64,000 bases of DNA, from contig CP113055.1 in assembly GCA_026625625.1 (NCBI GenBank), forward strand, positions 1,242,501 to 1,306,500, in the 5' to 3' direction. The translations under genes and the position numbers were made by a program. Every line of letters starts with the position of its first letter. Positions within the stretch are counted from its first letter, which is position 1. The notes below the pieces were generated by a model. The model did not search any database and had not been told where the DNA came from. It worked only from the letters and a program-made list of their open reading frames with translations. This stretch comes from Blastomonas sp. SL216 (lineage in GTDB: Bacteria > Pseudomonadota > Alphaproteobacteria > Sphingomonadales > Sphingomonadaceae). This document shows positions 1 to 64,000 of this stretch, piece by piece.

Positions 1-637
1 ACGGGCGGTGGGCCAGGTTACCGAAATACGCGTCGACGGCGCGGCGCGCTCCGGTCCAATAGCCGTAATCATCGATGATCAGCACGCCCCCCGAGCATAA
101 GCGGGGATAAAGCGTCTCGAGCTCATGCAGCGTCGAATCATACCAATCGGTATCAAGGCGCAACAGGGCAATCCGCTCGGGCATGGTCCCGGGCAGGCTT
201 TCCAGCACATTGCCTTCCACCAGCTTCAGCCGCTCCGCAGGCCAGCCCGTCGCCAGCATATTGGTCTCGACGGTTTTGCGGGGCGCCACGCCCCAGAACG
301 GGTTTTCCTCGTCGCGGGGATTTTGCGCCATGATCGTCGCCGCTGCCTCGCCCGACATCGCCTGGCGGTCATGATCGCCCGGCGCGGTCATCCCGCTGAA
401 CGTATCGTACAGCCATATATCGCGATCGGCATCGCCGCAGTCGAGCGCGGTCAGGGCCATCATCATGGCCGACCCACCCCGCCAAACGCCGCATTCGACA
501 AAATCGCCGTCCAGCCGGTTGTCGATCAGATAGCGCACCGCGGTATGCAACGCGTAGGTGCGCTCGATCGACGTCATCGTCATCGGCGCACAGCGCTGGT
601 GCAGCGCCAGGAATTCGGGCTCCAGATCAAAATGCAT
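1..637 (-). CDS. TylF/MycF-family O-methyltransferase (partial, C-terminus beyond left edge)
   Basis: Class I SAM-dependent methyltransferase of the TylF/MycF (macrocin O-methyltransferase) family, which methylates sugar hydroxyls. It starts at ATG 637 on the minus strand and remains open to the window edge, so about 212 residues are visible. Seen: the SAM-binding loop FVECGVWRGGSA (residues 46-57), an acidic/aromatic motif DTFSGM (78-83), LRLDTDWYDST and LIIDDYGYW further on, all typical of this family. It starts 17 nt after the stop of the CmcI-like gene and is the fourth gene of a methyltransferase operon. Substrate is inferred only from context (glycan export locus). Confidence 0.85.
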   Translation of the reverse strand, partial: MHFDLEPEFLALHQRCAPMTMTSIERTYALHTAVRYLIDNRLDGDFVECGVWRGGSAMMMALTALDCGDADRDIWLYDTFSGMTAPGDHDRQAMSGEAAATIMAQNPRDEENPFWGVAPRKTVETNMLATGWPAERLKLVEGNVLESLPGTMPERIALLRLDTDWYDSTLHELETLYPRLCSGGVLIIDDYGYWTGARRAVDAYFGNLAHRP

Positions 638-654
638 TGTTCGCCCTAACGGAT

Positions 655-1290
655 TCAAACTCGCCGCAGATAGCCATCGAAATTCCAGGTCATGTTGTGA
701 CCGAACCAGTCACAGAATGTGCGGTCGATCTCGAAACGTCCCTGCTGTTCGGCGAGAAACTGATGAACGGCGGCGAGCGGCCCGCCGCCATAGGCATCCG
801 CGACCCGCATCTGGGTCAGCACGCCGTCTTCGACGACGAGATAATCGCCCGAGTGCAGATGCGGCGCGAAAAAGCGCAGGTGTGACAACACCGTGCCGCA
901 CAAATGGTCGGCATCTTCCACCACCAGCCAGGGGCGCGGAAGTTCCGCCAGCAGCTGCGCGCTCAACGTGTTCGCCAGATCGCTGCCATCGGCCAGGTAA
1001 AAGCTGATCCTGGGATCGGAAATTCCGGTGACGGGAAGCACATCGACCGAGTGGACATGGCAGTCGAGGCCGCGCACCGACATCTGATCGGCAAACCACA
1101 GGGCGCTCCCGCCCTTGTGAGCGCCGATTTCGATGATCGTTCGCGGCCGCAGCTGCTCAAGCAACAGCGGGTAGATCGCGAGATCAAAGGGGTTCTTGAA
1201 CGTCTCGATGCCGCGATAGCGATAAGCCATGGTACCCGACTGAATCGCCATCAGTTCGGGATATGGCAGTCCGTTAAGGCTGGCGGTCAT
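655..1290 (-). CDS. CmcI-like cephalosporin hydroxylase-family methyltransferase
   Basis: A 211-residue class I methyltransferase of the CmcI family (named after cephalosporin hydroxylase; members also methylate sugars such as rhamnose). Seen: SAM loop IIEIGAHKGGSA (52-63), VVEDADH (123-129), DYLVVEDG (149-156) and a family-like C-terminus with GHNMTWNFDGYLRR. ATG 1290 is preferred over an upstream TTG at 1305 because GAGG lies 9 nt before it. It overlaps the end of the upstream methyltransferase gene by 17 nt, so the two are probably translationally coupled. Role in modifying the exported glycan is inferred. Confidence 0.8.
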   Translation of the reverse strand: MTASLNGLPYPELMAIQSGTMAYRYRGIETFKNPFDLAIYPLLLEQLRPRTIIEIGAHKGGSALWFADQMSVRGLDCHVHSVDVLPVTGISDPRISFYLADGSDLANTLSAQLLAELPRPWLVVEDADHLCGTVLSHLRFFAPHLHSGDYLVVEDGVLTQMRVADAYGGGPLAAVHQFLAEQQGRFEIDRTFCDWFGHNMTWNFDGYLRRV

Positions 1291-2155
1291 AAGGGAAAAC
1301 CTCAAGAAAATTGGCTTTGGAACGGCGCATCAGGTCCAATTGCTCGGAACTCCAGTGCGAAGCGGCGCGGTCGAGCAGCGCAATATGCTGTTCGCGCGAC
1401 ATGTTCGCCACCAGATCAGGCTGCAACGCTCCGGGCGGGAACGGGCGCGTCAGCAGATACACGACGGAATTATATTCGGTATCGCACAGACGCTCGAAAT
1501 GATCGGAATAATATTCCATCGTGATGTGCAGCCACGCATTCCACCAATGGCAGAGATAGTCCTGCTGGACGACGATGGATTTGCCAGGGATCAGGTGCTG
1601 GAACAGGTTACTGGTGATCCAGTCGCAGACCGACCAGTGCTTGGCGATATCGATGAACAATATCTCGATAGGCTCGCCGCACCATGCCTCATTCTGGATA
1701 TCTCCCTCATGGACAACGACCAGATCGGCAAAGTCTGCGATGTTGTGATCGAACAGATGGCGCGTTGAGGCGCCCGCTTCCATGGTTTTGGGTATATGCT
1801 GCCCCCGCGTCCAGTCCTCGACGCGGAACAGATCGAACGAATGGATGATACGCCTGTCGGCGATGCCCCTGTTGCGCAGGCCGGAGGCCATGGCCACGGT
1901 CGATCCCCCCAGGAAGCAGCCGGCATCGACGATCAGACCGCTGTCGCTCCAGTAATCGTCGGTCAGCGATTCGAGCAGTCGCAGCTCGTCCAGCATCAGC
2001 ATCGTCTGCACATTGGCACTCGGGCCGGGTACTGGCCGGAATGCCCAGAACTTCTGGCGCAAACGCTCGATCGGCGTTGCCGGCACGCGGCGAGCAGGAC
2101 GCCAGCGGACGACCTGCTGCAGCCTTGCCCGCACCTGGCGTCGCCATTGGCTCAT
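1274..2155 (-). CDS. Class I SAM-dependent methyltransferase
   Basis: 293 residues. A basic N-terminal stretch (about 1-45) is followed by a Rossmann methyltransferase core with motif IVDAGCFLGGST (75-86), the acidic SAM-ribose residue in HSFDLF (about 106-110), and EILFIDIAKHW deeper in the core, the pattern of TylF/Methyltransf_24-type enzymes. The start ATG at 2155 overlaps the stop of the preceding methyltransferase by 4 nt (ATGA), which argues for this start and for coupling. The extra N-terminus and long C-terminal part (about 100 residues after the core) are unassigned. Substrate unknown. Confidence 0.75.
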   Translation of the reverse strand: MSQWRRQVRARLQQVVRWRPARRVPATPIERLRQKFWAFRPVPGPSANVQTMLMLDELRLLESLTDDYWSDSGLIVDAGCFLGGSTVAMASGLRNRGIADRRIIHSFDLFRVEDWTRGQHIPKTMEAGASTRHLFDHNIADFADLVVVHEGDIQNEAWCGEPIEILFIDIAKHWSVCDWITSNLFQHLIPGKSIVVQQDYLCHWWNAWLHITMEYYSDHFERLCDTEYNSVVYLLTRPFPPGALQPDLVANMSREQHIALLDRAASHWSSEQLDLMRRSKANFLEVFPYDRQP

Positions 2156-2805
2156 GGCTTGGCGAATACGATCTGATAGGTGTTGGCATTGCGCTTGATG
2201 CGCCAGTCGGTCGCGAGCGAAAGCCGCGTCCAGGCGTAGACCCAGGGCCAGACCAGCGCCCGGGCCAACCTGCCCTTTTCCTTGGCGATTTCCCACGCAA
2301 TCCAGCCGAGCGTCTGCGCGCTGGAGTGCACCGGATTGATGGCCACGGGTTGCAGCCCTGCCTTGCCACCCATCGCTGCCAGTCCCTCGGCGGTGAAGCG
2401 GCGGAAGTCGGCGGGGCATTCGTGATAGGGCTGGAGAAACGGCACCGCGAGTATCGCATGGCCGCCGCTGGACAGCACGCGGGCCAGCTCGCCCATCACC
2501 GCCTCGGCATCGCCGACATGCTCGAGCACGGCGTTGCACAAGATGGCGTCAAAATGATTGTCCGGAAACGGCATGTCTTCCAGCTTGCCGATCACGGCAT
2601 CGGGCAGCGCGGAGGCGACATCATAGTTGACCACGCGCTGCACCCCCTGGGCCATCAGCCAGGGCCCGATATCGCGATTGCCGCAGCCGGCGTTGAGCAT
2701 CACGCCGCTGAAATAGCCCTGCACGGGTGCAAGTTCCGCTTCCAGCGATTGGAAGTGGACCGGCCCGACCCGTGTAATCTGCTTCTGCAACGCACTCTGG
2801 CTCAT
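2152..2805 (-). CDS. Class I SAM-dependent methyltransferase (Methyltransf_11 type)
   Basis: 217-residue methyltransferase and first gene of the minus-strand operon 2805-1. Seen: motif I LNAGCGNRD (37-45), the acidic residue in NYDV (60-63), the post-motif LEDMPFPDNHFD (75-86) and LEHVGDAE (95-102), the classic Methyltransf_11 layout. ATG 2805 is chosen because the sequence further upstream is poor coding sequence and the domain begins soon after. About 128 bp separate it from a divergent methyltransferase gene, so the shared promoter region is here. Likely acts on a glycan or lipid-linked precursor (inference). Confidence 0.8.
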   Translation of the reverse strand: MSQSALQKQITRVGPVHFQSLEAELAPVQGYFSGVMLNAGCGNRDIGPWLMAQGVQRVVNYDVASALPDAVIGKLEDMPFPDNHFDAILCNAVLEHVGDAEAVMGELARVLSSGGHAILAVPFLQPYHECPADFRRFTAEGLAAMGGKAGLQPVAINPVHSSAQTLGWIAWEIAKEKGRLARALVWPWVYAWTRLSLATDWRIKRNANTYQIVFAKP

Positions 2806-2933
2806 GCCAACGAATTGAAGGCTTATGCATGGCTTGTCAAACGCGTCGGCGTCCGCGCGGCTCGCATTTGCGCATCCATTCCGGCGGCAAAAAAGGCGCG
2901 ACAGTGGCGAGCCCTTCAACTAGTGAACAGGGC

Positions 2934-3869
2934 ATGGCCACGCATCCATCCAGCGCACAGAACCCTGCAGATCAGCACGCCGCGCTCCGGGATTATGTAT
3001 CCCCTGGCCTTACGCCCGTCCGGGCCGATGGATTTTTCCCGCACATGGTGAGGGGCGATCGCAACGCGAACGACTGGGTCTATCTGCGCCGGGAAATTCC
3101 GCATATCTGGTATGTCGATGACCGTTTCCCCACGATGGGTTTCATGAACCGCGACGAAGCGACCTTGCTGCACAATATTGCGCTGCAGTTCCGCGGAAAG
3201 GCTGCGGTGGAAATCGGGTGCTGGATGGGATGGTCGAGCTGTCATCTCGCGCTCGCCGATGTGACGCTCGATGTCGTCGACCCGGTGCTCGCAGACCCCA
3301 TATTCCACCAGTCGGTGTCGTCGTCGCTCGCAGCGGCGGGGGTCGCCGGCAAGGTCACGCTGCACCCGCTGCCCAGCCCCGAAGGCGTTTCCGTCGCGGC
3401 TGCGCATCGCGCTGCGCCATGGAGCCTGCTGGTCGTTGACGGCGATCATGAAAGGGCGGCACCGGCACGCGATGTCATGGCCTGTCTGGACCATTGCGCA
3501 GACGACTGCGCCTTCGTGTTTCATGACCTCGCCTCGCCCCATGTCGCCGAAGGGCTGCGCATGCTGGAGGCGAAGGGCTTTCTGGTCACGCTCTACCAGA
3601 CACAGCAGATCATGGGCATCGCGTGGCGCGGGAATGTGAACCCGCCGCGCCACACGCCCGACCCCGATGTGTTCTGGCAGATGCCGCACCATCTGCTCGG
3701 CCTGCCGGTATCCGGCCTGGCATCCCCCGGGCATAGTGCGCTGCTGTACGAAAAGGTCCTGGAGCAACAGGACCGGATCGCCACGCTCGAACATGAACTG
3801 GCCGAAATGCGGCATGGCCTGTCCTATCGCATACGGCGGCGGATGCGATCATGGGCGCGTTCGCAATGA
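2934..3869 (+). CDS. Class I SAM-dependent methyltransferase with C-terminal coiled coil
   Basis: 311 residues. Core motifs: VEIGCWMGWSS (92-102), LLVVDGDHE (165-173) and FVFHDLA (194-200), matching Methyltransf_24-type enzymes. A charged heptad-like C-terminus (about 278-311, many E/R/L) resembles the coiled-coil tails found on glycosyltransferases and methyltransferases in O-antigen/S-layer glycan loci. ATG 2934 is chosen; a GTG at 2904 after a purine-rich stretch is possible. Its stop overlaps the start of the following GT4 gene, so the two form an operon that diverges from the four-methyltransferase operon. Confidence 0.75.
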   Translation: MATHPSSAQNPADQHAALRDYVSPGLTPVRADGFFPHMVRGDRNANDWVYLRREIPHIWYVDDRFPTMGFMNRDEATLLHNIALQFRGKAAVEIGCWMGWSSCHLALADVTLDVVDPVLADPIFHQSVSSSLAAAGVAGKVTLHPLPSPEGVSVAAAHRAAPWSLLVVDGDHERAAPARDVMACLDHCADDCAFVFHDLASPHVAEGLRMLEAKGFLVTLYQTQQIMGIAWRGNVNPPRHTPDPDVFWQMPHHLLGLPVSGLASPGHSALLYEKVLEQQDRIATLEHELAEMRHGLSYRIRRRMRSWARSQ

Positions 3870-5950
3870 GGCAATTTCCGGCATTCCCGCCCCTGGGAAC
3901 ACCGGCTGGCGCCAGCCTGCCTTCGGTTTGCATCGTCACCAACGAACTTGTCGGATTGTTCAAGAATGGCGGCATCGGCACGTCGATGACGGGGCTGGCG
4001 CAATGTCTGGCGCGGGCCGGCTTTCCGGTCACGGTGCTGTATTCGGCCAGCCACCGGATGGCACCGGACGACAGGCGCAGATGGACTGCAGAATATGATG
4101 CAAGCGGGATCAGGCTTGAATGGCTGGATCCGGCCGTCGAGGCCCAGTTGGTCGGTCCTGTTGCGGACATGGGCTTTACTGCCCCGATGCGGGTGTGGTT
4201 GCACCTGCGAGACCGGCAGTTCGATGTCATCCAGTTCAACGATTGCCTGGGCGATGGCTATCTGTGCCTTGCCATGGCCCGATTGGGGCTGGCCTTCCGC
4301 AACACCCATCTGCTGGTGGGGCTGCACAGCCCCAGCCAGTGGATATTCGAGATCAACCGTACAAGTCCCGGCTGGCTGGCGACCAGTGCCTATAGTTTTG
4401 CCGAACGCTTCAGCGTGGCGCACGCCGATCTGCTGTGGTCGCCCAGCCATTATCTGCTCGACTGGGCGGTCAGCGCCGGCTTCGAGATCACAGGCGCGCA
4501 TTATGTCCAGCAATATGCCTTGCCGGCCAGACCGACCGAAACCCTCACCCAAGCCAGCGCGCAACAGTCCGACCGGATCAGGGAAATCGTTTTCTTTGGC
4601 CGTCTGGAAGAACGCAAGGGGCTTCGCCTGTTCTGCGCCGCCCTGGGCCAGATCGACGGCTTCTTGCAGCAGAACGGGATCAAAGTCACCTTTCTGGGGA
4701 AGATCGCCAATATCGGCGGTCAACCCGCAGACGGTTTTCTGAAGGACCAAGCCCGCGCCTGGGGCTTTGCCTGGCAGATCAAGGCGGATCTCGGCCAACG
4801 CGAGGCGATAGCGCATCTCAAGTCCGGCCAGACCCTGGCGGTGATGGCTTCACCTGCGGACAACTCGCCCTGCACGGTCTACGAAGCGCTGGACGAGGGA
4901 TTGTGCTTCATCGCCGCCCGAACCGGCGGCATTCCCGAACTGATCGATGCGCAGGACAGGGACAGGGTGCTGTTCGACTATGACGCGGATGCGCTGGCCG
5001 CCAAGCTCATCCAGTCGCTGACCCAGGGCTGCGCGCCCGCGCTGGCAGCCAACAGCCAGGATGCCTGCCGCGCCCGGTGGGTTGACGCCTTTGCCGCCCT
5101 GCCCGACCTGGTCGGCAGCAGGGCCGTGGCTGCGACCGGCGAGCATCCATGGCTGGCGCTGGTCGATCATCATCAGGGCGACGATCTGGCTGCCACGGTG
5201 GCAAGCCTGGAGGCGCTGGATCAGGTTCGGGATGTCATCATCCTCAACCATGGTCCCTCGCCCCTTGCCGGAGATCAAGGCCGGGTCGCCGTGAAAACGG
5301 TGAACCTGATGGATCAGGGGTGCCGGCAGCTGCCCGGTCTCCTGAACTTGGAAGACGACGAACGCGTTCTGATGCTGCGATCGGGATGCGCGGTACGACC
5401 GGAGGGCTTTGCCATGGCGGATGCTGCCCTGCAGGCTGAGGGCGTCGACGGCGTCCTGCCCGCCGGTCTGACCGCCGAAGGCAAGCTGCTGGTCCCCCTG
5501 GGAGGGAGCCCAAGCTTTGCCTTTTGGCACGGTGTCGATCTGGGTGGCGGCATGGCGCTGAAGGCCGATCGCTTGAAACCGCTGCTGGGCGCGGACTGGC
5601 TTGCACCGAACAGCCCCTATTGCAACATTGCAGACATCGCGGTGAGCCAAGGACTGGTGCTCTGGCCATTGCCCGAGCCTCTGCTGAGCCATGCCGGCAA
5701 GCAGAGCTTCACTGCGAAACCCTTGCCGGTGCCGGAACGCGTGCTGCGCTATTCAGCTGTTTCGGACATCGAGCGCTATTATATCCAGGCACAGTCGCTT
5801 GCGATGAGCTCCCGGAAACCGGGATTGTCGCGGTCGGCCCTGGTACGGGCAATCTACCACCGGCTCGCCTCGGGCCGGGCCGCCCGGCCGACCATCTGGC
5901 TGAGGAGCAAGATGCCCGCCGGCCTGCTGAGGCGCATCATCGGGTCGTGA
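3866..5950 (+). CDS. Glycosyltransferase family 4 protein with extra C-terminal domain
   Basis: 694 residues. The first ~420 form a GT-B fold: the N-terminal glycine-rich NGGIGTS (34-40), then a GT4 C-terminal half with FFGRLEERKG (about 241) and DNSPCTVYEAL (about 331), the nucleotide-sugar/phosphate-binding region. From about residue 427 to 640 a second domain begins with LVDHHQGDDLAATVASLEAL and resembles a degenerate GT2-like Rossmann domain without a clear DXD. ATG 3866 overlaps the upstream stop (ATGA); ATG 3851 is an alternative. Adds a sugar to the glycan made by this locus (inference). Confidence 0.8.
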   Translation: MRQFPAFPPLGTPAGASLPSVCIVTNELVGLFKNGGIGTSMTGLAQCLARAGFPVTVLYSASHRMAPDDRRRWTAEYDASGIRLEWLDPAVEAQLVGPVADMGFTAPMRVWLHLRDRQFDVIQFNDCLGDGYLCLAMARLGLAFRNTHLLVGLHSPSQWIFEINRTSPGWLATSAYSFAERFSVAHADLLWSPSHYLLDWAVSAGFEITGAHYVQQYALPARPTETLTQASAQQSDRIREIVFFGRLEERKGLRLFCAALGQIDGFLQQNGIKVTFLGKIANIGGQPADGFLKDQARAWGFAWQIKADLGQREAIAHLKSGQTLAVMASPADNSPCTVYEALDEGLCFIAARTGGIPELIDAQDRDRVLFDYDADALAAKLIQSLTQGCAPALAANSQDACRARWVDAFAALPDLVGSRAVAATGEHPWLALVDHHQGDDLAATVASLEALDQVRDVIILNHGPSPLAGDQGRVAVKTVNLMDQGCRQLPGLLNLEDDERVLMLRSGCAVRPEGFAMADAALQAEGVDGVLPAGLTAEGKLLVPLGGSPSFAFWHGVDLGGGMALKADRLKPLLGADWLAPNSPYCNIADIAVSQGLVLWPLPEPLLSHAGKQSFTAKPLPVPERVLRYSAVSDIERYYIQAQSLAMSSRKPGLSRSALVRAIYHRLASGRAARPTIWLRSKMPAGLLRRIIGS

Positions 5951-6018
5951 GGCCAGGCCAGCGCGGCCCAGCTGCTCTCGCAGCTATCCCTTCTTCGCTT
6001 GAGCGCATCGCATGACGC

Positions 6019-7779
6019 TCAGCCAGCGGGCGCCTGCAACCGGCGCAAAGCTTTGCGAATGTTGATATGGCGTGCATCGGGGAAAAGCCTTGCCCGCACT
6101 TGCCGCAACGCGCTGCCGCTCGTTTTCTCGATGCGCTCCACATCGTCGACGACCGATGCCAGCCTGTCGAGGAAAGCGCGATTTCGGTCGGTCAGGCCAT
6201 CATCATCGATGCTGCCTGTAGCGGCGAGCGATGCAGCCCGTTCGACCAGCGACACAGTCTTGGTCCAGTCGGGATAGGCGTGGCGCGCGGCCTGTTGCGG
6301 GTCCTGCCAAATCCGGTCGAGCAGCAGTTCCGCCATGTCCAGATGCGATGCCAGCGTGCGATATTGCTGGTCCAGCATCCGCAGTTCGTGGTGACCGACC
6401 ATGGGGTCGTCAAAGCCCCCCACCGCTTCTATCTGCGCGTGCAGCGCGTCGAGGGCAGCCTTGTCATAATCCTCGAACATGTTGCCCTGGGTCCGCTGCA
6501 GCGTGCCCGAATGCGGGATCAGGCGGATGGTGTCGAAGCCAAGCTCTCGCGCCATGGTGATCGCCGCGCCGACATCCGATATGTTCGCCAGCTGAACCGT
6601 ATAATTCCATTGCAGGTGGCGGATCAGGCCGCGCTGGCGCAGTTCTCCCAGAAACGCGATCCTGGGCTGCATATCGACCCAGCACGAACCAACCCGCACC
6701 CGGTCGTACACCTCGGACGACGCACCGTCGATCGACATGAAAACATTGTCGAACCGGTTGTGCTGAATGCGGCTCCACATCTTCTCGGAGAAATTGGTCG
6801 CATTGGTGGTCAGTGAAATGCCGATGTCTCGCGCCGACAGAACATCGCTTTCGATGAACTTGACCATGTCGCGCATGATAAGCACTTCGCCGGCCCCTGA
6901 AAACGACACTGCCTCAAGGCTGCCCATCGCCACGACTTCGTTGATGGTGCTGACCGCGGCACCGATCTTGGCACGCTCGGGCAGTATCCTGGTGTCCCGG
7001 CACATCGTGCATTCCAGATTGCAGCCATAATCGATGTCATGGTGCATCCCTGCAGGGCCGAAGGACAGTTCGGTCAGCCCGTCATTGACAGCGGCGATGA
7101 TATCTTCGCTCAGCAATCCGTCGTCCGCCGGAATATGCGTTTTTGCAGGCGGCGATTGCAGTTTCGGGCAGACCTCTGGGCGACAGCTGGTCGCATAATC
7201 GCCAGCCAGAAACTGCTGACGCATCGCCTGGTAAACCGGCCCGTTCCAGACGTCCTTCATCGAATCCGAGGCAGCATGTCCGGCGAGCATATTGGGCTTG
7301 ATCCACGCCAGGCAGCAGCAGGGGTAGATCGACTGGTCCGCAAACACGGTGGTATAGCTGAACGGAAAATAGCACTTCAGGCGTCGGCGCTGGCCACGCC
7401 CCCATTGGACCGACTGCCATATCCGGCTGAACGCGAACCCGCCTGCAGGCTGACCCTGCTGATCGACAACGCGCAATATCGCCTGGCTGCCAGGGGTCAG
7501 CCCGGTCAGATCGACCGCGGCATTCTGCCAGCCAGACACCAGATCGGCACGGTCGATCAGCGCTTCGCCGCTCCAAAGCTCAAGAAACGCTGCAGGTCCA
7601 TTGGGCTTCACCAGGCACTGCAGATATCGGCCACCTTCACCGGTCTCGATGACCAGATCGTCTTCCACCGTGCACAGGCAAAGCGAAGCCGCGTCAACAT
7701 CCAAGACGCCGATATCACTGGCCATCGCCACAGCGTCCGGTTTCATATCCAGGGCAACGAAGCCCGCCAGCAGGGTCAC
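6019..7779 (-). CDS. Radical SAM protein with SPASM-like cluster domain placed before the core
   Basis: About 586 residues (numbering here from TTG 7794). An N-terminal ~135-residue domain is followed by a SPASM-like segment with C141, the run IYPCCCLAW (157-164), SMKDVWNGPVYQAMRQQF and C204/C209, and only then the radical SAM core with DYGCNLECTMC (256-265, a CX3CX2C iron-sulfur site), SFSGAGEVLI and LTTNATNFS. So an auxiliary iron-sulfur domain precedes the core. GTG 7779 has AGAGG 5 nt upstream; TTG 7794 would overlap the permease stop. Downstream of an ABC-2 permease gene, so probably modifies the exported product. Reaction unknown. Confidence 0.75.
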   Translation of the reverse strand: MTLLAGFVALDMKPDAVAMASDIGVLDVDAASLCLCTVEDDLVIETGEGGRYLQCLVKPNGPAAFLELWSGEALIDRADLVSGWQNAAVDLTGLTPGSQAILRVVDQQGQPAGGFAFSRIWQSVQWGRGQRRRLKCYFPFSYTTVFADQSIYPCCCLAWIKPNMLAGHAASDSMKDVWNGPVYQAMRQQFLAGDYATSCRPEVCPKLQSPPAKTHIPADDGLLSEDIIAAVNDGLTELSFGPAGMHHDIDYGCNLECTMCRDTRILPERAKIGAAVSTINEVVAMGSLEAVSFSGAGEVLIMRDMVKFIESDVLSARDIGISLTTNATNFSEKMWSRIQHNRFDNVFMSIDGASSEVYDRVRVGSCWVDMQPRIAFLGELRQRGLIRHLQWNYTVQLANISDVGAAITMARELGFDTIRLIPHSGTLQRTQGNMFEDYDKAALDALHAQIEAVGGFDDPMVGHHELRMLDQQYRTLASHLDMAELLLDRIWQDPQQAARHAYPDWTKTVSLVERAASLAATGSIDDDGLTDRNRAFLDRLASVVDDVERIEKTSGSALRQVRARLFPDARHINIRKALRRLQAPAG

Positions 7780-7790
7780 TTGATCCTCTG

Positions 7791-8582
7791 TCAAAGCATG
7801 TCACCCAATTGTCGCCTGAACGCCTTTGTCACCAGCATGGCTGTAGCAGACAGCAGCAGCACCATGGCCCAGAAGATCAGGGTCTCGCGCGCCGACGGCA
7901 GCGATGCACTGTCGCCCAGCAGAGCATAGCGATAGGCATTGACGATATGTGCGCCGGGATTGAGCTCGACCAGCCAGCGCAGATCGCCCGGTATCCGGGA
8001 CACGGGCCACACGATCGGCGTCAGCCAGAACCAGAGCGCCAGCAGCGGGACAACAGCCTGGGCGACATCGCGGAACGCGGCGTTGGCGACCGAACAGATG
8101 ATACCGAGCGGCAGCGCGAAAGCGCACAGGCATGCAATCGCATAGGGCAGGACGAGGATCGTCAGGCCTGGGGGATAGGCGGCCACCGCGAGGCCGATCA
8201 TGACCAGCGTCAGGATGATGGCATGCGTGACCAGCGCCGCGCACAGGCTTGCGGCCGGGAAGACTTCGACCGGCAGCGCAGAATTGCGCAACAGCGTGGA
8301 GTTGGCCGATATCGCATGGGTCATGTTGACGACCGCTTCGGTCAGGAATGCCCAGGCCACGATCCCTGCGGCCAGCGCCACTGCCAGGGGATAATCGCCG
8401 CGCGCGGTCACGCCCAGGCCGACCTGGAGAACGAGCAGAAATGTGGCCATTTGCGCGAGCGGGAAAGCCACGCTCCACCACCAGCCCAACAGACTTCCGG
8501 CGAAACGCCGTTCCAGTTCCCTCATGGAAAGGAACCCGATCAATCTGCTATGTGCGCAAACCAGTTCCCAACGTCTTGCCAC
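7791..8582 (-). CDS. ABC-2 type polysaccharide export permease (Wzm-like)
   Basis: 263-residue inner-membrane protein with about six hydrophobic segments, matching the ABC2_membrane family that exports O-antigen, teichoic acid or capsule. Seen: the amphipathic N-terminal RELERRFAGSLLGWWW pattern (about 21-36), LFWFW-like LLALWFWLTPIVWPVS late in the protein and the NPGAHIVNAYRYALLG region, all characteristic of Wzm/TagG/KpsM permeases. Starts at GTG 8582. Its ATPase partner is encoded divergently just 88 bp away, and the radical SAM gene follows on the same strand. Confidence 0.88.
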   Translation of the reverse strand: MARRWELVCAHSRLIGFLSMRELERRFAGSLLGWWWSVAFPLAQMATFLLVLQVGLGVTARGDYPLAVALAAGIVAWAFLTEAVVNMTHAISANSTLLRNSALPVEVFPAASLCAALVTHAIILTLVMIGLAVAAYPPGLTILVLPYAIACLCAFALPLGIICSVANAAFRDVAQAVVPLLALWFWLTPIVWPVSRIPGDLRWLVELNPGAHIVNAYRYALLGDSASLPSARETLIFWAMVLLLSATAMLVTKAFRRQLGDML

Positions 8583-8670
8583 GACAATTTCCGCATCCCG
8601 CTATCTGCCGCAAAAAGGCCAGGACATTCGGGGGTTGCCGCTGCCTGGCTATGGCGGTTAATAGCGGCGG

Positions 8671-9915
8671 ATGAAGATGTCAACGTCCGCACCTGGCTCC
8701 TCGGCGCCCCCGATTGTCATGGACGTCCAGAACGTTTCCAAGCGTTATAATCTCTATCGTTCGACCGGGCACCGGCTGGCGGGCATGCTCGGCCTGGCCA
8801 AGCCGCTGGATGTCAAATCTGCGCTGCGCGATGTCAGCTTTTCGGTCCGCAAGGGCGAGATGATCGGCCTGATCGGTGGTAATGGCGCAGGCAAATCCAC
8901 CCTGCTCAAGCTTGTCGCCGGGGCGACCACCGCCAGTTCGGGCAAAATCACGCGCAGCGGGCGGATCGCGGCGCTGCTGGAGCTTGGTGCCGGGTTCCAT
9001 CCTGAATGGACCGGGCGGCAGAATGTGGAATATTATCTGCGCCTGCAGGGTCTCAGGCGAGCCGAAGTCCAGGCATTGCTGCCGCAGATCGAGAGCTTTG
9101 CCGATATCGGCGCCTATTTCGATCAGCCGATCCGAACCTGTTCGACCGGTATGGCCATGCGCGTCTCGTTCGCCGCCGCAGCGCTGCTTCCGTGCGAAAC
9201 GCTGATCATCGATGAAGCTCTGGTGGTGGGCGACAACCGGTTCGCGCACAAATGCTTCCAGCATATCGCCCAGCTGCGCGAACAGGGCATCACGATCTTT
9301 CTGGTCACGCACCGCCTCGATCTGGTGACGCAGCTCTGCTCGCGCGCGCTTTATCTTCAGCACGGTCAGCTGGTGTTCGACGGAAGCCCCGATGAGGCTC
9401 TCACGCTGTATTATCAGCAATATACCACCTCGCCCAACGCGAACGACGGAGGAATTCCCGCAAAGATCGAGAAGCCGGATACCGAATATGGTTCGCGTGA
9501 GGCCAATATCCGCGCGGTTCGGTTGAGCGACAACAGGCTGAGATCGGGTGCCAACGCGGTCGTGGCCGTCGACTTGCACTTCGCGAAGGCATGCAACCAT
9601 CCCGTACTGATGTTTGCGCTCAAGACGACCGAGGGCATTTTGCTCTATCAGACCGATACCGATCAGCTGGGAGCATCGATCGGCGCGGTAGCCGCCGACA
9701 GCCATGTCACGGTCGAAATCGCGATCCCCCTGCCCTTTGCGACGATGAGCGTGTTCGTCAATCTCGCCCTGACCGAACAGCGCAGCGACGGCCTGCATGT
9801 CCTGCACGCCAGGGCGTCGTGCGTCGAAATCGAGGTCGACGGCCCTCCGGGTTTGCTGGGCCTGGTCGATGTGGGGGCCGCGATGACCTTGATCGGGACG
9901 GAAATGGTGGCTTGA
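8671..9915 (+). CDS. ABC transporter ATP-binding protein, Wzt-like with C-terminal domain
   Basis: 414 residues. The ATPase domain has Walker A GGNGAGKST (69-77), the polysaccharide-exporter signature stretch LELGAGFHPE (103-112), ABC signature CSTGMAMRV (157-165), Walker B TLIIDEAL (177-184) and the H-loop VTHR (about 212). Residues ~250-414 form a Wzt-type beta-rich C-terminal domain, which in known Wzt proteins binds the chain terminus (often methylated) of the exported O-polysaccharide. That fits the methyltransferases nearby (inference). ATG 8671 is used; 8677 is also possible. GT2 gene follows after 2 nt. Confidence 0.9.
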   Translation: MKMSTSAPGSSAPPIVMDVQNVSKRYNLYRSTGHRLAGMLGLAKPLDVKSALRDVSFSVRKGEMIGLIGGNGAGKSTLLKLVAGATTASSGKITRSGRIAALLELGAGFHPEWTGRQNVEYYLRLQGLRRAEVQALLPQIESFADIGAYFDQPIRTCSTGMAMRVSFAAAALLPCETLIIDEALVVGDNRFAHKCFQHIAQLREQGITIFLVTHRLDLVTQLCSRALYLQHGQLVFDGSPDEALTLYYQQYTTSPNANDGGIPAKIEKPDTEYGSREANIRAVRLSDNRLRSGANAVVAVDLHFAKACNHPVLMFALKTTEGILLYQTDTDQLGASIGAVAADSHVTVEIAIPLPFATMSVFVNLALTEQRSDGLHVLHARASCVEIEVDGPPGLLGLVDVGAAMTLIGTEMVA

Positions 9916-9917
9916 CC

Positions 9918-10991
9918 ATGACCTGTCCGCCCAAAGTCAGCGTGATCATCCCGGCGTACAACGCCAGCAGGACACTTGCGGCAACGCTCGACAGCGTGAG
10001 GGCCCAGACCTTCACCCAGTTCGAATGCTGGATCGTCGATGACGGGTCGACCGACGACACCGCAGCCATTGCCGAGCTTTATGGCAAGGCCGACCCGCGT
10101 TTCCGCCTGTTGCGTCAGCCCAATCGCGGGGTCGCGCTGGCCCGCAATACGGCCTTGGAGCAATCACAGGGCGAGTTTGTTGCCGCGCTGGATGCGGACG
10201 ATGTCTGGCACCCGGATTATCTCAGGGCCCATGTCAGCGCCCTGACCGAGAGTTCACCGCATGTGGGGTTTTCCTATTGCTTCGCGCGCGCAATCGACGA
10301 GCATGGCTGGGTGAAGAGCACCATGCAGACGCATGGCATCAGCGGCCGGATCGGCCAGGCTTTGCGCTATCACAACGCGGTGGGAAATCCGAGCGTGGTG
10401 GTGTTCAGGCGCGACCATATCATCGGGGCTGGCGGCTATGATCCGCGCCTTCAACAGAGCGGCAGTGTCGGGTCCGAAGACTGGTTGCTGCTGATGAAAG
10501 TGGCAGCGACGTCCGAGGCGACGGTCATTCCGCTCTACCTTGTCGGATACCGGGTTTTGCCGGACTCGATGTCGGCGGACCGCATGCGCATGGTCAAGTC
10601 CTCGCTTCTGGCCGAGCAGATCTACATGGCAGAATTGCCGGAAGCCGCGACGCCCGAACGGGTTGGCCGCTGGCGGTCGGCGCTATGGGCGTTGGAGCGG
10701 GGGCGCGATGCCATGCGTTCCGGCAAGATTGTCCGCGCCGCCTGGGCATTGGGCCTTGGCGCGCTGCTCGATCCCGCGCGGCTATGCGCCCGTCTGGCGG
10801 ATATCCCGGTGTCGATCTATCTTCTGTCGCGAAGGCAAGACATGCGCGACTGGGCTCAGTTGAGGCCCGACGAGGATTTCTTCAACCATCACCAGAGCAG
10901 GCCATTTTCCTCCCGATTGATGAAAAGCAGATTGCAGCGACTGTCATCCACCGCCGGCCCTGATCCGCAGCGGCTTTGGCCGACACGCTGA
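9918..10991 (+). CDS. Glycosyltransferase family 2
   Basis: 357 residues. GT-A fold of family GT2: VSVIIPAYNASRTL (7-20), WIVDDGSTDD (38-47), NRGVALARN (69-77) and the metal-binding ALDADDVWHP (90-99). A long C-terminal part from ~250 is helical and unassigned. The ATG at 9918 lies 2 nt after the stop of the Wzt-like ATPase, so the two genes are one operon. Presumably elongates or decorates the exported glycan; sugar and linkage cannot be read from sequence. Confidence 0.88.
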   Translation: MTCPPKVSVIIPAYNASRTLAATLDSVRAQTFTQFECWIVDDGSTDDTAAIAELYGKADPRFRLLRQPNRGVALARNTALEQSQGEFVAALDADDVWHPDYLRAHVSALTESSPHVGFSYCFARAIDEHGWVKSTMQTHGISGRIGQALRYHNAVGNPSVVVFRRDHIIGAGGYDPRLQQSGSVGSEDWLLLMKVAATSEATVIPLYLVGYRVLPDSMSADRMRMVKSSLLAEQIYMAELPEAATPERVGRWRSALWALERGRDAMRSGKIVRAAWALGLGALLDPARLCARLADIPVSIYLLSRRQDMRDWAQLRPDEDFFNHHQSRPFSSRLMKSRLQRLSSTAGPDPQRLWPTR

Positions 10992-11016
10992 TCCGGTAAG
11001 GCGCGCGCAAGCGTCC

Positions 11017-11039
11017 GGGCCTTTATGGTGGAAAGGCCC
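11017..11039. terminator. Hairpin between convergent genes
   Basis: GGGCCTTT and AAAGGCCC form an 8-bp perfect stem around a 7-nt loop, between the end of the GT2 gene and the end of the convergent hydroxylase gene. There is no clear T-run afterwards, so intrinsic termination is only probable. Confidence 0.45.
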
Positions 11040-11080
11040 TGTTGCATCCCCGTTGGCCAATTCCGGCACCTGCGGCCGCC

Positions 11081-11794
11081 CTATCGGTCCAGCCCGAGGC
11101 GCTGGGGCGACTGGTTGCCGCTGTACGTGCCGAACATCCGGTCCCAGACGATCAGGCCATTGCCGAAATTGCTGTCATGTTCGGACCGATCGGCCGAATG
11201 GTGGCGGCAATGGATCGCAGGGGTTGCGATCACTCCGCCCAGAATGCGTTCGGCCATGGGCGGCAAGTGGACATTGCTGTGCGCCGCCAGGTCCAGCGCC
11301 TGCAATACGATCAGCGCTCCGGCAACGGCCAGTTCGTCGAGACCGGTCAATGCCGTTACGAAAGCAAGGCTGGCCGCCGACAGAATGGCCTCGCCCGGAT
11401 GCGTGCGAAAGCCGGTCGAGAAATCGAGATGCACGTCACCGTGATGGACGCGGTGCCATCGCCAGAGAAGATCGGAACGGTGCATGAGCCGGTGCAGGCT
11501 GTAGCTTGCCAAGCTGAAAAGCGTCAGCGCGATAGCTCCTTCGCTGACCAGCGGCAGGCTCGCCGCCCAGCGGCTGTTCAGCAGCCCCCAGCCGTGCTCT
11601 GCGGCCAGTATCGCAGCGGCCATCGGCCCGATCCAGGGCAGCAAGCCGATCAGCATGGCGACGATCCCCAGACCGAAATTGATCAGCAGCCGGCGATCAT
11701 CCGAAATCCCCTTTCGCGCAGGCGAAAGCGCCTCGCCGAGACAGGCCAGCATGAACACCAGAAGCAGTACGACCAGATGGATGGAGCCTGTCAT
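11081..11794 (-). CDS. Sterol desaturase/fatty acid hydroxylase-family membrane protein
   Basis: 237 residues with four or more hydrophobic segments and the histidine clusters of the FA_hydroxylase superfamily: HRLMH (101-105), HRVHH (114-118), then HSNVH and HCRHH with a following H near the C-terminus. These histidines bind a di-iron centre in the family, which hydroxylates or desaturates lipids. ATG 11794 is chosen because it is followed at once by a membrane segment; a longer frame to 12025 would overlap the exosortase substrate gene on the other strand. Substrate unknown; proximity to the glycan and exosortase loci may be coincidental. Confidence 0.8.
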   Translation of the reverse strand: MTGSIHLVVLLLVFMLACLGEALSPARKGISDDRRLLINFGLGIVAMLIGLLPWIGPMAAAILAAEHGWGLLNSRWAASLPLVSEGAIALTLFSLASYSLHRLMHRSDLLWRWHRVHHGDVHLDFSTGFRTHPGEAILSAASLAFVTALTGLDELAVAGALIVLQALDLAAHSNVHLPPMAERILGGVIATPAIHCRHHSADRSEHDSNFGNGLIVWDRMFGTYSGNQSPQRLGLDR

Positions 11795-11915
11795 GACAGC
11801 ACCATTCCTAGCCAATCGGCAGGTGCTTGACACCCCTGAACTGCAACGCCAGTGTCGCATGCAACGATGGCCCCGTTCGGCCGGGTCCAGGCTTTCGATC
11901 TTCAGGGGACATGAC

Positions 11916-12086
11916 ATGACACTCGACCGTATCGCCACCGCCTCGCTGTTCGCTGCCATGCTGATGAGCGCGGATGCAGCAATGGCCGGCGTTGCCGTGC
12001 CCGCTCCGGTTGCAGGCGTGGGCATCGGCGCAGTGCTGCTGATCGGCCTGGGTTATCGCGCCTTGCGCAACCGCATCGGGAACTGA
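11916..12086 (+). CDS. Tiny exosortase substrate with PEP-CTERM-like sorting signal
   Basis: 56 residues. Seen: a signal peptide (1-24) ending at an AMA-like cleavage site, then only about 32 residues consisting of VAVPAP, a glycine/leucine-rich membrane segment (GVGIGAVLLIGLG) and a basic tail RALRNR. VPxP plus membrane helix plus Arg cluster is the layout of PEP-CTERM-type sorting signals. A strong Shine-Dalgarno AGGGGA (11904-11909) sits 6 nt before ATG 11916. The exosortase gene starts 37 nt downstream. The mature protein would be nearly empty after sorting, which is odd. Substrate role is inferred from motif plus neighbour. Confidence 0.75.
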   Translation: MTLDRIATASLFAAMLMSADAAMAGVAVPAPVAGVGIGAVLLIGLGYRALRNRIGN

Positions 12087-12123
12087 ACCGCATCGGGCGC
12101 CTGTCCTTCGTACGTTTCCGGCC

Positions 12124-12972
12124 ATGACAGCAGCATTGTCGCCGGCGGGCGCCAGGGCACCGCGCGCGGTGTGGCTAACGCTTGCCGGCATCGTAGCTGC
12201 GGTCAACATGAACGCGGCCTATATCATCGGCAGCGTCCAGCTGCAGGGGCTGGCCATCGCTGCCACCAATCTGTTCGGCCTCAACGCCGCCATGCTGTTT
12301 GCCCTCTACGGGCTGTGGGAAATCGGGCAGAAGGACACTGCCAACGCCCAGGCAGTACCTGGGTCGCGGAGCGATATGGTGGTGATCGCCGCAACCCTTG
12401 GCCTTTCGCTGATCCCCTGGAATGCCGCCAGCCTGGTGGCACTTCTCGGCATTGGCTTGTGGTGCATTGTCACTAGCGCAGCCGAAACGGCTGAACGCCG
12501 CGCCGGACTGATCATGCTGACCATGGGCGGCAGCATCCTGGTCGCACGTCTGCTGCTCAACAGTGTTGGCGACAGCGTCGTCAATCTCGATGCGCAGTTT
12601 GTCGGCTGGCTGGCCGGGGTCGCTGTCGAGGACAATGTTGTCGATTTCCGCAATTTCGGTGAGCGCAGCTTCATCATCGGCCTGGGCTGTTCATCGGTGC
12701 ACAACATGTCGCAAGCGGTGCTGCTATGGGCCACGACCACCCAGTTGCTGCGATTGAAGATCGATGCACCGCTGGTCCTCTTTGCCCTAATGGCGATGGC
12801 CGGAATGTTTCTGGTCAATGCCGCCCGGCTGACCGCCATTGCCTGGTATCCGCAGCATTTCGACACGATCCACCAGGGCTGGATCGCCGAGCTGTTCGGC
12901 CTGATCAGCCTGATCGTCGCAGCCCTGATCATTGCGGCAGGGGCATTGCATGCTCACCGTCGCCAGGCTTAG
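12124..12972 (+). CDS. Exosortase/archaeosortase family protein
   Basis: 282-residue multi-pass membrane protein with about eight hydrophobic segments. The three residues expected of the exosortase active site are present: Cys189 in GLGCSSVHNM, Arg235 in LVNAARLTAIAW and His250 in HFDTIHQGW. Exosortases are transpeptidase-like enzymes that recognise and process PEP-CTERM proteins at the inner membrane for surface display or export. Flanked by a candidate 56-residue substrate and an overlapping accessory gene. Which exosortase subtype it is cannot be decided by eye; it lacks the large EpsI-fused form. Confidence 0.88.
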   Translation: MTAALSPAGARAPRAVWLTLAGIVAAVNMNAAYIIGSVQLQGLAIAATNLFGLNAAMLFALYGLWEIGQKDTANAQAVPGSRSDMVVIAATLGLSLIPWNAASLVALLGIGLWCIVTSAAETAERRAGLIMLTMGGSILVARLLLNSVGDSVVNLDAQFVGWLAGVAVEDNVVDFRNFGERSFIIGLGCSSVHNMSQAVLLWATTTQLLRLKIDAPLVLFALMAMAGMFLVNAARLTAIAWYPQHFDTIHQGWIAELFGLISLIVAALIIAAGALHAHRRQA

Positions 12973-13447
12973 CGCGGTGCTGCTGGTCGTGGCGCTGACA
13001 GCGACCATGGCGCCCAAAGCGCTGCTCACCGAGTTCAACGCGACCGAAGATCAAGCCCGGCTTGAGCGCGACATTGCGCGCCGGCTCGAGGATCGGGGAT
13101 TTTCGGTTACCCGCAGCACCGAGATTTCCCGCCCTGCGACCTTCTATGCTCAGCGCGCAGACTGCCGGGTCATGATCCGGCATGCGACAGACCCCGCCGG
13201 ATTTGATCGCAAATACAGGCAGAATTCCCGCGCCATAGGGATGCTCCGCTATCGTATCGGATCGAAGAGCTACGATGCACCGCCACTGCTGGACCTGTGG
13301 GTGGCCGAAAAGCTGCATCAGGCGAAAATTCGGCTGCGCATCGGTAATGCGCGCGCAGCTGCACTGGCGATCGCCATGAACGCGGACTGCCCGCCCGATG
13401 CACTTCCGACCGATGACCTGCTGATCCATCCCCAGGCCTCAAGCTGA
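12950..13447 (+). CDS. Membrane-anchored exosortase-associated protein of unknown function
   Basis: 165 residues. One N-terminal hydrophobic segment (about 4-22) is followed by a periplasmic domain of ~140 residues with two cysteines in ADCRV and NADCPP that could form a disulfide, and a basic/acidic helix DQARLERDIARRLEDRG. AGGGG lies 6 nt before ATG 12950; the start overlaps the exosortase stop by 23 nt, so it is probably co-translated. No family recognised. Size and topology are reminiscent of EpsI-type exosortase partners, but I do not see enough similarity to claim that. Confidence 0.75.
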   Translation: MLTVARLSAVLLVVALTATMAPKALLTEFNATEDQARLERDIARRLEDRGFSVTRSTEISRPATFYAQRADCRVMIRHATDPAGFDRKYRQNSRAIGMLRYRIGSKSYDAPPLLDLWVAEKLHQAKIRLRIGNARAAALAIAMNADCPPDALPTDDLLIHPQASS

Positions 13448-13587
13448 GCCGACTGGTCATTGGTGAATGGCCTTGCGGGGACCAGTGTGCGACGCGGATC
13501 GACATTTTCGTATACCACTCGTCGCTCCGGGGCTTCCCGCTTTGCAATCATGCACTTATGGTTCGCGCCAAACCAAGGGGAATCATC

Positions 13588-15420
13588 ATGAAGCCTGTCA
13601 TCCGTACCGCCGTGTCCGCGCTTGCGCTGGCGTTTGCTCTTCCAGCCGCTGCCGCCTTTGCCGAGGTGGCTCCTGCGCCGGCATCCCCCTCGACCGAAGA
13701 TGCCGCGCTGACCGCGTTTCTGGATGCCGAGTTCGAGACATGGGTGCAGATGCAGCCGCAGCTCGCCACGCGGCTGGGTCGCAAGGACAATGGCGACAAG
13801 TGGAACGACCCCAGCGAGGTTGCAGCCGCAGCGCAGCTGGCCTGGCGACAGCAGAGCATTGCCCGGATGAAGGCGAAGTTCGACCGGGCAAAGCTTTCGC
13901 CCGAGGCGCAGGTCAATTACGATATCTGGGAGCTGGAGGGCGAGCGCGCGGCACTGTCGCATGCCAACCGCGTCTATCGCCCGCCTTTCTATTCGCGGCT
14001 CTATTCGGCGCACAGCCAGTTGCCCGATTTCCTGATCAACACCCACACCGTCGCGGACGTCACCGACCTCAGGAACTATATCGCGCGGCTGCGCGGCATG
14101 CCGGCGGTGCTGGATGTGGCGATCGAGCGCACCAGGGCAAGCGAGACGGCGGGCATTCGCGCGCCGAAATTCCAGATCGAAACGATCATCTCGGGCAGCG
14201 AGAAGCTGAGCAGCGGCGCGCCCTTTGGTGACGGGCCCGACACTGCGCTCTGGGCCGATGTGAAGGCCAAGACCGAAGCGCTGGTAAACGCCGGCAAGCT
14301 GCCGCGCGCCGAAGCCGACGCGCTGCTCGCCGAAGCCCGTGCGGCCATTGTCGCGCTCAAGCCCGCTTATGGCCGCGTCATTGCCTGGGCGAAGGAAAGC
14401 CTGCCGCTTGCCCCCAGCGGCAAGGTCGGTGCGCTCACGCTGCCCGACGGCGCGGCCTATTATGCCAATGAGCTCAAGCTCAATACCACCAGCGATTACA
14501 CGGCAGAGCAGATCCACAGGATCGGTCGGACCGAAGTTGCGCGGATCGAGGCGGAGCAGGATGCACTGGCGCGCAAGGCAGGGTTCAAGGACCGCAGCGC
14601 CTATTATGCCGAGCGTGCCCGGCTCAACCCTGCCCGTCAATTCGACGATGCCGCGCGCCAGGAATATCTCGACAGCGCCAATGCTTTTGTGAAGCACACG
14701 CGCAGCCTGCTTGCGCCCTATTTCAACACCCTGCCCGCATACGGGATCGAAGTGGTGCGCGAACCGGCCTTTTCCGAGGTCGCGGGCGGCGCAGCGCATG
14801 CCTCTGCCCCCAGCCCAGATGGCGCGCGTCCGGCACGCACCTATGTGCATCTGGTCGGCACGGTGCCCGACCCTGCGGCCAAATATACGCTGATGTGCCA
14901 TGAGGCTGTGCCCGGCCACAACATGCAGGGCGATATTCAGGTGCGACAGAAGAGCGGGCCGCAGTTCCGCGCGGTCACCGGCTATGTCGCGTTTGGCGAA
15001 GGCTGGGCGCTTTACGCCGAGGCGCTGTGCAAGGAGATGAACGCCTTTCCCGATATCGCGGCGGACTTCATGCGGCTGGATGCAGAGCTGTTCCGGGCGG
15101 CGCGCCTGGTTGTCGATACCGGCATCCATGCGATGGGTTGGACCGAGGACGAGGCGGTGGAGTATATGAATACCACCGGACGCCAGCCGATCGAGCGTTC
15201 GCGTTCCGAGATCCGCCGCTATATCACGCTGCCCGGCCAGGCGACCGGCTACAAGATGGGCATGCTCAAGATCATGGAACTGCGCCAGAAGGCGGAGAAG
15301 ACCCTGGGCCCCAAATTCGACATCAAGGGCTTCCACGACCTGCTGATCGCATCGGGATCGCAGCCCCTGTCGATCCTGGAGCGGCGCGTGAACGACTGGA
15401 TCAAGCGCAGCCAGGGTTGA
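13588..15420 (+). CDS. DUF885 family metallopeptidase-like protein, secreted
   Basis: 610 residues with a clear signal peptide (about 1-24, ending AAAAFA). The DUF885 family is predicted to be a zinc peptidase: the motif HEAVPGH (about 438-444) supplies two histidines and the catalytic Glu, and GEGWALYAE (about 470-478) gives the third ligand. ATG 13588 is preferred over 13558 because AAGGGGAA lies just upstream and the signal peptide begins there. Located in the periplasm or outer membrane space by prediction. Followed by a terminator-like stem. Substrate unknown. Confidence 0.88.
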   Translation: MKPVIRTAVSALALAFALPAAAAFAEVAPAPASPSTEDAALTAFLDAEFETWVQMQPQLATRLGRKDNGDKWNDPSEVAAAAQLAWRQQSIARMKAKFDRAKLSPEAQVNYDIWELEGERAALSHANRVYRPPFYSRLYSAHSQLPDFLINTHTVADVTDLRNYIARLRGMPAVLDVAIERTRASETAGIRAPKFQIETIISGSEKLSSGAPFGDGPDTALWADVKAKTEALVNAGKLPRAEADALLAEARAAIVALKPAYGRVIAWAKESLPLAPSGKVGALTLPDGAAYYANELKLNTTSDYTAEQIHRIGRTEVARIEAEQDALARKAGFKDRSAYYAERARLNPARQFDDAARQEYLDSANAFVKHTRSLLAPYFNTLPAYGIEVVREPAFSEVAGGAAHASAPSPDGARPARTYVHLVGTVPDPAAKYTLMCHEAVPGHNMQGDIQVRQKSGPQFRAVTGYVAFGEGWALYAEALCKEMNAFPDIAADFMRLDAELFRAARLVVDTGIHAMGWTEDEAVEYMNTTGRQPIERSRSEIRRYITLPGQATGYKMGMLKIMELRQKAEKTLGPKFDIKGFHDLLIASGSQPLSILERRVNDWIKRSQG

Positions 15421-15432
15421 CCAGCGCCTATG

Positions 15433-15467
15433 GCAAAAGCGGGTTTCGATCAGAAACCTGCTTTTGC
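15433..15467. terminator. Stem-loop after DUF885 gene
   Basis: GCAAAAGCGGGTTTC pairs with GAAACCTGCTTTTGC (15 bp, one G-T wobble) around a 5-nt loop. The stem carries A-rich and T-rich arms, as in bidirectional intrinsic terminators. Confidence 0.7.
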
Positions 15468-15569
15468 TGACGCGTTGTTGCCCTATATGGGCCATGTCGG
15501 GCGGCGCAATTCGCTGACCGCGAGAATGGGTACGCCGCCATTACTGAACCTGCCACCGCTGCCGTCGAG

Positions 15570-16964
15570 ATGACCCCCACCGATGCCGGTGCCGAAGACA
15601 CCGGCGGCGTACGCGCAGCAGCCGCGCCTCAGGGTCGGCCCGGCGGTGCAAAATTCCTGACCGGCAGCCTGATGCGCCATGTGGCGGTGATGACGCTGAC
15701 CTCCAGCGTCGGCCTGCTGGCGCTGTTCATCGTCGATTTCGTCAACCTGTTCTTCATCTCGCGGCTGGGCGATCCGGCGCTGACCGCAGGCATCGGCTTT
15801 TCGAGCACGCTGCTGTTCCTCAACTCCTCGCTCAACATCGGCTTGATGATCACCATCAGCGCGCTGGCGGCGCGGCGCATCGGCATGGGGCGCGGCGATA
15901 CGACGCGCGCGCTGCTCGGCGAGGTGCTGCTGCTCGGCGTGATCCTGTCGGGCGTCATCGCGACCATCTTCTGGATCTTCGCGCCGCAATGGGTCGACCT
16001 GATGGGCGGCACCGGCACCGCCAAGGAGGCAGCGGTCAGCTATATCCGCATCGTTGCGCCCTTTGGTCCGGTGACGGTTACCGGCATGGTGTGCTCGGGC
16101 TTCCTGCGCGCCTATGGCGATGCGCGCCGCGCCATGAACACGACGCTGGCCATGGCGATCGGCAATGCGGTGTTCGATCCGCTGCTGATCTTCGGGCTCG
16201 ACTGGGGCTTTGTCGGCGCGGCCTGGTCGACGGTGATCGCGATCATCCTGATGGCGATTACCGGCGTGGTCCCGATACTGCGCCATTATGGCGGCTTTGC
16301 CATGCCCTCACGCGCGAGCTTTGCTGCAAACCTGACCGATATCCGCAAGATCATGGTCCCGGCGGTGCTCACCAATCTGGCGACTCCGGTCGGGGGCATC
16401 ATCGCCTTCCGGCTGATCGCGGTCTATGGCGAAGCGGCGGTGGCAAGCTATGCGGTGATCGGCCGCATCATCCCGCTGGCCTTCTGCCTGCTGTTCTCGC
16501 TGTCCGGATCGATCGGACCGATTATCGGCCAGAATTACGGCGCGGGCCAGCTCGAACGGGTGCGTGGCACCATCGACCGGGCGGTCGTGTTTGCCGCCGG
16601 CTTCACCCTGTTGATCTGGCCTGTGCTGATCCTGGGCGTCGATACCATCGGCTGGATATTCGATCTGCCCGCAGGCGGCATGGACCTGATCCACGCCTTT
16701 GCCTGGGTCGTCGTGCCATTGTTCTTCTTCAACGGGCTGCTGTTCATCGCCAATGCCAGTTTCAACAATCTGGACCGCGCCTCATGGTCGAGCTGGACGA
16801 ACTGGGGCCGCAACACCATCGGCGTGCTGCCGCTGGCGATGCTGGGCAGCAGCATTGCGGGGGCACCCGGCGTGCTGGTCGGCCAGGCGGTCGGCGGCGT
16901 GCTGTTCGGGCTGGGCGCCTATTGGCTGACCTGGCATCGGGTGAATCAGCTGCGGAAATTATAG
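15570..16964 (+). CDS. MATE family efflux transporter
   Basis: 464 residues with twelve hydrophobic segments in two similar halves, the MATE layout. Seen: FFISRLGDPALTAGIGFSS in helix 1-2 and GQNYGAGQ in the second half, matching the family (NorM/DinF-like, Na+ or H+ driven multidrug exporters). A ~28-residue hydrophilic N-terminus precedes the first helix. It is preceded by a terminator-like stem and stands alone; 79 bp separate it from the next glycosyltransferase gene. Substrate range unknown. Confidence 0.9.
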   Translation: MTPTDAGAEDTGGVRAAAAPQGRPGGAKFLTGSLMRHVAVMTLTSSVGLLALFIVDFVNLFFISRLGDPALTAGIGFSSTLLFLNSSLNIGLMITISALAARRIGMGRGDTTRALLGEVLLLGVILSGVIATIFWIFAPQWVDLMGGTGTAKEAAVSYIRIVAPFGPVTVTGMVCSGFLRAYGDARRAMNTTLAMAIGNAVFDPLLIFGLDWGFVGAAWSTVIAIILMAITGVVPILRHYGGFAMPSRASFAANLTDIRKIMVPAVLTNLATPVGGIIAFRLIAVYGEAAVASYAVIGRIIPLAFCLLFSLSGSIGPIIGQNYGAGQLERVRGTIDRAVVFAAGFTLLIWPVLILGVDTIGWIFDLPAGGMDLIHAFAWVVVPLFFFNGLLFIANASFNNLDRASWSSWTNWGRNTIGVLPLAMLGSSIAGAPGVLVGQAVGGVLFGLGAYWLTWHRVNQLRKL

Positions 16965-17043
16965 GTTAACCGGTTTGGCGCTAAGCCGGGTTGCGGCTAT
17001 TCAGGCGCGTGGTGTACCAACAAACCGGTTTTGCGATCTGAAC

Positions 17044-18039
17044 ATGTCCGTCCCTGCCAGTCCTCTGATCTCGGTCATGATGAGCGTGTACAACGCCGAG
17101 CGCTATGTCGCCGAGGCGATCCAGAGCATATTGGGCCAGACCGAGGGCCGGTTCGAATTCCTGATCGTCAATGATGGTTCGCGCGATGCATCGGGGTCGA
17201 TCATCGATCGCTATGCCGCACAGGACAATCGCATCCGCGCCATCCATCAGGAAAACCGGGGACTGATCGCCAGCCTGAACCGCATGCTGGACGAGGCCCA
17301 GGCCCCTCTGGTGGCGCGCATGGACAGCGACGACGTATCGCGTCCGGAGCGCTTTGCGGTGCAGCTCGCCTATATGCAGGCGAACCCCGATATTGCCGTG
17401 CTGGGCACCAATACCGACGAGCTGGATGCGGACGGTGCCTTCTTCCCGTGCAGCGACTTTCATCCCGAACAACCGGCGGACATCCGCGATCGGCTGATGG
17501 TCGCCAGCGCCATGTGCCACCCTTCGGTGATGATGCGCCGCGATGTCATCCGGTCGCTCGGCAGCTATCGCGCCGCGTTCCGCCATTGCGAGGATTACGA
17601 CCTTTGGCTGCGCGTCAGCGAGCGCCACGACCTGTACAACCTGCCGGACAGGCTGTTCCTCTATCGCCGTTCGCCCGATCAGGTGAGCGAGCGGCACATC
17701 CTGGTCCAGGCCATCGGTGCAGCCTGCGCGCGCTATGCCGCGCAGCAGCGCCGTGCCGGGAGGCCCGACCCGTTCGAGGGCGCGAGCGCCCTGCCCTCGC
17801 TCGAACAGATCGATGCGATGATGGGCACGACAGGTGTTGGCGCGCGCATGCGGCTGGAAGTGATCGACAGCATCAAATATTCGCCCGAGGCGATGAACGG
17901 TGGGGGCCTTGCGCTGATGAAGGCGCATCTGCGCGAAGGCGGCACCAAGGACGGCTTCTGGCGTACCGCCGGACGCATGGTCAAACTGGGCATGATCCCG
18001 CAGGCATTGAACCTCTCGTTCGACCTGGTTCGCTACTGA
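17044..18039 (+). CDS. Glycosyltransferase family 2
   Basis: 331 residues. GT2 motifs: ISVMMSVYNAERYV (9-22), IVNDGSRD (41-48), RGLIASLN (72-79) and the DXD-like MDSDDVSRPERF (93-104), followed by the acceptor-loop region CEDYDLWLR. ATG 17044 is chosen because the frame upstream of it is not conserved-looking. Two copies of a GGTTT(T)GCG element lie in the 79-bp upstream gap (see findings). May act on cell-surface glycans; target unknown. Confidence 0.88.
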   Translation: MSVPASPLISVMMSVYNAERYVAEAIQSILGQTEGRFEFLIVNDGSRDASGSIIDRYAAQDNRIRAIHQENRGLIASLNRMLDEAQAPLVARMDSDDVSRPERFAVQLAYMQANPDIAVLGTNTDELDADGAFFPCSDFHPEQPADIRDRLMVASAMCHPSVMMRRDVIRSLGSYRAAFRHCEDYDLWLRVSERHDLYNLPDRLFLYRRSPDQVSERHILVQAIGAACARYAAQQRRAGRPDPFEGASALPSLEQIDAMMGTTGVGARMRLEVIDSIKYSPEAMNGGGLALMKAHLREGGTKDGFWRTAGRMVKLGMIPQALNLSFDLVRY

Positions 18040-18091
18040 ATCGCCCGGCTGAAGCCCGATTTTTCAACATTTTAACATCTCCCGACAGCGC

Positions 18092-18108
18092 TGTCCCGGT
18101 CAGAGACA
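18092..18108. promoter_or_regulatory. 17-bp semi-palindrome TGTCCCG-N4-GAGACA, copy 1
   Basis: TGTCCCGGTCAGAGACA, overlapping a perfect 12-bp palindrome GACAGCGCTGTC (18084-18095), 100 bp upstream of the cell-wall hydrolase start. The same motif recurs upstream of the EAL gene. Candidate operator; regulator unknown. Confidence 0.5.
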
Positions 18109-18207
18109 GCGCAATTTGGTCGCTGATTTGGTAACGGTTTTGCGCTAGGGGAGCAGTGTGACGGCGATCACGCCGCGCGACTCCCATCCAGGATACCATC
18201 TCCCACC

Positions 18208-19317
18208 ATGCCGCTTCGCTTCGCCCGTACGTTGTCTGCCCACAAGGCGATGGGGCTGCGCGAGTGGATTGCGTGGCTGTTGCTGGCGCTGGTGCTGTCG
18301 CTGGGTGCCTCGCAGATCGTCCGCGCCCAGCGCGGCGATGATGCCGATACCGCGCCGCGCTACCAGCCCAAAGAGGGCCTTGCCTTCGAGCATGCGGGCG
18401 AGAATTTCCCGGGCTCGGCCTTCTATTATCTCGATGATTCCGGATCGCTCGTCCTGCCCAGTCCGGCGGTGATGACCAGCGATGACCTGGGCATGGGCGG
18501 ACCGGGCGAGTTTGTCCGCAGTGTCGTGATGGCCGGATCGCCGAGCGATCATGCCCGCGCGCTGCAATGCCTGACAGCGGCCATCTATTACGAAGCGGCG
18601 ATGGAGCCCGATGCCGGTCAGCAGGCCGTGGCCCAGGTGGTGCTCAACCGCCTGATGCACCCCAGCTATCCCAACACCGTGTGCGGCGTCGTCTATCAGG
18701 GGTCGGAGCGTGCCACGGGCTGCCAGTTCACCTTCAGCTGCGACGGCGCGATGGCCCGCGCGCCCAGCCCGATCTATTGGGCGCGCGCCCGCCGCGTCGC
18801 AGAGCGCGCGCTCGCCGGCTATGTCTATCGCCCGGTCGGCACCGCAACCCATTACCACACGACCGAGGTCTCGCCTTACTGGGCGCCCAGCCTGGATTAT
18901 CTGGGCACCATCGGCGCGCACCGCTTCTATCGCTGGAAGGGCGCGGCTGGGCGCAGCAGCGCGTTCAGCGATCGCTATCTGGGCGGCGAGCCGTTCCCCG
19001 GTCCCAAGCCGCGCACCGGGTTCACGCTGACCGGCGGCGTCGATCCGCTGGACCCGCTGGTGCTGGCCAAGTCCTTTGAAGCCGCAAGGCTCAAGGCAGA
19101 GGCGGAGAATGCGGTGGAACTGGAGGCCCAGAGGCTGGGCCGCACCACGCCCATTGCCAGCCAGGCGCCGATCGGCGCAGCGGTACCTGCTTATGCGCCT
19201 GAAATGGCCAGGCGGGGCGGCGAAAAGGCCCTGCGCGGCAGCAACCTGCCCGACAACAGCCAGATAAAGCCCGAATATCGCAATTCCGGCCAGTGGATCC
19301 GCCAGCCGGGCACCTGA
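18208..19317 (+). CDS. SleB/CwlJ-type cell wall hydrolase
   Basis: 369 residues with an N-terminal membrane/signal segment (about 19-40). The Hydrolase_2 (SleB-like lytic transglycosylase) domain covers about 118-235: IYYEAAMEPDAGQQAVAQVV carries the catalytic Glu129, followed by LNRLMHPSYPNTVCGVVYQG and CQFTFSCDG. This family cleaves peptidoglycan. The C-terminal ~130 residues are low complexity and unassigned. It is periplasmic or inner-membrane anchored by prediction. A 17-bp motif shared with the next gene lies upstream (18092-18108). Confidence 0.9.
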   Translation: MPLRFARTLSAHKAMGLREWIAWLLLALVLSLGASQIVRAQRGDDADTAPRYQPKEGLAFEHAGENFPGSAFYYLDDSGSLVLPSPAVMTSDDLGMGGPGEFVRSVVMAGSPSDHARALQCLTAAIYYEAAMEPDAGQQAVAQVVLNRLMHPSYPNTVCGVVYQGSERATGCQFTFSCDGAMARAPSPIYWARARRVAERALAGYVYRPVGTATHYHTTEVSPYWAPSLDYLGTIGAHRFYRWKGAAGRSSAFSDRYLGGEPFPGPKPRTGFTLTGGVDPLDPLVLAKSFEAARLKAEAENAVELEAQRLGRTTPIASQAPIGAAVPAYAPEMARRGGEKALRGSNLPDNSQIKPEYRNSGQWIRQPGT

Positions 19318-19701
19318 TCCGGGCCCCTGAGCCCAGCCGCTTGCCTGCCGGGTGCGCAAAGCCTGCGGCATTAACGATAGCCAGCAACCACCTTCGCAAA
19401 ACCGCGGTTAGCACTCGCTAGCCTATGGTCGGTAATCGGCGGATTAACCGCGCCCCGTTTGTCCCGAATTGAGACAGACGGGATCACCGGCTTCTGCGGC
19501 AGGTCGAACGGCCCACAGGGAGAGCAAAGAAAAACCAACCTATTTTCCGTAACTTACTGCGACCAAACGGCGTGCAAGAGGCAGGCGAGCATCTCCAGAG
19601 TGATCCGCCGCAGCCTATGGCCTTTGAAAGCTCCGATGCGGGGCAAATTTGCATTTGGTTAACCCCGTGCGCGGTATGACGGTTTACGAGGAAGTAACCA
19701 C
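19318..19701. other. 384-bp intergenic region
   Basis: No convincing gene. It contains several TTAACC/GGTTAA half-sites (about 19444, 19658), a long AT-richer stretch at 19525-19560, and the second copy of the 17-bp TGTCCCG-N4-GAGACA motif. It is probably the promoter region of the CHASE2-EAL gene, with a long leader. Confidence 0.5.
19460..19476. promoter_or_regulatory. 17-bp semi-palindrome TGTCCCG-N4-GAGACA, copy 2
   Basis: TGTCCCGAATTGAGACA, identical to copy 1 in 13 fixed positions and equal in length, 226 bp before the CHASE2-EAL start. Candidate operator. Confidence 0.5.
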
Positions 19702-22023
19702 ATGAAGTCCGTCGCCACTCGTAACAGCAAACGACCGGCCAGCCCGATGCGCTTATTGCTCATCTGGACGCTGGTGTCCGGCCTGCTGTTCGGCCTGGCG
19801 GAATTCGGCGAGCCGATGGACGACCTGTTGCTGGCCATCCGCAACAAGGCACGCGAGCACAATGCCAGCGGCCAGGCCGTCGTGGTGGGCATCGACAATC
19901 TGGCCCAGCAGGAAGTGGGCGATTGGCCGTGGAAGGCGGATCGCTATGCCACCATGATCGAAAACCTCGGTGATGCGGGTGCAAAGCGCATATTCTTCGA
20001 TTTCCCGATCAATGGCCTCAAGCACGATCCGGGGACGCCCCGTCTGATCGAGGCGCTGAAGAACCATTCCGGCAAGGTGTATCTCGCTGCGGCCTTTTCC
20101 GATGATGACGCAACCGGCAAGCGCATCCCGCTCATTCCGCCGCACGAGGCGCGGCGGTTTGCGCATCTCGTGAACACCAATGTATGGATCAACGGATATA
20201 ATATCGTCTGGTCCGGGCGATATTCGAACCGTGTCGGCGATCTGGTCGTGCCCTCGATCGGCTCGGTCATGTCGGGGATTCGCGGCGGTGTCGAGGAAGA
20301 GTTCCCGATCGATTACTCGATCGCGATGGATTCGATCCCCTATATCAGCGCGAGCGAAATTCTGCGCGGAGACGCCGTGCTGTCGCGCGTGCAGGGGCAC
20401 GATATCATCATCGGCACCAATGCCAATGGCGCGGGCAACCGCTATTCGGTACCGGGGCATGGCCCGTCCGCGAGTGTCTTCGTCGCAGCATTGGCAGCAG
20501 AAACGCTGCTGGCCGGCGCGCCCGGAACCTATGGCTGGTGGGTGCCGTTTCTGCTGGCGCTGATCGTCACTACGCTGATGATGCGCGTGTCGCGCACCCC
20601 CCCATTGATTCTGGGCATGCTGGTCCTGCTGCCGACCTGCGCACTCGGCCTGCCGCTGCTGCTCGAATCCTATGGGCATTACACGGCGATCATGCCGGCC
20701 ACCGTGCTGATGCTGGGATCGATGGGGCATCTCGCCTGGCAGCTGCATCGCCAGCGATTTGATGAACGCGGCATGGTCAACGAGGTTTCGGGCCATCCCA
20801 ATCTCAACGCCCTCCGCGCCGCAGGCACCGAAACGCAGGATGGCCTGATTGCCGCGCGCATTCACAATTATGCCGAAGCCGCGACCGCCCTGCCCGCCGC
20901 GGCGGAAAAGGATCTGGTCGAACAGATCATTCTGCGCCTCTCGCTCGGCAATGGTGGCTGCAAGGTCTATCAGGGCGACGAGGGCATCTTCATGTGGCTC
21001 GTGCCCGCCGCTTCGATCAACAATGTCGGTGACCAGCTGGCCGGCCTCAGCGCGATCTTCCGCAGCCCGGCCAATGTTTCGGGCCGCCTGATCGATCTGG
21101 GCATCGCCTTCGGGGTCGATGCCGACCCGGGCCGGTCGATCCAGAGCCGCATGTCGAGCGCGCTGCTCGCCTGCCAGGAAGCGCAGAATGCGGGCGAGCA
21201 CTGGCGCGTCTATGACCCCACCAAGCTGGAGGCGACCGAATGGCGCGTGACCATGCTTGGCGAGCTTGATGCAGCGATCGACAATGGCGAGGTCTGGGTC
21301 GCATTCCAGCCCAAGCTCGATCTGCTGTCAGGCGACATCTGCGGCGCGGAAGCGCTGGTGCGGTGGACGCACCCCGAAAAGGGACCGATAAACCCTGAAG
21401 AGTTCATCACCGCCGCCGAGCGCCACGACCGGATCGAGAAGCTGACCGAGCATGTGCTCAATCGCGCCGTCCAGGTCGCAGCCACGCTCAACAAGGGCGG
21501 TCGCAAGTTCGACATGGCGGTGAACCTGTCGCCAAGACTGATCGGTCATGCGAACCTGAAGCCCATGGTGGTTCAGACACTGCGCCGCCATGGCCTGCCT
21601 GCCGAACGCCTGATCCTGGAGATCACCGAAACCGCCGCGATGTCCAGCGCCGAATCGGCGATGCAGGAGCTGCGCGACCTGCGCGGAATCGGCCTGCAGC
21701 TGTCGATCGACGATTATGGCACCGGCTTTTCCACGCTCGATTATCTCAAGCGCTGCCCGGCCACCGAACTGAAGATCGATCGCAGCTTCGTGCGCATGCT
21801 GGTCAGCAGTCGCTCGGACCGCATCATGGTCAATTCGACCATCGAGCTTGCACATTCGCTCGGCGAGGAAGTGGTCGCCGAGGGCGTCGAGGACAACGAG
21901 ACGCTCCAGCTGCTGGGCCAGATGGGCTGCGACAAGGCCCAGGGCTATCTGATCGGACGGCCCATGCCCTATGAGGCATTGGTCGATTATCTGGCCGATT
22001 ATTCGCCCGCCAAGGCCGCCTGA
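19702..22023 (+). CDS. CHASE2 sensor with degenerate GGDEF and EAL phosphodiesterase domain
   Basis: 773 residues. Layout: N-terminal membrane helix (17-34), CHASE2 extracytoplasmic sensor (about 40-275), three membrane helices (about 278-350), a degenerate GGDEF domain (about 380-520, with QGDEGIFMWL where GGDEF should be), then an EAL domain (about 525-765) with intact AEALVRW (about 543-549), NLSPR, DDYGTGFSTLDY (about 669) and KIDRSF. The EAL residues for c-di-GMP hydrolysis look complete, so it is probably an active phosphodiesterase responding to a periplasmic signal, with the GGDEF part regulatory. Directly follows a long intergenic region. Confidence 0.92.
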   Translation: MKSVATRNSKRPASPMRLLLIWTLVSGLLFGLAEFGEPMDDLLLAIRNKAREHNASGQAVVVGIDNLAQQEVGDWPWKADRYATMIENLGDAGAKRIFFDFPINGLKHDPGTPRLIEALKNHSGKVYLAAAFSDDDATGKRIPLIPPHEARRFAHLVNTNVWINGYNIVWSGRYSNRVGDLVVPSIGSVMSGIRGGVEEEFPIDYSIAMDSIPYISASEILRGDAVLSRVQGHDIIIGTNANGAGNRYSVPGHGPSASVFVAALAAETLLAGAPGTYGWWVPFLLALIVTTLMMRVSRTPPLILGMLVLLPTCALGLPLLLESYGHYTAIMPATVLMLGSMGHLAWQLHRQRFDERGMVNEVSGHPNLNALRAAGTETQDGLIAARIHNYAEAATALPAAAEKDLVEQIILRLSLGNGGCKVYQGDEGIFMWLVPAASINNVGDQLAGLSAIFRSPANVSGRLIDLGIAFGVDADPGRSIQSRMSSALLACQEAQNAGEHWRVYDPTKLEATEWRVTMLGELDAAIDNGEVWVAFQPKLDLLSGDICGAEALVRWTHPEKGPINPEEFITAAERHDRIEKLTEHVLNRAVQVAATLNKGGRKFDMAVNLSPRLIGHANLKPMVVQTLRRHGLPAERLILEITETAAMSSAESAMQELRDLRGIGLQLSIDDYGTGFSTLDYLKRCPATELKIDRSFVRMLVSSRSDRIMVNSTIELAHSLGEEVVAEGVEDNETLQLLGQMGCDKAQGYLIGRPMPYEALVDYLADYSPAKAA

Positions 22024-22192
22024 GGCTCTCCTCAACACCACCATCGCCGGGATTTTGCCCCCAGCATCGCGTGTGCAGCGCACAGTTGCAATCTGTCGCC
22101 CTAACCTTGGTTAATGGCTTGTTGACCATTTTACATTCTGTTAGCTTTCATTCGGGCGATGTCGACAACTCGCCCTAAATGGAGTGCTAAAA

Positions 22193-22264
22193 ATGGCAAA
22201 GCGTACCAAGCAGCCGGTTCGCGGTTTCTGGGACTGGGTCCTGGGCGGCGGCTGGAGCAACTGA
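22193..22264 (+). CDS. 23-residue Trp/Gly-rich small protein
   Basis: A short frame with basic N-terminus MAKRTKQPVRG and aromatic C-terminus FWDWVLGGGWSN. GGAG (22181-22184) sits 8 nt before the ATG, and the frame ends shortly before two stem-loops, the second a strong terminator. A TTGACC element (about 22119) lies upstream. It is thus a complete transcription unit in a 470-bp gap between an EAL gene and a convergent gene. Three Trp in 11 residues suggest a membrane-surface peptide. Function unknown; could also be a structured RNA with a chance frame. Confidence 0.55.
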   Translation: MAKRTKQPVRGFWDWVLGGGWSN

Positions 22265-22296
22265 TTTCGAAGTTTTTCACGAAACTTCAATCAGGT

Positions 22297-22325
22297 GGCC
22301 CCGGTCGAAAGGCCGGGGCCATTTT
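22297..22325 (+). terminator. Strong intrinsic terminator after the 23-codon gene
   Basis: GGCCCCGG and CCGGGGCC form an 8-bp all-GC stem around an 8-nt loop, followed by ATTTTC. A second smaller stem (GAAGTTT/AAACTTC, 22269-22288) precedes it. Confidence 0.8.
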
Positions 22326-22492
22326 CGTGCACCGCTCTCGTCGCACCCGCTGATGACCATGCCGCAGACACTGAAAGCCCGCACTGCTGCACCGTTTCAG
22401 CCAGTCAAGCGACAATAGTGATTCGAAAAGGTTAACGCGCCCGAATGCCTTGTTGAGCATTGCCGGGCTACGCCGACAATGGAACCGCGGCT

Positions 22493-23776
22493 TTACTTGC
22501 CAGTAAATCGAGGGGCGCGCTTTTCCAGAATAGCATCGATCGCCTCCCGGTGATCGTCCATCTGCTGCAGCACACCCTGCCAGATCGCCGCCTGATCGAG
22601 ATGCTCGGCCAGCGATACATCGCGTGCATCCTTGATCAGACGCTTCGTCTTGCGGATGGCCGAGGGCGGGAATTGCGCGACCATCCGTGCCAGTTCCATC
22701 GCGCGCGGGATCAGCGCATCTGCGGCAACGACTTCCGACACCAGCCCGTAGCGCTCCGCCTTGGCCGCATCGATGAACTCGCCGGTGAGCATCATCTGGG
22801 TCGCCTTGGCATGGCCGACGATTCGCGGCAGCAGCCACGCGCCGCCATCGCCCGGGATGATGCCGACGCGCAGGAAGCTCTCGGCAAACACAGCGTCGTC
22901 TGCGGCAATGCGGATGTCGCACATACAGGCCAGATCGCAGCCTGCACCGATGGAATGGCCGCGAATGGCGGCGATGACCGGAACGGACATCCGCTCCATG
23001 GTCAGCGGGATCCGCTGGATCTGCGTCTTGTACCAATGTTCTAGCTGCATCGGGCTCATGTGCTGCTCGGCCGTGAGGGCCTTGATCTGCTTGATATTGC
23101 CGCCAGAGCAGAAGCCGGGACCTTCACCGGTCAGCACGACGCAATCGACATCCGGGTCCGCATCCGCCGCCTCCAGTGCGGCGACCAGCGCACCGATCAC
23201 CTCTTCGGAGAGCGCATTGCGCGTTTCGGGTCGGTTGAGCGTGATCGTCGCGATCCGTCCCTCGACCGCATACCGTACCGGCGGCGATGCCAGCGCGGCC
23301 TCGCGCGCCACGCGGTCGGCATAGCCGCCGCCGTGGAACAGCAAGGGCGGTTTGCCATCGCTCTCGTAATCGATCACCTCGCCGACCATGATGACATGGT
23401 CTCCGCCTTCATACATGTGCCGCGTCGTGCAGATCAGCCGTGCAGAACACCCCTCGATGCGCGGCGGGCCTGCCTCGCCGATCTCCAGCCCGGCAAACTT
23501 GTCCTCGATGCGCGAGGCGAAGCGGTTGGAAAGCTCGTCCTGATCGCTCGCCAGGATGTGCACCGCAAACTGCCCGGCCTGCTCGAACGCCGCCATCGAC
23601 CGCGCACTGCGGGCCAGCGACCAGAGCACCAGCGGCGGATTGAGCGACACCGAGTTGAAACTGTTGGCGGTCACGCCGACCGGTGCGCCATCGGCATCGC
23701 GGGTGGTAACGATAGTGACGCCGGTGGCAAACTGCCCCAGCGCGTTGCGATAGGTCTTGGGATCGAAATGGGCCAT
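22493..23776 (-). CDS. Flavin reductase - enoyl-CoA hydratase fusion protein
   Basis: 427 residues with two complete domains. Residues 1-165 are a flavin reductase-like (FMN-binding split barrel) domain: FATGVTIVTTRDADG, GVTANSFNSVSLNPPLVLWS, FAVHILASDQ and a late GDHVIMVGEV. Residues ~168-427 are a crotonase/enoyl-CoA hydratase: ITLNRPETRNALS, the oxyanion-hole segment CSGGNIKQIK (223-232), RGHSIGAGCDLA (272-283) and GIIPGDGG. The reading frame is continuous with no stop between the domains. It suggests one polypeptide supplying reduced flavin and a CoA-ester hydration or isomerisation step, perhaps in aromatic or terpenoid degradation (inference). No pathway partners are adjacent. Confidence 0.88.
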   Translation of the reverse strand: MAHFDPKTYRNALGQFATGVTIVTTRDADGAPVGVTANSFNSVSLNPPLVLWSLARSARSMAAFEQAGQFAVHILASDQDELSNRFASRIEDKFAGLEIGEAGPPRIEGCSARLICTTRHMYEGGDHVIMVGEVIDYESDGKPPLLFHGGGYADRVAREAALASPPVRYAVEGRIATITLNRPETRNALSEEVIGALVAALEAADADPDVDCVVLTGEGPGFCSGGNIKQIKALTAEQHMSPMQLEHWYKTQIQRIPLTMERMSVPVIAAIRGHSIGAGCDLACMCDIRIAADDAVFAESFLRVGIIPGDGGAWLLPRIVGHAKATQMMLTGEFIDAAKAERYGLVSEVVAADALIPRAMELARMVAQFPPSAIRKTKRLIKDARDVSLAEHLDQAAIWQGVLQQMDDHREAIDAILEKRAPRFTGK

Positions 23777-23908
23777 GTGCCAGCCCTAGCCGTTGCGGAC
23801 CAGAGCGCGCAACGCCAAAAGGCCGGGCCGCAGCAGGACAAATAGCTTGGCCCCGGTCAGGCCCGCTTGTAGTGTCGGGGCGGGTGAAACAGCGGGGCGG
23901 CCAAGGCA

Positions 23909-25060
23909 ATGAGCGGCGAATTCGAAGTGGCAGGCGCAATGGCCGAAGGCGGGATGTGGGCGCGGGTTGCAGAGCCCAAGGCCGGTGAAGCCAGCGTCGA
24001 GGGCCATGGCAAATGCCTCAATTGCGGGACGATATTGAACGGTCCGCACTGCCACCAATGCGGCCAGGCCGCGCATGTCCACCGTTCGATCTCCGCCTTC
24101 TGGCATGACATCCTGCACGGCGTGCTGCATTTCGACGGCAAGTTCTGGAACACCCTGCCGCTGCTGGCATGGCAGCCGGGACACCTGACCCGCCGCTACA
24201 TCCATGGCGAACGCGCCAAGTTCATCAGCCCGATGGCGCTGTTCCTGTTCTCCATCTTCATGATGTTCGCGATCTTCTCCTATGTCGGCTCGCCCAATTT
24301 CACGGGCGACAACATGAAATCGGAGGCGGCAAAGGACGGCATCACCGTCACCCCAGGTAGCGATTGGCGCGCATCGATGCGCGAAGGCATCGCCAGGCTG
24401 GAGCTCAAGATCAAGACCGCGACCGACGAACTGGCCGCACTTCCTGCCGACGATCCGCAACGCGAGAAACTGACCGAAAAGCTCATCGACCTTAAGCGCG
24501 AGGTCAATGGCCTCACCTTTGCGACAGAGGGCAAGGCCCGCTATCCCGAGGTGCTGGGACCCGACGGCGAAAAGATCGCGGACACGTTCGAATTCAATTC
24601 CGATGTCGACACCGGCTTCAAGGCATTCGACTCCTGGATCAACAAGCTGGCCAGCAAGGCGAAAAAAAACCCGGAGCTACTGCTCTACAAGATGCAGTCC
24701 AATGGCTACAAGTTCGCGTGGCTGCTGATCCCGCTATCCATCCCGTTCGTGTGGCTCGCCACCATCGGCAAGCGCGGCCACCGGTTCTACGACCACGCCG
24801 TCTTCACGACCTATTCAATCGCGTTCATGTCGCTGCTGTTCATCGTGGTCACGCTGGCGGTGAAGTTCAACATCGCGCCCGGCCTGGTCATCACTGCGGC
24901 GTTCTTCTACGCCCCGTTCCATATGTACCGGCAGCTACGCCACGCCTATGGCACGTCACGCATCGGCGGAATCTTCAGGCTCAGCCTGTTGCTGACCTGC
25001 ACGATATTTGTCGTGACGGGGTTCCTGACGATCCTGATCAGCCTGGGACTGATCGGCTGA
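23909..25060 (+). CDS. DUF3667 family membrane protein with N-terminal zinc ribbon
   Basis: 383 residues. A zinc-ribbon-like CLNCGTILNGPHCHQCGQ (36-53; Cys 36, 39, 48, 51) precedes the family's conserved stretch HRSISAFWHDILHGVLHFD and HGERAKFISPMALFLF. About five membrane segments follow, with a central hydrophilic helical part (about 145-260) that could form a coiled coil. DUF3667 proteins have no known function. Stands alone, convergent with the thioesterase gene (3 nt between stops). Confidence 0.85.
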   Translation: MSGEFEVAGAMAEGGMWARVAEPKAGEASVEGHGKCLNCGTILNGPHCHQCGQAAHVHRSISAFWHDILHGVLHFDGKFWNTLPLLAWQPGHLTRRYIHGERAKFISPMALFLFSIFMMFAIFSYVGSPNFTGDNMKSEAAKDGITVTPGSDWRASMREGIARLELKIKTATDELAALPADDPQREKLTEKLIDLKREVNGLTFATEGKARYPEVLGPDGEKIADTFEFNSDVDTGFKAFDSWINKLASKAKKNPELLLYKMQSNGYKFAWLLIPLSIPFVWLATIGKRGHRFYDHAVFTTYSIAFMSLLFIVVTLAVKFNIAPGLVITAAFFYAPFHMYRQLRHAYGTSRIGGIFRLSLLLTCTIFVVTGFLTILISLGLIG

Positions 25061-25063
25061 CAA

Positions 25064-25468
25064 TCAGCTGCCGAAAAAGCGCCGCTTGATATCCTCGGCC
25101 AGCCGCGCCGGACGCAGCGTTTCGGCATCGAGGCAGCACCAGCTCGACTTGACCTCGGCCAGCACATCCTCGCCCCGGCGGATGATCGTCTCGTAAAAGG
25201 CGCGCGCGCCGTGGACCTTCTCGAGCATCACGGTGGCGATCACCTGATCGTCAAGAAACGCGGGCTTGCGATAGGTGATCTCGTGCTTCAGCGCGACCCA
25301 CAGATGTTCTGCGACGGCCTGGGGCGGCGCGATATTCTGCCAATGGGCGATCACCGCATCCTGCACCCATTTGAGGTAATGGGCATTGTTGACATGCCCC
25401 ATGAAGTCGATCTCGGAAGCATCGACGCTGATGGGATGGTCATGACGGATAGCGACGGAATCTTGCAT
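25064..25468 (-). CDS. Acyl-CoA thioesterase, 4HBT hotdog-fold
   Basis: 134 residues, the usual size of a single-hotdog thioesterase. The active-site region is DFMGHVNNAHYLKW (21-34), with the catalytic Asp of 4-hydroxybenzoyl-CoA thioesterase-type enzymes at Asp21. ATG 25468 is chosen because the hotdog domain starts within 15 residues. Hydrolyses acyl-CoA thioesters; chain-length preference unknown. Single gene. Confidence 0.85.
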   Translation of the reverse strand: MQDSVAIRHDHPISVDASEIDFMGHVNNAHYLKWVQDAVIAHWQNIAPPQAVAEHLWVALKHEITYRKPAFLDDQVIATVMLEKVHGARAFYETIIRRGEDVLAEVKSSWCCLDAETLRPARLAEDIKRRFFGS

Positions 25469-25551
25469 CCGCGCAATGTAGCGCCGCATGCCGGTTTACG
25501 GAAGCGGAAATGCCGGGAACCGTTTCGGGCTCCCGGCATGCCACAGGGGAA

Positions 25552-28338
25552 TCAGAAGGTGATGCGGATACCACCTGTATAGCGGCGACCGAACGTCTCG
25601 CGCTCCAGCGTGCGCTGGCTGGTTCCGGCGAAGCGGCGGCCCGGACCGTTCAGAAGGTTCGAAGCGTCGAAATAGACTTCAAAATTCGGGGTGACCGAAT
25701 AGCGCGCCGAAGCATCCAGCTCGTCATCCGTAGCCCAGAACAGATCACCGCCGGTGTCCTGGCCTCCGATTTCAGAGAACCAGGACGTGCGCCGCTGATA
25801 GCTGAGCCGCGCGGAAAAACCGTACTTTTCGTAATAGGGCCCGACATTGTAAACGAATTTCGAAGTGCCGGGAAAGCGGACCTTGCGGCCATCGGGGGTC
25901 GTCGCCTCGCTCTTGTTGTACGTGATATTGGCCTGGATGCCGAAGCCGCCGATCCAGCTGTCATCCGCGAGGAAATTGCCCAGCTGCAGTGCCAATGCGC
26001 CTTCGGCACCATAGATATAGCCGTCTCCACCATTGACGATGGTGTTGAGGATATATTGCGAGCGATCAATGCCGCCGGCGTTCAGCGCATTGCTCCCGAA
26101 GACGCGGCTGTCATCAAACAGCACGTCGCGGACATCCTTGTAGAACACGCCAAGCGAGACAAAGCCGCCGCGCGGAATATACCATTCCCAGTACAGATCG
26201 ACGCCCATGGCCTTTTCCGGTTCGGCAAAGGGGTTGCCGCCAGAAATGGTTTCATTGGCATCGTTGACCGTGAAGCTGGGACGCAGGACGTCATAATCTG
26301 CACGCGCTGCTCCAGTATTGAACGACAGACGGACCTTCATGTCGTCACGCACGTCCCAGTTGATATGCGCGCTGGGGAAAACCAGCGTCTGACTGCTGCC
26401 GACCGAAACGAGGCTCGTTCCCTGGCCCGGCAGCGTCACAAATGCGCTACCGTCATTCTGGATATGCTCGATGCGTGCACCATAGACGACATTGCCCCAA
26501 TCGAAGCGGGTCGTCCCCATGGCATAGCCAGCCCAGATTTCTTCTCCGACATTGTAGAAATTGGCGAGAACGGGCGCGAAGGTTCCGGTCCGCAGCGCCT
26601 GCGCCAGCACCGCACTTGCCTTGGCGTCGGAGAAATGCGTGAGCGTGTATCCGGGACGGATCTTGCCCTTGAACGGGTCGTCGCCGAGAATGCCGTTGAT
26701 GTCGAGGCCGATCCCCGCCCCTGTCAGAGCATTGTTGAAGGCGGCTCCCGAACCGGTCAGCTGCAGTTCGTTGCGCTCCTTGGTGCGATTGTCATATTGG
26801 GCCCCGAAGCGAAAGGTGGTGTCGCCGAATACTGATGTCTTCACTGCGAAATCCAGCTTGCCGGTATAGGCTTCCGTGATATCGAGCGCGATCAACGATA
26901 TCGCCGATGAGATGCTGTTGGGGAAATCCTGATAGGCATTGACGGCCGCGCCCCTGGAGAAAACACCTGCAGCGCTGCGCAACGTCCTGAAAAGACGGAT
27001 TTGCGAATTGCCCGGATCGCGCAGATCATAATCTGCCGTCACCCGGTTGACGCCGCCCACGCCATTGGTGCCAAAGCCAGGGCTTTGATAGGTCAGCAGA
27101 TAGGGCTGGCTGCGATCATCTTCAGAGCGGGTATAATTGCCGCGCCATTTGATCGTCCAATTGCCGAATTCGTGATCACCACCCAGCGTATTGGTAAATA
27201 CAGTCTGGCTGTAGTCAGTCTTGCGGAACCGTGCGTCGAAATCGACGCCGTATAGCGTGCCGACAAACGGCGTATTGCCGGTACAGATATCGGCGTAGCC
27301 GGTGGTGAAGGCTGCAGGCGGCTGGACACCGGTGGTGGTGCAGGCTGCGGTGCTGTTGGGCACCCGGCTTTGCTGATCGTCGGCATCAATGCGGTAATTG
27401 TCGCGCAGCTCCTTATCCGCGAAGACGGTGTATACCGAGCTCAGGAACAGCTTGTTCTGGCTGTCGGGTCGCCATTCGACCTTGGCCGATCCGGAATAGT
27501 TCTTGCGGGTCAGGCGATAGAATTTGTTCTCGATCTCGCGCGCCCAGACGCGCGGGCCGGTTTCGCCAGCCCCAAGCGGACGGAGATCGCGATCGACCTC
27601 TTCCCAGTCGATCTCGAAATTGTCGGTGACCATGTCCCGCTGGTAATAGCTGCCGGACACCAGCACTCCGATATCGCCGATGCTGGTTTCCCAGCGGTTC
27701 GACAGAACCAGCGAGGCTTCATATTCGCCGCGCCCGCCCAATTCGACCCGGCCCATACCGGCCTTTCCGGCGACATGAAAACCGCGATAATCAAATGGCG
27801 AGCGCGTGACGATGTTGACATTGCCGGCAATCGTTTCGCCATTGAGGTCCGGCGTCACCGCCTTCTGGACCACGACTTGCGATGCCAGCGCAGAAGGAAT
27901 GGAATCGAAGCGGGCATCACGGCCTTCGGGGCTGATCACGAAAATCCCGTCGAACGACAACGTCGTCCAGTTCAGCGGCGAGCCGCGCAGGTTGATATAG
28001 CGGGCCTGGCCCTGGTCCCGCTGCACACCGATGCCGGGCAGGCGGCTGACGGCCTGGGCGATATTCTGGTCAGGCAAACGACCGATCGAGTCCGATGCCA
28101 GAACGCTCACCAGCGAATCGGACTCCTTCTGCGCCCGCAGCGCTGCAATCTCCGATTCGGCAATCGGCCGCGAACCGCGCACGATGATGTCGCCTTCGCT
28201 GTTCTCCGCCTCTGGCTGTGCTTCGGCATTCTGCGCCGATGCAACCGAGGGGATCAATGCAACGGCAGCAATGCTGCTCAACATGACCAGACGTGCACGC
28301 GACGATGCGCGCGAGCGACAACCCGAAAAACCATTCAT
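25552..28338 (-). CDS. TonB-dependent outer-membrane receptor
   Basis: 928 residues. Signal peptide (about 1-35, ending VASAQ), a TonB-box-like DIIVRGS (about 50-56), plug domain (about 70-180, with LPDQNIAQAVSRLPG and DLNGETIAGNVNIVTRSPF) and a long beta-barrel ending in the outer-membrane signature GIRITF. ATG 28338 has GGGGG about 10 nt upstream. Divergently paired with a beta-propeller phytase gene, so it probably imports phytate-derived or phosphate-containing ligands; that association is known in sphingomonads and Caulobacter relatives. The exact ligand is inferred. Confidence 0.92.
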   Translation of the reverse strand: MNGFSGCRSRASSRARLVMLSSIAAVALIPSVASAQNAEAQPEAENSEGDIIVRGSRPIAESEIAALRAQKESDSLVSVLASDSIGRLPDQNIAQAVSRLPGIGVQRDQGQARYINLRGSPLNWTTLSFDGIFVISPEGRDARFDSIPSALASQVVVQKAVTPDLNGETIAGNVNIVTRSPFDYRGFHVAGKAGMGRVELGGRGEYEASLVLSNRWETSIGDIGVLVSGSYYQRDMVTDNFEIDWEEVDRDLRPLGAGETGPRVWAREIENKFYRLTRKNYSGSAKVEWRPDSQNKLFLSSVYTVFADKELRDNYRIDADDQQSRVPNSTAACTTTGVQPPAAFTTGYADICTGNTPFVGTLYGVDFDARFRKTDYSQTVFTNTLGGDHEFGNWTIKWRGNYTRSEDDRSQPYLLTYQSPGFGTNGVGGVNRVTADYDLRDPGNSQIRLFRTLRSAAGVFSRGAAVNAYQDFPNSISSAISLIALDITEAYTGKLDFAVKTSVFGDTTFRFGAQYDNRTKERNELQLTGSGAAFNNALTGAGIGLDINGILGDDPFKGKIRPGYTLTHFSDAKASAVLAQALRTGTFAPVLANFYNVGEEIWAGYAMGTTRFDWGNVVYGARIEHIQNDGSAFVTLPGQGTSLVSVGSSQTLVFPSAHINWDVRDDMKVRLSFNTGAARADYDVLRPSFTVNDANETISGGNPFAEPEKAMGVDLYWEWYIPRGGFVSLGVFYKDVRDVLFDDSRVFGSNALNAGGIDRSQYILNTIVNGGDGYIYGAEGALALQLGNFLADDSWIGGFGIQANITYNKSEATTPDGRKVRFPGTSKFVYNVGPYYEKYGFSARLSYQRRTSWFSEIGGQDTGGDLFWATDDELDASARYSVTPNFEVYFDASNLLNGPGRRFAGTSQRTLERETFGRRYTGGIRITF

Positions 28339-28428
28339 ATGGAAATGCCCCCGACTCAATCGGCGAAAGGTCCGCCGTTGCTGCGCCCGCTAACAGCGAT
28401 CAAAGACGGATGGATGAAAGTCACGTTT

Positions 28429-28458
28429 CAGTTTTGCGTCAGTTTGTACGCAAAACTG
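28429..28458. promoter_or_regulatory. 11-bp inverted repeat in divergent promoter region
   Basis: CAGTTTTGCGT and ACGCAAAACTG are perfect inverted repeats separated by 8 nt, between the divergent receptor and phytase genes. The right arm runs into CTGTCAT (28456-28462), and CTGTCAC follows at 28480-28486; both resemble Pho-box half-sites (CTGTCAT). Candidate operator. Confidence 0.45.
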
Positions 28459-28529
28459 TCATCAACACGCCATATCCAGCTGTCACGGGCGCCGCAGCGC
28501 AAGTTAACTTCGACAAAGGATTACTCGTC

Positions 28530-29609
28530 ATGGCCGCTCGTTCGTCTGCCACCCTGTTCGGGGTGAGCCTTTTCGCCTTGCTGGCCAGCGCGTGTGCGCC
28601 GAAGGAAATCCCGCTCGAAACGCGGATTGCCAACGCCCTCCCCGCCATCGATGTCGCCGCGACCGCCGAAACCGTGCCGGTGGGCACCGCCAATGCCGAT
28701 GCGGCGGACGACCCGGCGATCTGGCGCAACCCGGCCAACCCGTCTGCCAGCCTGATCGTCGGCACCGACAAAAGGGCGGGGCTTTATGTCTATGGCATGG
28801 ATGGCAAGGTGCGCGGATCGTCGCTGACCGGACGGTATAACAACGTGACCCTGTTTGCGGGCGAGCATGGCATCGTCGTCATCGCCAGCGACCGCACCGA
28901 TCCGGTCAATTCCAAGCTGGCGCTGTTCCTGCTCGATCCGGCCAGCGGCGCGCTTGCTCCGCTCGCCAGCGTGCCGAGCGGTGCGGGCGAAGGCTATGGC
29001 GTATGCGTCACCGGCGCACCGCGCATCGCCATGGTCGGCGCGCCCGATGCGATGACCGCCTATGCCGCGATCAAGGACGGCACCGTCCGCCAGATCAGCA
29101 TCACGCACAAGGATGGCAAGGTCGAACACAGCATGGGCGCCAGCTGGAAGCTCGCCACCCAGATCGAAGGCTGCGTGATCGATCCGGCGACCGGCATGCT
29201 GTTTGTCGGCGAAGAGGATGTCGGCATCTGGAAGATCGACCCTGCCCGCCCCGATAGCGCGCCGGTGCTGTTCGCCCAGGCAGACAGCAAGCAGCTGGTC
29301 GCCGATGTCGAGGGGCTGGCGCTCGCCACCCGGGCAGGCAAGAGCAGCCTGCTTGTCGCCTCGAGCCAGGGCGACAATGCCTATGCGGTGTTCGATACCG
29401 CGACGGGCAAGCTGCTCGGCCGCTTCCGCATCAATGGCGGCGCGCTGGACGGGACGTCCGAGACCGACGGGATCGAGCTGGCCGTCGGCGATTACGGCCC
29501 CGGTTTCGAAGCAGGGCTGTTCATCGCGCAGGATGGCGATAACGGCGGCGGCACGCAGAATTTCAAGCTGGTGAGCTGGGCCGCGATCCTCGCCGCGCTC
29601 GGCCTTTAA
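28530..29609 (+). CDS. Beta-propeller phytase (3-phytase-like), secreted/lipoprotein
   Basis: 359 residues. A signal peptide ends at LLASAC (Cys 22), a weak lipobox, so it may be lipid-anchored. The body fits the alkaline beta-propeller phytase family, which hydrolyses phytate in a Ca2+-dependent way: [20 protein letters not shown] and [15 protein letters not shown] near the N-terminus, [10 protein letters not shown] and a C-terminal [17 protein letters not shown] with IAQDGDN. AAAGGA precedes ATG 28530. Divergent from the TonB receptor. The stop overlaps queF on the other strand by 4 nt. Confidence 0.88.
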
Positions 29610-30064
29610 CCGCGTCCGCGATAGCCCGGAACGTCCTGCGGCGGCAGCCACAGCCCCGCAGGCGGTTCGCCCGATTGCCAGAACACATCGATGGGAATGC
29701 CGCCGCGCGGATACCAATAGCCGCCGATGCGCAACCAGTGCGGCTGCATCTCATCGAACAGCCGCTCGGCAATGCCGACGGTGCAATCCTCGTGGAACGC
29801 CTGGTGGTTGCGGAAGCTGCCCAGAAACAGCTTGAGCGACTTCGATTCGACCATCACCTTGTCGGGTGCATAGTCGATGACCAGATGCGCGAAATCGGGC
29901 TGGCCGGTAACGGGGCAGAGCGAGGTGAACTCGGGCGCGGTAAAGCGCACAAGATACGGCCTGCCGGGGCGAGGATTGGGCACATAGTCCAGCACTGCCT
30001 CTTCGGGAGAGGTCGGCATGGGGCTGTCTTTGCCGAGAAAGCGTGTTTGGGGTTGATCAGACAT
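29606..30064 (-). CDS. queF: NADPH-dependent 7-cyano-7-deazaguanine reductase
   Basis: 152 residues, the short type of QueF. It reduces preQ0 to preQ1 in queuosine biosynthesis for tRNA wobble modification, in the cytoplasm. Seen: [16 protein letters not shown] with the thioimide-forming Cys50, the substrate/NADPH motif [13 protein letters not shown] (73-85) and FHEDC (90-94). ATG 30064 matches the family N-terminus; ATG 30073 is a possible alternative. No other queuosine genes are in the window. Confidence 0.93.
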
Positions 30065-30228
30065 GCGCCTCATCTAATGCGGCACACGGCTGATGTCATC
30101 TCCCGCCCTGCATTCAGCGCCGATTAAGCGCCAGAAGCGCGTGGCGAGCTATTGCAGACAGGTGGTGGTCGGCGCATGGCGCAAGCAATCGCGCCCGGAT
30201 TTTGGGGATTATGGGGAATTATCTCGGC

Positions 30229-31824
30229 ATGAACGGTCAGCGTCGGATGGACAGTTCGAAGGACAGGCAGCGCCTGGCCGCGCTGAAGGCGCTGGTCGTA
30301 TCGGCAACGCTCGCGCTCGCAGTGCCGGGCATCGCGCAGGAAAGCAGTCCCGGAAGCTTCACCCTGCCCGCTGGTCCGCAGCCGAGCAATGAGCAGCCGT
30401 CCGACGTGCAGGGCCCGGTCGATTCCGATTCGACCGCGCCGCGCCGCACCGATCAACCGGCAGAGCCGCAGACCCGCCCGCCGGTGGCAACCATTGCTCC
30501 GACGCCCGTTCCGCGCCAGCAGGCCCCGCAGCGCACGCAGCCGCAGACTCCGCGTCCACAGCCCCAGGCGCAGCGGCCGAGCGCCACCGCCCCACGCCCT
30601 GCAGCCCAGCAACCTCAGGCCCAGCCGCGCCCGCAGGGGACGGCTCCGGCGCCTGCTCCGGCGCTATCGCCCGACACCCCGGTCAGCTCGGGCGATCCGG
30701 CGACGCAGACACTCCCTCCTGCGGCCGGGGCGCCTGCGACCGATCCTCTGGCGGGCTCGGACCTGCCCGGTTCCGATCTGCCAGGCCTCGCCGGTCCCGA
30801 CCCGGCGATGGATCCGGAATCCGATCCTGCTGCGGTGGAAGACGATGGCTCGATCTGGTGGTGGGCAGCGGCAGGGCTGATCGCTCTGGCCAGCCTGGTG
30901 TTCATGGGGCTGCGCAACCGCAAGCCCAAGCCTGCGATCGCGGCCGACACGCCGGTGCACCTCCAGCCGGTCGAGACAGTGCCGACCCCGCCGCTGCGCA
31001 CGCAGCGCCCGGTACCAGCGCCCAGCCCCGCCCCCGCACCTGCGCCGCGGGCAGCGATACCGCAGCCGCAATTCGATCCGGCGCAGATGGCAGGCAGCTG
31101 GCGCACCGCTGCTGCGTCGCCCCCGCCGCCACCACCTCCTCCGCCACCTCCGCCGCCAGCACCGCGCCCGGCACCAGCGCCGGTCAGCGCCCAGTCGGCG
31201 GAAGACCTGGATGACATCCTGCCCGATTCGGCTCTGGCCGATTCCGCTGCGGGCGCTTCGGCTTCGCTGGGTGCTGCCAAGGGTACACCGCAACGCCATG
31301 ATTTCGGCGGAGAGGCCGCCGCGCCTGCGGTGCCGCGCCTGCTGCTGGATTACACCACGCTCGGCGTCGACGTGACGCTGGTCAATGCGGTCGCGCGCTA
31401 TCATCTGGGCATCACCAACATGTCCGACATCCCGGTGAGCAAGCTCGCGCTGCATGGCGCGATCGTCCAGGCGCGGCGCGGCATGCCGCCGACGGTGGAC
31501 CCGATGCGCGGCGACAGCCTGCTCCCGCATCTGCAGAAGATCGCGGATATCGATCCGGGCAGCACCCAGCGCTGCGAAGGGCAGATCCGTCTGCCGCTGG
31601 GCCAGATCGAGCCGATCGAGATGCAGGGCCGCCTGCTGTTCGTGCCGCTGGTGCATATCTGGATCGGCTATGACGGGCCCGATGGTACCCGCTATGCCGT
31701 GACCCAATCGTTCGTGCTGGGCGAAGAGAGCACCCCGCCCGGCCCGCGCGTCGGCCCGTTGCGGCTCGATCTCGGCCCGCGCCGCTTCACCGCCATCGGC
31801 CAGCGACCGTTGCAGCCCGCGTAA
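30229..31824 (+). CDS. Proline-rich single-pass membrane protein
   Basis: 531 residues. N-terminal signal segment (about 15-36), a ~150-residue Pro/Gln/Ala-rich stretch, one membrane helix (SIWWWAAAGLIALASLVFMG, about residue 210), a basic stop-transfer RNRKPKP, then a second proline-rich stretch that includes an uninterrupted run of 13 prolines, and a folded C-terminal domain from about 365 (LLLDYTTLGVDVTLVNAVAR) rich in beta structure. Other starts (30211, 30247) are possible. Similar unnamed proteins are familiar from sphingomonads; function unknown. The Pro run would need EF-P for translation. Confidence 0.72.
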   Translation: MNGQRRMDSSKDRQRLAALKALVVSATLALAVPGIAQESSPGSFTLPAGPQPSNEQPSDVQGPVDSDSTAPRRTDQPAEPQTRPPVATIAPTPVPRQQAPQRTQPQTPRPQPQAQRPSATAPRPAAQQPQAQPRPQGTAPAPAPALSPDTPVSSGDPATQTLPPAAGAPATDPLAGSDLPGSDLPGLAGPDPAMDPESDPAAVEDDGSIWWWAAAGLIALASLVFMGLRNRKPKPAIAADTPVHLQPVETVPTPPLRTQRPVPAPSPAPAPAPRAAIPQPQFDPAQMAGSWRTAAASPPPPPPPPPPPPPAPRPAPAPVSAQSAEDLDDILPDSALADSAAGASASLGAAKGTPQRHDFGGEAAAPAVPRLLLDYTTLGVDVTLVNAVARYHLGITNMSDIPVSKLALHGAIVQARRGMPPTVDPMRGDSLLPHLQKIADIDPGSTQRCEGQIRLPLGQIEPIEMQGRLLFVPLVHIWIGYDGPDGTRYAVTQSFVLGEESTPPGPRVGPLRLDLGPRRFTAIGQRPLQPA

Positions 31825-31915
31825 GGCAAGGCCGCTTGCCAAGCATGGGGCGGACATGTCATCCCCTTGGACCGTATACGGAAAAACCGATTCCGGTCTG
31901 AGAGGGTCCTCGTCC

Positions 31916-33430
31916 ATGCGCAACCGCTTCGCTTCCTCCGCTCTGGCCTTGTGCCTTTGCCTGTCGCCCCTGCCGCTCGCCGCGCAGGACAAGCCTGCGC
32001 CCGCCAAGGCCGATGCCGCCAAGGTCGAGCCGATGGTTTCGGTGACCAGGCACGGCGGCACGTTCGGCGGTCAGCGCGTTGCCTATACCGCGACCGCAAG
32101 CGACACCTTCCTGAAGGACGACAAGGGCAACCCCAGGGCGCGCATATTTTCGGTCAGCTATGTCAAGGACGCGCCCGAGGCGAACCGCCCGGTGACCTTC
32201 CTGTTCAACGGCGGCCCCGGTTCGGGCTCGCTCTGGCTGCACATGGGCGCGTTCGGCCCCAAGCGCGTCGCCATCCCCAATGACGGGCGCGATGATGGCG
32301 CGCCGCCCTATCGCCTGATCGACAACCCTGACAGCCTGCTCGACGTCACCGATATCGTCTTCATCGATCCGGTCGGGACCGGCTTTTCGACCGCGCTCGG
32401 CGATACCGACCCCAAGGAGTTCTGGGGCGTCACCAAGGACGCCAAATCGGTCGCACAGTTCATCCGCCAGTGGCTCAGCGACAATGGCCGCTGGAACGCG
32501 CCCAAGTTTCTGGGCGGCGAAAGCTATGGCACCACGCGCACTGCCGCCGTCGCGAACGAGCTTGAGGGCAGCTATAATGATGTGGCGCTGAACGGCCTGC
32601 TGCTGATCTCGACCATCCTCGATTTCGGCGCGCAGGCCGAGGTGCCGGGCAATGAAATGCCCTATGTGCTGATGGTGCCCAGCATGGCCGTCACCGCACT
32701 CTATCATGGCAAGACCACGCCCGCAGCATCGGGCCCCGGCCCTGCCGCGCTGTCTGCCGAGGCCAAGGCGTTCGCCACCAACGAATATCTGCCCGCCTTG
32801 ATGAAGGGCAGCGCACTGGTCGGCGAGGAACGCGCCCGTATCCGCGCAAAGCTGGCGCGCTACACCGGCCTGTCTGAGCAATATCTGGAAAATGCCGACC
32901 TGCGCGTGACTCCGGGCCGCTTCTACAAGGAGCTGCTGCGCGATCGCGGCCTCGTCGTCGGCCGGCTCGACGCGCGCTATACCGGCAAGGACTATGATAA
33001 CGCTGGTGAGGAGCCCGACAACGACCCCAGCTTCTATGGCATCGACGGCAGCTATACCGCCGCGCTCAACGCCTATGTGCGGCAGGAGCTGAAGTTCAGC
33101 CCCGAACGGCAATATGTCACCATCGGCGGCGTGCGCGACTGGGACTGGGACCTGCCCGGCAATGGCGGAGAATCGCGCTATTACAAGAATGTCGCGCCCT
33201 ATATCGGCCGGGCATTGCGCGAGAATAACGGCCTGCGCGTCCTCGTCGCCCAGGGCTGGTACGATTTCGCCACCCCGTTCTTCGGCGCGGAATACTCGCT
33301 GACCCGCACCGGCATTCCCAGCGACCGGATCGAGTATACCAGCTATGACGCCGGGCACATGATGTACGTGAACGAGACCGACCTCAGCAAATTGTCGCGC
33401 GACATCCGCGGCTTTATCGGTCGGCGTTGA
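31916..33430 (+). CDS. S10 family serine carboxypeptidase, secreted
   Basis: 504 residues with a signal peptide (1-28). S10 motifs: FNGGPGSGSLW (about 97-107, oxyanion region), the nucleophile motif GGESYGTTR (Ser about 204), the Asp region GWYDFATPF (about 447) and the His region YDAGHMMY (about 480). These form the Ser-Asp-His triad that removes C-terminal residues. GAGAGGG precedes ATG 31916. Probably periplasmic; single gene downstream of the proline-rich protein. Confidence 0.9.
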   Translation: MRNRFASSALALCLCLSPLPLAAQDKPAPAKADAAKVEPMVSVTRHGGTFGGQRVAYTATASDTFLKDDKGNPRARIFSVSYVKDAPEANRPVTFLFNGGPGSGSLWLHMGAFGPKRVAIPNDGRDDGAPPYRLIDNPDSLLDVTDIVFIDPVGTGFSTALGDTDPKEFWGVTKDAKSVAQFIRQWLSDNGRWNAPKFLGGESYGTTRTAAVANELEGSYNDVALNGLLLISTILDFGAQAEVPGNEMPYVLMVPSMAVTALYHGKTTPAASGPGPAALSAEAKAFATNEYLPALMKGSALVGEERARIRAKLARYTGLSEQYLENADLRVTPGRFYKELLRDRGLVVGRLDARYTGKDYDNAGEEPDNDPSFYGIDGSYTAALNAYVRQELKFSPERQYVTIGGVRDWDWDLPGNGGESRYYKNVAPYIGRALRENNGLRVLVAQGWYDFATPFFGAEYSLTRTGIPSDRIEYTSYDAGHMMYVNETDLSKLSRDIRGFIGRR

Positions 33431-33441
33431 GAGGCAAGGCA

Positions 33442-33525
33442 ATGGTCACGATTTACGGCATCCCCAATTGCGAGCAGTTAGGCGAGGTTGCAGCCCGGAT
33501 CGCTAAGGCTTGCCGCGCATCGTGA
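33442..33525 (+). pseudogene. Broken 5' end of an ArsC/Spx-like gene
   Basis: 27 codons starting MVTIYGIPNCE, which repeat the start of the intact gene at 34587 (TIYGIPNC plus the active Cys) and then diverge to a stop. Over the shared stretch about 23 of 26 bases match. It looks like the left remnant of a target gene cut by an insertion. Confidence 0.6.
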
Positions 33526-33587
33526 CGACCGCTTTCAGGCGCGGCGACTGGATCGCGCAATGACTGATATTGGGTGGTTTCCTGACG

Positions 33588-33899
33588 CTAGAGGATCACG
33601 CCCTGACGATAAGCCAGCTTCGCATTTCCACGTATCTTTGTGCCACGTTTGGTGACTTCGAGGCTTATCTGCCGTCGATCGATGCGGGTTAGCAGCACCC
33701 CGAGGCAGTCATACTCCCGCATGTCCATTTCCGCGTCTGTCTCAACGTGAAGCTCTAACTGATCCGCATCAGGCCCATAGTTGCGGACAATAGCGTCAGG
33801 TCCGTAGAAACGTTCAACCGCTTCCTTGATGACCTCGCGTTCACCGTCACGAAGAGGTGCGGGTGTTTTTTCAGGAACCGGCGGTGAGGCGACAGGCAT
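33588..33899 (-). CDS. Hypothetical protein
   Basis: 103 residues from ATG 33899; the frame stays open to 34046 but that part runs through imperfect repeats and is probably not coding. Seen: proline-rich N-terminus, then a charged alpha/beta stretch EREVIKEAVERFYGPDA and LTRIDRRQISLEVTKRGTKIRG. Base composition and codon choice (more A/T at third positions) differ from the neighbours, suggesting acquired DNA. No family recognised. Confidence 0.5.
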   Translation of the reverse strand: MPVASPPVPEKTPAPLRDGEREVIKEAVERFYGPDAIVRNYGPDADQLELHVETDAEMDMREYDCLGVLLTRIDRRQISLEVTKRGTKIRGNAKLAYRQGVIL

Positions 33900-33921
33900 T
33901 CGGCTAAATAGCGGATTCACG

Positions 33922-33961
33922 AATGGCGGCAAAGGGGTCGTTTGCCGCACGGCAGCTTTTT
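33922..33961 (+). repeat. 40-bp imperfect direct repeat, copy A
   Basis: 34 of 40 bases match copy B at 34460-34499; core GGGGTCG followed by GGCAGCTTTTT. Confidence 0.55.
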
Positions 33962-34056
33962 TAGCAATGCCCGGATAGCTGCCCGTCAAGTTTCGGGATG
34001 AGGTGCGGGTGTGCCCTATGACCGAAATTGGGTGGATTGCTGGCACTTCACACCCC

Positions 34057-34422
34057 TCAGGGAACGTGAACGGAATCGATCGTTAGGCGCGAGCAATCTG
34101 CCTCGTAGACCTTCGCGTGCAGAGTGAGGTCGCTGACCGGCTCACTTATTGTCGAGAGGTCCACCAGCACCTGCCAATAGCCGCCCATCCAGCGATAGAT
34201 GGAACGCTCCCACGTCGCTTCGTCGAGCGGTGCGAGGCCATCTCCATACGCGGTAACATTCGCTGCTATAAGGTCCGCAGTCTCCAGATCGACCGGATCA
34301 ACCCCATCGATGTGCGACCTGCAAAATTGGAAATCGCCGTCAGCTAAGGCAGCAGCAATCTCTGCGAACTTGGCGCGCCATAGCACTGGCACCAAATGTT
34401 CAGCATAATCCATCAGCGCCAT
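34057..34422 (-). CDS. Hypothetical protein of the degenerate island
   Basis: 121 residues, acidic, starting MALMDYAEHLVPVLWRAKFAE with GGAGGC 8 nt before ATG 34422. It has a helical first half and a beta-like end (VDLSTISEPVSDLTLHAKVYEADC, then TIDSVHVP). Composition is less GC-rich than the surrounding chromosome. Possibly one of the small single-domain proteins that travel with mobile islands (immunity-like), but I cannot name a family. Confidence 0.6.
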   Translation of the reverse strand: MALMDYAEHLVPVLWRAKFAEIAAALADGDFQFCRSHIDGVDPVDLETADLIAANVTAYGDGLAPLDEATWERSIYRWMGGYWQVLVDLSTISEPVSDLTLHAKVYEADCSRLTIDSVHVP

Positions 34423-34459
34423 CGGCTTGCCTCCACAACGAGTTTTGCATGATGCGGTC

Positions 34460-34499
34460 AATGGCAGCAACGGGGTCGCTTGCGGAATGGCAGCTTTTT
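34460..34499 (+). repeat. 40-bp imperfect direct repeat, copy B
   Basis: 34 of 40 bases match copy A at 33922-33961. A second pair of direct repeats (33561-33584 and 34019-34042, 20 of 24 bases) lies in the same island. Confidence 0.55.
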
Positions 34500-34586
34500 C
34501 CTCAAGGCTCGAAAAGCTGTCATCCGAAGGCTCGACGGCTTATGAGACCGTCACCCGTTCTGCCCAGAGAAGACCGAAGGATATCA

Positions 34587-34937
34587 ATGACCGCGATCAC
34601 CATTTATGGCATCCCCAACTGCGACACGATGAAAAAGGCGCGCATCTGGCTTGAGGGTCAGGGCTTGGCCTATGACTTCCATGACTACAAGAAGGTCGGG
34701 ATCAGCGCCGAGAAGCTGGATGCCTGGGCCGATGCCGTTGGCTGGGAGGTGCTGCTCAACAAGGCGGGGACCACGTTCCGCAAGCTGCCCGATGCCGACA
34801 AGGCCGACATCACCCGCGACAAGGCTATCGCGCTGATGGTGGAGCAGCCTTCGCTCATCAAGCGACCGGTGCTGGAGCATTCCGGCGGCGTGCTGGTCGG
34901 GTTCAAGCCCGACGTCTATGCGGCTTCGCTGGGCTGA
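34587..34937 (+). CDS. ArsC/Spx family reductase-like protein (YffB type)
   Basis: 116 residues, thioredoxin-like fold of the ArsC/Spx/YffB family. Cys12 in IYGIPNCDTMKKAR is the redox-active residue; TTFRKLPDADKADI and QPSLIKRPVLE match the family, including the conserved Arg-Pro. YffB-type members are usually annotated as arsenate reductase-like but their substrate is unclear. Its 5' end is duplicated in a broken form at 33442, so this copy may have been re-formed after an insertion. Confidence 0.85.
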   Translation: MTAITIYGIPNCDTMKKARIWLEGQGLAYDFHDYKKVGISAEKLDAWADAVGWEVLLNKAGTTFRKLPDADKADITRDKAIALMVEQPSLIKRPVLEHSGGVLVGFKPDVYAASLG

Positions 34938-34992
34938 GCCACTGTCATAAGCCTGTCAGCATGCCCATATAAGGCATTCCAAGGACAGGAGA

Positions 34993-35283
34993 ATGAGCAT
35001 GCCTAAGGCCATCTGGAACGGCACCGTCATTGCCGAGAGCGACGATACCGTCGTCGTCGAGCGCAACCATTATTTCCCGCGTGAGCATGTGCGCGCCGAT
35101 CTGCTCAAGCCCAGCGACACCACCAGCTTCTGCCCGTGGAAGGGTATGGCGAGCTATTATTCGCTCGAGGTCGACGGGCAGGTCAACAAGGATGCGGTCT
35201 GGTACTATCCCGAGCCCAAGTCTGCGGCCAAGGAGATCACCGATCGGCTGGCCTTCTGGAAGGGTGTCGAGGTCGTCGCGTGA
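34993..35283 (+). CDS. DUF427 domain-containing protein
   Basis: 96 residues. DUF427 pattern: AIWNGTVIAESDDTVVVERNHYFP, FCPWKGMASYYSLEVDG and VWYYPEP followed by RLAFWKGVEV. Small cytoplasmic beta-rich protein of unknown function. ATG 34993 or 34999 are both possible given AAGGACAGGAG upstream. Its stop overlaps the GTG start of the next gene. Confidence 0.9.
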   Translation: MSMPKAIWNGTVIAESDDTVVVERNHYFPREHVRADLLKPSDTTSFCPWKGMASYYSLEVDGQVNKDAVWYYPEPKSAAKEITDRLAFWKGVEVVA

Positions 35284-36293
35284 TCCTGACGTCGCTGGTG
35301 CTGGCCATGGCTGCGCCCGGTCCGATCATCATCGCGCATCGTGGTGCGAGCGGCGAGCGGCCTGAACACACGATCGGCGCCTATGCGCTGGCGATCGACC
35401 AGGGCGCGGACTTTATCGAGCCCGATCTGGTCAGCACCAGCGACGGCGTGCTGGTCGCGCGGCACGAGAACGAGATATCGGAAACCACCGATGTTGCTAG
35501 CCGTCCGGAATTTGCCGACCGCAAGACCACCAAGGTCATCGATGGGGAAAGCCTGACCGGCTGGTTCACCGAGGATTTTACGCTCGCCGAGCTCAAGACG
35601 CTGCGCGCGCGCGAGCGCCTGCCCCAGCTTCGCACGGCCAATACAGCCTATGACGGCACCTGGGACATACCGACGCTGGACGAGATCATCACGCTGGTGC
35701 AGCGGCGCGAGAAAGAGACCGGTCGCAGGATCGGCCTGTACCCGGAAACCAAGCATCCTGGCCATTTCCGCAAGCTTGGCCTGCCGCTGGAAGAGCCGCT
35801 GGTCGCAACGCTCGCCAAGGCCGGATATGATGGTGCGGCCGATCCGGTGTTCATCCAGAGCTTCGAGGTCGACAATCTCAAGCGGCTGAACGGCATGACC
35901 GAGCTACCGCTGATCCAGCTGATGGCGGCATCCTATGGCCCTCCGGACCAGCCTGGCGTCACCTATGCCGCGATGAGCACGCCCGACGGCCTTGCCGAAA
36001 TTGCGCGTTATGCCGATGGCGTGGGTCTGGAAAAGGCGATGGTCATCCCGCGCAGCGCCGATGGAAAGCTGGCCGCGCCGACTGGCATCGTCGCCGGTGC
36101 CCATGCTGCCGGGCTGAAGGTGCATGTCTGGACCTTCCGGCGCGAAAACTACTTTCTCCCGGCCGAGTTCAAGACCGGCGAGAGCCCCGTCGCGCCGGGC
36201 AATGTGGGTGCGGAAATCAGGGCGTTCATCGCCACGGGGATAGACGGGCTGTTCTCGGACTATGTTGCCGCGGCGGTAGCGGCGGTTCGCTGA
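35280..36293 (+). CDS. Glycerophosphodiester phosphodiesterase, secreted (GlpQ type)
   Basis: 337 residues with a short signal segment ILTSLVLAMAAPG. The GDPD family HxD/E motifs are visible: IIIAHRGASGERPEHT (about 15-30), FIEPDLVSTSDGVLVARHE (about 42-60), then LYPETKHP and FIQSFEV. It hydrolyses glycerophosphodiesters to glycerol-3-phosphate, probably in the periplasm. The GTG start at 35280 overlaps the DUF427 stop by 4 nt (GTGA), so it depends on that operon. Confidence 0.9.
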   Translation: MILTSLVLAMAAPGPIIIAHRGASGERPEHTIGAYALAIDQGADFIEPDLVSTSDGVLVARHENEISETTDVASRPEFADRKTTKVIDGESLTGWFTEDFTLAELKTLRARERLPQLRTANTAYDGTWDIPTLDEIITLVQRREKETGRRIGLYPETKHPGHFRKLGLPLEEPLVATLAKAGYDGAADPVFIQSFEVDNLKRLNGMTELPLIQLMAASYGPPDQPGVTYAAMSTPDGLAEIARYADGVGLEKAMVIPRSADGKLAAPTGIVAGAHAAGLKVHVWTFRRENYFLPAEFKTGESPVAPGNVGAEIRAFIATGIDGLFSDYVAAAVAAVR

Positions 36294-36308
36294 AGGGCGG
36301 TGCGCTGA

Positions 36309-37403
36309 TCAGGGCTTGGGCGCGCTGCCACCCGAAGCCGTGCCTTCTTCGATCGCAGCCTGCTTGCCGTCGCGGATCGCCTGGCGCATGTCCTTGTGAT
36401 CGGCAAGATCGGGCTTTTCCGGCTCGTCGTTCAGCACCTTGGCAGCGCGCGGAGCAAGGCACACGGTCGCGGACACCGGCAGGTGATCCGATCCGACATT
36501 TTCCAGCACCTTCATGTCGACCAGCGTGAAATCGGGCGACATGAACAGATGATCAAGCGGCCAGCGCAGCCCGGGCAGATTGGCCGGGAACGTTGCATAG
36601 AGCCCGCGCCCGATGCGCGGATCGAGATAGCCGCCGATCCGCTTGAACATCTGCGAGGTGCGCGACCAGGCAACGTCGTTGAAATCGCCCATGGCCAGCA
36701 CCGGCAGGTCGGTCAGCTTGGCATGGCGCGCGGCAATGGCGATCTCCGCATCGCGCTTTTCGGTATTCTCGCCCGGCTGGGGCGGGCGCGGATGGAGGCC
36801 GATATAGCGGAACTTCGCGCCGGCACCGGTGGAGATCGTCGCGAAGACCGACGGCGTTTCGGTATCGATCAGCCAGGTGATCTCCGAATCCTCGACCGGC
36901 AGCCTCGAAAGGAAGATGAGGCCATAAAGATTGTCGAGCGGCGCCGACTGACGATGCGGATAGCGATCGATCACCGGCTTGAGCGCTGCTTCCCACTGCT
37001 TGTCGGTTTCCAGAAGCAGGATGATATCGGGGTCTTCGCGATCGATGAGATCAATCGTGCGCCGATAGTCGCGGTTGGTCTGCAGCACGTTGAGTGAAAA
37101 GGCGGAGACGCAGTTCTCCTTGTTGATCACCGCCTTGGCCACCTCGGGCCTGGCGAGCGGGGTATAGGGGTGGATGCGATAACCCTGCCATCCGACCACC
37201 ACCAGCATGCTGGCGACCACCAGCGCGCGCGCCCAGCCGGACAAAGCCGGAATCGCCAGCACCAACGCGATCAGTCCCATCACCATCAACCCCAGGCGCG
37301 GGAAATCCCACATCCGGATGTACCAGCGATAGCTGCTCACCATGCTGAGCGCAGTGCCGGTGGCCGCAAAGGCCGCCAGCGCGAAAATCAGGATTCGCAG
37401 CAT
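36309..37403 (-). CDS. Endonuclease/exonuclease/phosphatase family protein, membrane-anchored
   Basis: 364 residues. Three N-terminal hydrophobic segments (about 3-80) are followed by an EEP-fold domain: FSLNVLQTNR, ILLLETDKQW, FRYIGLHPRPPQ, LAMGDFNDVAWSR (metal-binding Asp/Asn) and the terminal GSDHLPV. These give the usual EEP active site. The substrate could be a phosphodiester outside the cytoplasm; members of this fold range from nucleases to lipid phosphatases. Convergent with the phosphodiesterase gene. ATG 37403 is chosen because the membrane segment starts there. Confidence 0.85.
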   Translation of the reverse strand: MLRILIFALAAFAATGTALSMVSSYRWYIRMWDFPRLGLMVMGLIALVLAIPALSGWARALVVASMLVVVGWQGYRIHPYTPLARPEVAKAVINKENCVSAFSLNVLQTNRDYRRTIDLIDREDPDIILLLETDKQWEAALKPVIDRYPHRQSAPLDNLYGLIFLSRLPVEDSEITWLIDTETPSVFATISTGAGAKFRYIGLHPRPPQPGENTEKRDAEIAIAARHAKLTDLPVLAMGDFNDVAWSRTSQMFKRIGGYLDPRIGRGLYATFPANLPGLRWPLDHLFMSPDFTLVDMKVLENVGSDHLPVSATVCLAPRAAKVLNDEPEKPDLADHKDMRQAIRDGKQAAIEEGTASGGSAPKP

Positions 37404-37527
37404 GCTCAAAAAACCACCCGAACGAGAAGTAACAGTGCCTTGTCGCCATGTGGGACGCTTAAGGCAAGCGGCGGTTGCACATAGGTTGGGTTTGCACGCG
37501 GGAGAAGCCGCCGCTACACCAGCGCGC

Positions 37528-38400
37528 ATGTCCACGACCTATACGCTCGACACGTCGACCAGCCGCGCCAACCCCACCCCCGCGCCGATGAAGCGCCTGA
37601 CCGTGCCTGCGATCCAGCGGCGCAAGGTCGATGGCACGACGGCGCAGCCGGTGGTGATGCTGACGGCCTATACGGCGCGGATGGCGCAATTGCTCGATCC
37701 GCATTGCGACATGCTGCTGGTTGGCGATTCGCTGGGCCAGGTGATCTATGGCCTGCCCAGCACCGTGCCGGTGACGCTCGACATGATGGCCGCGCACGGC
37801 GCTGCAGTGGTGCGCGGCAGCTATCACAGCATCGTCGTGATCGATATGCCATTCGGCAGCTATGAAGCCTCGCCCGAAATGGCCTTTGCCAGCGCAGCAC
37901 GACTGCTCAAGGAAACCGGCGCGGCGGCGGTCAAGCTGGAAGGCGGAGCGGCGATGGCCCCCACGGTGAAGTTTCTCACCGAACGCGGGATTCCCGTGGT
38001 CGGCCATGTCGGCCTGACCCCGCAGGCGATCAACATCCTGGGCAGCTATGCCGCGCGCGGCCGGTCCGACAGCGAAGCCGACAAGATCGTCAGCGATGCC
38101 AAGGCGCTGGACGAGGCGGGCGCGTTCGCCATCGTCGTCGAAGGCGTGGTCGAGCCGATCGCGATCGCGGTGACCGAGGCGGTGTCCGCCATCGTCATCG
38201 GCATCGGCGCCTCTGCCCGCTGCGATGGCCAGGTGCTGGTCACCGAGGACATGCTGGGCCTGTTCGAGCGCACCGCGCGGTTCGTCAAGCGCTACGAGAA
38301 TCTGGCGCAAGTGATCGAGAATGCAGTCCAGAGCTATGCCGGGGAAGTGACCGAGCGCAGCTTCCCCAGCGCCGACCAGACCTACGCGCCCAAGGACTGA
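37528..38400 (+). CDS. panB: 3-methyl-2-oxobutanoate hydroxymethyltransferase
   Basis: 290 residues, first step of pantothenate synthesis: transfers a hydroxymethyl group from methylene-tetrahydrofolate to 2-oxoisovalerate to give ketopantoate. Seen: VVMLTAYTARMAQLLD, LLVGDSLGQVIYG (metal-binding Asp), DMPFGSYEASPE, VKLEGG, GHVGLTPQ and VVEGVVEP with the catalytic Glu. The N-terminus is ~25 residues longer than usual, so ATG 37588 inside the frame is an alternative start. No panC in the window. Confidence 0.92.
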   Translation: MSTTYTLDTSTSRANPTPAPMKRLTVPAIQRRKVDGTTAQPVVMLTAYTARMAQLLDPHCDMLLVGDSLGQVIYGLPSTVPVTLDMMAAHGAAVVRGSYHSIVVIDMPFGSYEASPEMAFASAARLLKETGAAAVKLEGGAAMAPTVKFLTERGIPVVGHVGLTPQAINILGSYAARGRSDSEADKIVSDAKALDEAGAFAIVVEGVVEPIAIAVTEAVSAIVIGIGASARCDGQVLVTEDMLGLFERTARFVKRYENLAQVIENAVQSYAGEVTERSFPSADQTYAPKD

Positions 38401-38407
38401 TCCCGGC

Positions 38408-39529
38408 TCATTTCTCGCTGCGCGCGAGCAAGGCGACCAGTTCGCCCTTCCAGAAGCGCGCCCAAGTGTGGTTGCTGTGCCCGCGCGTTTCGTCGGTCGC
38501 CCTGGTCAGCACATATTTGCCATCGGGCAGCCGCTTGCCGAAATCCTCTGCGACGCCATAGTCCCAGGGATTGATGAAATCGTCCGACGAATTGATCCAG
38601 GTGACCGGCATTGTCATCTTCTCGACGGTCTTCGAAGGGTCGTAATTGCGCGATGATTCGATCTGGTAGATCGTGTCATTGGCATCGATGCCCTTGATCG
38701 CCGCCTCGATACGCTGGGTGATATAGGCATCGGCGGCCTCGCGCGTCGGATAGGCCTTTTGCAGATACAGCGGTGCGAAGCCTGCGACCTGCAACAGGCT
38801 GGCCGCGACGCGCAGCCCCATGATCGGCGGGCTCGCATAATTGCCCCCGTTCCAGGCGGGATCGGACTTGATCCCCTCGATCGCCGCCTTGCGCCACATC
38901 CGGTTGTGGCCTGCGATCGGCATCGGCAGGCAGGCCATCGGCATCATCGCCTGGACAAAACCGGGATCGACCTGGCCCCAGACAAAGCCGTGCATGCAGC
39001 CCATCGAGGTGCCCATGACCAGCCGCAGCCGGTCGACCTCCAGCCCTTCCGTCAGCATCTGCCGCTGCGCGCGGACCATGTCGGTATAGTCATAGGCCGG
39101 AAAGCGCATCTTCAGGCCGTCGGACGGCTTGGAAGATTTGCCATGGCCGATATTGTCGGGAAGGATGATGTAATATTTGCGGATATCGAGCGGCTGGCCG
39201 GGGCCGAACAGCTCCTGCGCGAACTGGGGCTGAAGGAACTGCAGCCCGGTGCCGCCCGTGCCGTGCAGCACCATCACCGCATTGGTGACACGGCCCTGCC
39301 TGTCGCGCTGCGGCGTGCCCAGCGTGGCATAATGCATGCGCAGTTCGGGCAGCACTTCACCGGTGCCGAAGCGGAAATCCTTGAGGATGACATCGCCCTG
39401 GCTGAGCTGCATCGCATAGTCGACTGCAGGCGCGGCCTGCGGCGGACCAGGCTGGGCGATGGCAGGCGCGGTGGCGGGCACGGTCAGCGCAGCCCAGCCC
39501 AGCGCCAGCCCCAGGATCTTCAGTTTCAT
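38408..39529 (-). CDS. MetX-like alpha/beta hydrolase, secreted
   Basis: 373 residues. Signal peptide (1-25, ending AIAQ), then an alpha/beta hydrolase of the homoserine acetyltransferase (MetX) superfamily: VLHGTGGTG, IGHGKSSKPSDG, the nucleophile elbow VMGTSMGCMHGF, a late Asp in NSSDDFINPWD and His in RGHSNH. The signal peptide argues against a role in methionine synthesis; it is probably an extracytoplasmic esterase. AGGGG lies just before ATG 39529. Confidence 0.85.
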   Translation of the reverse strand: MKLKILGLALGWAALTVPATAPAIAQPGPPQAAPAVDYAMQLSQGDVILKDFRFGTGEVLPELRMHYATLGTPQRDRQGRVTNAVMVLHGTGGTGLQFLQPQFAQELFGPGQPLDIRKYYIILPDNIGHGKSSKPSDGLKMRFPAYDYTDMVRAQRQMLTEGLEVDRLRLVMGTSMGCMHGFVWGQVDPGFVQAMMPMACLPMPIAGHNRMWRKAAIEGIKSDPAWNGGNYASPPIMGLRVAASLLQVAGFAPLYLQKAYPTREAADAYITQRIEAAIKGIDANDTIYQIESSRNYDPSKTVEKMTMPVTWINSSDDFINPWDYGVAEDFGKRLPDGKYVLTRATDETRGHSNHTWARFWKGELVALLARSEK

Positions 39530-39599
39530 GGCAAACCCCTGATTTATTGTCATTCAGGGCGCAGCATTGCAGCGCTTTGGTCAGGTTGCAATGCCGCTT

Positions 39600-40316
39600 C
39601 TATGCCGCCGCCTGAACCCGGTTGCGGCCGCCGCGCTTGGCCCCGTACATCGCCGCATCCGCCTGAGCGAGCGCATTGTCCAGCGACCATCCCGCGCGAT
39701 AGGGCGCGACCCCGACCGAAATCGACAGCGCGATGGCATCGCCATCGGCCGATTTGAGATCGAGCGCATCGACTGCCCCGCGCGCGCGCTCGGCGATTGT
39801 CATGCCCAGGGCAAAGGGTAGCCCGGTGAGCAGTATCGCGAATTCCTCGCCGCCGACCCGGCCCAGAAGATCGTCGGGCCGCAGCGCCGCACGCAGCGTT
39901 GATGCCACCAGCCGCAGCGCATCGTCGCCTGCCGCATGGCCATGCTCGTCATTGATCGCCTTGAAATGATCGATATCGGCCAGCAGCACGCACGCCGGGG
40001 CCTCGTCGTCATAGGCTGCCGCTTCGCGATAAAAGGCGGCGCGGTTCATGATCCCGGTCAGCTCGTCCCGGTTTGCCTTGATCAGCAGGTCGGCCTGCAC
40101 CGCGATCAGCTCGGCGGCCAGCTCGCGGTTGGCCTCGACCTGGCGGACCAGCACGAAACTGACGGAGGCGGTCACGGCTGCCGGAGAAATGACGGCAAAA
40201 GCCCAGAAAGGCCATTCGACATCCTCGTGCAGCGTGTGGACCATCGCCTCGAACCCGGCCAAAGTCACGACAACTCCAAAGATGACACAGGTCATGATCT
40301 TCTTGAACGGGTTCAT
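39600..40316 (-). CDS. Diguanylate cyclase, membrane-bound (GGDEF)
   Basis: 238 residues. Two membrane segments (about 5-60) lead through a short helix to a GGDEF domain with DELTGIMNRAAF, LLADIDHFKAINDEHGH and the active-site GGEEF. It lacks an obvious RxxD inhibitory site just before GGEEF, though RPDD occurs nearby (R-P-D-D, 10 residues earlier), which could serve. Makes c-di-GMP. It shares length and layout with the next gene, so the two are probably tandem duplicates. Confidence 0.92.
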   Translation of the reverse strand: MNPFKKIMTCVIFGVVVTLAGFEAMVHTLHEDVEWPFWAFAVISPAAVTASVSFVLVRQVEANRELAAELIAVQADLLIKANRDELTGIMNRAAFYREAAAYDDEAPACVLLADIDHFKAINDEHGHAAGDDALRLVASTLRAALRPDDLLGRVGGEEFAILLTGLPFALGMTIAERARGAVDALDLKSADGDAIALSISVGVAPYRAGWSLDNALAQADAAMYGAKRGGRNRVQAAA

Positions 40317-40453
40317 GAAGATCGAGCTAGGTCGAAATTATTAAAACTCACCAAACATGCGGCAGTGTCTGTGCCATGTCTTTCACGGGATCAGCGCTGG
40401 TCTTGCAGGTAGACGGGTCTGGTTAATGGGCTGGCCCGGTATTGGACGTAAGT

Positions 40454-41170
40454 TCAATCGGAAACCATGACACGATTGCGGCCATTGCGCTTGGCCGCGT
40501 ACATGGCCGCGTCCGCCTGAGCCAGTACTGCGTCCAGCGGCGCGCCTGCAGAAAGGCCCGCCACGCCAATCGAAATCGACAGAGCAATCGGCGAGCCATC
40601 CGCCGCGCGCATCGACAGGGCTGCGATCGCACCGCGCGCCCGCTCTGCTATGGCAAGCGCCAGCGCCTGGGGCATGCCCGACAGCAGGATGGCAAACTCT
40701 TCTCCGCCAACCCGGCCCAGCAGATCGTCGGGACGCAGCGCCGCCTGCAGCGTATTGGCCACCAGACGCAGCGCCTGATCGCCTGCAGCATGGCCATATC
40801 GGTCGTTGATCGCCTTGAAATGGTCGATATCCGCCAGAAGCACGCTGGCCGGCGCATCCTCGCCATAGGTCGACGCCAGCCGGTAGAATGCGGCGCGGTT
40901 GAGCACGCCGGTCAGATGGTCGCGATCGGCCTGGGTCAGCAGTTCCCGCTGCACGATGAGCAGTTCCTGGTTGAGCCGCTTGTTCACCTCTGCCTGACGC
41001 ACCAGAACATAGCTGACCGGTGCGGCTATGGACGCAGGGCACAGCACGGCAAAGGCCCAATAGATCGCCTCGATCGATTCACCGGTCGCCAGGACAAGCG
41101 CCTCCATCGCCAGAAGCGTGGCGACGACACTGAAAATGACAACGATCAGGACCTTGAGCCAGGGCTGCAT
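40454..41170 (-). CDS. Diguanylate cyclase, membrane-bound (GGDEF), tandem paralog
   Basis: 238 residues, same architecture as its neighbour: two membrane segments, DHLTGVLNRAAFYRLA, LLADIDHFKAINDRYGHAAGD, LRPDDLLGRVGGEEF. Very close in sequence over the catalytic domain but different in the membrane part (AMEALVLATGESIEAIYW), suggesting different inputs. AGGGCG lies before ATG 41170. Probably active. Separated from the first copy by 137 bp. Confidence 0.92.
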   Translation of the reverse strand: MQPWLKVLIVVIFSVVATLLAMEALVLATGESIEAIYWAFAVLCPASIAAPVSYVLVRQAEVNKRLNQELLIVQRELLTQADRDHLTGVLNRAAFYRLASTYGEDAPASVLLADIDHFKAINDRYGHAAGDQALRLVANTLQAALRPDDLLGRVGGEEFAILLSGMPQALALAIAERARGAIAALSMRAADGSPIALSISIGVAGLSAGAPLDAVLAQADAAMYAAKRNGRNRVMVSD

Positions 41171-41228
41171 GTAACGCCCTGTAAAGCAAAAGGCTTAAGA
41201 CACCGCAAATACGGGCGCGAATGCGGAA

Positions 41229-41855
41229 TTAGCGGGCCGAACCGCGCGAGCGCTTGGACCGGTACATATGGCTGTCTGCGCGGGCCAGCACATGGCCTGC
41301 CTCGTCATCCGGATGGATGAAGGCATGGCCGAAGGTTGCCGAGAGACTTGTTACCGCCTCGCCAAAGCCGATCCGGCAGGCGGCGATCCCGGCGGTGAGC
41401 TGAGCGACCTTGATCTCGACATCGCCCTCGCTGATCGCGCCCAGGATCAGCGCGAATTCATCGCCGCCGATCCGCGCCACCACATCGGTCGAGCGGACAT
41501 TGTCCAGCAGCACATGCGCCACGCAGCGCAACGCCTCATCGCCGGCGGCATGGCCAAAGGTGTCATTGATGACCTTCAGATCATCGACATCGACGAAGAC
41601 CAGCGCGGCCCGGCTCTGATAACGCTGGCAGTGCGCGATCGCGCTAGCCACGGCCTGCTCGAAATAGCGCCGGTTGAACAGCGGGGTCAGCGTATCGCGG
41701 CAGATCTCGTCCTCGAGTTCGCGCACCCGCGCGCTCAGCTTCGCGTTCTGCTGCTTCAGGTCCGCGCAGAGCAAGGCAAGCTGTTCATGGCTCGACACCA
41801 TGTCTGCCTGAGGTGGTATCCCACCCGGGCTGCCCTGAACATCGGTCATCTTCAT
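41229..41855 (-). CDS. Cytosolic diguanylate cyclase (GGDEF) with coiled-coil N-terminus
   Basis: 208 residues, no membrane segment. An N-terminal helix LCADLKQQNAKLSARVRELEDEI (about 29-52) looks like a coiled coil for dimerisation, then GGDEF domain: DTLTPLFNRRYFEQAV, LVFVDVDDLKVINDTFGHAAGDE, ARIGGDEFALIL. GGDEF is intact. Different subtype from the two membrane cyclases but in the same direction, 58 bp apart. Divergent from purE; a palindrome and a TATAAT box lie between. Confidence 0.9.
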   Translation of the reverse strand: MKMTDVQGSPGGIPPQADMVSSHEQLALLCADLKQQNAKLSARVRELEDEICRDTLTPLFNRRYFEQAVASAIAHCQRYQSRAALVFVDVDDLKVINDTFGHAAGDEALRCVAHVLLDNVRSTDVVARIGGDEFALILGAISEGDVEIKVAQLTAGIAACRIGFGEAVTSLSATFGHAFIHPDDEAGHVLARADSHMYRSKRSRGSAR

Positions 41856-41948
41856 GTTGATATCTGCCAGAATCCTCGGCGCGTTCCCTATTGCGCCTGC
41901 ATAGCAAGGCTGGGCCTTGCGAGCATGATCAAAATGGCATTAACCCAG

Positions 41949-41978
41949 TATAATCTGTGCACAAGCGGGACATGTCCC
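41949..41978 (+). promoter_or_regulatory. TATAAT box followed by palindrome GGGACATGTCCC
   Basis: A perfect -10 hexamer at 41949-41954 is followed 12 nt later by a perfect 12-bp palindrome (41967-41978), where a repressor could sit at the transcription start. No good -35 is visible. It points toward purE, whose start is 104 nt further on. Confidence 0.5.
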
Positions 41979-41995
41979 ACCATTTCGAGGGCATC

Positions 41996-42043
41996 ATGCA
42001 TTTAGCACGCAGGGTGATTGCGGGTGCGGTTCTTTGCCTTTAA
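41996..42043 (+). other. Possible 15-codon leader frame upstream of purE
   Basis: MHLARRVIAGAVLCL with GAGGG 4 nt before the ATG. It lies in the purE leader just after the palindrome. Could be a translated leader or chance. Confidence 0.25.
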
Positions 42044-42081
42044 GACCCTGACCAAACCAGTAATTATGCGGAGAATCCTGC

Positions 42082-42600
42082 GTGGCCGAGCCATTTCCGA
42101 AGCCCGACCGCCAAAGCCCGGAACGGGCGCCGGTTGCCATCATCATGGGCAGCCAGTCGGACTGGGAAACCATGTCGGGCGCAGCCCAGGTGCTGGACGA
42201 CCTTGGCGTGGCGCATGATTGCCGCATCGTCTCTGCGCACCGCACGCCCGATCGGCTGGTGGCCTTTGCCAAAGGCGCGGTGGATGCGGGCTTTCAGGTG
42301 ATCATTGCCGGCGCAGGCGGCGCGGCGCACCTGCCCGGCATGGTCGCCAGCATGACACGGCTGCCGGTGCTGGGCGTGCCGGTGCAGAGCAAGGCGCTGA
42401 GCGGCCTCGACAGCCTGTTGTCGATTGTCCAGATGCCCGGCGGCATTCCGGTGGGGACCCTGGCGATTGGACCGGCGGGAGCCAAGAATGCAGGCCTGCT
42501 CGCTGCCTCTATCCTGGCGCTGAACGATCCCGGGCTGGCCGAGCGGCTCGATGTCTGGCGCGCGGCGCAAAGCGATTCGGTGGGTGAACGCCCGGCATGA
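42082..42600 (+). CDS. purE: N5-carboxyaminoimidazole ribonucleotide mutase
   Basis: 172 residues. Converts N5-CAIR to CAIR in purine biosynthesis. Seen: [42 protein letters not shown] and PVGTLAIG. The GTG start has GGAG 8 nt upstream. First gene of a long operon; its stop overlaps purK by 4 nt. PurE and PurK work in sequence, so the coupling is functional. Confidence 0.95.
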
Positions 42601-43691
42601 GCGACGTGATCCCCCCCGGCAGTACCATCGGCATCATGGGCGGCGGCCAGCTGGGCCGCATGCTGAGCCTTGCCGCAGCGCAACTGGGCTATCGCTGCCA
42701 TGTCTTCGCGCCAGAGGCGACCAGCCCGTGCGGCGAGGTGTCGGCCGAGGCGACCAGCGCCGATTATGCGGACGATGCCGCGCTCACCGCCTTTGCCAAG
42801 GCGTGCGACGTGGTCACCTATGAGTTCGAGAATGTGCCGGTGGCGCCGCTCGACAGCATCGCCGGGCTCGTGCCGCTGCGCCCCTCCCCCCGCGCGCTGG
42901 AAGTCGCGCAGAGCCGTATCGACGAAAAGCGCTTTGTCGCCGAGTTGGGCGGACGCACCGCGCCGTTCGGCTTTGCCGAGACCGAGGCGCAGGTCGCCGC
43001 GGCCATCGAGGTTTCGGGCACGCCCGCGATCATCAAGTCGAACCGCATGGGCTATGACGGCAAGGGCCAGGCCCGCGTGATGCCGGGCGATGACCCGGTC
43101 GCGCGCTGGCACGAGGCTGGCGGCGTGCCGGCGATCATCGAAGGGTTCGTGACCTTCGACGCCGAGTTTTCGGTGATCCTCGCGCGTTCGCCGCAGGGCG
43201 ACATCCGGTTCTGGGACAGCGCCGAAAACGTTCATGTCGCAGGCATACTCGACGTCTCCACCGTGCCGGCCAGCGCCGCCATCCAGGCACAGCTGCCCGC
43301 CGCGCGCGAACTTGCCGCCAGGGTTGCGGAAAAGCTCGATTATATCGGCGTGCTGACGCTGGAATTCTTTGCCACCAGCGAAGGACCGGTGTTCAACGAA
43401 ATGGCCCCGCGCGTGCACAATAGCGGGCATTGGACCATCGAAGGCGCGTTCACCAGCCAGTTCGAAAACCATATCCGCGCCATCTGCGGCCTGCCGCTGG
43501 GCGAGACCGCGCTGGCCTGCCACGCAGCCGAGATGCGCAACCTGATCGGCGAGGCGGCGCATGGCTGGCCGGAGCTGCTCGCCGATCCCGCCAACCATCT
43601 GCACCTTTATGGCAAGCATCGCGCGCTGCCGGGGCGCAAGATGGGGCATGTCACGCGTATTACGCTGGAACCTGCGGGGCTCCCCTCATGA
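42597..43691 (+). CDS. purK: N5-carboxyaminoimidazole ribonucleotide synthase
   Basis: 364 residues, ATP-grasp enzyme that makes N5-CAIR from AIR, ATP and bicarbonate. Seen: [18 protein letters not shown] (10-27), YEFENVP, the central ATP-grasp stretch [29 protein letters not shown] and the late [17 protein letters not shown]. Starts at ATG 42597 overlapping purE, and its own stop overlaps folA. Confidence 0.95.
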
Positions 43692-44185
43692 ACCATCCCG
43701 AAATCTTTCTGGTCCTGGCCCGGGCGCGCAATGGCGTGATTGGTGCAAACGGCACCCTGCCCTGGCACCTGCCGCAGGACCTGCGCCACTTCAAGGCGCT
43801 GACCCAGGCAAGGCCGATGATCATGGGCCGCAAGACCTTCGACAGCCTGCCCGGCCTGCTGCCCGGACGCCGCCATATCGTGCTCACCCGCAGTACCGAA
43901 TGGGGCGAGGAAGGCGCAGAGGTGGTGCACAGCATCGACCAGGCCATCGCCACCGCCAATGCGCCGCATGTCGCGGTGATCGGCGGCGCGGAGATATTCA
44001 CCCTGTTCCTGCCGCGGGCCGACCGTATCGAGCTGACCGAAGTTCATGGCGATTTTGACGGCGACACCGTGCTGCCGCCGTTCGATCCTGCCGTGTGGCA
44101 GGAAAGCACGCGGACCGACCACGCGGCGGACCCCGACCATCGCGATAGGCCTGCGTTCAGCTTCGTCACGCTGGTGCGCCGGTGA
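43688..44185 (+). CDS. folA: Dihydrofolate reductase
   Basis: 165 residues. Reduces dihydrofolate to tetrahydrofolate with NADPH. Seen: ARNGVIGANGTLPWHLPQDL (14-33, substrate loop and the catalytic acidic residue Asp32), MGRKTFDSLPGLLPGRRHIV and VIGGAEIFTLFLP. ATGA overlap with purK and GTGA overlap with the dipeptidase. No thyA is adjacent; folate demand of purine synthesis makes the pairing sensible. Confidence 0.95.
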   Translation: MNHPEIFLVLARARNGVIGANGTLPWHLPQDLRHFKALTQARPMIMGRKTFDSLPGLLPGRRHIVLTRSTEWGEEGAEVVHSIDQAIATANAPHVAVIGGAEIFTLFLPRADRIELTEVHGDFDGDTVLPPFDPAVWQESTRTDHAADPDHRDRPAFSFVTLVRR

Positions 44186-45366
44186 TCCGCAAGATCCTGC
44201 TGGGTCTGGTCCTGCTGGTCATGGCGGGGCTGGTCTTCACCGTCACCGTGCTGCCGGGCCTGTTCGAAAAGCAGACCAATGTCGTGACCGACGAACCGCT
44301 GCCACAGGTCCGCGCCGATGCCGCCGCGCTGCACAAGACGCTGCAGATTGCCGACCTGCACGGCGACACGCTGCTGTGGAAGCGCGACCTGCTCGACAAG
44401 GCGAGCCGCGGCCAGATCGACCTGCCTAGGCTGGAGGCCGGCAATGTCGCGCTGCAGGTCTTCTCGTCGGTATCCAAGACGCCCAAGGGCCAGAATTACG
44501 ACAGCAATTCGGCCGACACCGACAATATCACGCTGCTGGCGATGGCGCAGCTGCAGCCGGTCCGCACATGGTTTTCGGTGCACGAACGCTCGATGTGGCA
44601 CGGCCAGCGGCTCGAAGCGGCGGCGAAGCAGTCCGGCGGTCGCCTGATGCTCATCCGCAAGCCATCCGATGTCGAGACGCTGCTCGCCGCGCGCGCTGCC
44701 GGCAAACAGGTCACCGGCGCGCTTTATTCGGTCGAGGGGCTGCAGAATCTGGAGGGCAAGGCCGAGAATCTCGACCGGCTCTATGGTGTCGGCATGCGCA
44801 TGGCAGGCCTGGTGCATTTCTTCGACAACGAGCTCGCAGGCTCGATGCATGGCGAGCGCAAGGGCGGGCTGACCCCGTTCGGCCGCAAGATGGTGCGCGC
44901 GATGGAGGCCAGGGGCATCATCGTTGATATCGCGCATTCCAGCCACAAGGCCGTCGCCGAAATTCTCAGCATGGCGCGGCGCCCGGTCGTGTCCAGCCAT
45001 GGCGGGGTGCAGGCGGTGTGCGGGGTCAACCGCAACCTGAGCGATACCGAAATCCGCGCCGTCGCGGCTACCGGCGGCATCATCGGCATCGGTTATTGGG
45101 ATGGCGCGATCTGCTCGACCGATCCGAAGATGATCGCCAGATCGATCAAGCATGTCCGCGATCTGGTCGGCATCCAGCATGTCGCGCTGGGCAGCGATTT
45201 CGATGGCGCGGTGACGACACGCTTCGACACCAGCCAGGTCGTGCAGGTGACGCAGGCGCTGATCGATATCGGCTTCACGCCCGAAGACATTCGCGCGGTC
45301 ATGGGCGGCAACACGCTGCGTATCCTGAAACAGGGCATTGAACCCCTGCCCGGCAAGGGCCTATAG
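44182..45366 (+). CDS. Membrane dipeptidase, M19 family
   Basis: 394 residues with an N-terminal membrane anchor or uncleaved signal (3-27). M19 zinc residues: IADLHGDTLLW (HxD), YSVEGLQNLEG (bridging Glu), DIAHSSHKA and SSHGG (His), ALGSDFDGA (Asp). Family members cleave dipeptides, including D-amino acid ones, in the periplasm. GTG start overlaps folA by 4 nt. Odd partner for purine and folate genes; the coupling may be purely organisational. Confidence 0.9.
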   Translation: MIRKILLGLVLLVMAGLVFTVTVLPGLFEKQTNVVTDEPLPQVRADAAALHKTLQIADLHGDTLLWKRDLLDKASRGQIDLPRLEAGNVALQVFSSVSKTPKGQNYDSNSADTDNITLLAMAQLQPVRTWFSVHERSMWHGQRLEAAAKQSGGRLMLIRKPSDVETLLAARAAGKQVTGALYSVEGLQNLEGKAENLDRLYGVGMRMAGLVHFFDNELAGSMHGERKGGLTPFGRKMVRAMEARGIIVDIAHSSHKAVAEILSMARRPVVSSHGGVQAVCGVNRNLSDTEIRAVAATGGIIGIGYWDGAICSTDPKMIARSIKHVRDLVGIQHVALGSDFDGAVTTRFDTSQVVQVTQALIDIGFTPEDIRAVMGGNTLRILKQGIEPLPGKGL

Positions 45367-45373
45367 GGCGCTC

Positions 45374-46297
45374 ATGTTGAGGGTGGAGGGCAGCGATCGG
45401 CTGCCGGACAGGTTGCGCGGGGGCATCATCGCGCTGGGCAATTTTGACGGCTTTCATGCCGGTCATCAGGCCGTGGCCGGACGCGCCATCCAATGGGCCA
45501 GATCCGAAGGCCGCCCCGCGATCATCGCCACCTTCGATCCGCACCCGGTGCGCTATTTCAAGCCCGACACCCCGCCCTTCCGCCTCACCAGCCTCGACCA
45601 GCGTCAGCAGCTGTTCGGCCAGGCAGGCGCGGACGCGATGCTGGTCTTCGCCTTCGACAAGACGCTCGCCGAAACCCGCGCGGAAAGCTTCATCGCCGAT
45701 CTGCTGATCGAGCGTTTCGGCGCGGTCGGCGTCGTGACCGGCGAGGATTTCACCTTCGGCAAGGGCCGCGGCGGCAATATCCAGGTGTTGCGCGATCTCG
45801 GCGCATTGCTCGGGCTGCGCAGCGAGGCGGTGGGCCCGGTGACCACCGACGACGCGGTGATCTCGTCGAGCCGCATCCGCCAGTGCCTGATCGAAGGCCG
45901 CCCCGACGAGGCCGAGCGGCTGATGACCCGGCCCTTTGCGGTGCAGGGCGTGGTCCAGCATGGCGACAAGAACGGGCGGCTGCTGGGCTTTCCCACCGCC
46001 AATATCGACATGGGCAGCTATGTGCGGCCGCGCTACGGCATTTATGCCGTGACCGGGCATCTCGCCGATGGCCGGGTGCTGAAAGGCGCGGCGAACCTGG
46101 GCATCCGCCCGCAATTCGATCCGCCCAAGGAATTGCTCGAACCGCATTTCTTCGATTTCAGCGAAGACCTGTACGGCCAGACGATCGAGGTCGCGCTGCG
46201 CCATTTCATCCGGCCCGAAGCGAAGTTTGCCGATTGGGACGAACTCAAGCGCCAGATCGATGCCGACTGCGCGCGCGCGCGGGAATTGCTTGCCTGA
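45374..46297 (+). CDS. ribF: Bifunctional riboflavin kinase/FAD synthetase
   Basis: 307 residues. N-terminal FAD synthetase: IALGNFDGFHAGHQ (HxGH-type nucleotidyltransferase site, 31-44), TFDPHPVRYF, GEDFTFGKGRGG and ISSSRIRQCL. C-terminal kinase (about 185-305): GFPTANIDM, YGIYAVTG and GQTIEVALRHFIRPE. Makes FMN then FAD from riboflavin. Starts 7 nt after the dipeptidase stop with AGGGCG. Common ribF-ileS-lspA order of proteobacteria. Confidence 0.95.
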   Translation: MLRVEGSDRLPDRLRGGIIALGNFDGFHAGHQAVAGRAIQWARSEGRPAIIATFDPHPVRYFKPDTPPFRLTSLDQRQQLFGQAGADAMLVFAFDKTLAETRAESFIADLLIERFGAVGVVTGEDFTFGKGRGGNIQVLRDLGALLGLRSEAVGPVTTDDAVISSSRIRQCLIEGRPDEAERLMTRPFAVQGVVQHGDKNGRLLGFPTANIDMGSYVRPRYGIYAVTGHLADGRVLKGAANLGIRPQFDPPKELLEPHFFDFSEDLYGQTIEVALRHFIRPEAKFADWDELKRQIDADCARARELLA

Positions 46298-46327
46298 AAG
46301 GCGTGCGCGCCTTAAGCGCCAGCCACT

Positions 46328-49246
46328 ATGACCGACCAATCCGCCAGCACGCCGCCCGACTATAAAGACACCGTCTTTCTGCCGCAGACCGACTTTCCGA
46401 TGAAGGCCGGGCTGGCGCAGAAGGAACCGGCTATTCTGGCGCGCTGGCAGGAACAGGACCTGTACAACACGCTGCGCGATGCCCGCCGCGGCCGTGAAAA
46501 GTTCATCCTGCACGATGGCCCGCCTTATGCGAATGGCGACATGCACATCGGCCATGCGCTCAACCATATCCTGAAGGACATGGTCTGTCGCACCCAGTCG
46601 CTGCTGGGCAAGGATGCGCCGTACGTTCCCGGCTGGGACTGCCATGGCCTTCCGATCGAGTGGAAGATCGAGGAGCAGTATCGCAAGAAGAAGCTCAACA
46701 AGGACGAGGTCGATCCGGTCGCCTTCCGCGCCGAATGCCGCGCTTATGCCCAGCATTGGGTGGACACCCAGCGCGAACAGCTGAAGCGCCTCGGCATCCT
46801 GGGCGATTGGGACAATCCGTACCTGACGATGGACTTCGCCGCCGAGGCGACCATCGTGCAGGAGCTGATGAAATTCGCGGAAAGCGGCCAGCTCTATCGC
46901 GGTGCCAAGCCGGTGATGTGGTCGCCGGTCGAAAAGACCGCACTCGCCGAGGCCGAGGTTGAGTACGCGGACGTCACGAGCACACAGATCGATGTGGCGT
47001 TCGAGATTGTTGACGCTCCGAATGCGCCTGAGCTGGTCGGTGCCTATGCGGTGATCTGGACGACGACGCCCTGGACGATCCCGGTAAACCAGGCTTTGGC
47101 TTACGGGCCGGAAACTAACTATCGGTTGTTCCAGATCGCTGTGTCAGTCGATGCTGCACCCAATATTGATGTTTTTGAGGATGCGACATTTAAGGCGCTC
47201 AATGGTCACAAAGTGCTCATCGCTGATAGCGATCAGCTTCGGTCCGAGTTTGCGGCAAGGTTGCATCAGCTTTGGCCAGGTGCAGGTCTTGTCGACGTTG
47301 ACGATTGGAGCAAAAATGGGCTGGTGTTAGCCGGCGCCACCGCCCGCCACCCGATGCACGCACTCGGTGGCTTCTTCGCCAAGCCCCGCCCCTTCCTGCC
47401 CGGCGATTTCGTCACCACCGACGCAGGTACCGGCCTCGTCCATATGTCGCCCGACCATGGCGAGGACGATTTCGACCTCTGCAAGGCAAACGGCATCGAG
47501 CCGGTGTTCGCGGTCGAGGGCGATGGCCGCTATCGCGATGACTGGGCCTGGCTCGGCGGCGCGGATGAGCGGCGCATGTCGGTGATCAACCCCAAGTTCA
47601 ACGCGCCCGATGGCCCGATCTGCGAGGACCTGCGCGCCGCAGGTGCGCTGCTTTCGGCGGGCTCTTTCCAGCACAGCTATCCGCACAGCTGGCGTTCCAA
47701 GGCCCGCGTGATCTTCCGCTGCACCCCGCAATGGTTCATCCCCATGGATGCGCCGCTCGCCACTGGCGAAACGCTGCGCAGCACCGCCATGCAGGCGATC
47801 TCGGACACCCGCTGGGTCCCCGCCAAGGGCGAGAACCGCATCCGGTCGATGGTCGAAGGTCGCCCCGACTGGGTGATCAGCCGCCAGCGCGCCTGGGGTG
47901 TGCCGATCACCTTGTTCGTCAACCGCAAGACCGGACAGTATCTGAGCGATCCCGCCGTCAACGCCCGTATCGTTGCGGCGATCCGCGAACAGGGCGTCGA
48001 TGGCTGGAACGAGGCGGCGGTCCCTGCCCTGCTCGGCCCCGATTACGATCCGGCGGATTACGAGCGCGTCACCGACATTCTCGACGTGTGGTTCGACAGC
48101 GGCTGCACCCATGCGTTCGTGCTGGAAAGCGGCAAATGGCCCGACCTGACCCGGCCCGAAGGCCATGTCGGCCCCTGGGCGGACCTGTATCTCGAAGGGT
48201 CGGACCAGCATCGCGGTTGGTTCCAGTCCTCGCTGATGGAAAGCTGCGGCACACGCGGCCATGCGCCCTACAAGGCGGTGCTGACCCATGGCTTCACCAT
48301 GGACGCCAAGGGCATGAAAATGTCCAAGTCGCTGGGCAACACCATCGATCCGCTGACCCTGATCAAGGATTCGGGTGCGGACATATTGCGGCTCTGGGCG
48401 CTGTCGGTCGACTTCACCGAGGACCACCGCATCGGCAAGGAAATCCTCGCCGGGGTGTCGGACCAGTATCGCAAGCTGCGCAACACCTTCCGCTACATGC
48501 TCGGCGCGCTCGCCGGGTTCGAGGACAGCGAGAAGGTGGCCGTGGAGGACATGCCCGAGCTGGAGCGCTATGTGCTCCATCTGCTGGCTGACCTTGATGC
48601 GAAACTGCGTCAGGCGGTCAACGACTTCGACTACAACACGTACGTCCGCTCGCTCGCCGATTTCGCGAACAACGACCTGTCGGCCTTCTTCTTCGATATC
48701 CGCAAGGACTGCCTGTACTGCGATATCGGCCCCGCGCACCCGCTCGGCACGATGAAGCGCCGCGCGTACCGCACCGTGCTGCACGTGCTGTTCGAGGCCC
48801 TGATCCGCTACACCGCGCCGGTGCTGGTATTCACCGCCGAAGAGGTGTGGGGTACGCGCTATCCCGATACGGGCAGCGTGCATCTGCTCGAATGGCCGGA
48901 ACTGCCCGCGCTTGGCGATGGCAGCGAACTTGTCTCGCGCTGGACCCAGATGCGCACGCTCAAGGAGAGCGTCACCGGCGCCATCGAGCCTTTCCGCCGC
49001 GACAAGGTCATCCGCTCGAGCCTGGAAGCCGAGGTCGGGATCGCAGCTGACGCAGTGCCGGAAGGGCAGTTTTCCGCCGCCGAACTGGCAGAGCTGTTCA
49101 TCACGGCAGATGTGTCAGTGGCTTCTGCGGAGATGATCGAAGTCACCCGCACCACGCACCACAAATGCGGCCGCTGCTGGCGTCACCTGCCCGAAGTGAC
49201 CGAAGACGGCGCGCTGTGCGACCGGTGTTCGGAGATGCTCGCGTGA
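46328..49246 (+). CDS. ileS: Isoleucyl-tRNA synthetase
   Basis: 972 residues. Charges tRNA-Ile with isoleucine. Seen: the HIGH motif in GDMHIGHALNHIL, the CP1 editing domain with IWTTTPWTIPVNQALAYGPE and DAGTGLVHMSPDHGEDDF, KMSKS as GMKMSKSLGNT, and a C-terminal zinc ribbon CGRCWRHLPEV with CDRC. Between about 46976 and 47335 (residues ~217-336) codon use becomes markedly less GC-rich (TTG, CTT, AAA, TTA) and the protein contains an unfamiliar stretch, unlike the rest of the gene. lspA starts at its stop. Confidence 0.95.
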   Translation: MTDQSASTPPDYKDTVFLPQTDFPMKAGLAQKEPAILARWQEQDLYNTLRDARRGREKFILHDGPPYANGDMHIGHALNHILKDMVCRTQSLLGKDAPYVPGWDCHGLPIEWKIEEQYRKKKLNKDEVDPVAFRAECRAYAQHWVDTQREQLKRLGILGDWDNPYLTMDFAAEATIVQELMKFAESGQLYRGAKPVMWSPVEKTALAEAEVEYADVTSTQIDVAFEIVDAPNAPELVGAYAVIWTTTPWTIPVNQALAYGPETNYRLFQIAVSVDAAPNIDVFEDATFKALNGHKVLIADSDQLRSEFAARLHQLWPGAGLVDVDDWSKNGLVLAGATARHPMHALGGFFAKPRPFLPGDFVTTDAGTGLVHMSPDHGEDDFDLCKANGIEPVFAVEGDGRYRDDWAWLGGADERRMSVINPKFNAPDGPICEDLRAAGALLSAGSFQHSYPHSWRSKARVIFRCTPQWFIPMDAPLATGETLRSTAMQAISDTRWVPAKGENRIRSMVEGRPDWVISRQRAWGVPITLFVNRKTGQYLSDPAVNARIVAAIREQGVDGWNEAAVPALLGPDYDPADYERVTDILDVWFDSGCTHAFVLESGKWPDLTRPEGHVGPWADLYLEGSDQHRGWFQSSLMESCGTRGHAPYKAVLTHGFTMDAKGMKMSKSLGNTIDPLTLIKDSGADILRLWALSVDFTEDHRIGKEILAGVSDQYRKLRNTFRYMLGALAGFEDSEKVAVEDMPELERYVLHLLADLDAKLRQAVNDFDYNTYVRSLADFANNDLSAFFFDIRKDCLYCDIGPAHPLGTMKRRAYRTVLHVLFEALIRYTAPVLVFTAEEVWGTRYPDTGSVHLLEWPELPALGDGSELVSRWTQMRTLKESVTGAIEPFRRDKVIRSSLEAEVGIAADAVPEGQFSAAELAELFITADVSVASAEMIEVTRTTHHKCGRCWRHLPEVTEDGALCDRCSEMLA

Positions 49247-49806
49247 CGCTCACCCGTTTCCGCACCGAAGGTGTCGCGCTGGCGATCGTCATTCTGGTCA
49301 TCGATCAGATCGCCAAGTTCATCGTCGCAGGGCCGCTCGCGCTGAGCAGCCGGTTGCAGATCGAGATCACCCCGTTCTTCAACCTCACCTGGGCGGAGAA
49401 TCGCGGCGTATCGATGGGCTTCCTCACCGCAGAGACCGAAACTGCGCGCTGGATGCTGGTCGTGCTGACCGGAATCATCGCCACAATCGTGCTGCTGTGG
49501 ATGTTCAAGGAACGCGCGCGCGGCGACATTCTGGCGCTGGGCATGATCCTGGGCGGCGCGCTGGGCAACATCATCGATCGCGCGCGGCTGGGCTATGTCG
49601 TCGATTATGCAGACCTGCATTTCGGCGCATTCCGGCCGTTCATGATCTTCAACATTGCGGATGCAGCGATCACCATCGGGGTGCTGTTATTGCTTGCCCG
49701 CGTTCTGATAATCGGCGACAAAGCCGCGAAATCTGAAGGCCCTACATCGGGGGTTCAGGATGGCGGGCATAGCGGTGACGCTCCTGCCGCCAAGACGGAG
49801 AATTAA
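49243..49806 (+). CDS. lspA: Lipoprotein signal peptidase (signal peptidase II)
   Basis: 187 residues, four membrane helices. Cleaves the signal peptide of prolipoproteins in the inner membrane. Seen: VIDQIAKFIV, WAENRGVSMGF, and the catalytic Asp motifs GNIIDRARLGYVVDY and FNIADAAITIG. GTG 49243 overlaps the ileS stop (GTGA). A ~25-residue hydrophilic C-terminal tail is present. Followed by a lipoprotein gene that would be one of its substrates. Confidence 0.95.
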   Translation: MTLTRFRTEGVALAIVILVIDQIAKFIVAGPLALSSRLQIEITPFFNLTWAENRGVSMGFLTAETETARWMLVVLTGIIATIVLLWMFKERARGDILALGMILGGALGNIIDRARLGYVVDYADLHFGAFRPFMIFNIADAAITIGVLLLLARVLIIGDKAAKSEGPTSGVQDGGHSGDAPAAKTEN

Positions 49807-49807
49807 G

Positions 49808-50236
49808 ATGCTTAACTCGGGGCGTAAACTGGCCCTTATCGCCGGTATCTCGGTCGCAGCTGCGACGCTTTCGGCCTGCGGCTCCAGCGGCGGCATCTTC
49901 AACCGCGATCGTCCTGACGAGTTCGCGGTGTCGCGTCAGGCACCGCTGGTGATCCCGCCCGATTTCTCGCTGACCCCGCCTTCGCCGGGTGCTGCCCGTC
50001 CGCAATCGGTCCAGGCGAGCCAGCAGGCGCTCGACGCGCTGTTCGGCGGTCCGCAGCCGCGCAGCGGTGTCGAAGGCGCCGCGCTTGACCGCGCCGGTCG
50101 CCCCGATGCCGCGATCCGCTCTGAAGTTGGCGATCCCAAGACGCAGACGACCGACAAGGGTGCCACCACCCGCGATATCGTTGCGGCGCCCGAAGGTGAC
50201 GGCCAGGATGCCAAGGCGGCCGTGCCGCAGCAGTAA
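49808..50236 (+). CDS. DUF3035 lipoprotein
   Basis: 142 residues. Lipoprotein signal with lipobox LSAC (Cys 24), then the DUF3035 core RPDEFAVSRQAPLVIPPDF (about 34-52) and a disordered Ala/Gln/Asp-rich tail. This family of alphaproteobacterial outer-membrane lipoproteins usually follows lspA and has been linked with outer-membrane protein assembly; that link is not shown here. Starts 1 nt after lspA and ends before a strong terminator. Confidence 0.88.
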   Translation: MLNSGRKLALIAGISVAAATLSACGSSGGIFNRDRPDEFAVSRQAPLVIPPDFSLTPPSPGAARPQSVQASQQALDALFGGPQPRSGVEGAALDRAGRPDAAIRSEVGDPKTQTTDKGATTRDIVAAPEGDGQDAKAAVPQQ

Positions 50237-50250
50237 ACCTGCCCACCAGG

Positions 50251-50296
50251 ACACAAAAAGCCCGGCGATCAAAGGATCTGCCGGGCTTTTTTGTGT
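50251..50296. terminator. Bidirectional intrinsic terminator
   Basis: ACACAAAAAGCCCGGC pairs with GCCGGGCTTTTTTGTGT (one bulged T) around a 13-nt loop, with A- and T-rich arms. It ends the purE-DUF3035 run and the convergent dxs gene. Confidence 0.92.
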
Positions 50297-50313
50297 CCGA
50301 ATCGAACGTGGGA

Positions 50314-52248
50314 TCAGGCGCGCGCGCCATCCCCCACCACGGTAACTCCGGCGCTGTTGTGACGCAGCGCCTTGAGCACGGTTTCGACAATGCCATCGGC
50401 ATCGAGCCCGGCTTCGGCATATTGCTTTTCGGGCTTGTCATGCTCCTGGAACACGTCCGGAAGGCGCAGCGTGCGCAGCTTCAGGCCCGCATCGATCAGC
50501 CCCTCGTCCGAGGCCATGGTGAGCACATGCGCGCCCAGCCCGCCGATCGCGCCCTCTTCCACCGTCACGCACACCTCGTGCGTCGCCAGCAGTTTGCGGA
50601 TCATCTCCTCGTCGAGCGGCTTGGCAAAGCGCAGGTCAGCAACCGTCGTGGACAAGCCCTTGGCGTCGAGCACATCGGCGGCCTTCTGCGCCTCGGCCAG
50701 GCGGGTGCCGAGCGAGAGGATCGCAACCTTCTTGCCTTCGCGCACGATGCGGCCCTTGCCGATCTCGAGCCGCTCGGGAACCTCGGGCAGCGCCACGCCG
50801 ACGCCATTACCGCGCGGATAGCGGAAGGCGATCGGGCCGCTGTCGTGGCACGCGGCGGTATAGGTCATATGGACCAGTTCCGCCTCATCGGCGGCGGCCA
50901 TCACCACCATGTTGGGCAGCGTGGCCAGATAGGTGACGTCGAACGACCCGGCATGGGTCGATCCATCGGCACCTACCAGCCCGGCGCGGTCGATAGCAAA
51001 GCGAACCGGCAGGTTCTGGATCGCCACGTCGTGCACCACCTGGTCATAGGCGCGCTGCAGGAAGGTGGAATAGATCGCGCAGAACGGGCGCATGCCCTGC
51101 GCGGCCAGACCAGCCGCAAAGGTCACCGCGTGCTGCTCGGCAATGCCGACGTCGAAGCTGCGGTCGGGATGCGCCTGGGCGAACTTGTCGACGCCGGTGC
51201 CCGAGGGCATGGCAGCGGTAATCGCGCAGATCGTGGGATCGGTATCAGCCAGCCTCGCCAGCGTTTCGCCGAACACATTCTGATAGGCGGGCGGGCCGGC
51301 CGCCGCCTTGTCCTGCTTGCCGGTGATGACATCGAACTTGGCAACGCCGTGATATTTGTCGGCCGCAGCTTCGGCAGGGGCATAGCCCTTGCCCTTTTGC
51401 GTGACGACATGGACCAGGCACGGCCCTTCGGCGGCGTCGCGGATATTCTCCAGCACCGGCACCAGCTGGTCCAGATTGTGCCCGTCGATCGGGCCGACAT
51501 AATAGAAACCCAGTTCCTCAAACAGCGTACCGCCCATGGCCATGCCGCGAGCATATTCGTCGGTCTTGCGCGCGGCCTGGTGCAGGCTCTTGGGCAGCTT
51601 GCGCGCCAGACGCTTCAGCGCCTCGCGCACGCCCAGGAATTCGCGGCTGGAAACGATCCGCGCGAGATAGCCCGAAAGCCCGCCTACGGGCGGAGCGATC
51701 GACATGTCATTGTCGTTCAGGATGACGATCAGCCGGTTGCCCGCGCGCTCGGCATTGTTCATCGCCTCATAGGCCATGCCGGCGCTCATCGCGCCATCGC
51801 CGATCACTGCGATCGCCTTGCCGGGCGCGCCGCTCATCTGGTTGGCGGTGGCAAAGCCCAGCGCAGCCGAGATCGACGTCGAGCTGTGCGCCGCGCCGAA
51901 CGGGTCATATTCGCTCTCGCTGCGCTTGGTGAAGCCAGAGAGGCCACCCCCGGTGCGCAGCGTGCGGATGCGGTCGCGCCTGCCGGTCAGGATCTTGTGC
52001 GGATAGCATTGATGGCCGACATCCCAGATCAGCCGGTCATTGGGCGTATCGAACACATAATGGATCGCAGTGGTCAGCTCGACCACGCCCAGGCCCGCGC
52101 CCAGATGGCCGCCGGTAACCGAAACCGCCGAAATCACTTCCTGGCGCAGCTCGTCTGCCAGCTGGCGCAACTGCGTCGACTTCAGCTGACGCAGGTCGGC
52201 CGGTGTGTTGACGGTGTCCAGCAATGGCGTTTCGGGCAGATTGGTCAT
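50314..52248 (-). CDS. dxs: 1-deoxy-D-xylulose-5-phosphate synthase
   Basis: 644 residues. Thiamine diphosphate enzyme that condenses pyruvate and glyceraldehyde-3-phosphate, the first step of the MEP isoprenoid pathway. Seen: [16 protein letters not shown], the ThDP motif [17 protein letters not shown] with [33 protein letters not shown] (catalytic Glu) and [18 protein letters not shown] 52248 has AAGGG just upstream. Stands alone, convergent with the DUF3035 gene. Confidence 0.96.
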
Positions 52249-52360
52249 TGAATTCCCTTTCAACCGCGAATCCTAGACCCATTTTTGGGCTCTGTCGAAT
52301 GATCGACCAGGATGACGGCTTGAGTGTAAAGTTTTTTGGACAGTTCCGCAAATGCGGATT

Positions 52361-52834
52361 TCAGTCACATGCTGCGCAGCGGCCGCGCACCTCTATGACC
52401 GGGCGTATATCGACATAGCCCGCGGCTTCCGCCGTTTTCCGGACGCTGCGCGACAGTCCGTCATCGTCGATATGGGTCGCATTTCCGCAGGAATCGCACA
52501 CCAGAAAGATGCAGTCATGCACGCAGCCCGGGTGAGAGTTGGCGATATAGGCGTTGATGCTCTCAACTCTGCGCGCCAGATTCGTGCGCACGAACAGGTC
52601 GAGAATGCGATAGACCGAGTTGGGCGCGACCCGCTTGCCGCGTTTGCGGCTGACAGAATCGGCAATATCGTAAGCGGAGGCAGGCTTTTCGATCTCCGCC
52701 AGGGCGGTGAAGATCGACTCGCGCATATCGGTCCATTGCTCGCCCGCTGCTTCGAGCGAACGGCGCGCAGCCACGGCAAGGTCTTCGCCCTCATGCTCGT
52801 GATGCTTGTGGCCATGATCGGTGACGGTGGACAT
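52361..52834 (-). CDS. Fur-family transcriptional regulator, Zur-like
   Basis: 157 residues. A histidine-rich start DHGHKHHEHEGED (6-18) is followed by a winged-helix domain (about 20-90, SAYDIADSVSRKRGKRVAPNSVYRILDL) and a C-terminal dimer/metal domain with CDSCG and CAACD, the two CxxC pairs of the structural zinc site. Asp/His ligands (HPGCVHDCIF) lie between. The pattern fits Zur (zinc uptake regulator) more than Fur. It may repress zinc import genes elsewhere; no target is adjacent. Confidence 0.85.
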   Translation of the reverse strand: MSTVTDHGHKHHEHEGEDLAVAARRSLEAAGEQWTDMRESIFTALAEIEKPASAYDIADSVSRKRGKRVAPNSVYRILDLFVRTNLARRVESINAYIANSHPGCVHDCIFLVCDSCGNATHIDDDGLSRSVRKTAEAAGYVDIRPVIEVRGRCAACD

Positions 52835-52882
52835 GGGGCATATCTACGCATGCCGCCCCCAGGTTGCAATGGCCCGGCGGTA

Positions 52883-53584
52883 TCAGCCGCGCACCGGCTT
52901 GGCGCTGTACAGCGTCGGGAAGGTCCGCTTGAAATTGCTGACCTTCACCGCATCCCAGCGCAGGATATACGGGTGATCCGGGTTCTTGAACATGAAGTCC
53001 TGGTGATAGCCTTCTGCCGGATAGAAGGCCTTGTAAGGCTCCACCGCCGTGACGATGCGTTTCTTCCACACGCCCGCCTTGTCCAGTTCGGCAACATAGG
53101 CACGCGCAACCTGCGCCTGCGACTTGTCGGTGGGGACCAGCGCGGTGCGATACTGCCGCCCGCTATCGGGTCCCTGGCGGTTGAGCGTGGTAGGATCGGC
53201 CACGACCGAGAAAAACACCTGCAAGAGCTGGCCATAGCTGACCTGCGACGGGTCATAGACCACGCGCACCGCCTCTGCATGGCGGGTGACGCCGCTCGAA
53301 ACGTCATCATAGTTGGCGTTCACCTTGCCATCGCCATGATAGCCCGAGACCGCGCTCTTCACACCCTTCACATGGCTGAACACGCCCTCGACGCCCCAGA
53401 AACAGCCGCCCGCGAAGATCGCGACACGCTGCTTGCCCGATTCCACGGCCTTGAGCCTGGGCGCGGGGATGATCTTCGCCTCCTCGGCAGCCAGCGCCGC
53501 CGCGCCGCTATCGAGCGTCATCACGGCAGCACCGGCGAGGCCGAGCGCGGCCATCATGGACAGGGAGCGGGCGGAAAGCTTCAT
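52883..53584 (-). CDS. msrA: Peptide methionine-S-sulfoxide reductase A, exported
   Basis: 233 residues, with an N-terminal signal peptide (about 1-33, ending AAALAA) that most cytoplasmic MsrA proteins lack. The active-site FAGGCFWGVEGVF (57-69, catalytic Cys) and GYHGD are intact, as are YHQDF and the conserved GRQYRTALV. It repairs oxidised methionine, here probably in the periplasm. Its start overlaps the small membrane-protein gene by 4 nt. Confidence 0.93.
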   Translation of the reverse strand: MKLSARSLSMMAALGLAGAAVMTLDSGAAALAAEEAKIIPAPRLKAVESGKQRVAIFAGGCFWGVEGVFSHVKGVKSAVSGYHGDGKVNANYDDVSSGVTRHAEAVRVVYDPSQVSYGQLLQVFFSVVADPTTLNRQGPDSGRQYRTALVPTDKSQAQVARAYVAELDKAGVWKKRIVTAVEPYKAFYPAEGYHQDFMFKNPDHPYILRWDAVKVSNFKRTFPTLYSAKPVRG

Positions 53585-53733
53585 CGGCTGACGGGGCTTT
53601 CGATTACGGTATCGGCGTGCGGGGCCGGATAGGCCTTGCCGTCTGCGGGCAGCAGCACGAACAGCGCCACCGCGCCGATCGCAAAGCCGCCCAGGAAATT
53701 GCGGATCAGGTCCGATTTCAGCAACTGGGTCAT
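53581..53733 (-). CDS. Small membrane protein coupled to msrA
   Basis: 50 residues: hydrophilic start MTQLLKSDLIRN, one membrane helix (FLGGFAIGAVALFVLLP, about 13-29) and a short polar tail. The stop overlaps the msrA ATG (ATGA), so translation is coupled. A longer start at 53763 is possible. No family recognised; may anchor or partner the exported MsrA. Confidence 0.65.
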   Translation of the reverse strand: MTQLLKSDLIRNFLGGFAIGAVALFVLLPADGKAYPAPHADTVIESPVSR

Positions 53734-53954
53734 GGCATGTCTCGTTTCTCGTTCGGTCGCCATTCGTGGCGTTATCTTACGGGGTTACATCGGGGCGGTG
53801 ATCTGGGGAGACCGTCTGGCGAATCAAGCGGAACGGGGGATGGTTCTGCTTAACCCATGACAAGTTTGCCTGATTCGGCTGTATCCGCTGTGAACCAAGG
53901 CACAGGGTGATGTTCAGCTTTTCGGCGAACGGCTTTTCAGCCTCGATCAGCCCT

Positions 53955-55769
53955 TCAGCGCAGCAGCCGCGCCCGCATCAGCCCGCGCAGCGAATTGCCC
54001 AGCCAGAAGTCCTCAGCAAGGTCATCGACGCTCAGCCGCGCCTCGCGGGCGCGCCCCTCATCAATCAGCTCGCGGCGCAGCACGCCGGCAAGCAGCCCCT
54101 GATCCAGCCCCGGGGTCAGCAATAGGCCATCGCGTTCGACGAACAGGCTGGTGAAACTGCCCTCGGTCAGCGCTCCGGCGGCATCGGTGAACAGCACCTC
54201 GTCCGCGCCATCCTGCGCTGCGGCCTCGCGGCGCGGCACGTCATAACAGTCGCGGTCGGTGGTCTTGTGGGCCAGCCGCAGATCATCCGCCGCCAGCGTC
54301 ATCGGACGGATCACGACCTTGATCGGCTCGGCAAGCGGCGCGGGCATCGGGCGCATTTCGATGGCGGTATCGCCGGTGGGCGACAGCAGCAGACGGATGC
54401 GCGTCGGCGCTTCCAGATAGAAACAGGCGTGGTTGAGTGCGTTGCGCACCGCATGCCGATCGAACGCAAAGCCCAGCGCAGCCGCGCTCGCCTTCATCCG
54501 TTCCAGGTGCAGTTCAAGCCGCAAGATGCCTTTGGCAGGGTCGAAGCCCATGGTCTCGATCAGATCGAACCTGCGTGTCGCCGCCTTCAAGAACGCCCCC
54601 TTGACCAGACATTCGCGCCATTCGTCGCCGGGTGTGGAATCCGCCACCACCCCGGAGCCGAGCCCCAGGCTGACCTTTTGCGCATCGGCGGCGAGATGCA
54701 AGGTCCGAATGGCGACATTGAACGCCGCATCACCGGGTCCATGCTCACCCATGGGGTCGATGCGGCCGATCGATCCGCAATAGATGCCGCGCGGCCCGGC
54801 CTCAATTGTGCGCAGCAATTCCATCGCCCGGATCTTGGGCGCGCCGGTAATCGATCCGCACGGAAAGATGGCGCGAATGATGTCGATGGCATCTGCCCCC
54901 GGCGCGATCGCCGCGCGCACAGTGGAGGTCATCTGGTGGACGCTGGGATAGCTTTCGATGCGGAACAGGTCGGTGACGGCGACGCTGCCCGGCACCGCCA
55001 CGCGCGACAGGTCGTTGCGCAGCAGATCGACGATCATCAGGTTTTCGGCGCGGTCCTTCTGCGACGTGCGCAGCCGCTCGGCCGCGTCCGCATCGCGCGC
55101 CGGATCGGCATGGCGCGGCGCGGTACCCTTCATCGGGCGCGCCGTCATCTCGCCATCACGCAGCGAGAAGAACATTTCGGGCGAGAGGCTGAGCAGCCAG
55201 TCCGCACCGTCGAACACCACCCCGCCATAACCTGCAACCGATCCCGCGCGCAGCGCGCGGTACAGGGCGAGAGGATGCCCCGAGATGGCAGCATGGTTCT
55301 GGAAGGTCAGGTTCGCCTGATAGATATCGCCCCGCGCGATCGCCTCGTGCACCTCGGCAAAACGCGCCGCATAATCGCGCTCGCCCATGTCCGGGCGCAC
55401 CGGCCCCAGGAATGCTTCGCCCTGCCCGCCCTGACGGGCGAGCCAGCCGGGAACCGCCTCTGCCGCGATGACGTCATAGCGATCGAACAGGCCGAACCAG
55501 GCCAGCGTCATCGGCTGCATCGCATCCAGCAGCGGCCGCAGGCGCGGCTCGAGCGCAAAGCCTGCCTCGTAGCTCAGATATCCGGCAGCGTGCAGTCCCT
55601 CGCGCCCGGCCTCGCGCAGATCGGCGAGCAGGGCATCAAGCTCGTCTGCCGTGCGCGCGGACAGGCAGCGGACGGGATAGCGATACAGCCGCGCCGGGCT
55701 GGCGCGCTGCGTGCGGGCGTCGTCGAGCAGAACGAAAGGCTGGAAAATGCGGTCGGGCCGGGGGTCCAT
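53955..55769 (-). CDS. pabB: Aminodeoxychorismate synthase component I fused to aminodeoxychorismate lyase
   Basis: 604 residues with two enzymes of 4-aminobenzoate (folate) synthesis. Residues ~1-385 are PabB-like chorismate-binding: GDIYQANLTF, PMKGTAPRHADP, FPCGSITGAPKIRAMELL. Residues ~390-604 are PabC-like, a PLP enzyme that releases pyruvate from aminodeoxychorismate: HKTTDRDCYDVPRRE with the PLP-binding Lys region and FTDAAGALTEGSFTSLFV. ATG 55769 is chosen because the synthase domain starts soon after. The amidotransferase subunit PabA is not in the window. Confidence 0.9.
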   Translation of the reverse strand: MDPRPDRIFQPFVLLDDARTQRASPARLYRYPVRCLSARTADELDALLADLREAGREGLHAAGYLSYEAGFALEPRLRPLLDAMQPMTLAWFGLFDRYDVIAAEAVPGWLARQGGQGEAFLGPVRPDMGERDYAARFAEVHEAIARGDIYQANLTFQNHAAISGHPLALYRALRAGSVAGYGGVVFDGADWLLSLSPEMFFSLRDGEMTARPMKGTAPRHADPARDADAAERLRTSQKDRAENLMIVDLLRNDLSRVAVPGSVAVTDLFRIESYPSVHQMTSTVRAAIAPGADAIDIIRAIFPCGSITGAPKIRAMELLRTIEAGPRGIYCGSIGRIDPMGEHGPGDAAFNVAIRTLHLAADAQKVSLGLGSGVVADSTPGDEWRECLVKGAFLKAATRRFDLIETMGFDPAKGILRLELHLERMKASAAALGFAFDRHAVRNALNHACFYLEAPTRIRLLLSPTGDTAIEMRPMPAPLAEPIKVVIRPMTLAADDLRLAHKTTDRDCYDVPRREAAAQDGADEVLFTDAAGALTEGSFTSLFVERDGLLLTPGLDQGLLAGVLRRELIDEGRAREARLSVDDLAEDFWLGNSLRGLMRARLLR

Positions 55770-55889
55770 GGGCTGCGCTTCTAGGCTGTGGCTTGGGCCA
55801 TGACTAGCCGGATATGCGGCTGCGCATTGCCAAGCCAGGCCTGCCCGCATAGATCGTCGCGGCAAGAGACACCATAAAGGGACGCAAGG

Positions 55890-57863
55890 ATGGAATGGCG
55901 CAGATGGAATGCGGCCCTCGCCGCCATGGCGCTCGGCTGGTCCGTGCCCGGGCTGGCGCAGGAAGCGCAGCCCGGCGCTGCCGTCGTGCCGCCGCCCCCC
56001 GCCATGCTGGCCGATGGCGTTCCGCCGATCCCGCATGCACTGGTCGCCGACACGCGGCCCTATCTGGAATATCGCACCGCAGGCTTTGTCGGCTGGAACC
56101 CGGTCGATCGGGCGATGCTGATCACCACCCGTTTCGGCAATGTCGCGCAGTTGCACCGCGTCGCCGCGCCCGGATCAGCGCGGCGGCAGATCACCTTTGA
56201 GGAAGAGCCGATCTTCAGCGGCACCTGGTCGCCCGATGGCACCATCCTGCTGCTGGAAAAGGACGCAGGCGGCAACGAGGTGGCGCAAATCTATGCGCTC
56301 GATTCGGGGCGGCTGACGATGCTGACCGATGGCAAGAGCCGCCACGCGCTGGGCCCCTGGTCCGATGACGGCCATTTCGTCGCCTATGGCAGCAACCAGC
56401 GCACCGGCGTCTATAACGACATCTACATCATGGACCCGCGCGACCCGAAGTCCGCGCAATTGGTGCTGTCCACCGACAGCGGCGGCTGGGCGGCGATCGA
56501 CTTTGCGCCCAATGGCCGCGACCTGCTGGTGTTCAACTATATCTCGGCCACCGACAGCCAGCTGCACATCATCAATGTCGAGACCAAGGCCATCCGCCAG
56601 GTCACCCGCGATGCCACGCCGGTAGCCTATGGCAACCTCCAGTTCGCGCCCGATGGCCGGCTATGGGTTTCCAGCGACAAGGATTCGGATGTCCAGCGGC
56701 TGGGCGTGCTTGACATCGAAACCGGGCTGTTCACCCCGATGATCGACGGCGGCCGCTGGGACATCAGCAGCTTCGATATCGCCAGGGACGGCAAGACCAT
56801 CGCCTATGTCGTCAACGAGGCCGGGTTCTCGCGGCTTTACCTCTACGATATCGCAACCGGTGCCAAGCGCGCGGTCCCCGGTCTTCCAGCCGGCGAGATC
56901 GGATCGGGCCTGAAATTCGCACCCTGGGGCGAACTGGGCTTCACCGTCTATTCCAACCAGTCGGCCGGCGACGCGTTCAGCCTGGATATCGCCACGCTCA
57001 AGGTCACCCGCTGGACCGAAAGCGAGACCGGCGGGCTTGACCCTGCGGACAATGTCCAGCCCGAACTGGTCGAGATCAAGAGCTTCGACGGGGAGCCCAT
57101 ATCCGGGCTGTTGTACCGCCCTGACCCCAGGCGCCATCCCGGCAAGCGTCCGTTGATCATGTCGATCCATGGCGGGCCCGAAGGCCAGGCGACGGCGGGC
57201 TTTCTGGGGCGCAACAACTATCTGATCAACGAGCTGGGCATCGCCCTGTTCTATCCCAATGTGCGCGGCTCCACCGGCTTCGGCAAGCGCTTCGTCGCGC
57301 TCGACAACGGCCCCTTCCGGCGCGAGGATTCGGTGAAGGACATCGGCGCGTTTCTTGACCGGCTGGGCAAGTATCCGACGCTGGATGCCAAGCGGTTCGG
57401 CGTCACCGGCGGCAGCTATGGCGGCTATATGTGCTATGCCAGCGCGATCCGCTATGGCCGCCGCTTCAATGCTGCAAACTGCATCGTCGCCATCTCGAAC
57501 TTCGTCACTTTCCTTGAAAAAACAGAGGAATATCGGCGGGATTTGAGACGGGTAGAATATGGCGATGAGCGCAATCCCACATTGCGCGCCAAGCTGGAGG
57601 AAATCAGCCCGCTGACCCAGGTCGACCGGCTGAAACTGCCGTTGCTGGTGGTGACCGGCGCAAACGATCCGCGCGTGCCCGCCAGCGAGGCCGACCAGAT
57701 CATCGATGCGGTGCGATCACGCGGGGGCACCGCATGGCACCTGCTCGCACGCAACGAGGGCCATGGTTTCCGGCGCAAGGAAAATGCCGATTTCCTGTTC
57801 TGGACCACGCTTGCCTTCTGGCAGAAGCACCTGCTCGGCACGCAGCCCGGCGCTGCAGACTGA
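55890..57863 (+). CDS. S9 family peptidase (prolyl oligopeptidase/DPP-like), secreted
   Basis: 657 residues with a signal peptide (1-23). A TolB/WD-like beta-propeller (about 60-395, repeats such as TWSPDGTILLL and FAPDGRLWVSS) precedes an alpha/beta hydrolase domain (about 400-655) with the nucleophile motif GVTGGSYGGYMCYA (Ser about 509), Asp in TGANDPRVP (about 593) and His in NEGHGF (about 628). Cleaves oligopeptides, probably in the periplasm. AAAGGG lies 8 nt before ATG 55890. Separated from sdaA by 24 bp. Confidence 0.92.
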   Translation: MEWRRWNAALAAMALGWSVPGLAQEAQPGAAVVPPPPAMLADGVPPIPHALVADTRPYLEYRTAGFVGWNPVDRAMLITTRFGNVAQLHRVAAPGSARRQITFEEEPIFSGTWSPDGTILLLEKDAGGNEVAQIYALDSGRLTMLTDGKSRHALGPWSDDGHFVAYGSNQRTGVYNDIYIMDPRDPKSAQLVLSTDSGGWAAIDFAPNGRDLLVFNYISATDSQLHIINVETKAIRQVTRDATPVAYGNLQFAPDGRLWVSSDKDSDVQRLGVLDIETGLFTPMIDGGRWDISSFDIARDGKTIAYVVNEAGFSRLYLYDIATGAKRAVPGLPAGEIGSGLKFAPWGELGFTVYSNQSAGDAFSLDIATLKVTRWTESETGGLDPADNVQPELVEIKSFDGEPISGLLYRPDPRRHPGKRPLIMSIHGGPEGQATAGFLGRNNYLINELGIALFYPNVRGSTGFGKRFVALDNGPFRREDSVKDIGAFLDRLGKYPTLDAKRFGVTGGSYGGYMCYASAIRYGRRFNAANCIVAISNFVTFLEKTEEYRRDLRRVEYGDERNPTLRAKLEEISPLTQVDRLKLPLLVVTGANDPRVPASEADQIIDAVRSRGGTAWHLLARNEGHGFRRKENADFLFWTTLAFWQKHLLGTQPGAAD

Positions 57864-57887
57864 AGAACAGCAAGCAAAGGACGCAAT

Positions 57888-59270
57888 ATGGTCGCCTCGG
57901 TCTTCGATCTGTTCAAGATCGGTATCGGCCCGTCGAGCTCGCACACCATGGGGCCGATGGTCGCTGCCGGACGATTTGTCGCCCGGCTGGCGGACAGCAG
58001 CCTGCTGGAACGCGTCACGCGGATCGAGACGCGGCTGTTCGGCTCGCTGGCACTGACCGGCAAGGGCCATGCCAGCGACCGTGCGATCCTGCTGGGCCTG
58101 GCGGGTGAAGAGCCGGTGAGCTGCGATCCGGATGCCGCCGACAGGCTGATCGCGACCATCCGCGAATCCGGCGAAATCCTGCTCGCCCGGACGCATCGCA
58201 TCGCGTTCGACGAAGCCGCGGACCTGTTGTTCCTGCAACGCGAGCGGCTGGATTATCATTCCAACGCCATGACCTTCACCGCCTTTGACGGGCAGGGCGC
58301 GGAGCTTGACCGGCGCGCCTATTATTCGGTCGGCGGCGGGGCCGTCGTCGATGAAGGCGAAACCGGCGGCAATGCGCCGGGCGGCGGCGGGCTGTGGGAC
58401 GTGCCGCACGTCTTCCGCTCGGGCGCGGAACTGCTCGCCATCGCTGCCGAAACCGGGCTGTCGATTGCCGAGATCATGCGCGCCAACGAGCTCGCCGCAC
58501 AAAGCCCGGAGGCCTTGTCCGAGGGGCTGGCGGGGATCGCCGCGGCCATGTCCGCCTGTATCGATCGGGGCATCCGCACCGGCGGCGAGCTGCCCGGCGG
58601 CCTCAGGGTCAAGCGCCGCGCGCCGCTGATCATGGCGCATCTGATGGAACGGCAGGAGCGGATGCTGTCCGACCCGCTCACCGTGATCGACTGGGTCAAC
58701 CTCTGGGCGCTGGCGGTGAACGAGGAAAATGCGGCAGGCGGCAAGGTGGTTACCGCCCCCACCAATGGCGCGGCGGGCATCATCCCTTCGGTACTGCGCT
58801 TCTATGATCGCTTTGCGCCGGGCGCGGACCAGGCCGGTGTCGAGCGCTTCCTGCTCACCGCCGCCGCGATCGGATCGCTGTTCAAGGAGAACGCATCGAT
58901 CTCGGGCGCGGAAGTGGGCTGCCAGGGCGAGGTCGGCGTCGCCTGTTCGATGGCCGCAGCCGGGCTGGTGGCCGCCTGGGGCGGTTCGCCGGGCCAGGTC
59001 GAGAACGCGGCAGAGATCGGCATGGAGCATAATCTGGGGCTGACCTGCGATCCGGTGGCCGGGCTGGTGCAGGTGCCCTGTATCGAACGCAATGCCGTGG
59101 GCGCAGTGAAGGCGATCGAGGCGGCACGCCTGGCGATGATGGGCGATGGCACGCACCGGGTCAGCCTGGACGAGGTGATCGAGACGATGCGCCGCACCGG
59201 GCTCGACATGAACGAGCGCTACAAGGAAACCTCGCAGGGCGGGCTGGCGGTCAACGTGGTCGAGTGCTGA
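57888..59270 (+). CDS. sdaA: L-serine ammonia-lyase, single-chain
   Basis: 460 residues. Deaminates L-serine to pyruvate using a [4Fe-4S] cluster. Seen: VFDLFKIGIGPSSSHTMGP at the N-terminus (beta domain), TAPTNGAAGIIPSVLRF, GCQGEVGVACSMAAAG and NLGLTCDPVAGLVQVPCIERN (cluster Cys residues). AAAGGA lies before ATG 57888. Follows the S9 peptidase at 24 bp, so peptide-derived serine could be used (inference). Confidence 0.95.
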   Translation: MVASVFDLFKIGIGPSSSHTMGPMVAAGRFVARLADSSLLERVTRIETRLFGSLALTGKGHASDRAILLGLAGEEPVSCDPDAADRLIATIRESGEILLARTHRIAFDEAADLLFLQRERLDYHSNAMTFTAFDGQGAELDRRAYYSVGGGAVVDEGETGGNAPGGGGLWDVPHVFRSGAELLAIAAETGLSIAEIMRANELAAQSPEALSEGLAGIAAAMSACIDRGIRTGGELPGGLRVKRRAPLIMAHLMERQERMLSDPLTVIDWVNLWALAVNEENAAGGKVVTAPTNGAAGIIPSVLRFYDRFAPGADQAGVERFLLTAAAIGSLFKENASISGAEVGCQGEVGVACSMAAAGLVAAWGGSPGQVENAAEIGMEHNLGLTCDPVAGLVQVPCIERNAVGAVKAIEAARLAMMGDGTHRVSLDEVIETMRRTGLDMNERYKETSQGGLAVNVVEC

Positions 59271-61416
59271 GCCGCTCCGCCCGCTGAGCCTCGCGCGCAG
59301 CTTTGCGCAGGGCCATCGCCCGGTCCCACCAGGGATGCCCTTCATGGTCACTGGCGACGGTGCGCGCGGTCTGATCGGCAAGATAGACCGCTATGCCGCC
59401 GGTCCGGTCGAGCCGCGCGCGGTCGATCTTGAGCCAGCGCGGACGGCAGCTGCGCGGCAACCAGCGTCCGGCAATCACGATGTCGGTGCGGCGGCATGCG
59501 GCGGCCAGCGCGCGCTCGGGCACGCGCTCGCGGTTGCGGCCGACCAGTATGGAGACATCGCGGGCCTGCCCCTGCAGGGTGAAGGCGCAGAATTCCGGGC
59601 TGCACTTCGCCTCTGGCCAATCCTCTATCGCCAGCGCCTCGCCATCAAAGGCCGCGCTTTCGCTCAGGCTCTGCAGCGCATAATCGCCCGTTCCCCGGCG
59701 CAGCAAAACCATCGGGTCGCCGGAGCGGTTGACCGCGACATGCTGCCCGTCGCCGGTGACCAGCAGGTCGGGCGCGGGCTGCAGCATCACGCCAGTCACG
59801 CCCAGCGCGACAGGCAGCAGCCCCAGCCAGCGCCCGCGCGTTCGCCACAGCGCCAGCCATAGCCCGCCGAGCACGAACAACGCGAACACATGCCCGCCGG
59901 TGCGCGGAAACAGCGCGACCGCGCCGGGTGCATCGGCGGCCAGATGCGCCAGCGCGATCAATAGCTGCAGCGCCTGGCCGCACAGCCACCACAAGGGCGC
60001 TCCCAGACCTGCAAGATCGAGCAGCAAGGCCAGTGCCTCGATCGGCATGATAACAAAGGTGGTGAGCGGAATCGCGACCATATTGGCCAGCGCGCCATAC
60101 AGCCCCGCCTTGCCGAAATGGTGCAGCGCAATCGGCATCAGCGTGAATTCGATGAGCAGCCCGGTGAGAAAGGTCAGCCCGAGAAATCGCGCAACCCGGC
60201 CCGGCCAGGACAGGTCTTCTGCCGCCCAGCGGCGCATCACCGGGTGATCATGCAGCGCGACGATCGCGGTCACGGCGGCAAAGCTCAGCTGAAAGCTCGG
60301 CCCCATTAGCGCCTCTGGCCAGGCCAGCAGCACCAGCATCGCACCCGCCGCGATCAGCCGGGGCGAGACCGGATCGCGCCCCAGCGCCAGCGCGAGCAGA
60401 ACCAGCAACGCGGCGGCGCAGGATCGGATGGTCGGCACCTCTGCGCCAGTGAGCAGCGTATAGCCGATGCCCGCCAGCGCCCCTGCCCCGGCAGCGACCA
60501 GCGGCAGCCGCCAGGCGCGCGCCAGCAGCGGGAACAGTGCCAGCAGCCGCAGCGTGATCAGCCACACGGCCCCGATCAGCGCGGTCACGTGCAGCCCGCT
60601 GATCGACAGCAGATGCGCAAGGCCGCTGCGCCGCATGGCTTCTGCATCTTCCTCGCTGATCGCACCGCGGTCACCCGTCGCCAGCGTTGCGGCAATGCCC
60701 CCTGCCCCGCCGGGCACCGAAGCCTGGATATGCGCAGAGAGCCGTGCCCTCAGCGAGTCGAAAGGGCTCGCCTGCCCGCCCGGCTTCACGATGCGCGGTC
60801 GGTCGAGCAGGCTGCCGGTCGCGCCCAGCCGGTCGAACCAGGCACGCTGGGCAAAGCTGTAGCCGCCGGGCAAGGCCGCCTGCGCCGGGGGCATCAACCG
60901 CGCCCTGGCCGCGATGATCGCACCGGGACGCACACCGGCATCGTCCAGGGCCATGTCCAGATTGACCCTGACCCTGGGTGGCAGGCCCAAGGCCGGAGCT
61001 GGCGCGATGATCAAGCGCACCAATTTGCGGGCAGGCAGTGTCTCGCGGCTCTCGATCCGCCCGGTCAGCAGTCCGAACCAGGGCGCTGCGAGCGGATCGG
61101 CAGCGACGCGATCGGCGCGCCAGGCCATGTGCGCGCACCCCGCGGCCAGCATCAGCAGGCCCAGGAACAGGCAGCGCGCGCCCAGCTCCATCGCCGCCCA
61201 GGAGCGGCGCACCGCCAGCACCATCAGCGCCCCGCCAAGGCCGAGCGCGATCACTGCTGCGGCCCAGTCGCTGCCCGGCAGCAGGAACCACAGCGCAATG
61301 CCCGCCGCAAAGGCGACGACGATCCACACGGGCAGCTGGTCCCGCTCTGCCAGCAGCCAGCGTTCCATGGCTGCACGCGCCGGTGCGGCCATTGAAAAAC
61401 GCTGCAAACTGGCCAT
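59251..61416 (-). CDS. comEC: ComEC/Rec2 family DNA-uptake channel protein
   Basis: About 721 residues. Competence-type layout: N-terminal membrane segments, an extracytoplasmic OB-like part (about 70-190), the ComEC channel region with GLAHLLSISGLHVTALIGAVW and many helices, then a C-terminal part that lacks a clear HxHxDH metallo-beta-lactamase motif. Function is DNA import across the inner membrane. Start is uncertain: ATG 61416, 61392 or 61461 are all possible and none has a strong ribosome-binding site. Its stop overlaps sdaA by about 20 bp, tail to tail. Confidence 0.88.
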   Translation of the reverse strand: MASLQRFSMAAPARAAMERWLLAERDQLPVWIVVAFAAGIALWFLLPGSDWAAAVIALGLGGALMVLAVRRSWAAMELGARCLFLGLLMLAAGCAHMAWRADRVAADPLAAPWFGLLTGRIESRETLPARKLVRLIIAPAPALGLPPRVRVNLDMALDDAGVRPGAIIAARARLMPPAQAALPGGYSFAQRAWFDRLGATGSLLDRPRIVKPGGQASPFDSLRARLSAHIQASVPGGAGGIAATLATGDRGAISEEDAEAMRRSGLAHLLSISGLHVTALIGAVWLITLRLLALFPLLARAWRLPLVAAGAGALAGIGYTLLTGAEVPTIRSCAAALLVLLALALGRDPVSPRLIAAGAMLVLLAWPEALMGPSFQLSFAAVTAIVALHDHPVMRRWAAEDLSWPGRVARFLGLTFLTGLLIEFTLMPIALHHFGKAGLYGALANMVAIPLTTFVIMPIEALALLLDLAGLGAPLWWLCGQALQLLIALAHLAADAPGAVALFPRTGGHVFALFVLGGLWLALWRTRGRWLGLLPVALGVTGVMLQPAPDLLVTGDGQHVAVNRSGDPMVLLRRGTGDYALQSLSESAAFDGEALAIEDWPEAKCSPEFCAFTLQGQARDVSILVGRNRERVPERALAAACRRTDIVIAGRWLPRSCRPRWLKIDRARLDRTGGIAVYLADQTARTVASDHEGHPWWDRAMALRKAAREAQRAERLSTRPR

Positions 61417-61489
61417 TTGTCGCTGCCAGAAAGCCGTGCTAGAGGCGGTCGAAATTGCCATCAGCGGCGAGTTTGAAAGGAAAGCGTAA

Positions 61490-62950
61490 GTGAGTGCAAG
61501 CGGCGAAAATTCGGCCATTCCGGCGGGCCAGTCCAGCGGGCAGGTCGTAACCCGGTTCGCCCCTTCGCCCACCGGATTCCTGCACATTGGCGGCGCGCGC
61601 ACCGCGATGTTCAACTGGCTGTTTGCCCGCCACCATGGCGGCAAGGCGCTGCTGCGGATCGAGGATACCGACAAGGCGCGTTCGACCCCCGAGGCGATCG
61701 ATGCGATCTTCGCCGGACTCGACTGGCTGGGCCTGGACTGGGATGACAAGCCCGTGTTCCAGAGCGAGCGCGCCGCGCGCCATGCCGAGGTCGCGCACCA
61801 GCTGCTCGACGCGGGCAAGGCCTATAAGTGCTTCGCCACCGCCGAAGAGCTTGAGGCGATGCGCGCCGAGCAGCGCGAGAAGAAGCTGCCGATGCGCTAT
61901 GACGGGCGCTGGCGCGATCGCGATCCGTCCGAAGCGCCCGAAGGCGTGCCCTATGTGATCCGCTTGAAGGCGCCGCAATCGGGCAAGATGACGATTGCCG
62001 ACGAGGTTCAGGGCAACGTCACCGTCGATACGCGCGAACTCGATGATTATGTCCTGCTGCGCTCCGATGGCACCCCCACCTATATGCTCGCGGTTGTCGT
62101 CGACGATCACGACATGGGCGTGACGCACATCATCCGCGGCGACGATCATCTCAACAACGCATTCCGTCAGCTCGCGCTGATCCAGGCGATGGGCTGGCCA
62201 GAGCCGGTCTATGCGCACATCCCGCTGATCCACGGCAATGACGGCGCCAAGCTTTCCAAGCGCCACGGCGCGCTGGGCGTCGAGGCCTATCGCGACGATA
62301 TGGGCATCGTCTCCGACGCGATGTTCAACTATCTGCTGCGCCTGGGCTGGGGCTATGGCGACCGCGAGAAGATTTCGCGCGCCGAAGCCGTCGAGCTGTT
62401 CGCGCTCGCCAATGTCGGCAAGTCGCCCTCGCGCTTCGATGCCAAGAAGCTGGTCAACCTCAACGGCCAGTATCTGCGCGAGATGGACGATGCCGCGCTT
62501 GCCGCGCTGGTTGCACCGCGCGTCGCGGCCTTGATGAGCGAATTCGACGCCGCCAGCGGTACCGAGCTGCTCACCCGTGCGATGCCGGTGATGAAGCTGC
62601 GCGCCCGCGACCTCAACGAACTCGCCGATGGAGCGCAGTTTCTCTTCAAGAATCGCCCGTTAAGCATGGACGAGAAAGCAAAATCCCTGCTAGACGAGGG
62701 CGGGGTCGCGGTTTTGCAGACAGTATTGCCGGTTCTGACCGAGGCAGCGTCGTGGACGGCCGCCGCATTGGAAGAACAGGTTACCCAATTTGCCGAGGCA
62801 CAGGGGCACGGCCTTGGCACTTATGCCCAGCCGCTGCGCGCCGCCCTTACCGGACAGGCACGCTCACCGGGTATATTCGATGTGCTCGAACTCCTGGGCC
62901 GCGAGGAATCGCTCGCCCGGATCAACGACGTCACGCGCGTCGCCGCCTGA
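61490..62950 (+). CDS. gltX: Glutamyl-tRNA synthetase
   Basis: 486 residues. Charges tRNA-Glu (and possibly tRNA-Gln) with glutamate. Seen: [19 protein letters not shown] with the HIGH-type [24 protein letters not shown] and the KMSKS-type [13 protein letters not shown] 61490 has AAAGGAAA upstream. Divergent from comEC, with 73 bp between starts. gltA follows. Confidence 0.95.
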
Positions 62951-62979
62951 GCGGCGCCCGCGCGCAATACCAAACCCCT

Positions 62980-62997
62980 GGCAAGGTCTGCCTTGCC
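62980..62997. terminator. Hairpin between gltX and gltA
   Basis: GGCAAGG and CCTTGCC form a 7-bp stem around TCTG in the 74-bp gap. There is no T-run, so termination or a structural role before gltA is uncertain. Confidence 0.35.
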
Positions 62998-63024
62998 GCA
63001 TAAACGCTTGGAGGAGAACGTACC

Positions 63025-64000
63025 GTGTCAGACAGCGCATCATTGAAGATCGGCGACAAGGAAAGCGGCTATCCGATCCGCTCCGGCACGATCGGCCCGG
63101 ACGTCATCGACATCCGCAAGCTCTACGCCGAAACCGGCTGCTTCACCTATGATCCCGGCTTCACCTCCACCGCCAGCTGCGATTCCGCACTGACCTATAT
63201 CGATGGCGACGAAGGCGTGCTCCTGCACCGCGGCTATCCGATCGGCGAACTCGCCGAGGATTCGAGCTTCATGGAAGTCTCGTACCTGCTGCTCAACGGC
63301 GAACTGCCCAGCAAGGACGAGCTCGACAGCTTCACCTACACCATCTCGCGCCACACCATGCTGCACGAGCAGCTGATGCAATTCTATCGCGGCTTCCGTC
63401 GCGACGCGCACCCGATGGCGATCATGTGCGGCGTCGTCGGCGCGCTGTCGGCCTTCTATCATGACTCGACCGATATCGCCGATCCCGAGCATCGCAAGAT
63501 CTCGAGCCACCGGCTGATCGCCAAGATGCCGACGATCGCTGCGGCTGCGTACAAATATTCGGTGGGACAGCCGTTCGTCTATCCGGACAACTCGTTGTCC
63601 TATACCGGCAATTTCCTGAAGATGACCTTCGGCGTGCCGGCCGAGAAGTACGAGGTGAACCCGGTGGTCGAGCGCGCGCTCGATCGCATCTTCATCCTCC
63701 ATGCCGACCATGAACAGAACGCCTCGACCTCGACCGTGCGTCTGGCCGGTTCCTCGGGCGCCAATCCGTTCGCCTGTATCGCGGCGGGCATCGCCTGTCT
63801 GTGGGGCCCGGCGCATGGCGGCGCGAACGAAGCTGCGCTCAACATGCTGCGCGAGATCGGCACGCCCGACAAGATTCCGCATTATATCGAGCGCGCCAAG
63901 GACAAGAACGATCCGTTCCGCCTGATGGGCTTCGGTCACCGCGTCTACAAGAACTACGACCCGCGCGCGACGGTGATGCAGAAGACCGTGCGCGAGGTGT
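63025..64000 (+). CDS. gltA: Citrate synthase (partial, runs off right edge)
   Basis: First 325 residues of type II (hexameric, proteobacterial) citrate synthase, which condenses acetyl-CoA and oxaloacetate to enter the TCA cycle. Seen: [37 protein letters not shown] with a conserved His, [13 protein letters not shown] and [17 protein letters not shown] 63025 is preceded by GGAGGAG with ideal spacing. The C-terminal catalytic Asp lies beyond the window. Confidence 0.96.

Follow-up and report, generated by a model that had tools for sequence, protein, structure and literature searches.

Gene organization at the locus

The window, that is, the whole stretch of 64,000 nucleotides from Blastomonas sp. 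SL216 analyzed here, contains a small cluster of genes around an exosortase. The first of these on the forward strand (11916..12086) is a mini-gene, whose frame runs from the ATG at 11916 to the TGA at 12086 and encodes a protein of 56 aa, MTLDRIATASLFAAMLMSADAAMAGVAVPAPVAGVGIGAVLLIGLGYRALRNRIGN, made up of a signal peptide, VPAP, a helix and an Arg tail. It is separated by 37 nt from the ATG at 12124 of the gene for a 282-aa exosortase (12124..12972, forward strand), which is overlapped by 23 nt by an accessory gene starting at the ATG at 12950 (12950..13447, forward strand). The initial annotation had described the 56-residue frame, the exosortase 37 nt further on with its Cys, Arg and His intact, and the overlapping accessory gene, and these coordinates and features were found to be correct. 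However, its three-gene layout was incomplete, as it had missed a fourth gene on the reverse strand (11081..11794), divergent from the mini-gene and encoding an integral membrane enzyme of the fatty-acid-hydroxylase family (PF04116). The 121-bp intergenic region between these two genes (11795..11915) is possibly a shared control region; no sigma-70-like promoter was found in 11600-13700, and Rfam gave no match in 8000-20000.

Residues 1-24 of the mini-protein (11916..11987, forward strand) are predicted, as read by eye, to form a signal peptide ending in AMA, and Ala at -3 and -1 (A22 and A24) occurs without exception in the aligned minis. The putative sorting signal of 29 residues (11997..12083, forward strand) consists of VPAPVAG, a helix and the Arg tail. 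If the exosortase cut after PxP, a site that we infer, the predicted remaining peptide would be GVAVPAP (11988..12008, forward strand). Spurious frames are abundant in this high-GC DNA, which would favor a chance open frame. This is nevertheless extremely improbable, given that the equivalent position is occupied in four other genomes and that an HMM made from the eight mini-genes of those genomes, with the window's own mini excluded, detected the 56-aa frame at E = 6.7e-13 among the 1209 six-frame segments of the window (runner-up, 0.37). With the relative G196 also removed, the values were 2e-10 and 0.56, respectively. By the NG86 method, dN was lower than dS in 35 of 36 pairs of minis, dS not being computable for the last one; because dS was mostly about 1 or higher, dN/dS is a rough sign only of purifying selection. 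As far as sequence can show, the mini-gene is real.

The window exosortase passes narrowly the model TIGR04178 (exo_archaeo; 23.4 bits, cut-off 23), which matches all eight aligned exosortases at E ≤ 0.1 (best, 1.2e-7). Pfam gave no family for the window protein at E ≤ 1, and none of the named NCBIfam exosortase subtypes (XrtA and others) matched it at E ≤ 0.1; the other aligned exosortases showed weak subtype matches, the best being to archaeosortase C (1.5e-6). C189 (12688-12690), R235 (12826-12828) and H250 (12871-12873), which we take to be the catalytic residues of the exosortase family, are identical in 8/8 aligned proteins. The AlphaFold model (mean pLDDT, 86.2) is mostly helical, and nothing significant was returned as a solved homologue, by sequence or by fold. 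Judged by these sequence features, the protein is a member of the exosortase/archaeosortase superfamily, with putative functions in the cutting and transfer of the signal. The accessory protein (165 aa) consists, according to the alignment and a model with a pLDDT of 80.8, of an N-terminal helix and an alpha/beta domain, and C72 and C147 are invariant in the alignment. It had no weighty match in Pfam or NCBIfam, the EpsI models included, and no significant solved homologue by sequence or fold; any role assigned to it is a guess.

The model of the PEP-CTERM tail (TIGR02595) did not match the window mini at E ≤ 1 and matched four of eight minis (best E, 0.19). Of the PEP-CTERM/EpsH hallmarks tested, neither a TIGR02595 tail nor an EpsI beside the exosortase was present. 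The "no EpsI" of the initial annotation is true of the locus but not of the genome, in which an EpsI domain is present in an XrtA-EpsI fusion at C1:399416 (XrtA, 334.8 bits vs. cut-off 208; EpsI, 81.8 vs. 42.8).

A tail HMM was built from 14 tails and applied to 12 genomes; these tails form part of the model, which makes their own scores non-independent. With a limit of E ≤ 1e-3, the HMM detected one tail, adjoining the exosortase, in each of seven family genomes and five in an eighth (G340), and in the other genomes one in G642, one in G751, two in G900 and none in G654. Matches of lower significance, up to E = 0.5, occurred in most genomes and were inspected for the window's genome, in which one tail of the mini type was recognized, beside the exosortase. 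A DNA pattern for the tail gave 6 + 2 matches in this genome, as compared with 9 + 5 for a backward control. Ten A3 tail matches, eight DNA-pattern matches and the second match of the 14-tail HMM were all read in frame, and no exported protein with the tail was seen besides the mini; we therefore rejected the possibility that the sorting signal is common to many proteins of this genome, and the scan for further carriers proposed in the initial annotation revealed none. It did reveal a different VPAP-like tail at C1:67910-67975 (L151), where a Ser-rich protein ends in VPAPPAILLFGAGAVALAARRRFAKRK..., with VPAPPA, a helix and an Arg tail. This protein has a PEP-CTERM score of 20.1 bits (cut-off 16) and lacks the PxPxAG...GY pattern. 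Either XrtA or the window's exosortase may process it, the XrtA-EpsI fusion of the genome being the more likely enzyme. Because of this second VPAP tail, a one-to-one pairing of exosortase and mini is not a strict certainty.

Relatives of the cassette and their substrates

Exosortase queries were run against 296 order, 397 family, 385 class and 9 genus genomes, samples that overlap; in the family and class searches, scoring covered the six top first-look candidates of each genome. This exosortase together with the accessory gene was found in eight family genomes (the window's, G196, G289, G302, G340, G360, G416 and G519); two weak matches (L007 and L008; E ~7e-4) were excluded from this count. 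Five of the eight (the window's, G196, G416, G519 and G340) have one or more minis of 53-58 aa before the exosortase, and conservation of the frame in relatives, on which the initial annotation's reading depended, was thus observed in four genomes besides the window's. In the remaining three (G302, and G289 and G360 from a single genus), the position before the exosortase is taken by an exported protein that is longer, Gly-rich and ends in the same tail. When 249 family genomes were searched with a mini HMM, with at most 27 candidates scored per genome, full mini-genes were confined to three genomes that have this exosortase, the window's own, G340 and G416; matches at G329, G381 and G416:C20 were inspected and rejected as mini-genes. 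A DNA pattern covering 8/9 minis matched three genome_contigs records, each from a genome already in the set; that collection may not include the window's own genome.

In G340, four minis lie in tandem before one exosortase, near a contig end (L037:9811-10574, reverse strand), and their mature residues differ while the tails are nearly constant. A fifth mini of this genome (L071:3976-4137, reverse strand) is on contig C19. The stretch from the AxA site through PxP comprises 7-8 residues in 9/9 minis: GVAVPAP in the window, ELAPVPGP, GSVVVPGP, FEVVPGP and TKFVPGP in the G340 tandem, and GTPITPAP, GMPIPSP, GIPVPAP and STVVVPRP; in three minis that carry an earlier AxA, the one adjoining the peptide was read by eye. 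As the initial annotation expected, only a few residues would remain in all nine after both cleavages, for a cut at the presumed PxP site. The mini is, in our view, probably a substrate of the window exosortase.

The long substrates at sister loci would also suit the idea that minis either are remnants of such proteins after loss of the central portion or serve as decoys by filling the exosortase, in both cases without yielding a product. Also compatible with this idea is that the exosortase tree does not unite the mini loci in one supported clade, although its deep order does not tell whether mini or long substrates came first. Purifying selection, tandem amplification, the constant spacing of 7-8 residues and the partnership with a hydroxylase described below all speak against it, and we regard such an origin without function as very unlikely.

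Within the genus, the exosortase is absent from all 8 other genomes examined. All 8 match the window DNA from about 13507-13536 rightwards, whereas the ~14 kb left of this junction in the same genomes had no match of more than 150 bp to the window's first 13.5 kb. Since the shared DNA starts there, the cassette is placed at the right edge of a genus-variable region, which also carries glycosyltransferase and Wzt-like transporter genes. The GC content of the cassette is not unusual. Near the glycosyltransferase and Wzt-like ABC transporter genes, there is also a gene for a 591-aa radical-SAM/SPASM protein (window 6019-7794, reverse strand), in which, unusually, the SPASM match (141-205) comes before the radical SAM match (257-372). 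The mini cassette seems to be an accessory system of rare and patchy occurrence.

No close exosortase relatives were confirmed by peptide patterns in genome_contigs and viral_contigs. A tblastn search of plasmids gave three distant rhizobial exosortases (23.6-29.9% identity), and in the only record that came with a gene table, that of Rhizobium sp. WL3, the exosortase lies in a polysaccharide locus, is labeled "hypothetical protein" and has an overlapping downstream gene. The class search added nine relatives in 8/384 other class genomes. A substrate of ~90-130 aa ending in PxP..G, a helix and Arg residues was seen before the exosortases of G642 and G751 and before one of the two in G900, with a weaker case in G654; none was recognized beside those of G743, G822, G757 and G643. 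On the opposite strand to the second, distant exosortase of G900, a 57-aa frame (L070:8773-8946, forward strand) ends in SPAPELSMGLVGLVAVAGAYGLTRLNKRK, a PAP tail, and has no clear signal peptide. When these nine relatives and the Rhizobium sp. WL3 protein were scanned with NCBIfam, three of the ten passed the generic TIGR04178, four gave weak matches below the cut-off and three gave nothing at E ≤ 0.01; none passed a subtype cut-off, and no subtype model for this alphaproteobacterial exosortase-accessory group was found. The mini cassette thus represents one end of a range within the group. At L127:3941-5306 (Rhizobium sp. WL3), L045, L047 and L048, a distant exosortase with an overlapping accessory gene follows glycosyltransferase genes, and no substrate tail was recognized beside these exosortases.

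The divergent hydroxylase

The product of the fourth gene matches PF04116 with E = 3.2e-25 (89.5 bits, gathering cut-off 31), and its His motifs HRxxH, HxxHH and HxxHH are unchanged in 5/5 cassette copies. It shares the PF04116 superfamily with OlsE; however, its score with the OlsE model (NF052566) is 69.9 bits, far under the cut-off of 475, and for this reason its lipid cannot be named. In an all-against-all comparison of the eight neighborhoods, the exosortase was recovered in 8/8, the accessory gene in 7/8 (the window's copy, more diverged, was missed there but is alignable) and the hydroxylase in 4/8, the four being exactly the single-mini loci. On contig C19 of G340, a hydroxylase gene (4238-5032, forward strand; E = 1.2e-51 with the cassette HMM) is divergent from the fifth mini, and no exosortase was present in the 12 kb read around it. 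Hence, four single-mini loci and this contig together give a mini-hydroxylase pair in 5/5 mini genomes, and in G340 the pair is found even where the exosortase sits on another contig. The number of genomes behind this association is small (five).

By contrast with these loci, the hydroxylase HMM (E ≤ 1e-3) found no copy in the surroundings (15-18 kb) of the three long-substrate loci or in nine regions of 5-17 kb from the class-level set. Related hydroxylases are themselves common in the family (125/394 genomes at E ≤ 1e-35). Thirty hydroxylase loci were fetched among the family matches, 4 of them cassette copies, and at the 26 non-cassette loci no mini was found within ~1.5 kb of the hydroxylase. 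A branch with support of 97/98 divides the cassette hydroxylases from these 26 in a tree in which the cassette branches are long and the 26 are the next-best matches. We regard it as almost certain that the genes form a conserved cassette; the hydroxylase could still act on an unrelated lipid.

The pairing of the fifth G340 mini with a hydroxylase instead of an exosortase, together with the constant length and two hydrophobic stretches of the minis, would also be accounted for if the mini were not a substrate, but kept both helices as a hairpin with PxP at the turn and served as a small component of, or a regulator for, a membrane complex formed by the exosortase, the accessory protein and the hydroxylase. 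We consider this unlikely, because Ala at -3 and -1 fits signal peptidase I, the Arg-rich tail is a typical trait of sorting signals, and clearly exported long proteins end in the same tail at the same position before the exosortase. The shortness of the peptide and the four tandem copies in G340 with differing mature residues could instead point to release of the trimmed peptide as a signal, like a pheromone. The cassettes share a lipid hydroxylase, however, and no receptor or regulator gene, and this alternative seems to us quite unlikely.

A proposed mechanism and its relation to known systems

Our preferred reading, to which we give a probability of roughly 40%, is that the cassette encodes a dedicated exosortase system, the substrate of which has been reduced to a signal peptide and a sorting signal, and that the short peptide is joined to a lipid modified by the hydroxylase. 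Double trimming is predicted from the anatomy, in which the AxA site is followed by PxP. The mini-protein would be exported and cut after AxA by signal peptidase I; the exosortase would then cut at or after PxP, removing the helix and the Arg tail. The remaining peptide of 7-8 residues (GVAVPAP in the window) would be held as an acyl-enzyme on Cys189, an intermediate suggested by the conserved Cys, as has been proposed for archaeosortase A. With the accessory protein possibly assisting at the periplasmic side, the peptide may be handed to an amine-bearing envelope lipid modified by the hydroxylase. The outcome would be a short lipopeptide of ribosomal origin, or an envelope lipid decorated with a peptide.

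That the peptide is joined to a lipid dependent on the hydroxylase is a tentative part of this scheme, modeled on archaeosortase A. The synteny of artA, pssA and pssD is described as having pointed to the lipid partners of archaeosortase A before the experiments, and an amine lipid, archaetidylethanolamine, is thought to resolve the acyl-enzyme (PMC7157517). By the same logic of synteny, the divergent hydroxylase may mark the acceptor lipid or its tailoring. Among the options listed in the initial annotation, the presence of a hydroxylase as the fourth gene makes a decoy less likely and favors an anchor for the attachment of another molecule, albeit short of proof.

The cassette would work like a dedicated exosortase system within the exosortase superfamily. 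It shares with PEP-CTERM/EpsH systems, such as XrtA with EpsI, a signal peptide, a C-terminal arrangement of motif, helix and basic tail, and a multi-helix enzyme with conserved Cys, Arg and His. In contrast to these systems, the window exosortase is not XrtA and has one recognized target rather than many, and its cassette is without EpsI, would leave 7-8 residues and has a hydroxylase partner. With archaeosortase A and PssA/PssD, it shares the superfamily and, as in some species there, adjoining lipid genes; the new C-terminus is lipid-anchored there (PMC7157517), and the same end is proposed here. Archaeosortase A differs in being archaeal, in its large S-layer or surface substrates and in its lipid genes, which encode phospholipid-head enzymes and not a hydroxylase. 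Single-target sorting has been described as "dedicated" for rhombosortase/GlyGly-CTERM, with the target gene beside the enzyme, although there the enzyme is an unrelated rhomboid and the target, as described, is not reduced to a signal (PMC3237569). The contention of the initial annotation that known systems process larger proteins is accordingly tempered by such single-target systems, and also by the larger substrates at sister loci.

Among the literature matches listed, we found neither a mini-substrate nor an exosortase-hydroxylase pair, and a conserved substrate with 7-8 residues left together with a hydroxylase partner had no precedent among them; short targets may have had an earlier mention in exosortase surveys. 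A study of 2011 reportedly made another link between exosortase systems and acyl-lipid enzymes, the enzyme there being a different one.

To our knowledge, the acceptor to which bacterial exosortases attach their substrates is still an open question. A cassette consisting of a single sorting enzyme with one accessory protein, one lipid enzyme and a product of 7-8 residues would make this question directly testable, and the predicted product is small enough for intact-mass LC-MS. More speculatively, the cassette may represent a new route to ribosomally made lipopeptides, in which an exosortase couples a doubly trimmed peptide of 7-8 residues to a hydroxylase-tailored lipid and tandem minis give rise to product diversity. 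This lipopeptide reading, if true, would amount to a new biosynthetic use of sorting enzymes.
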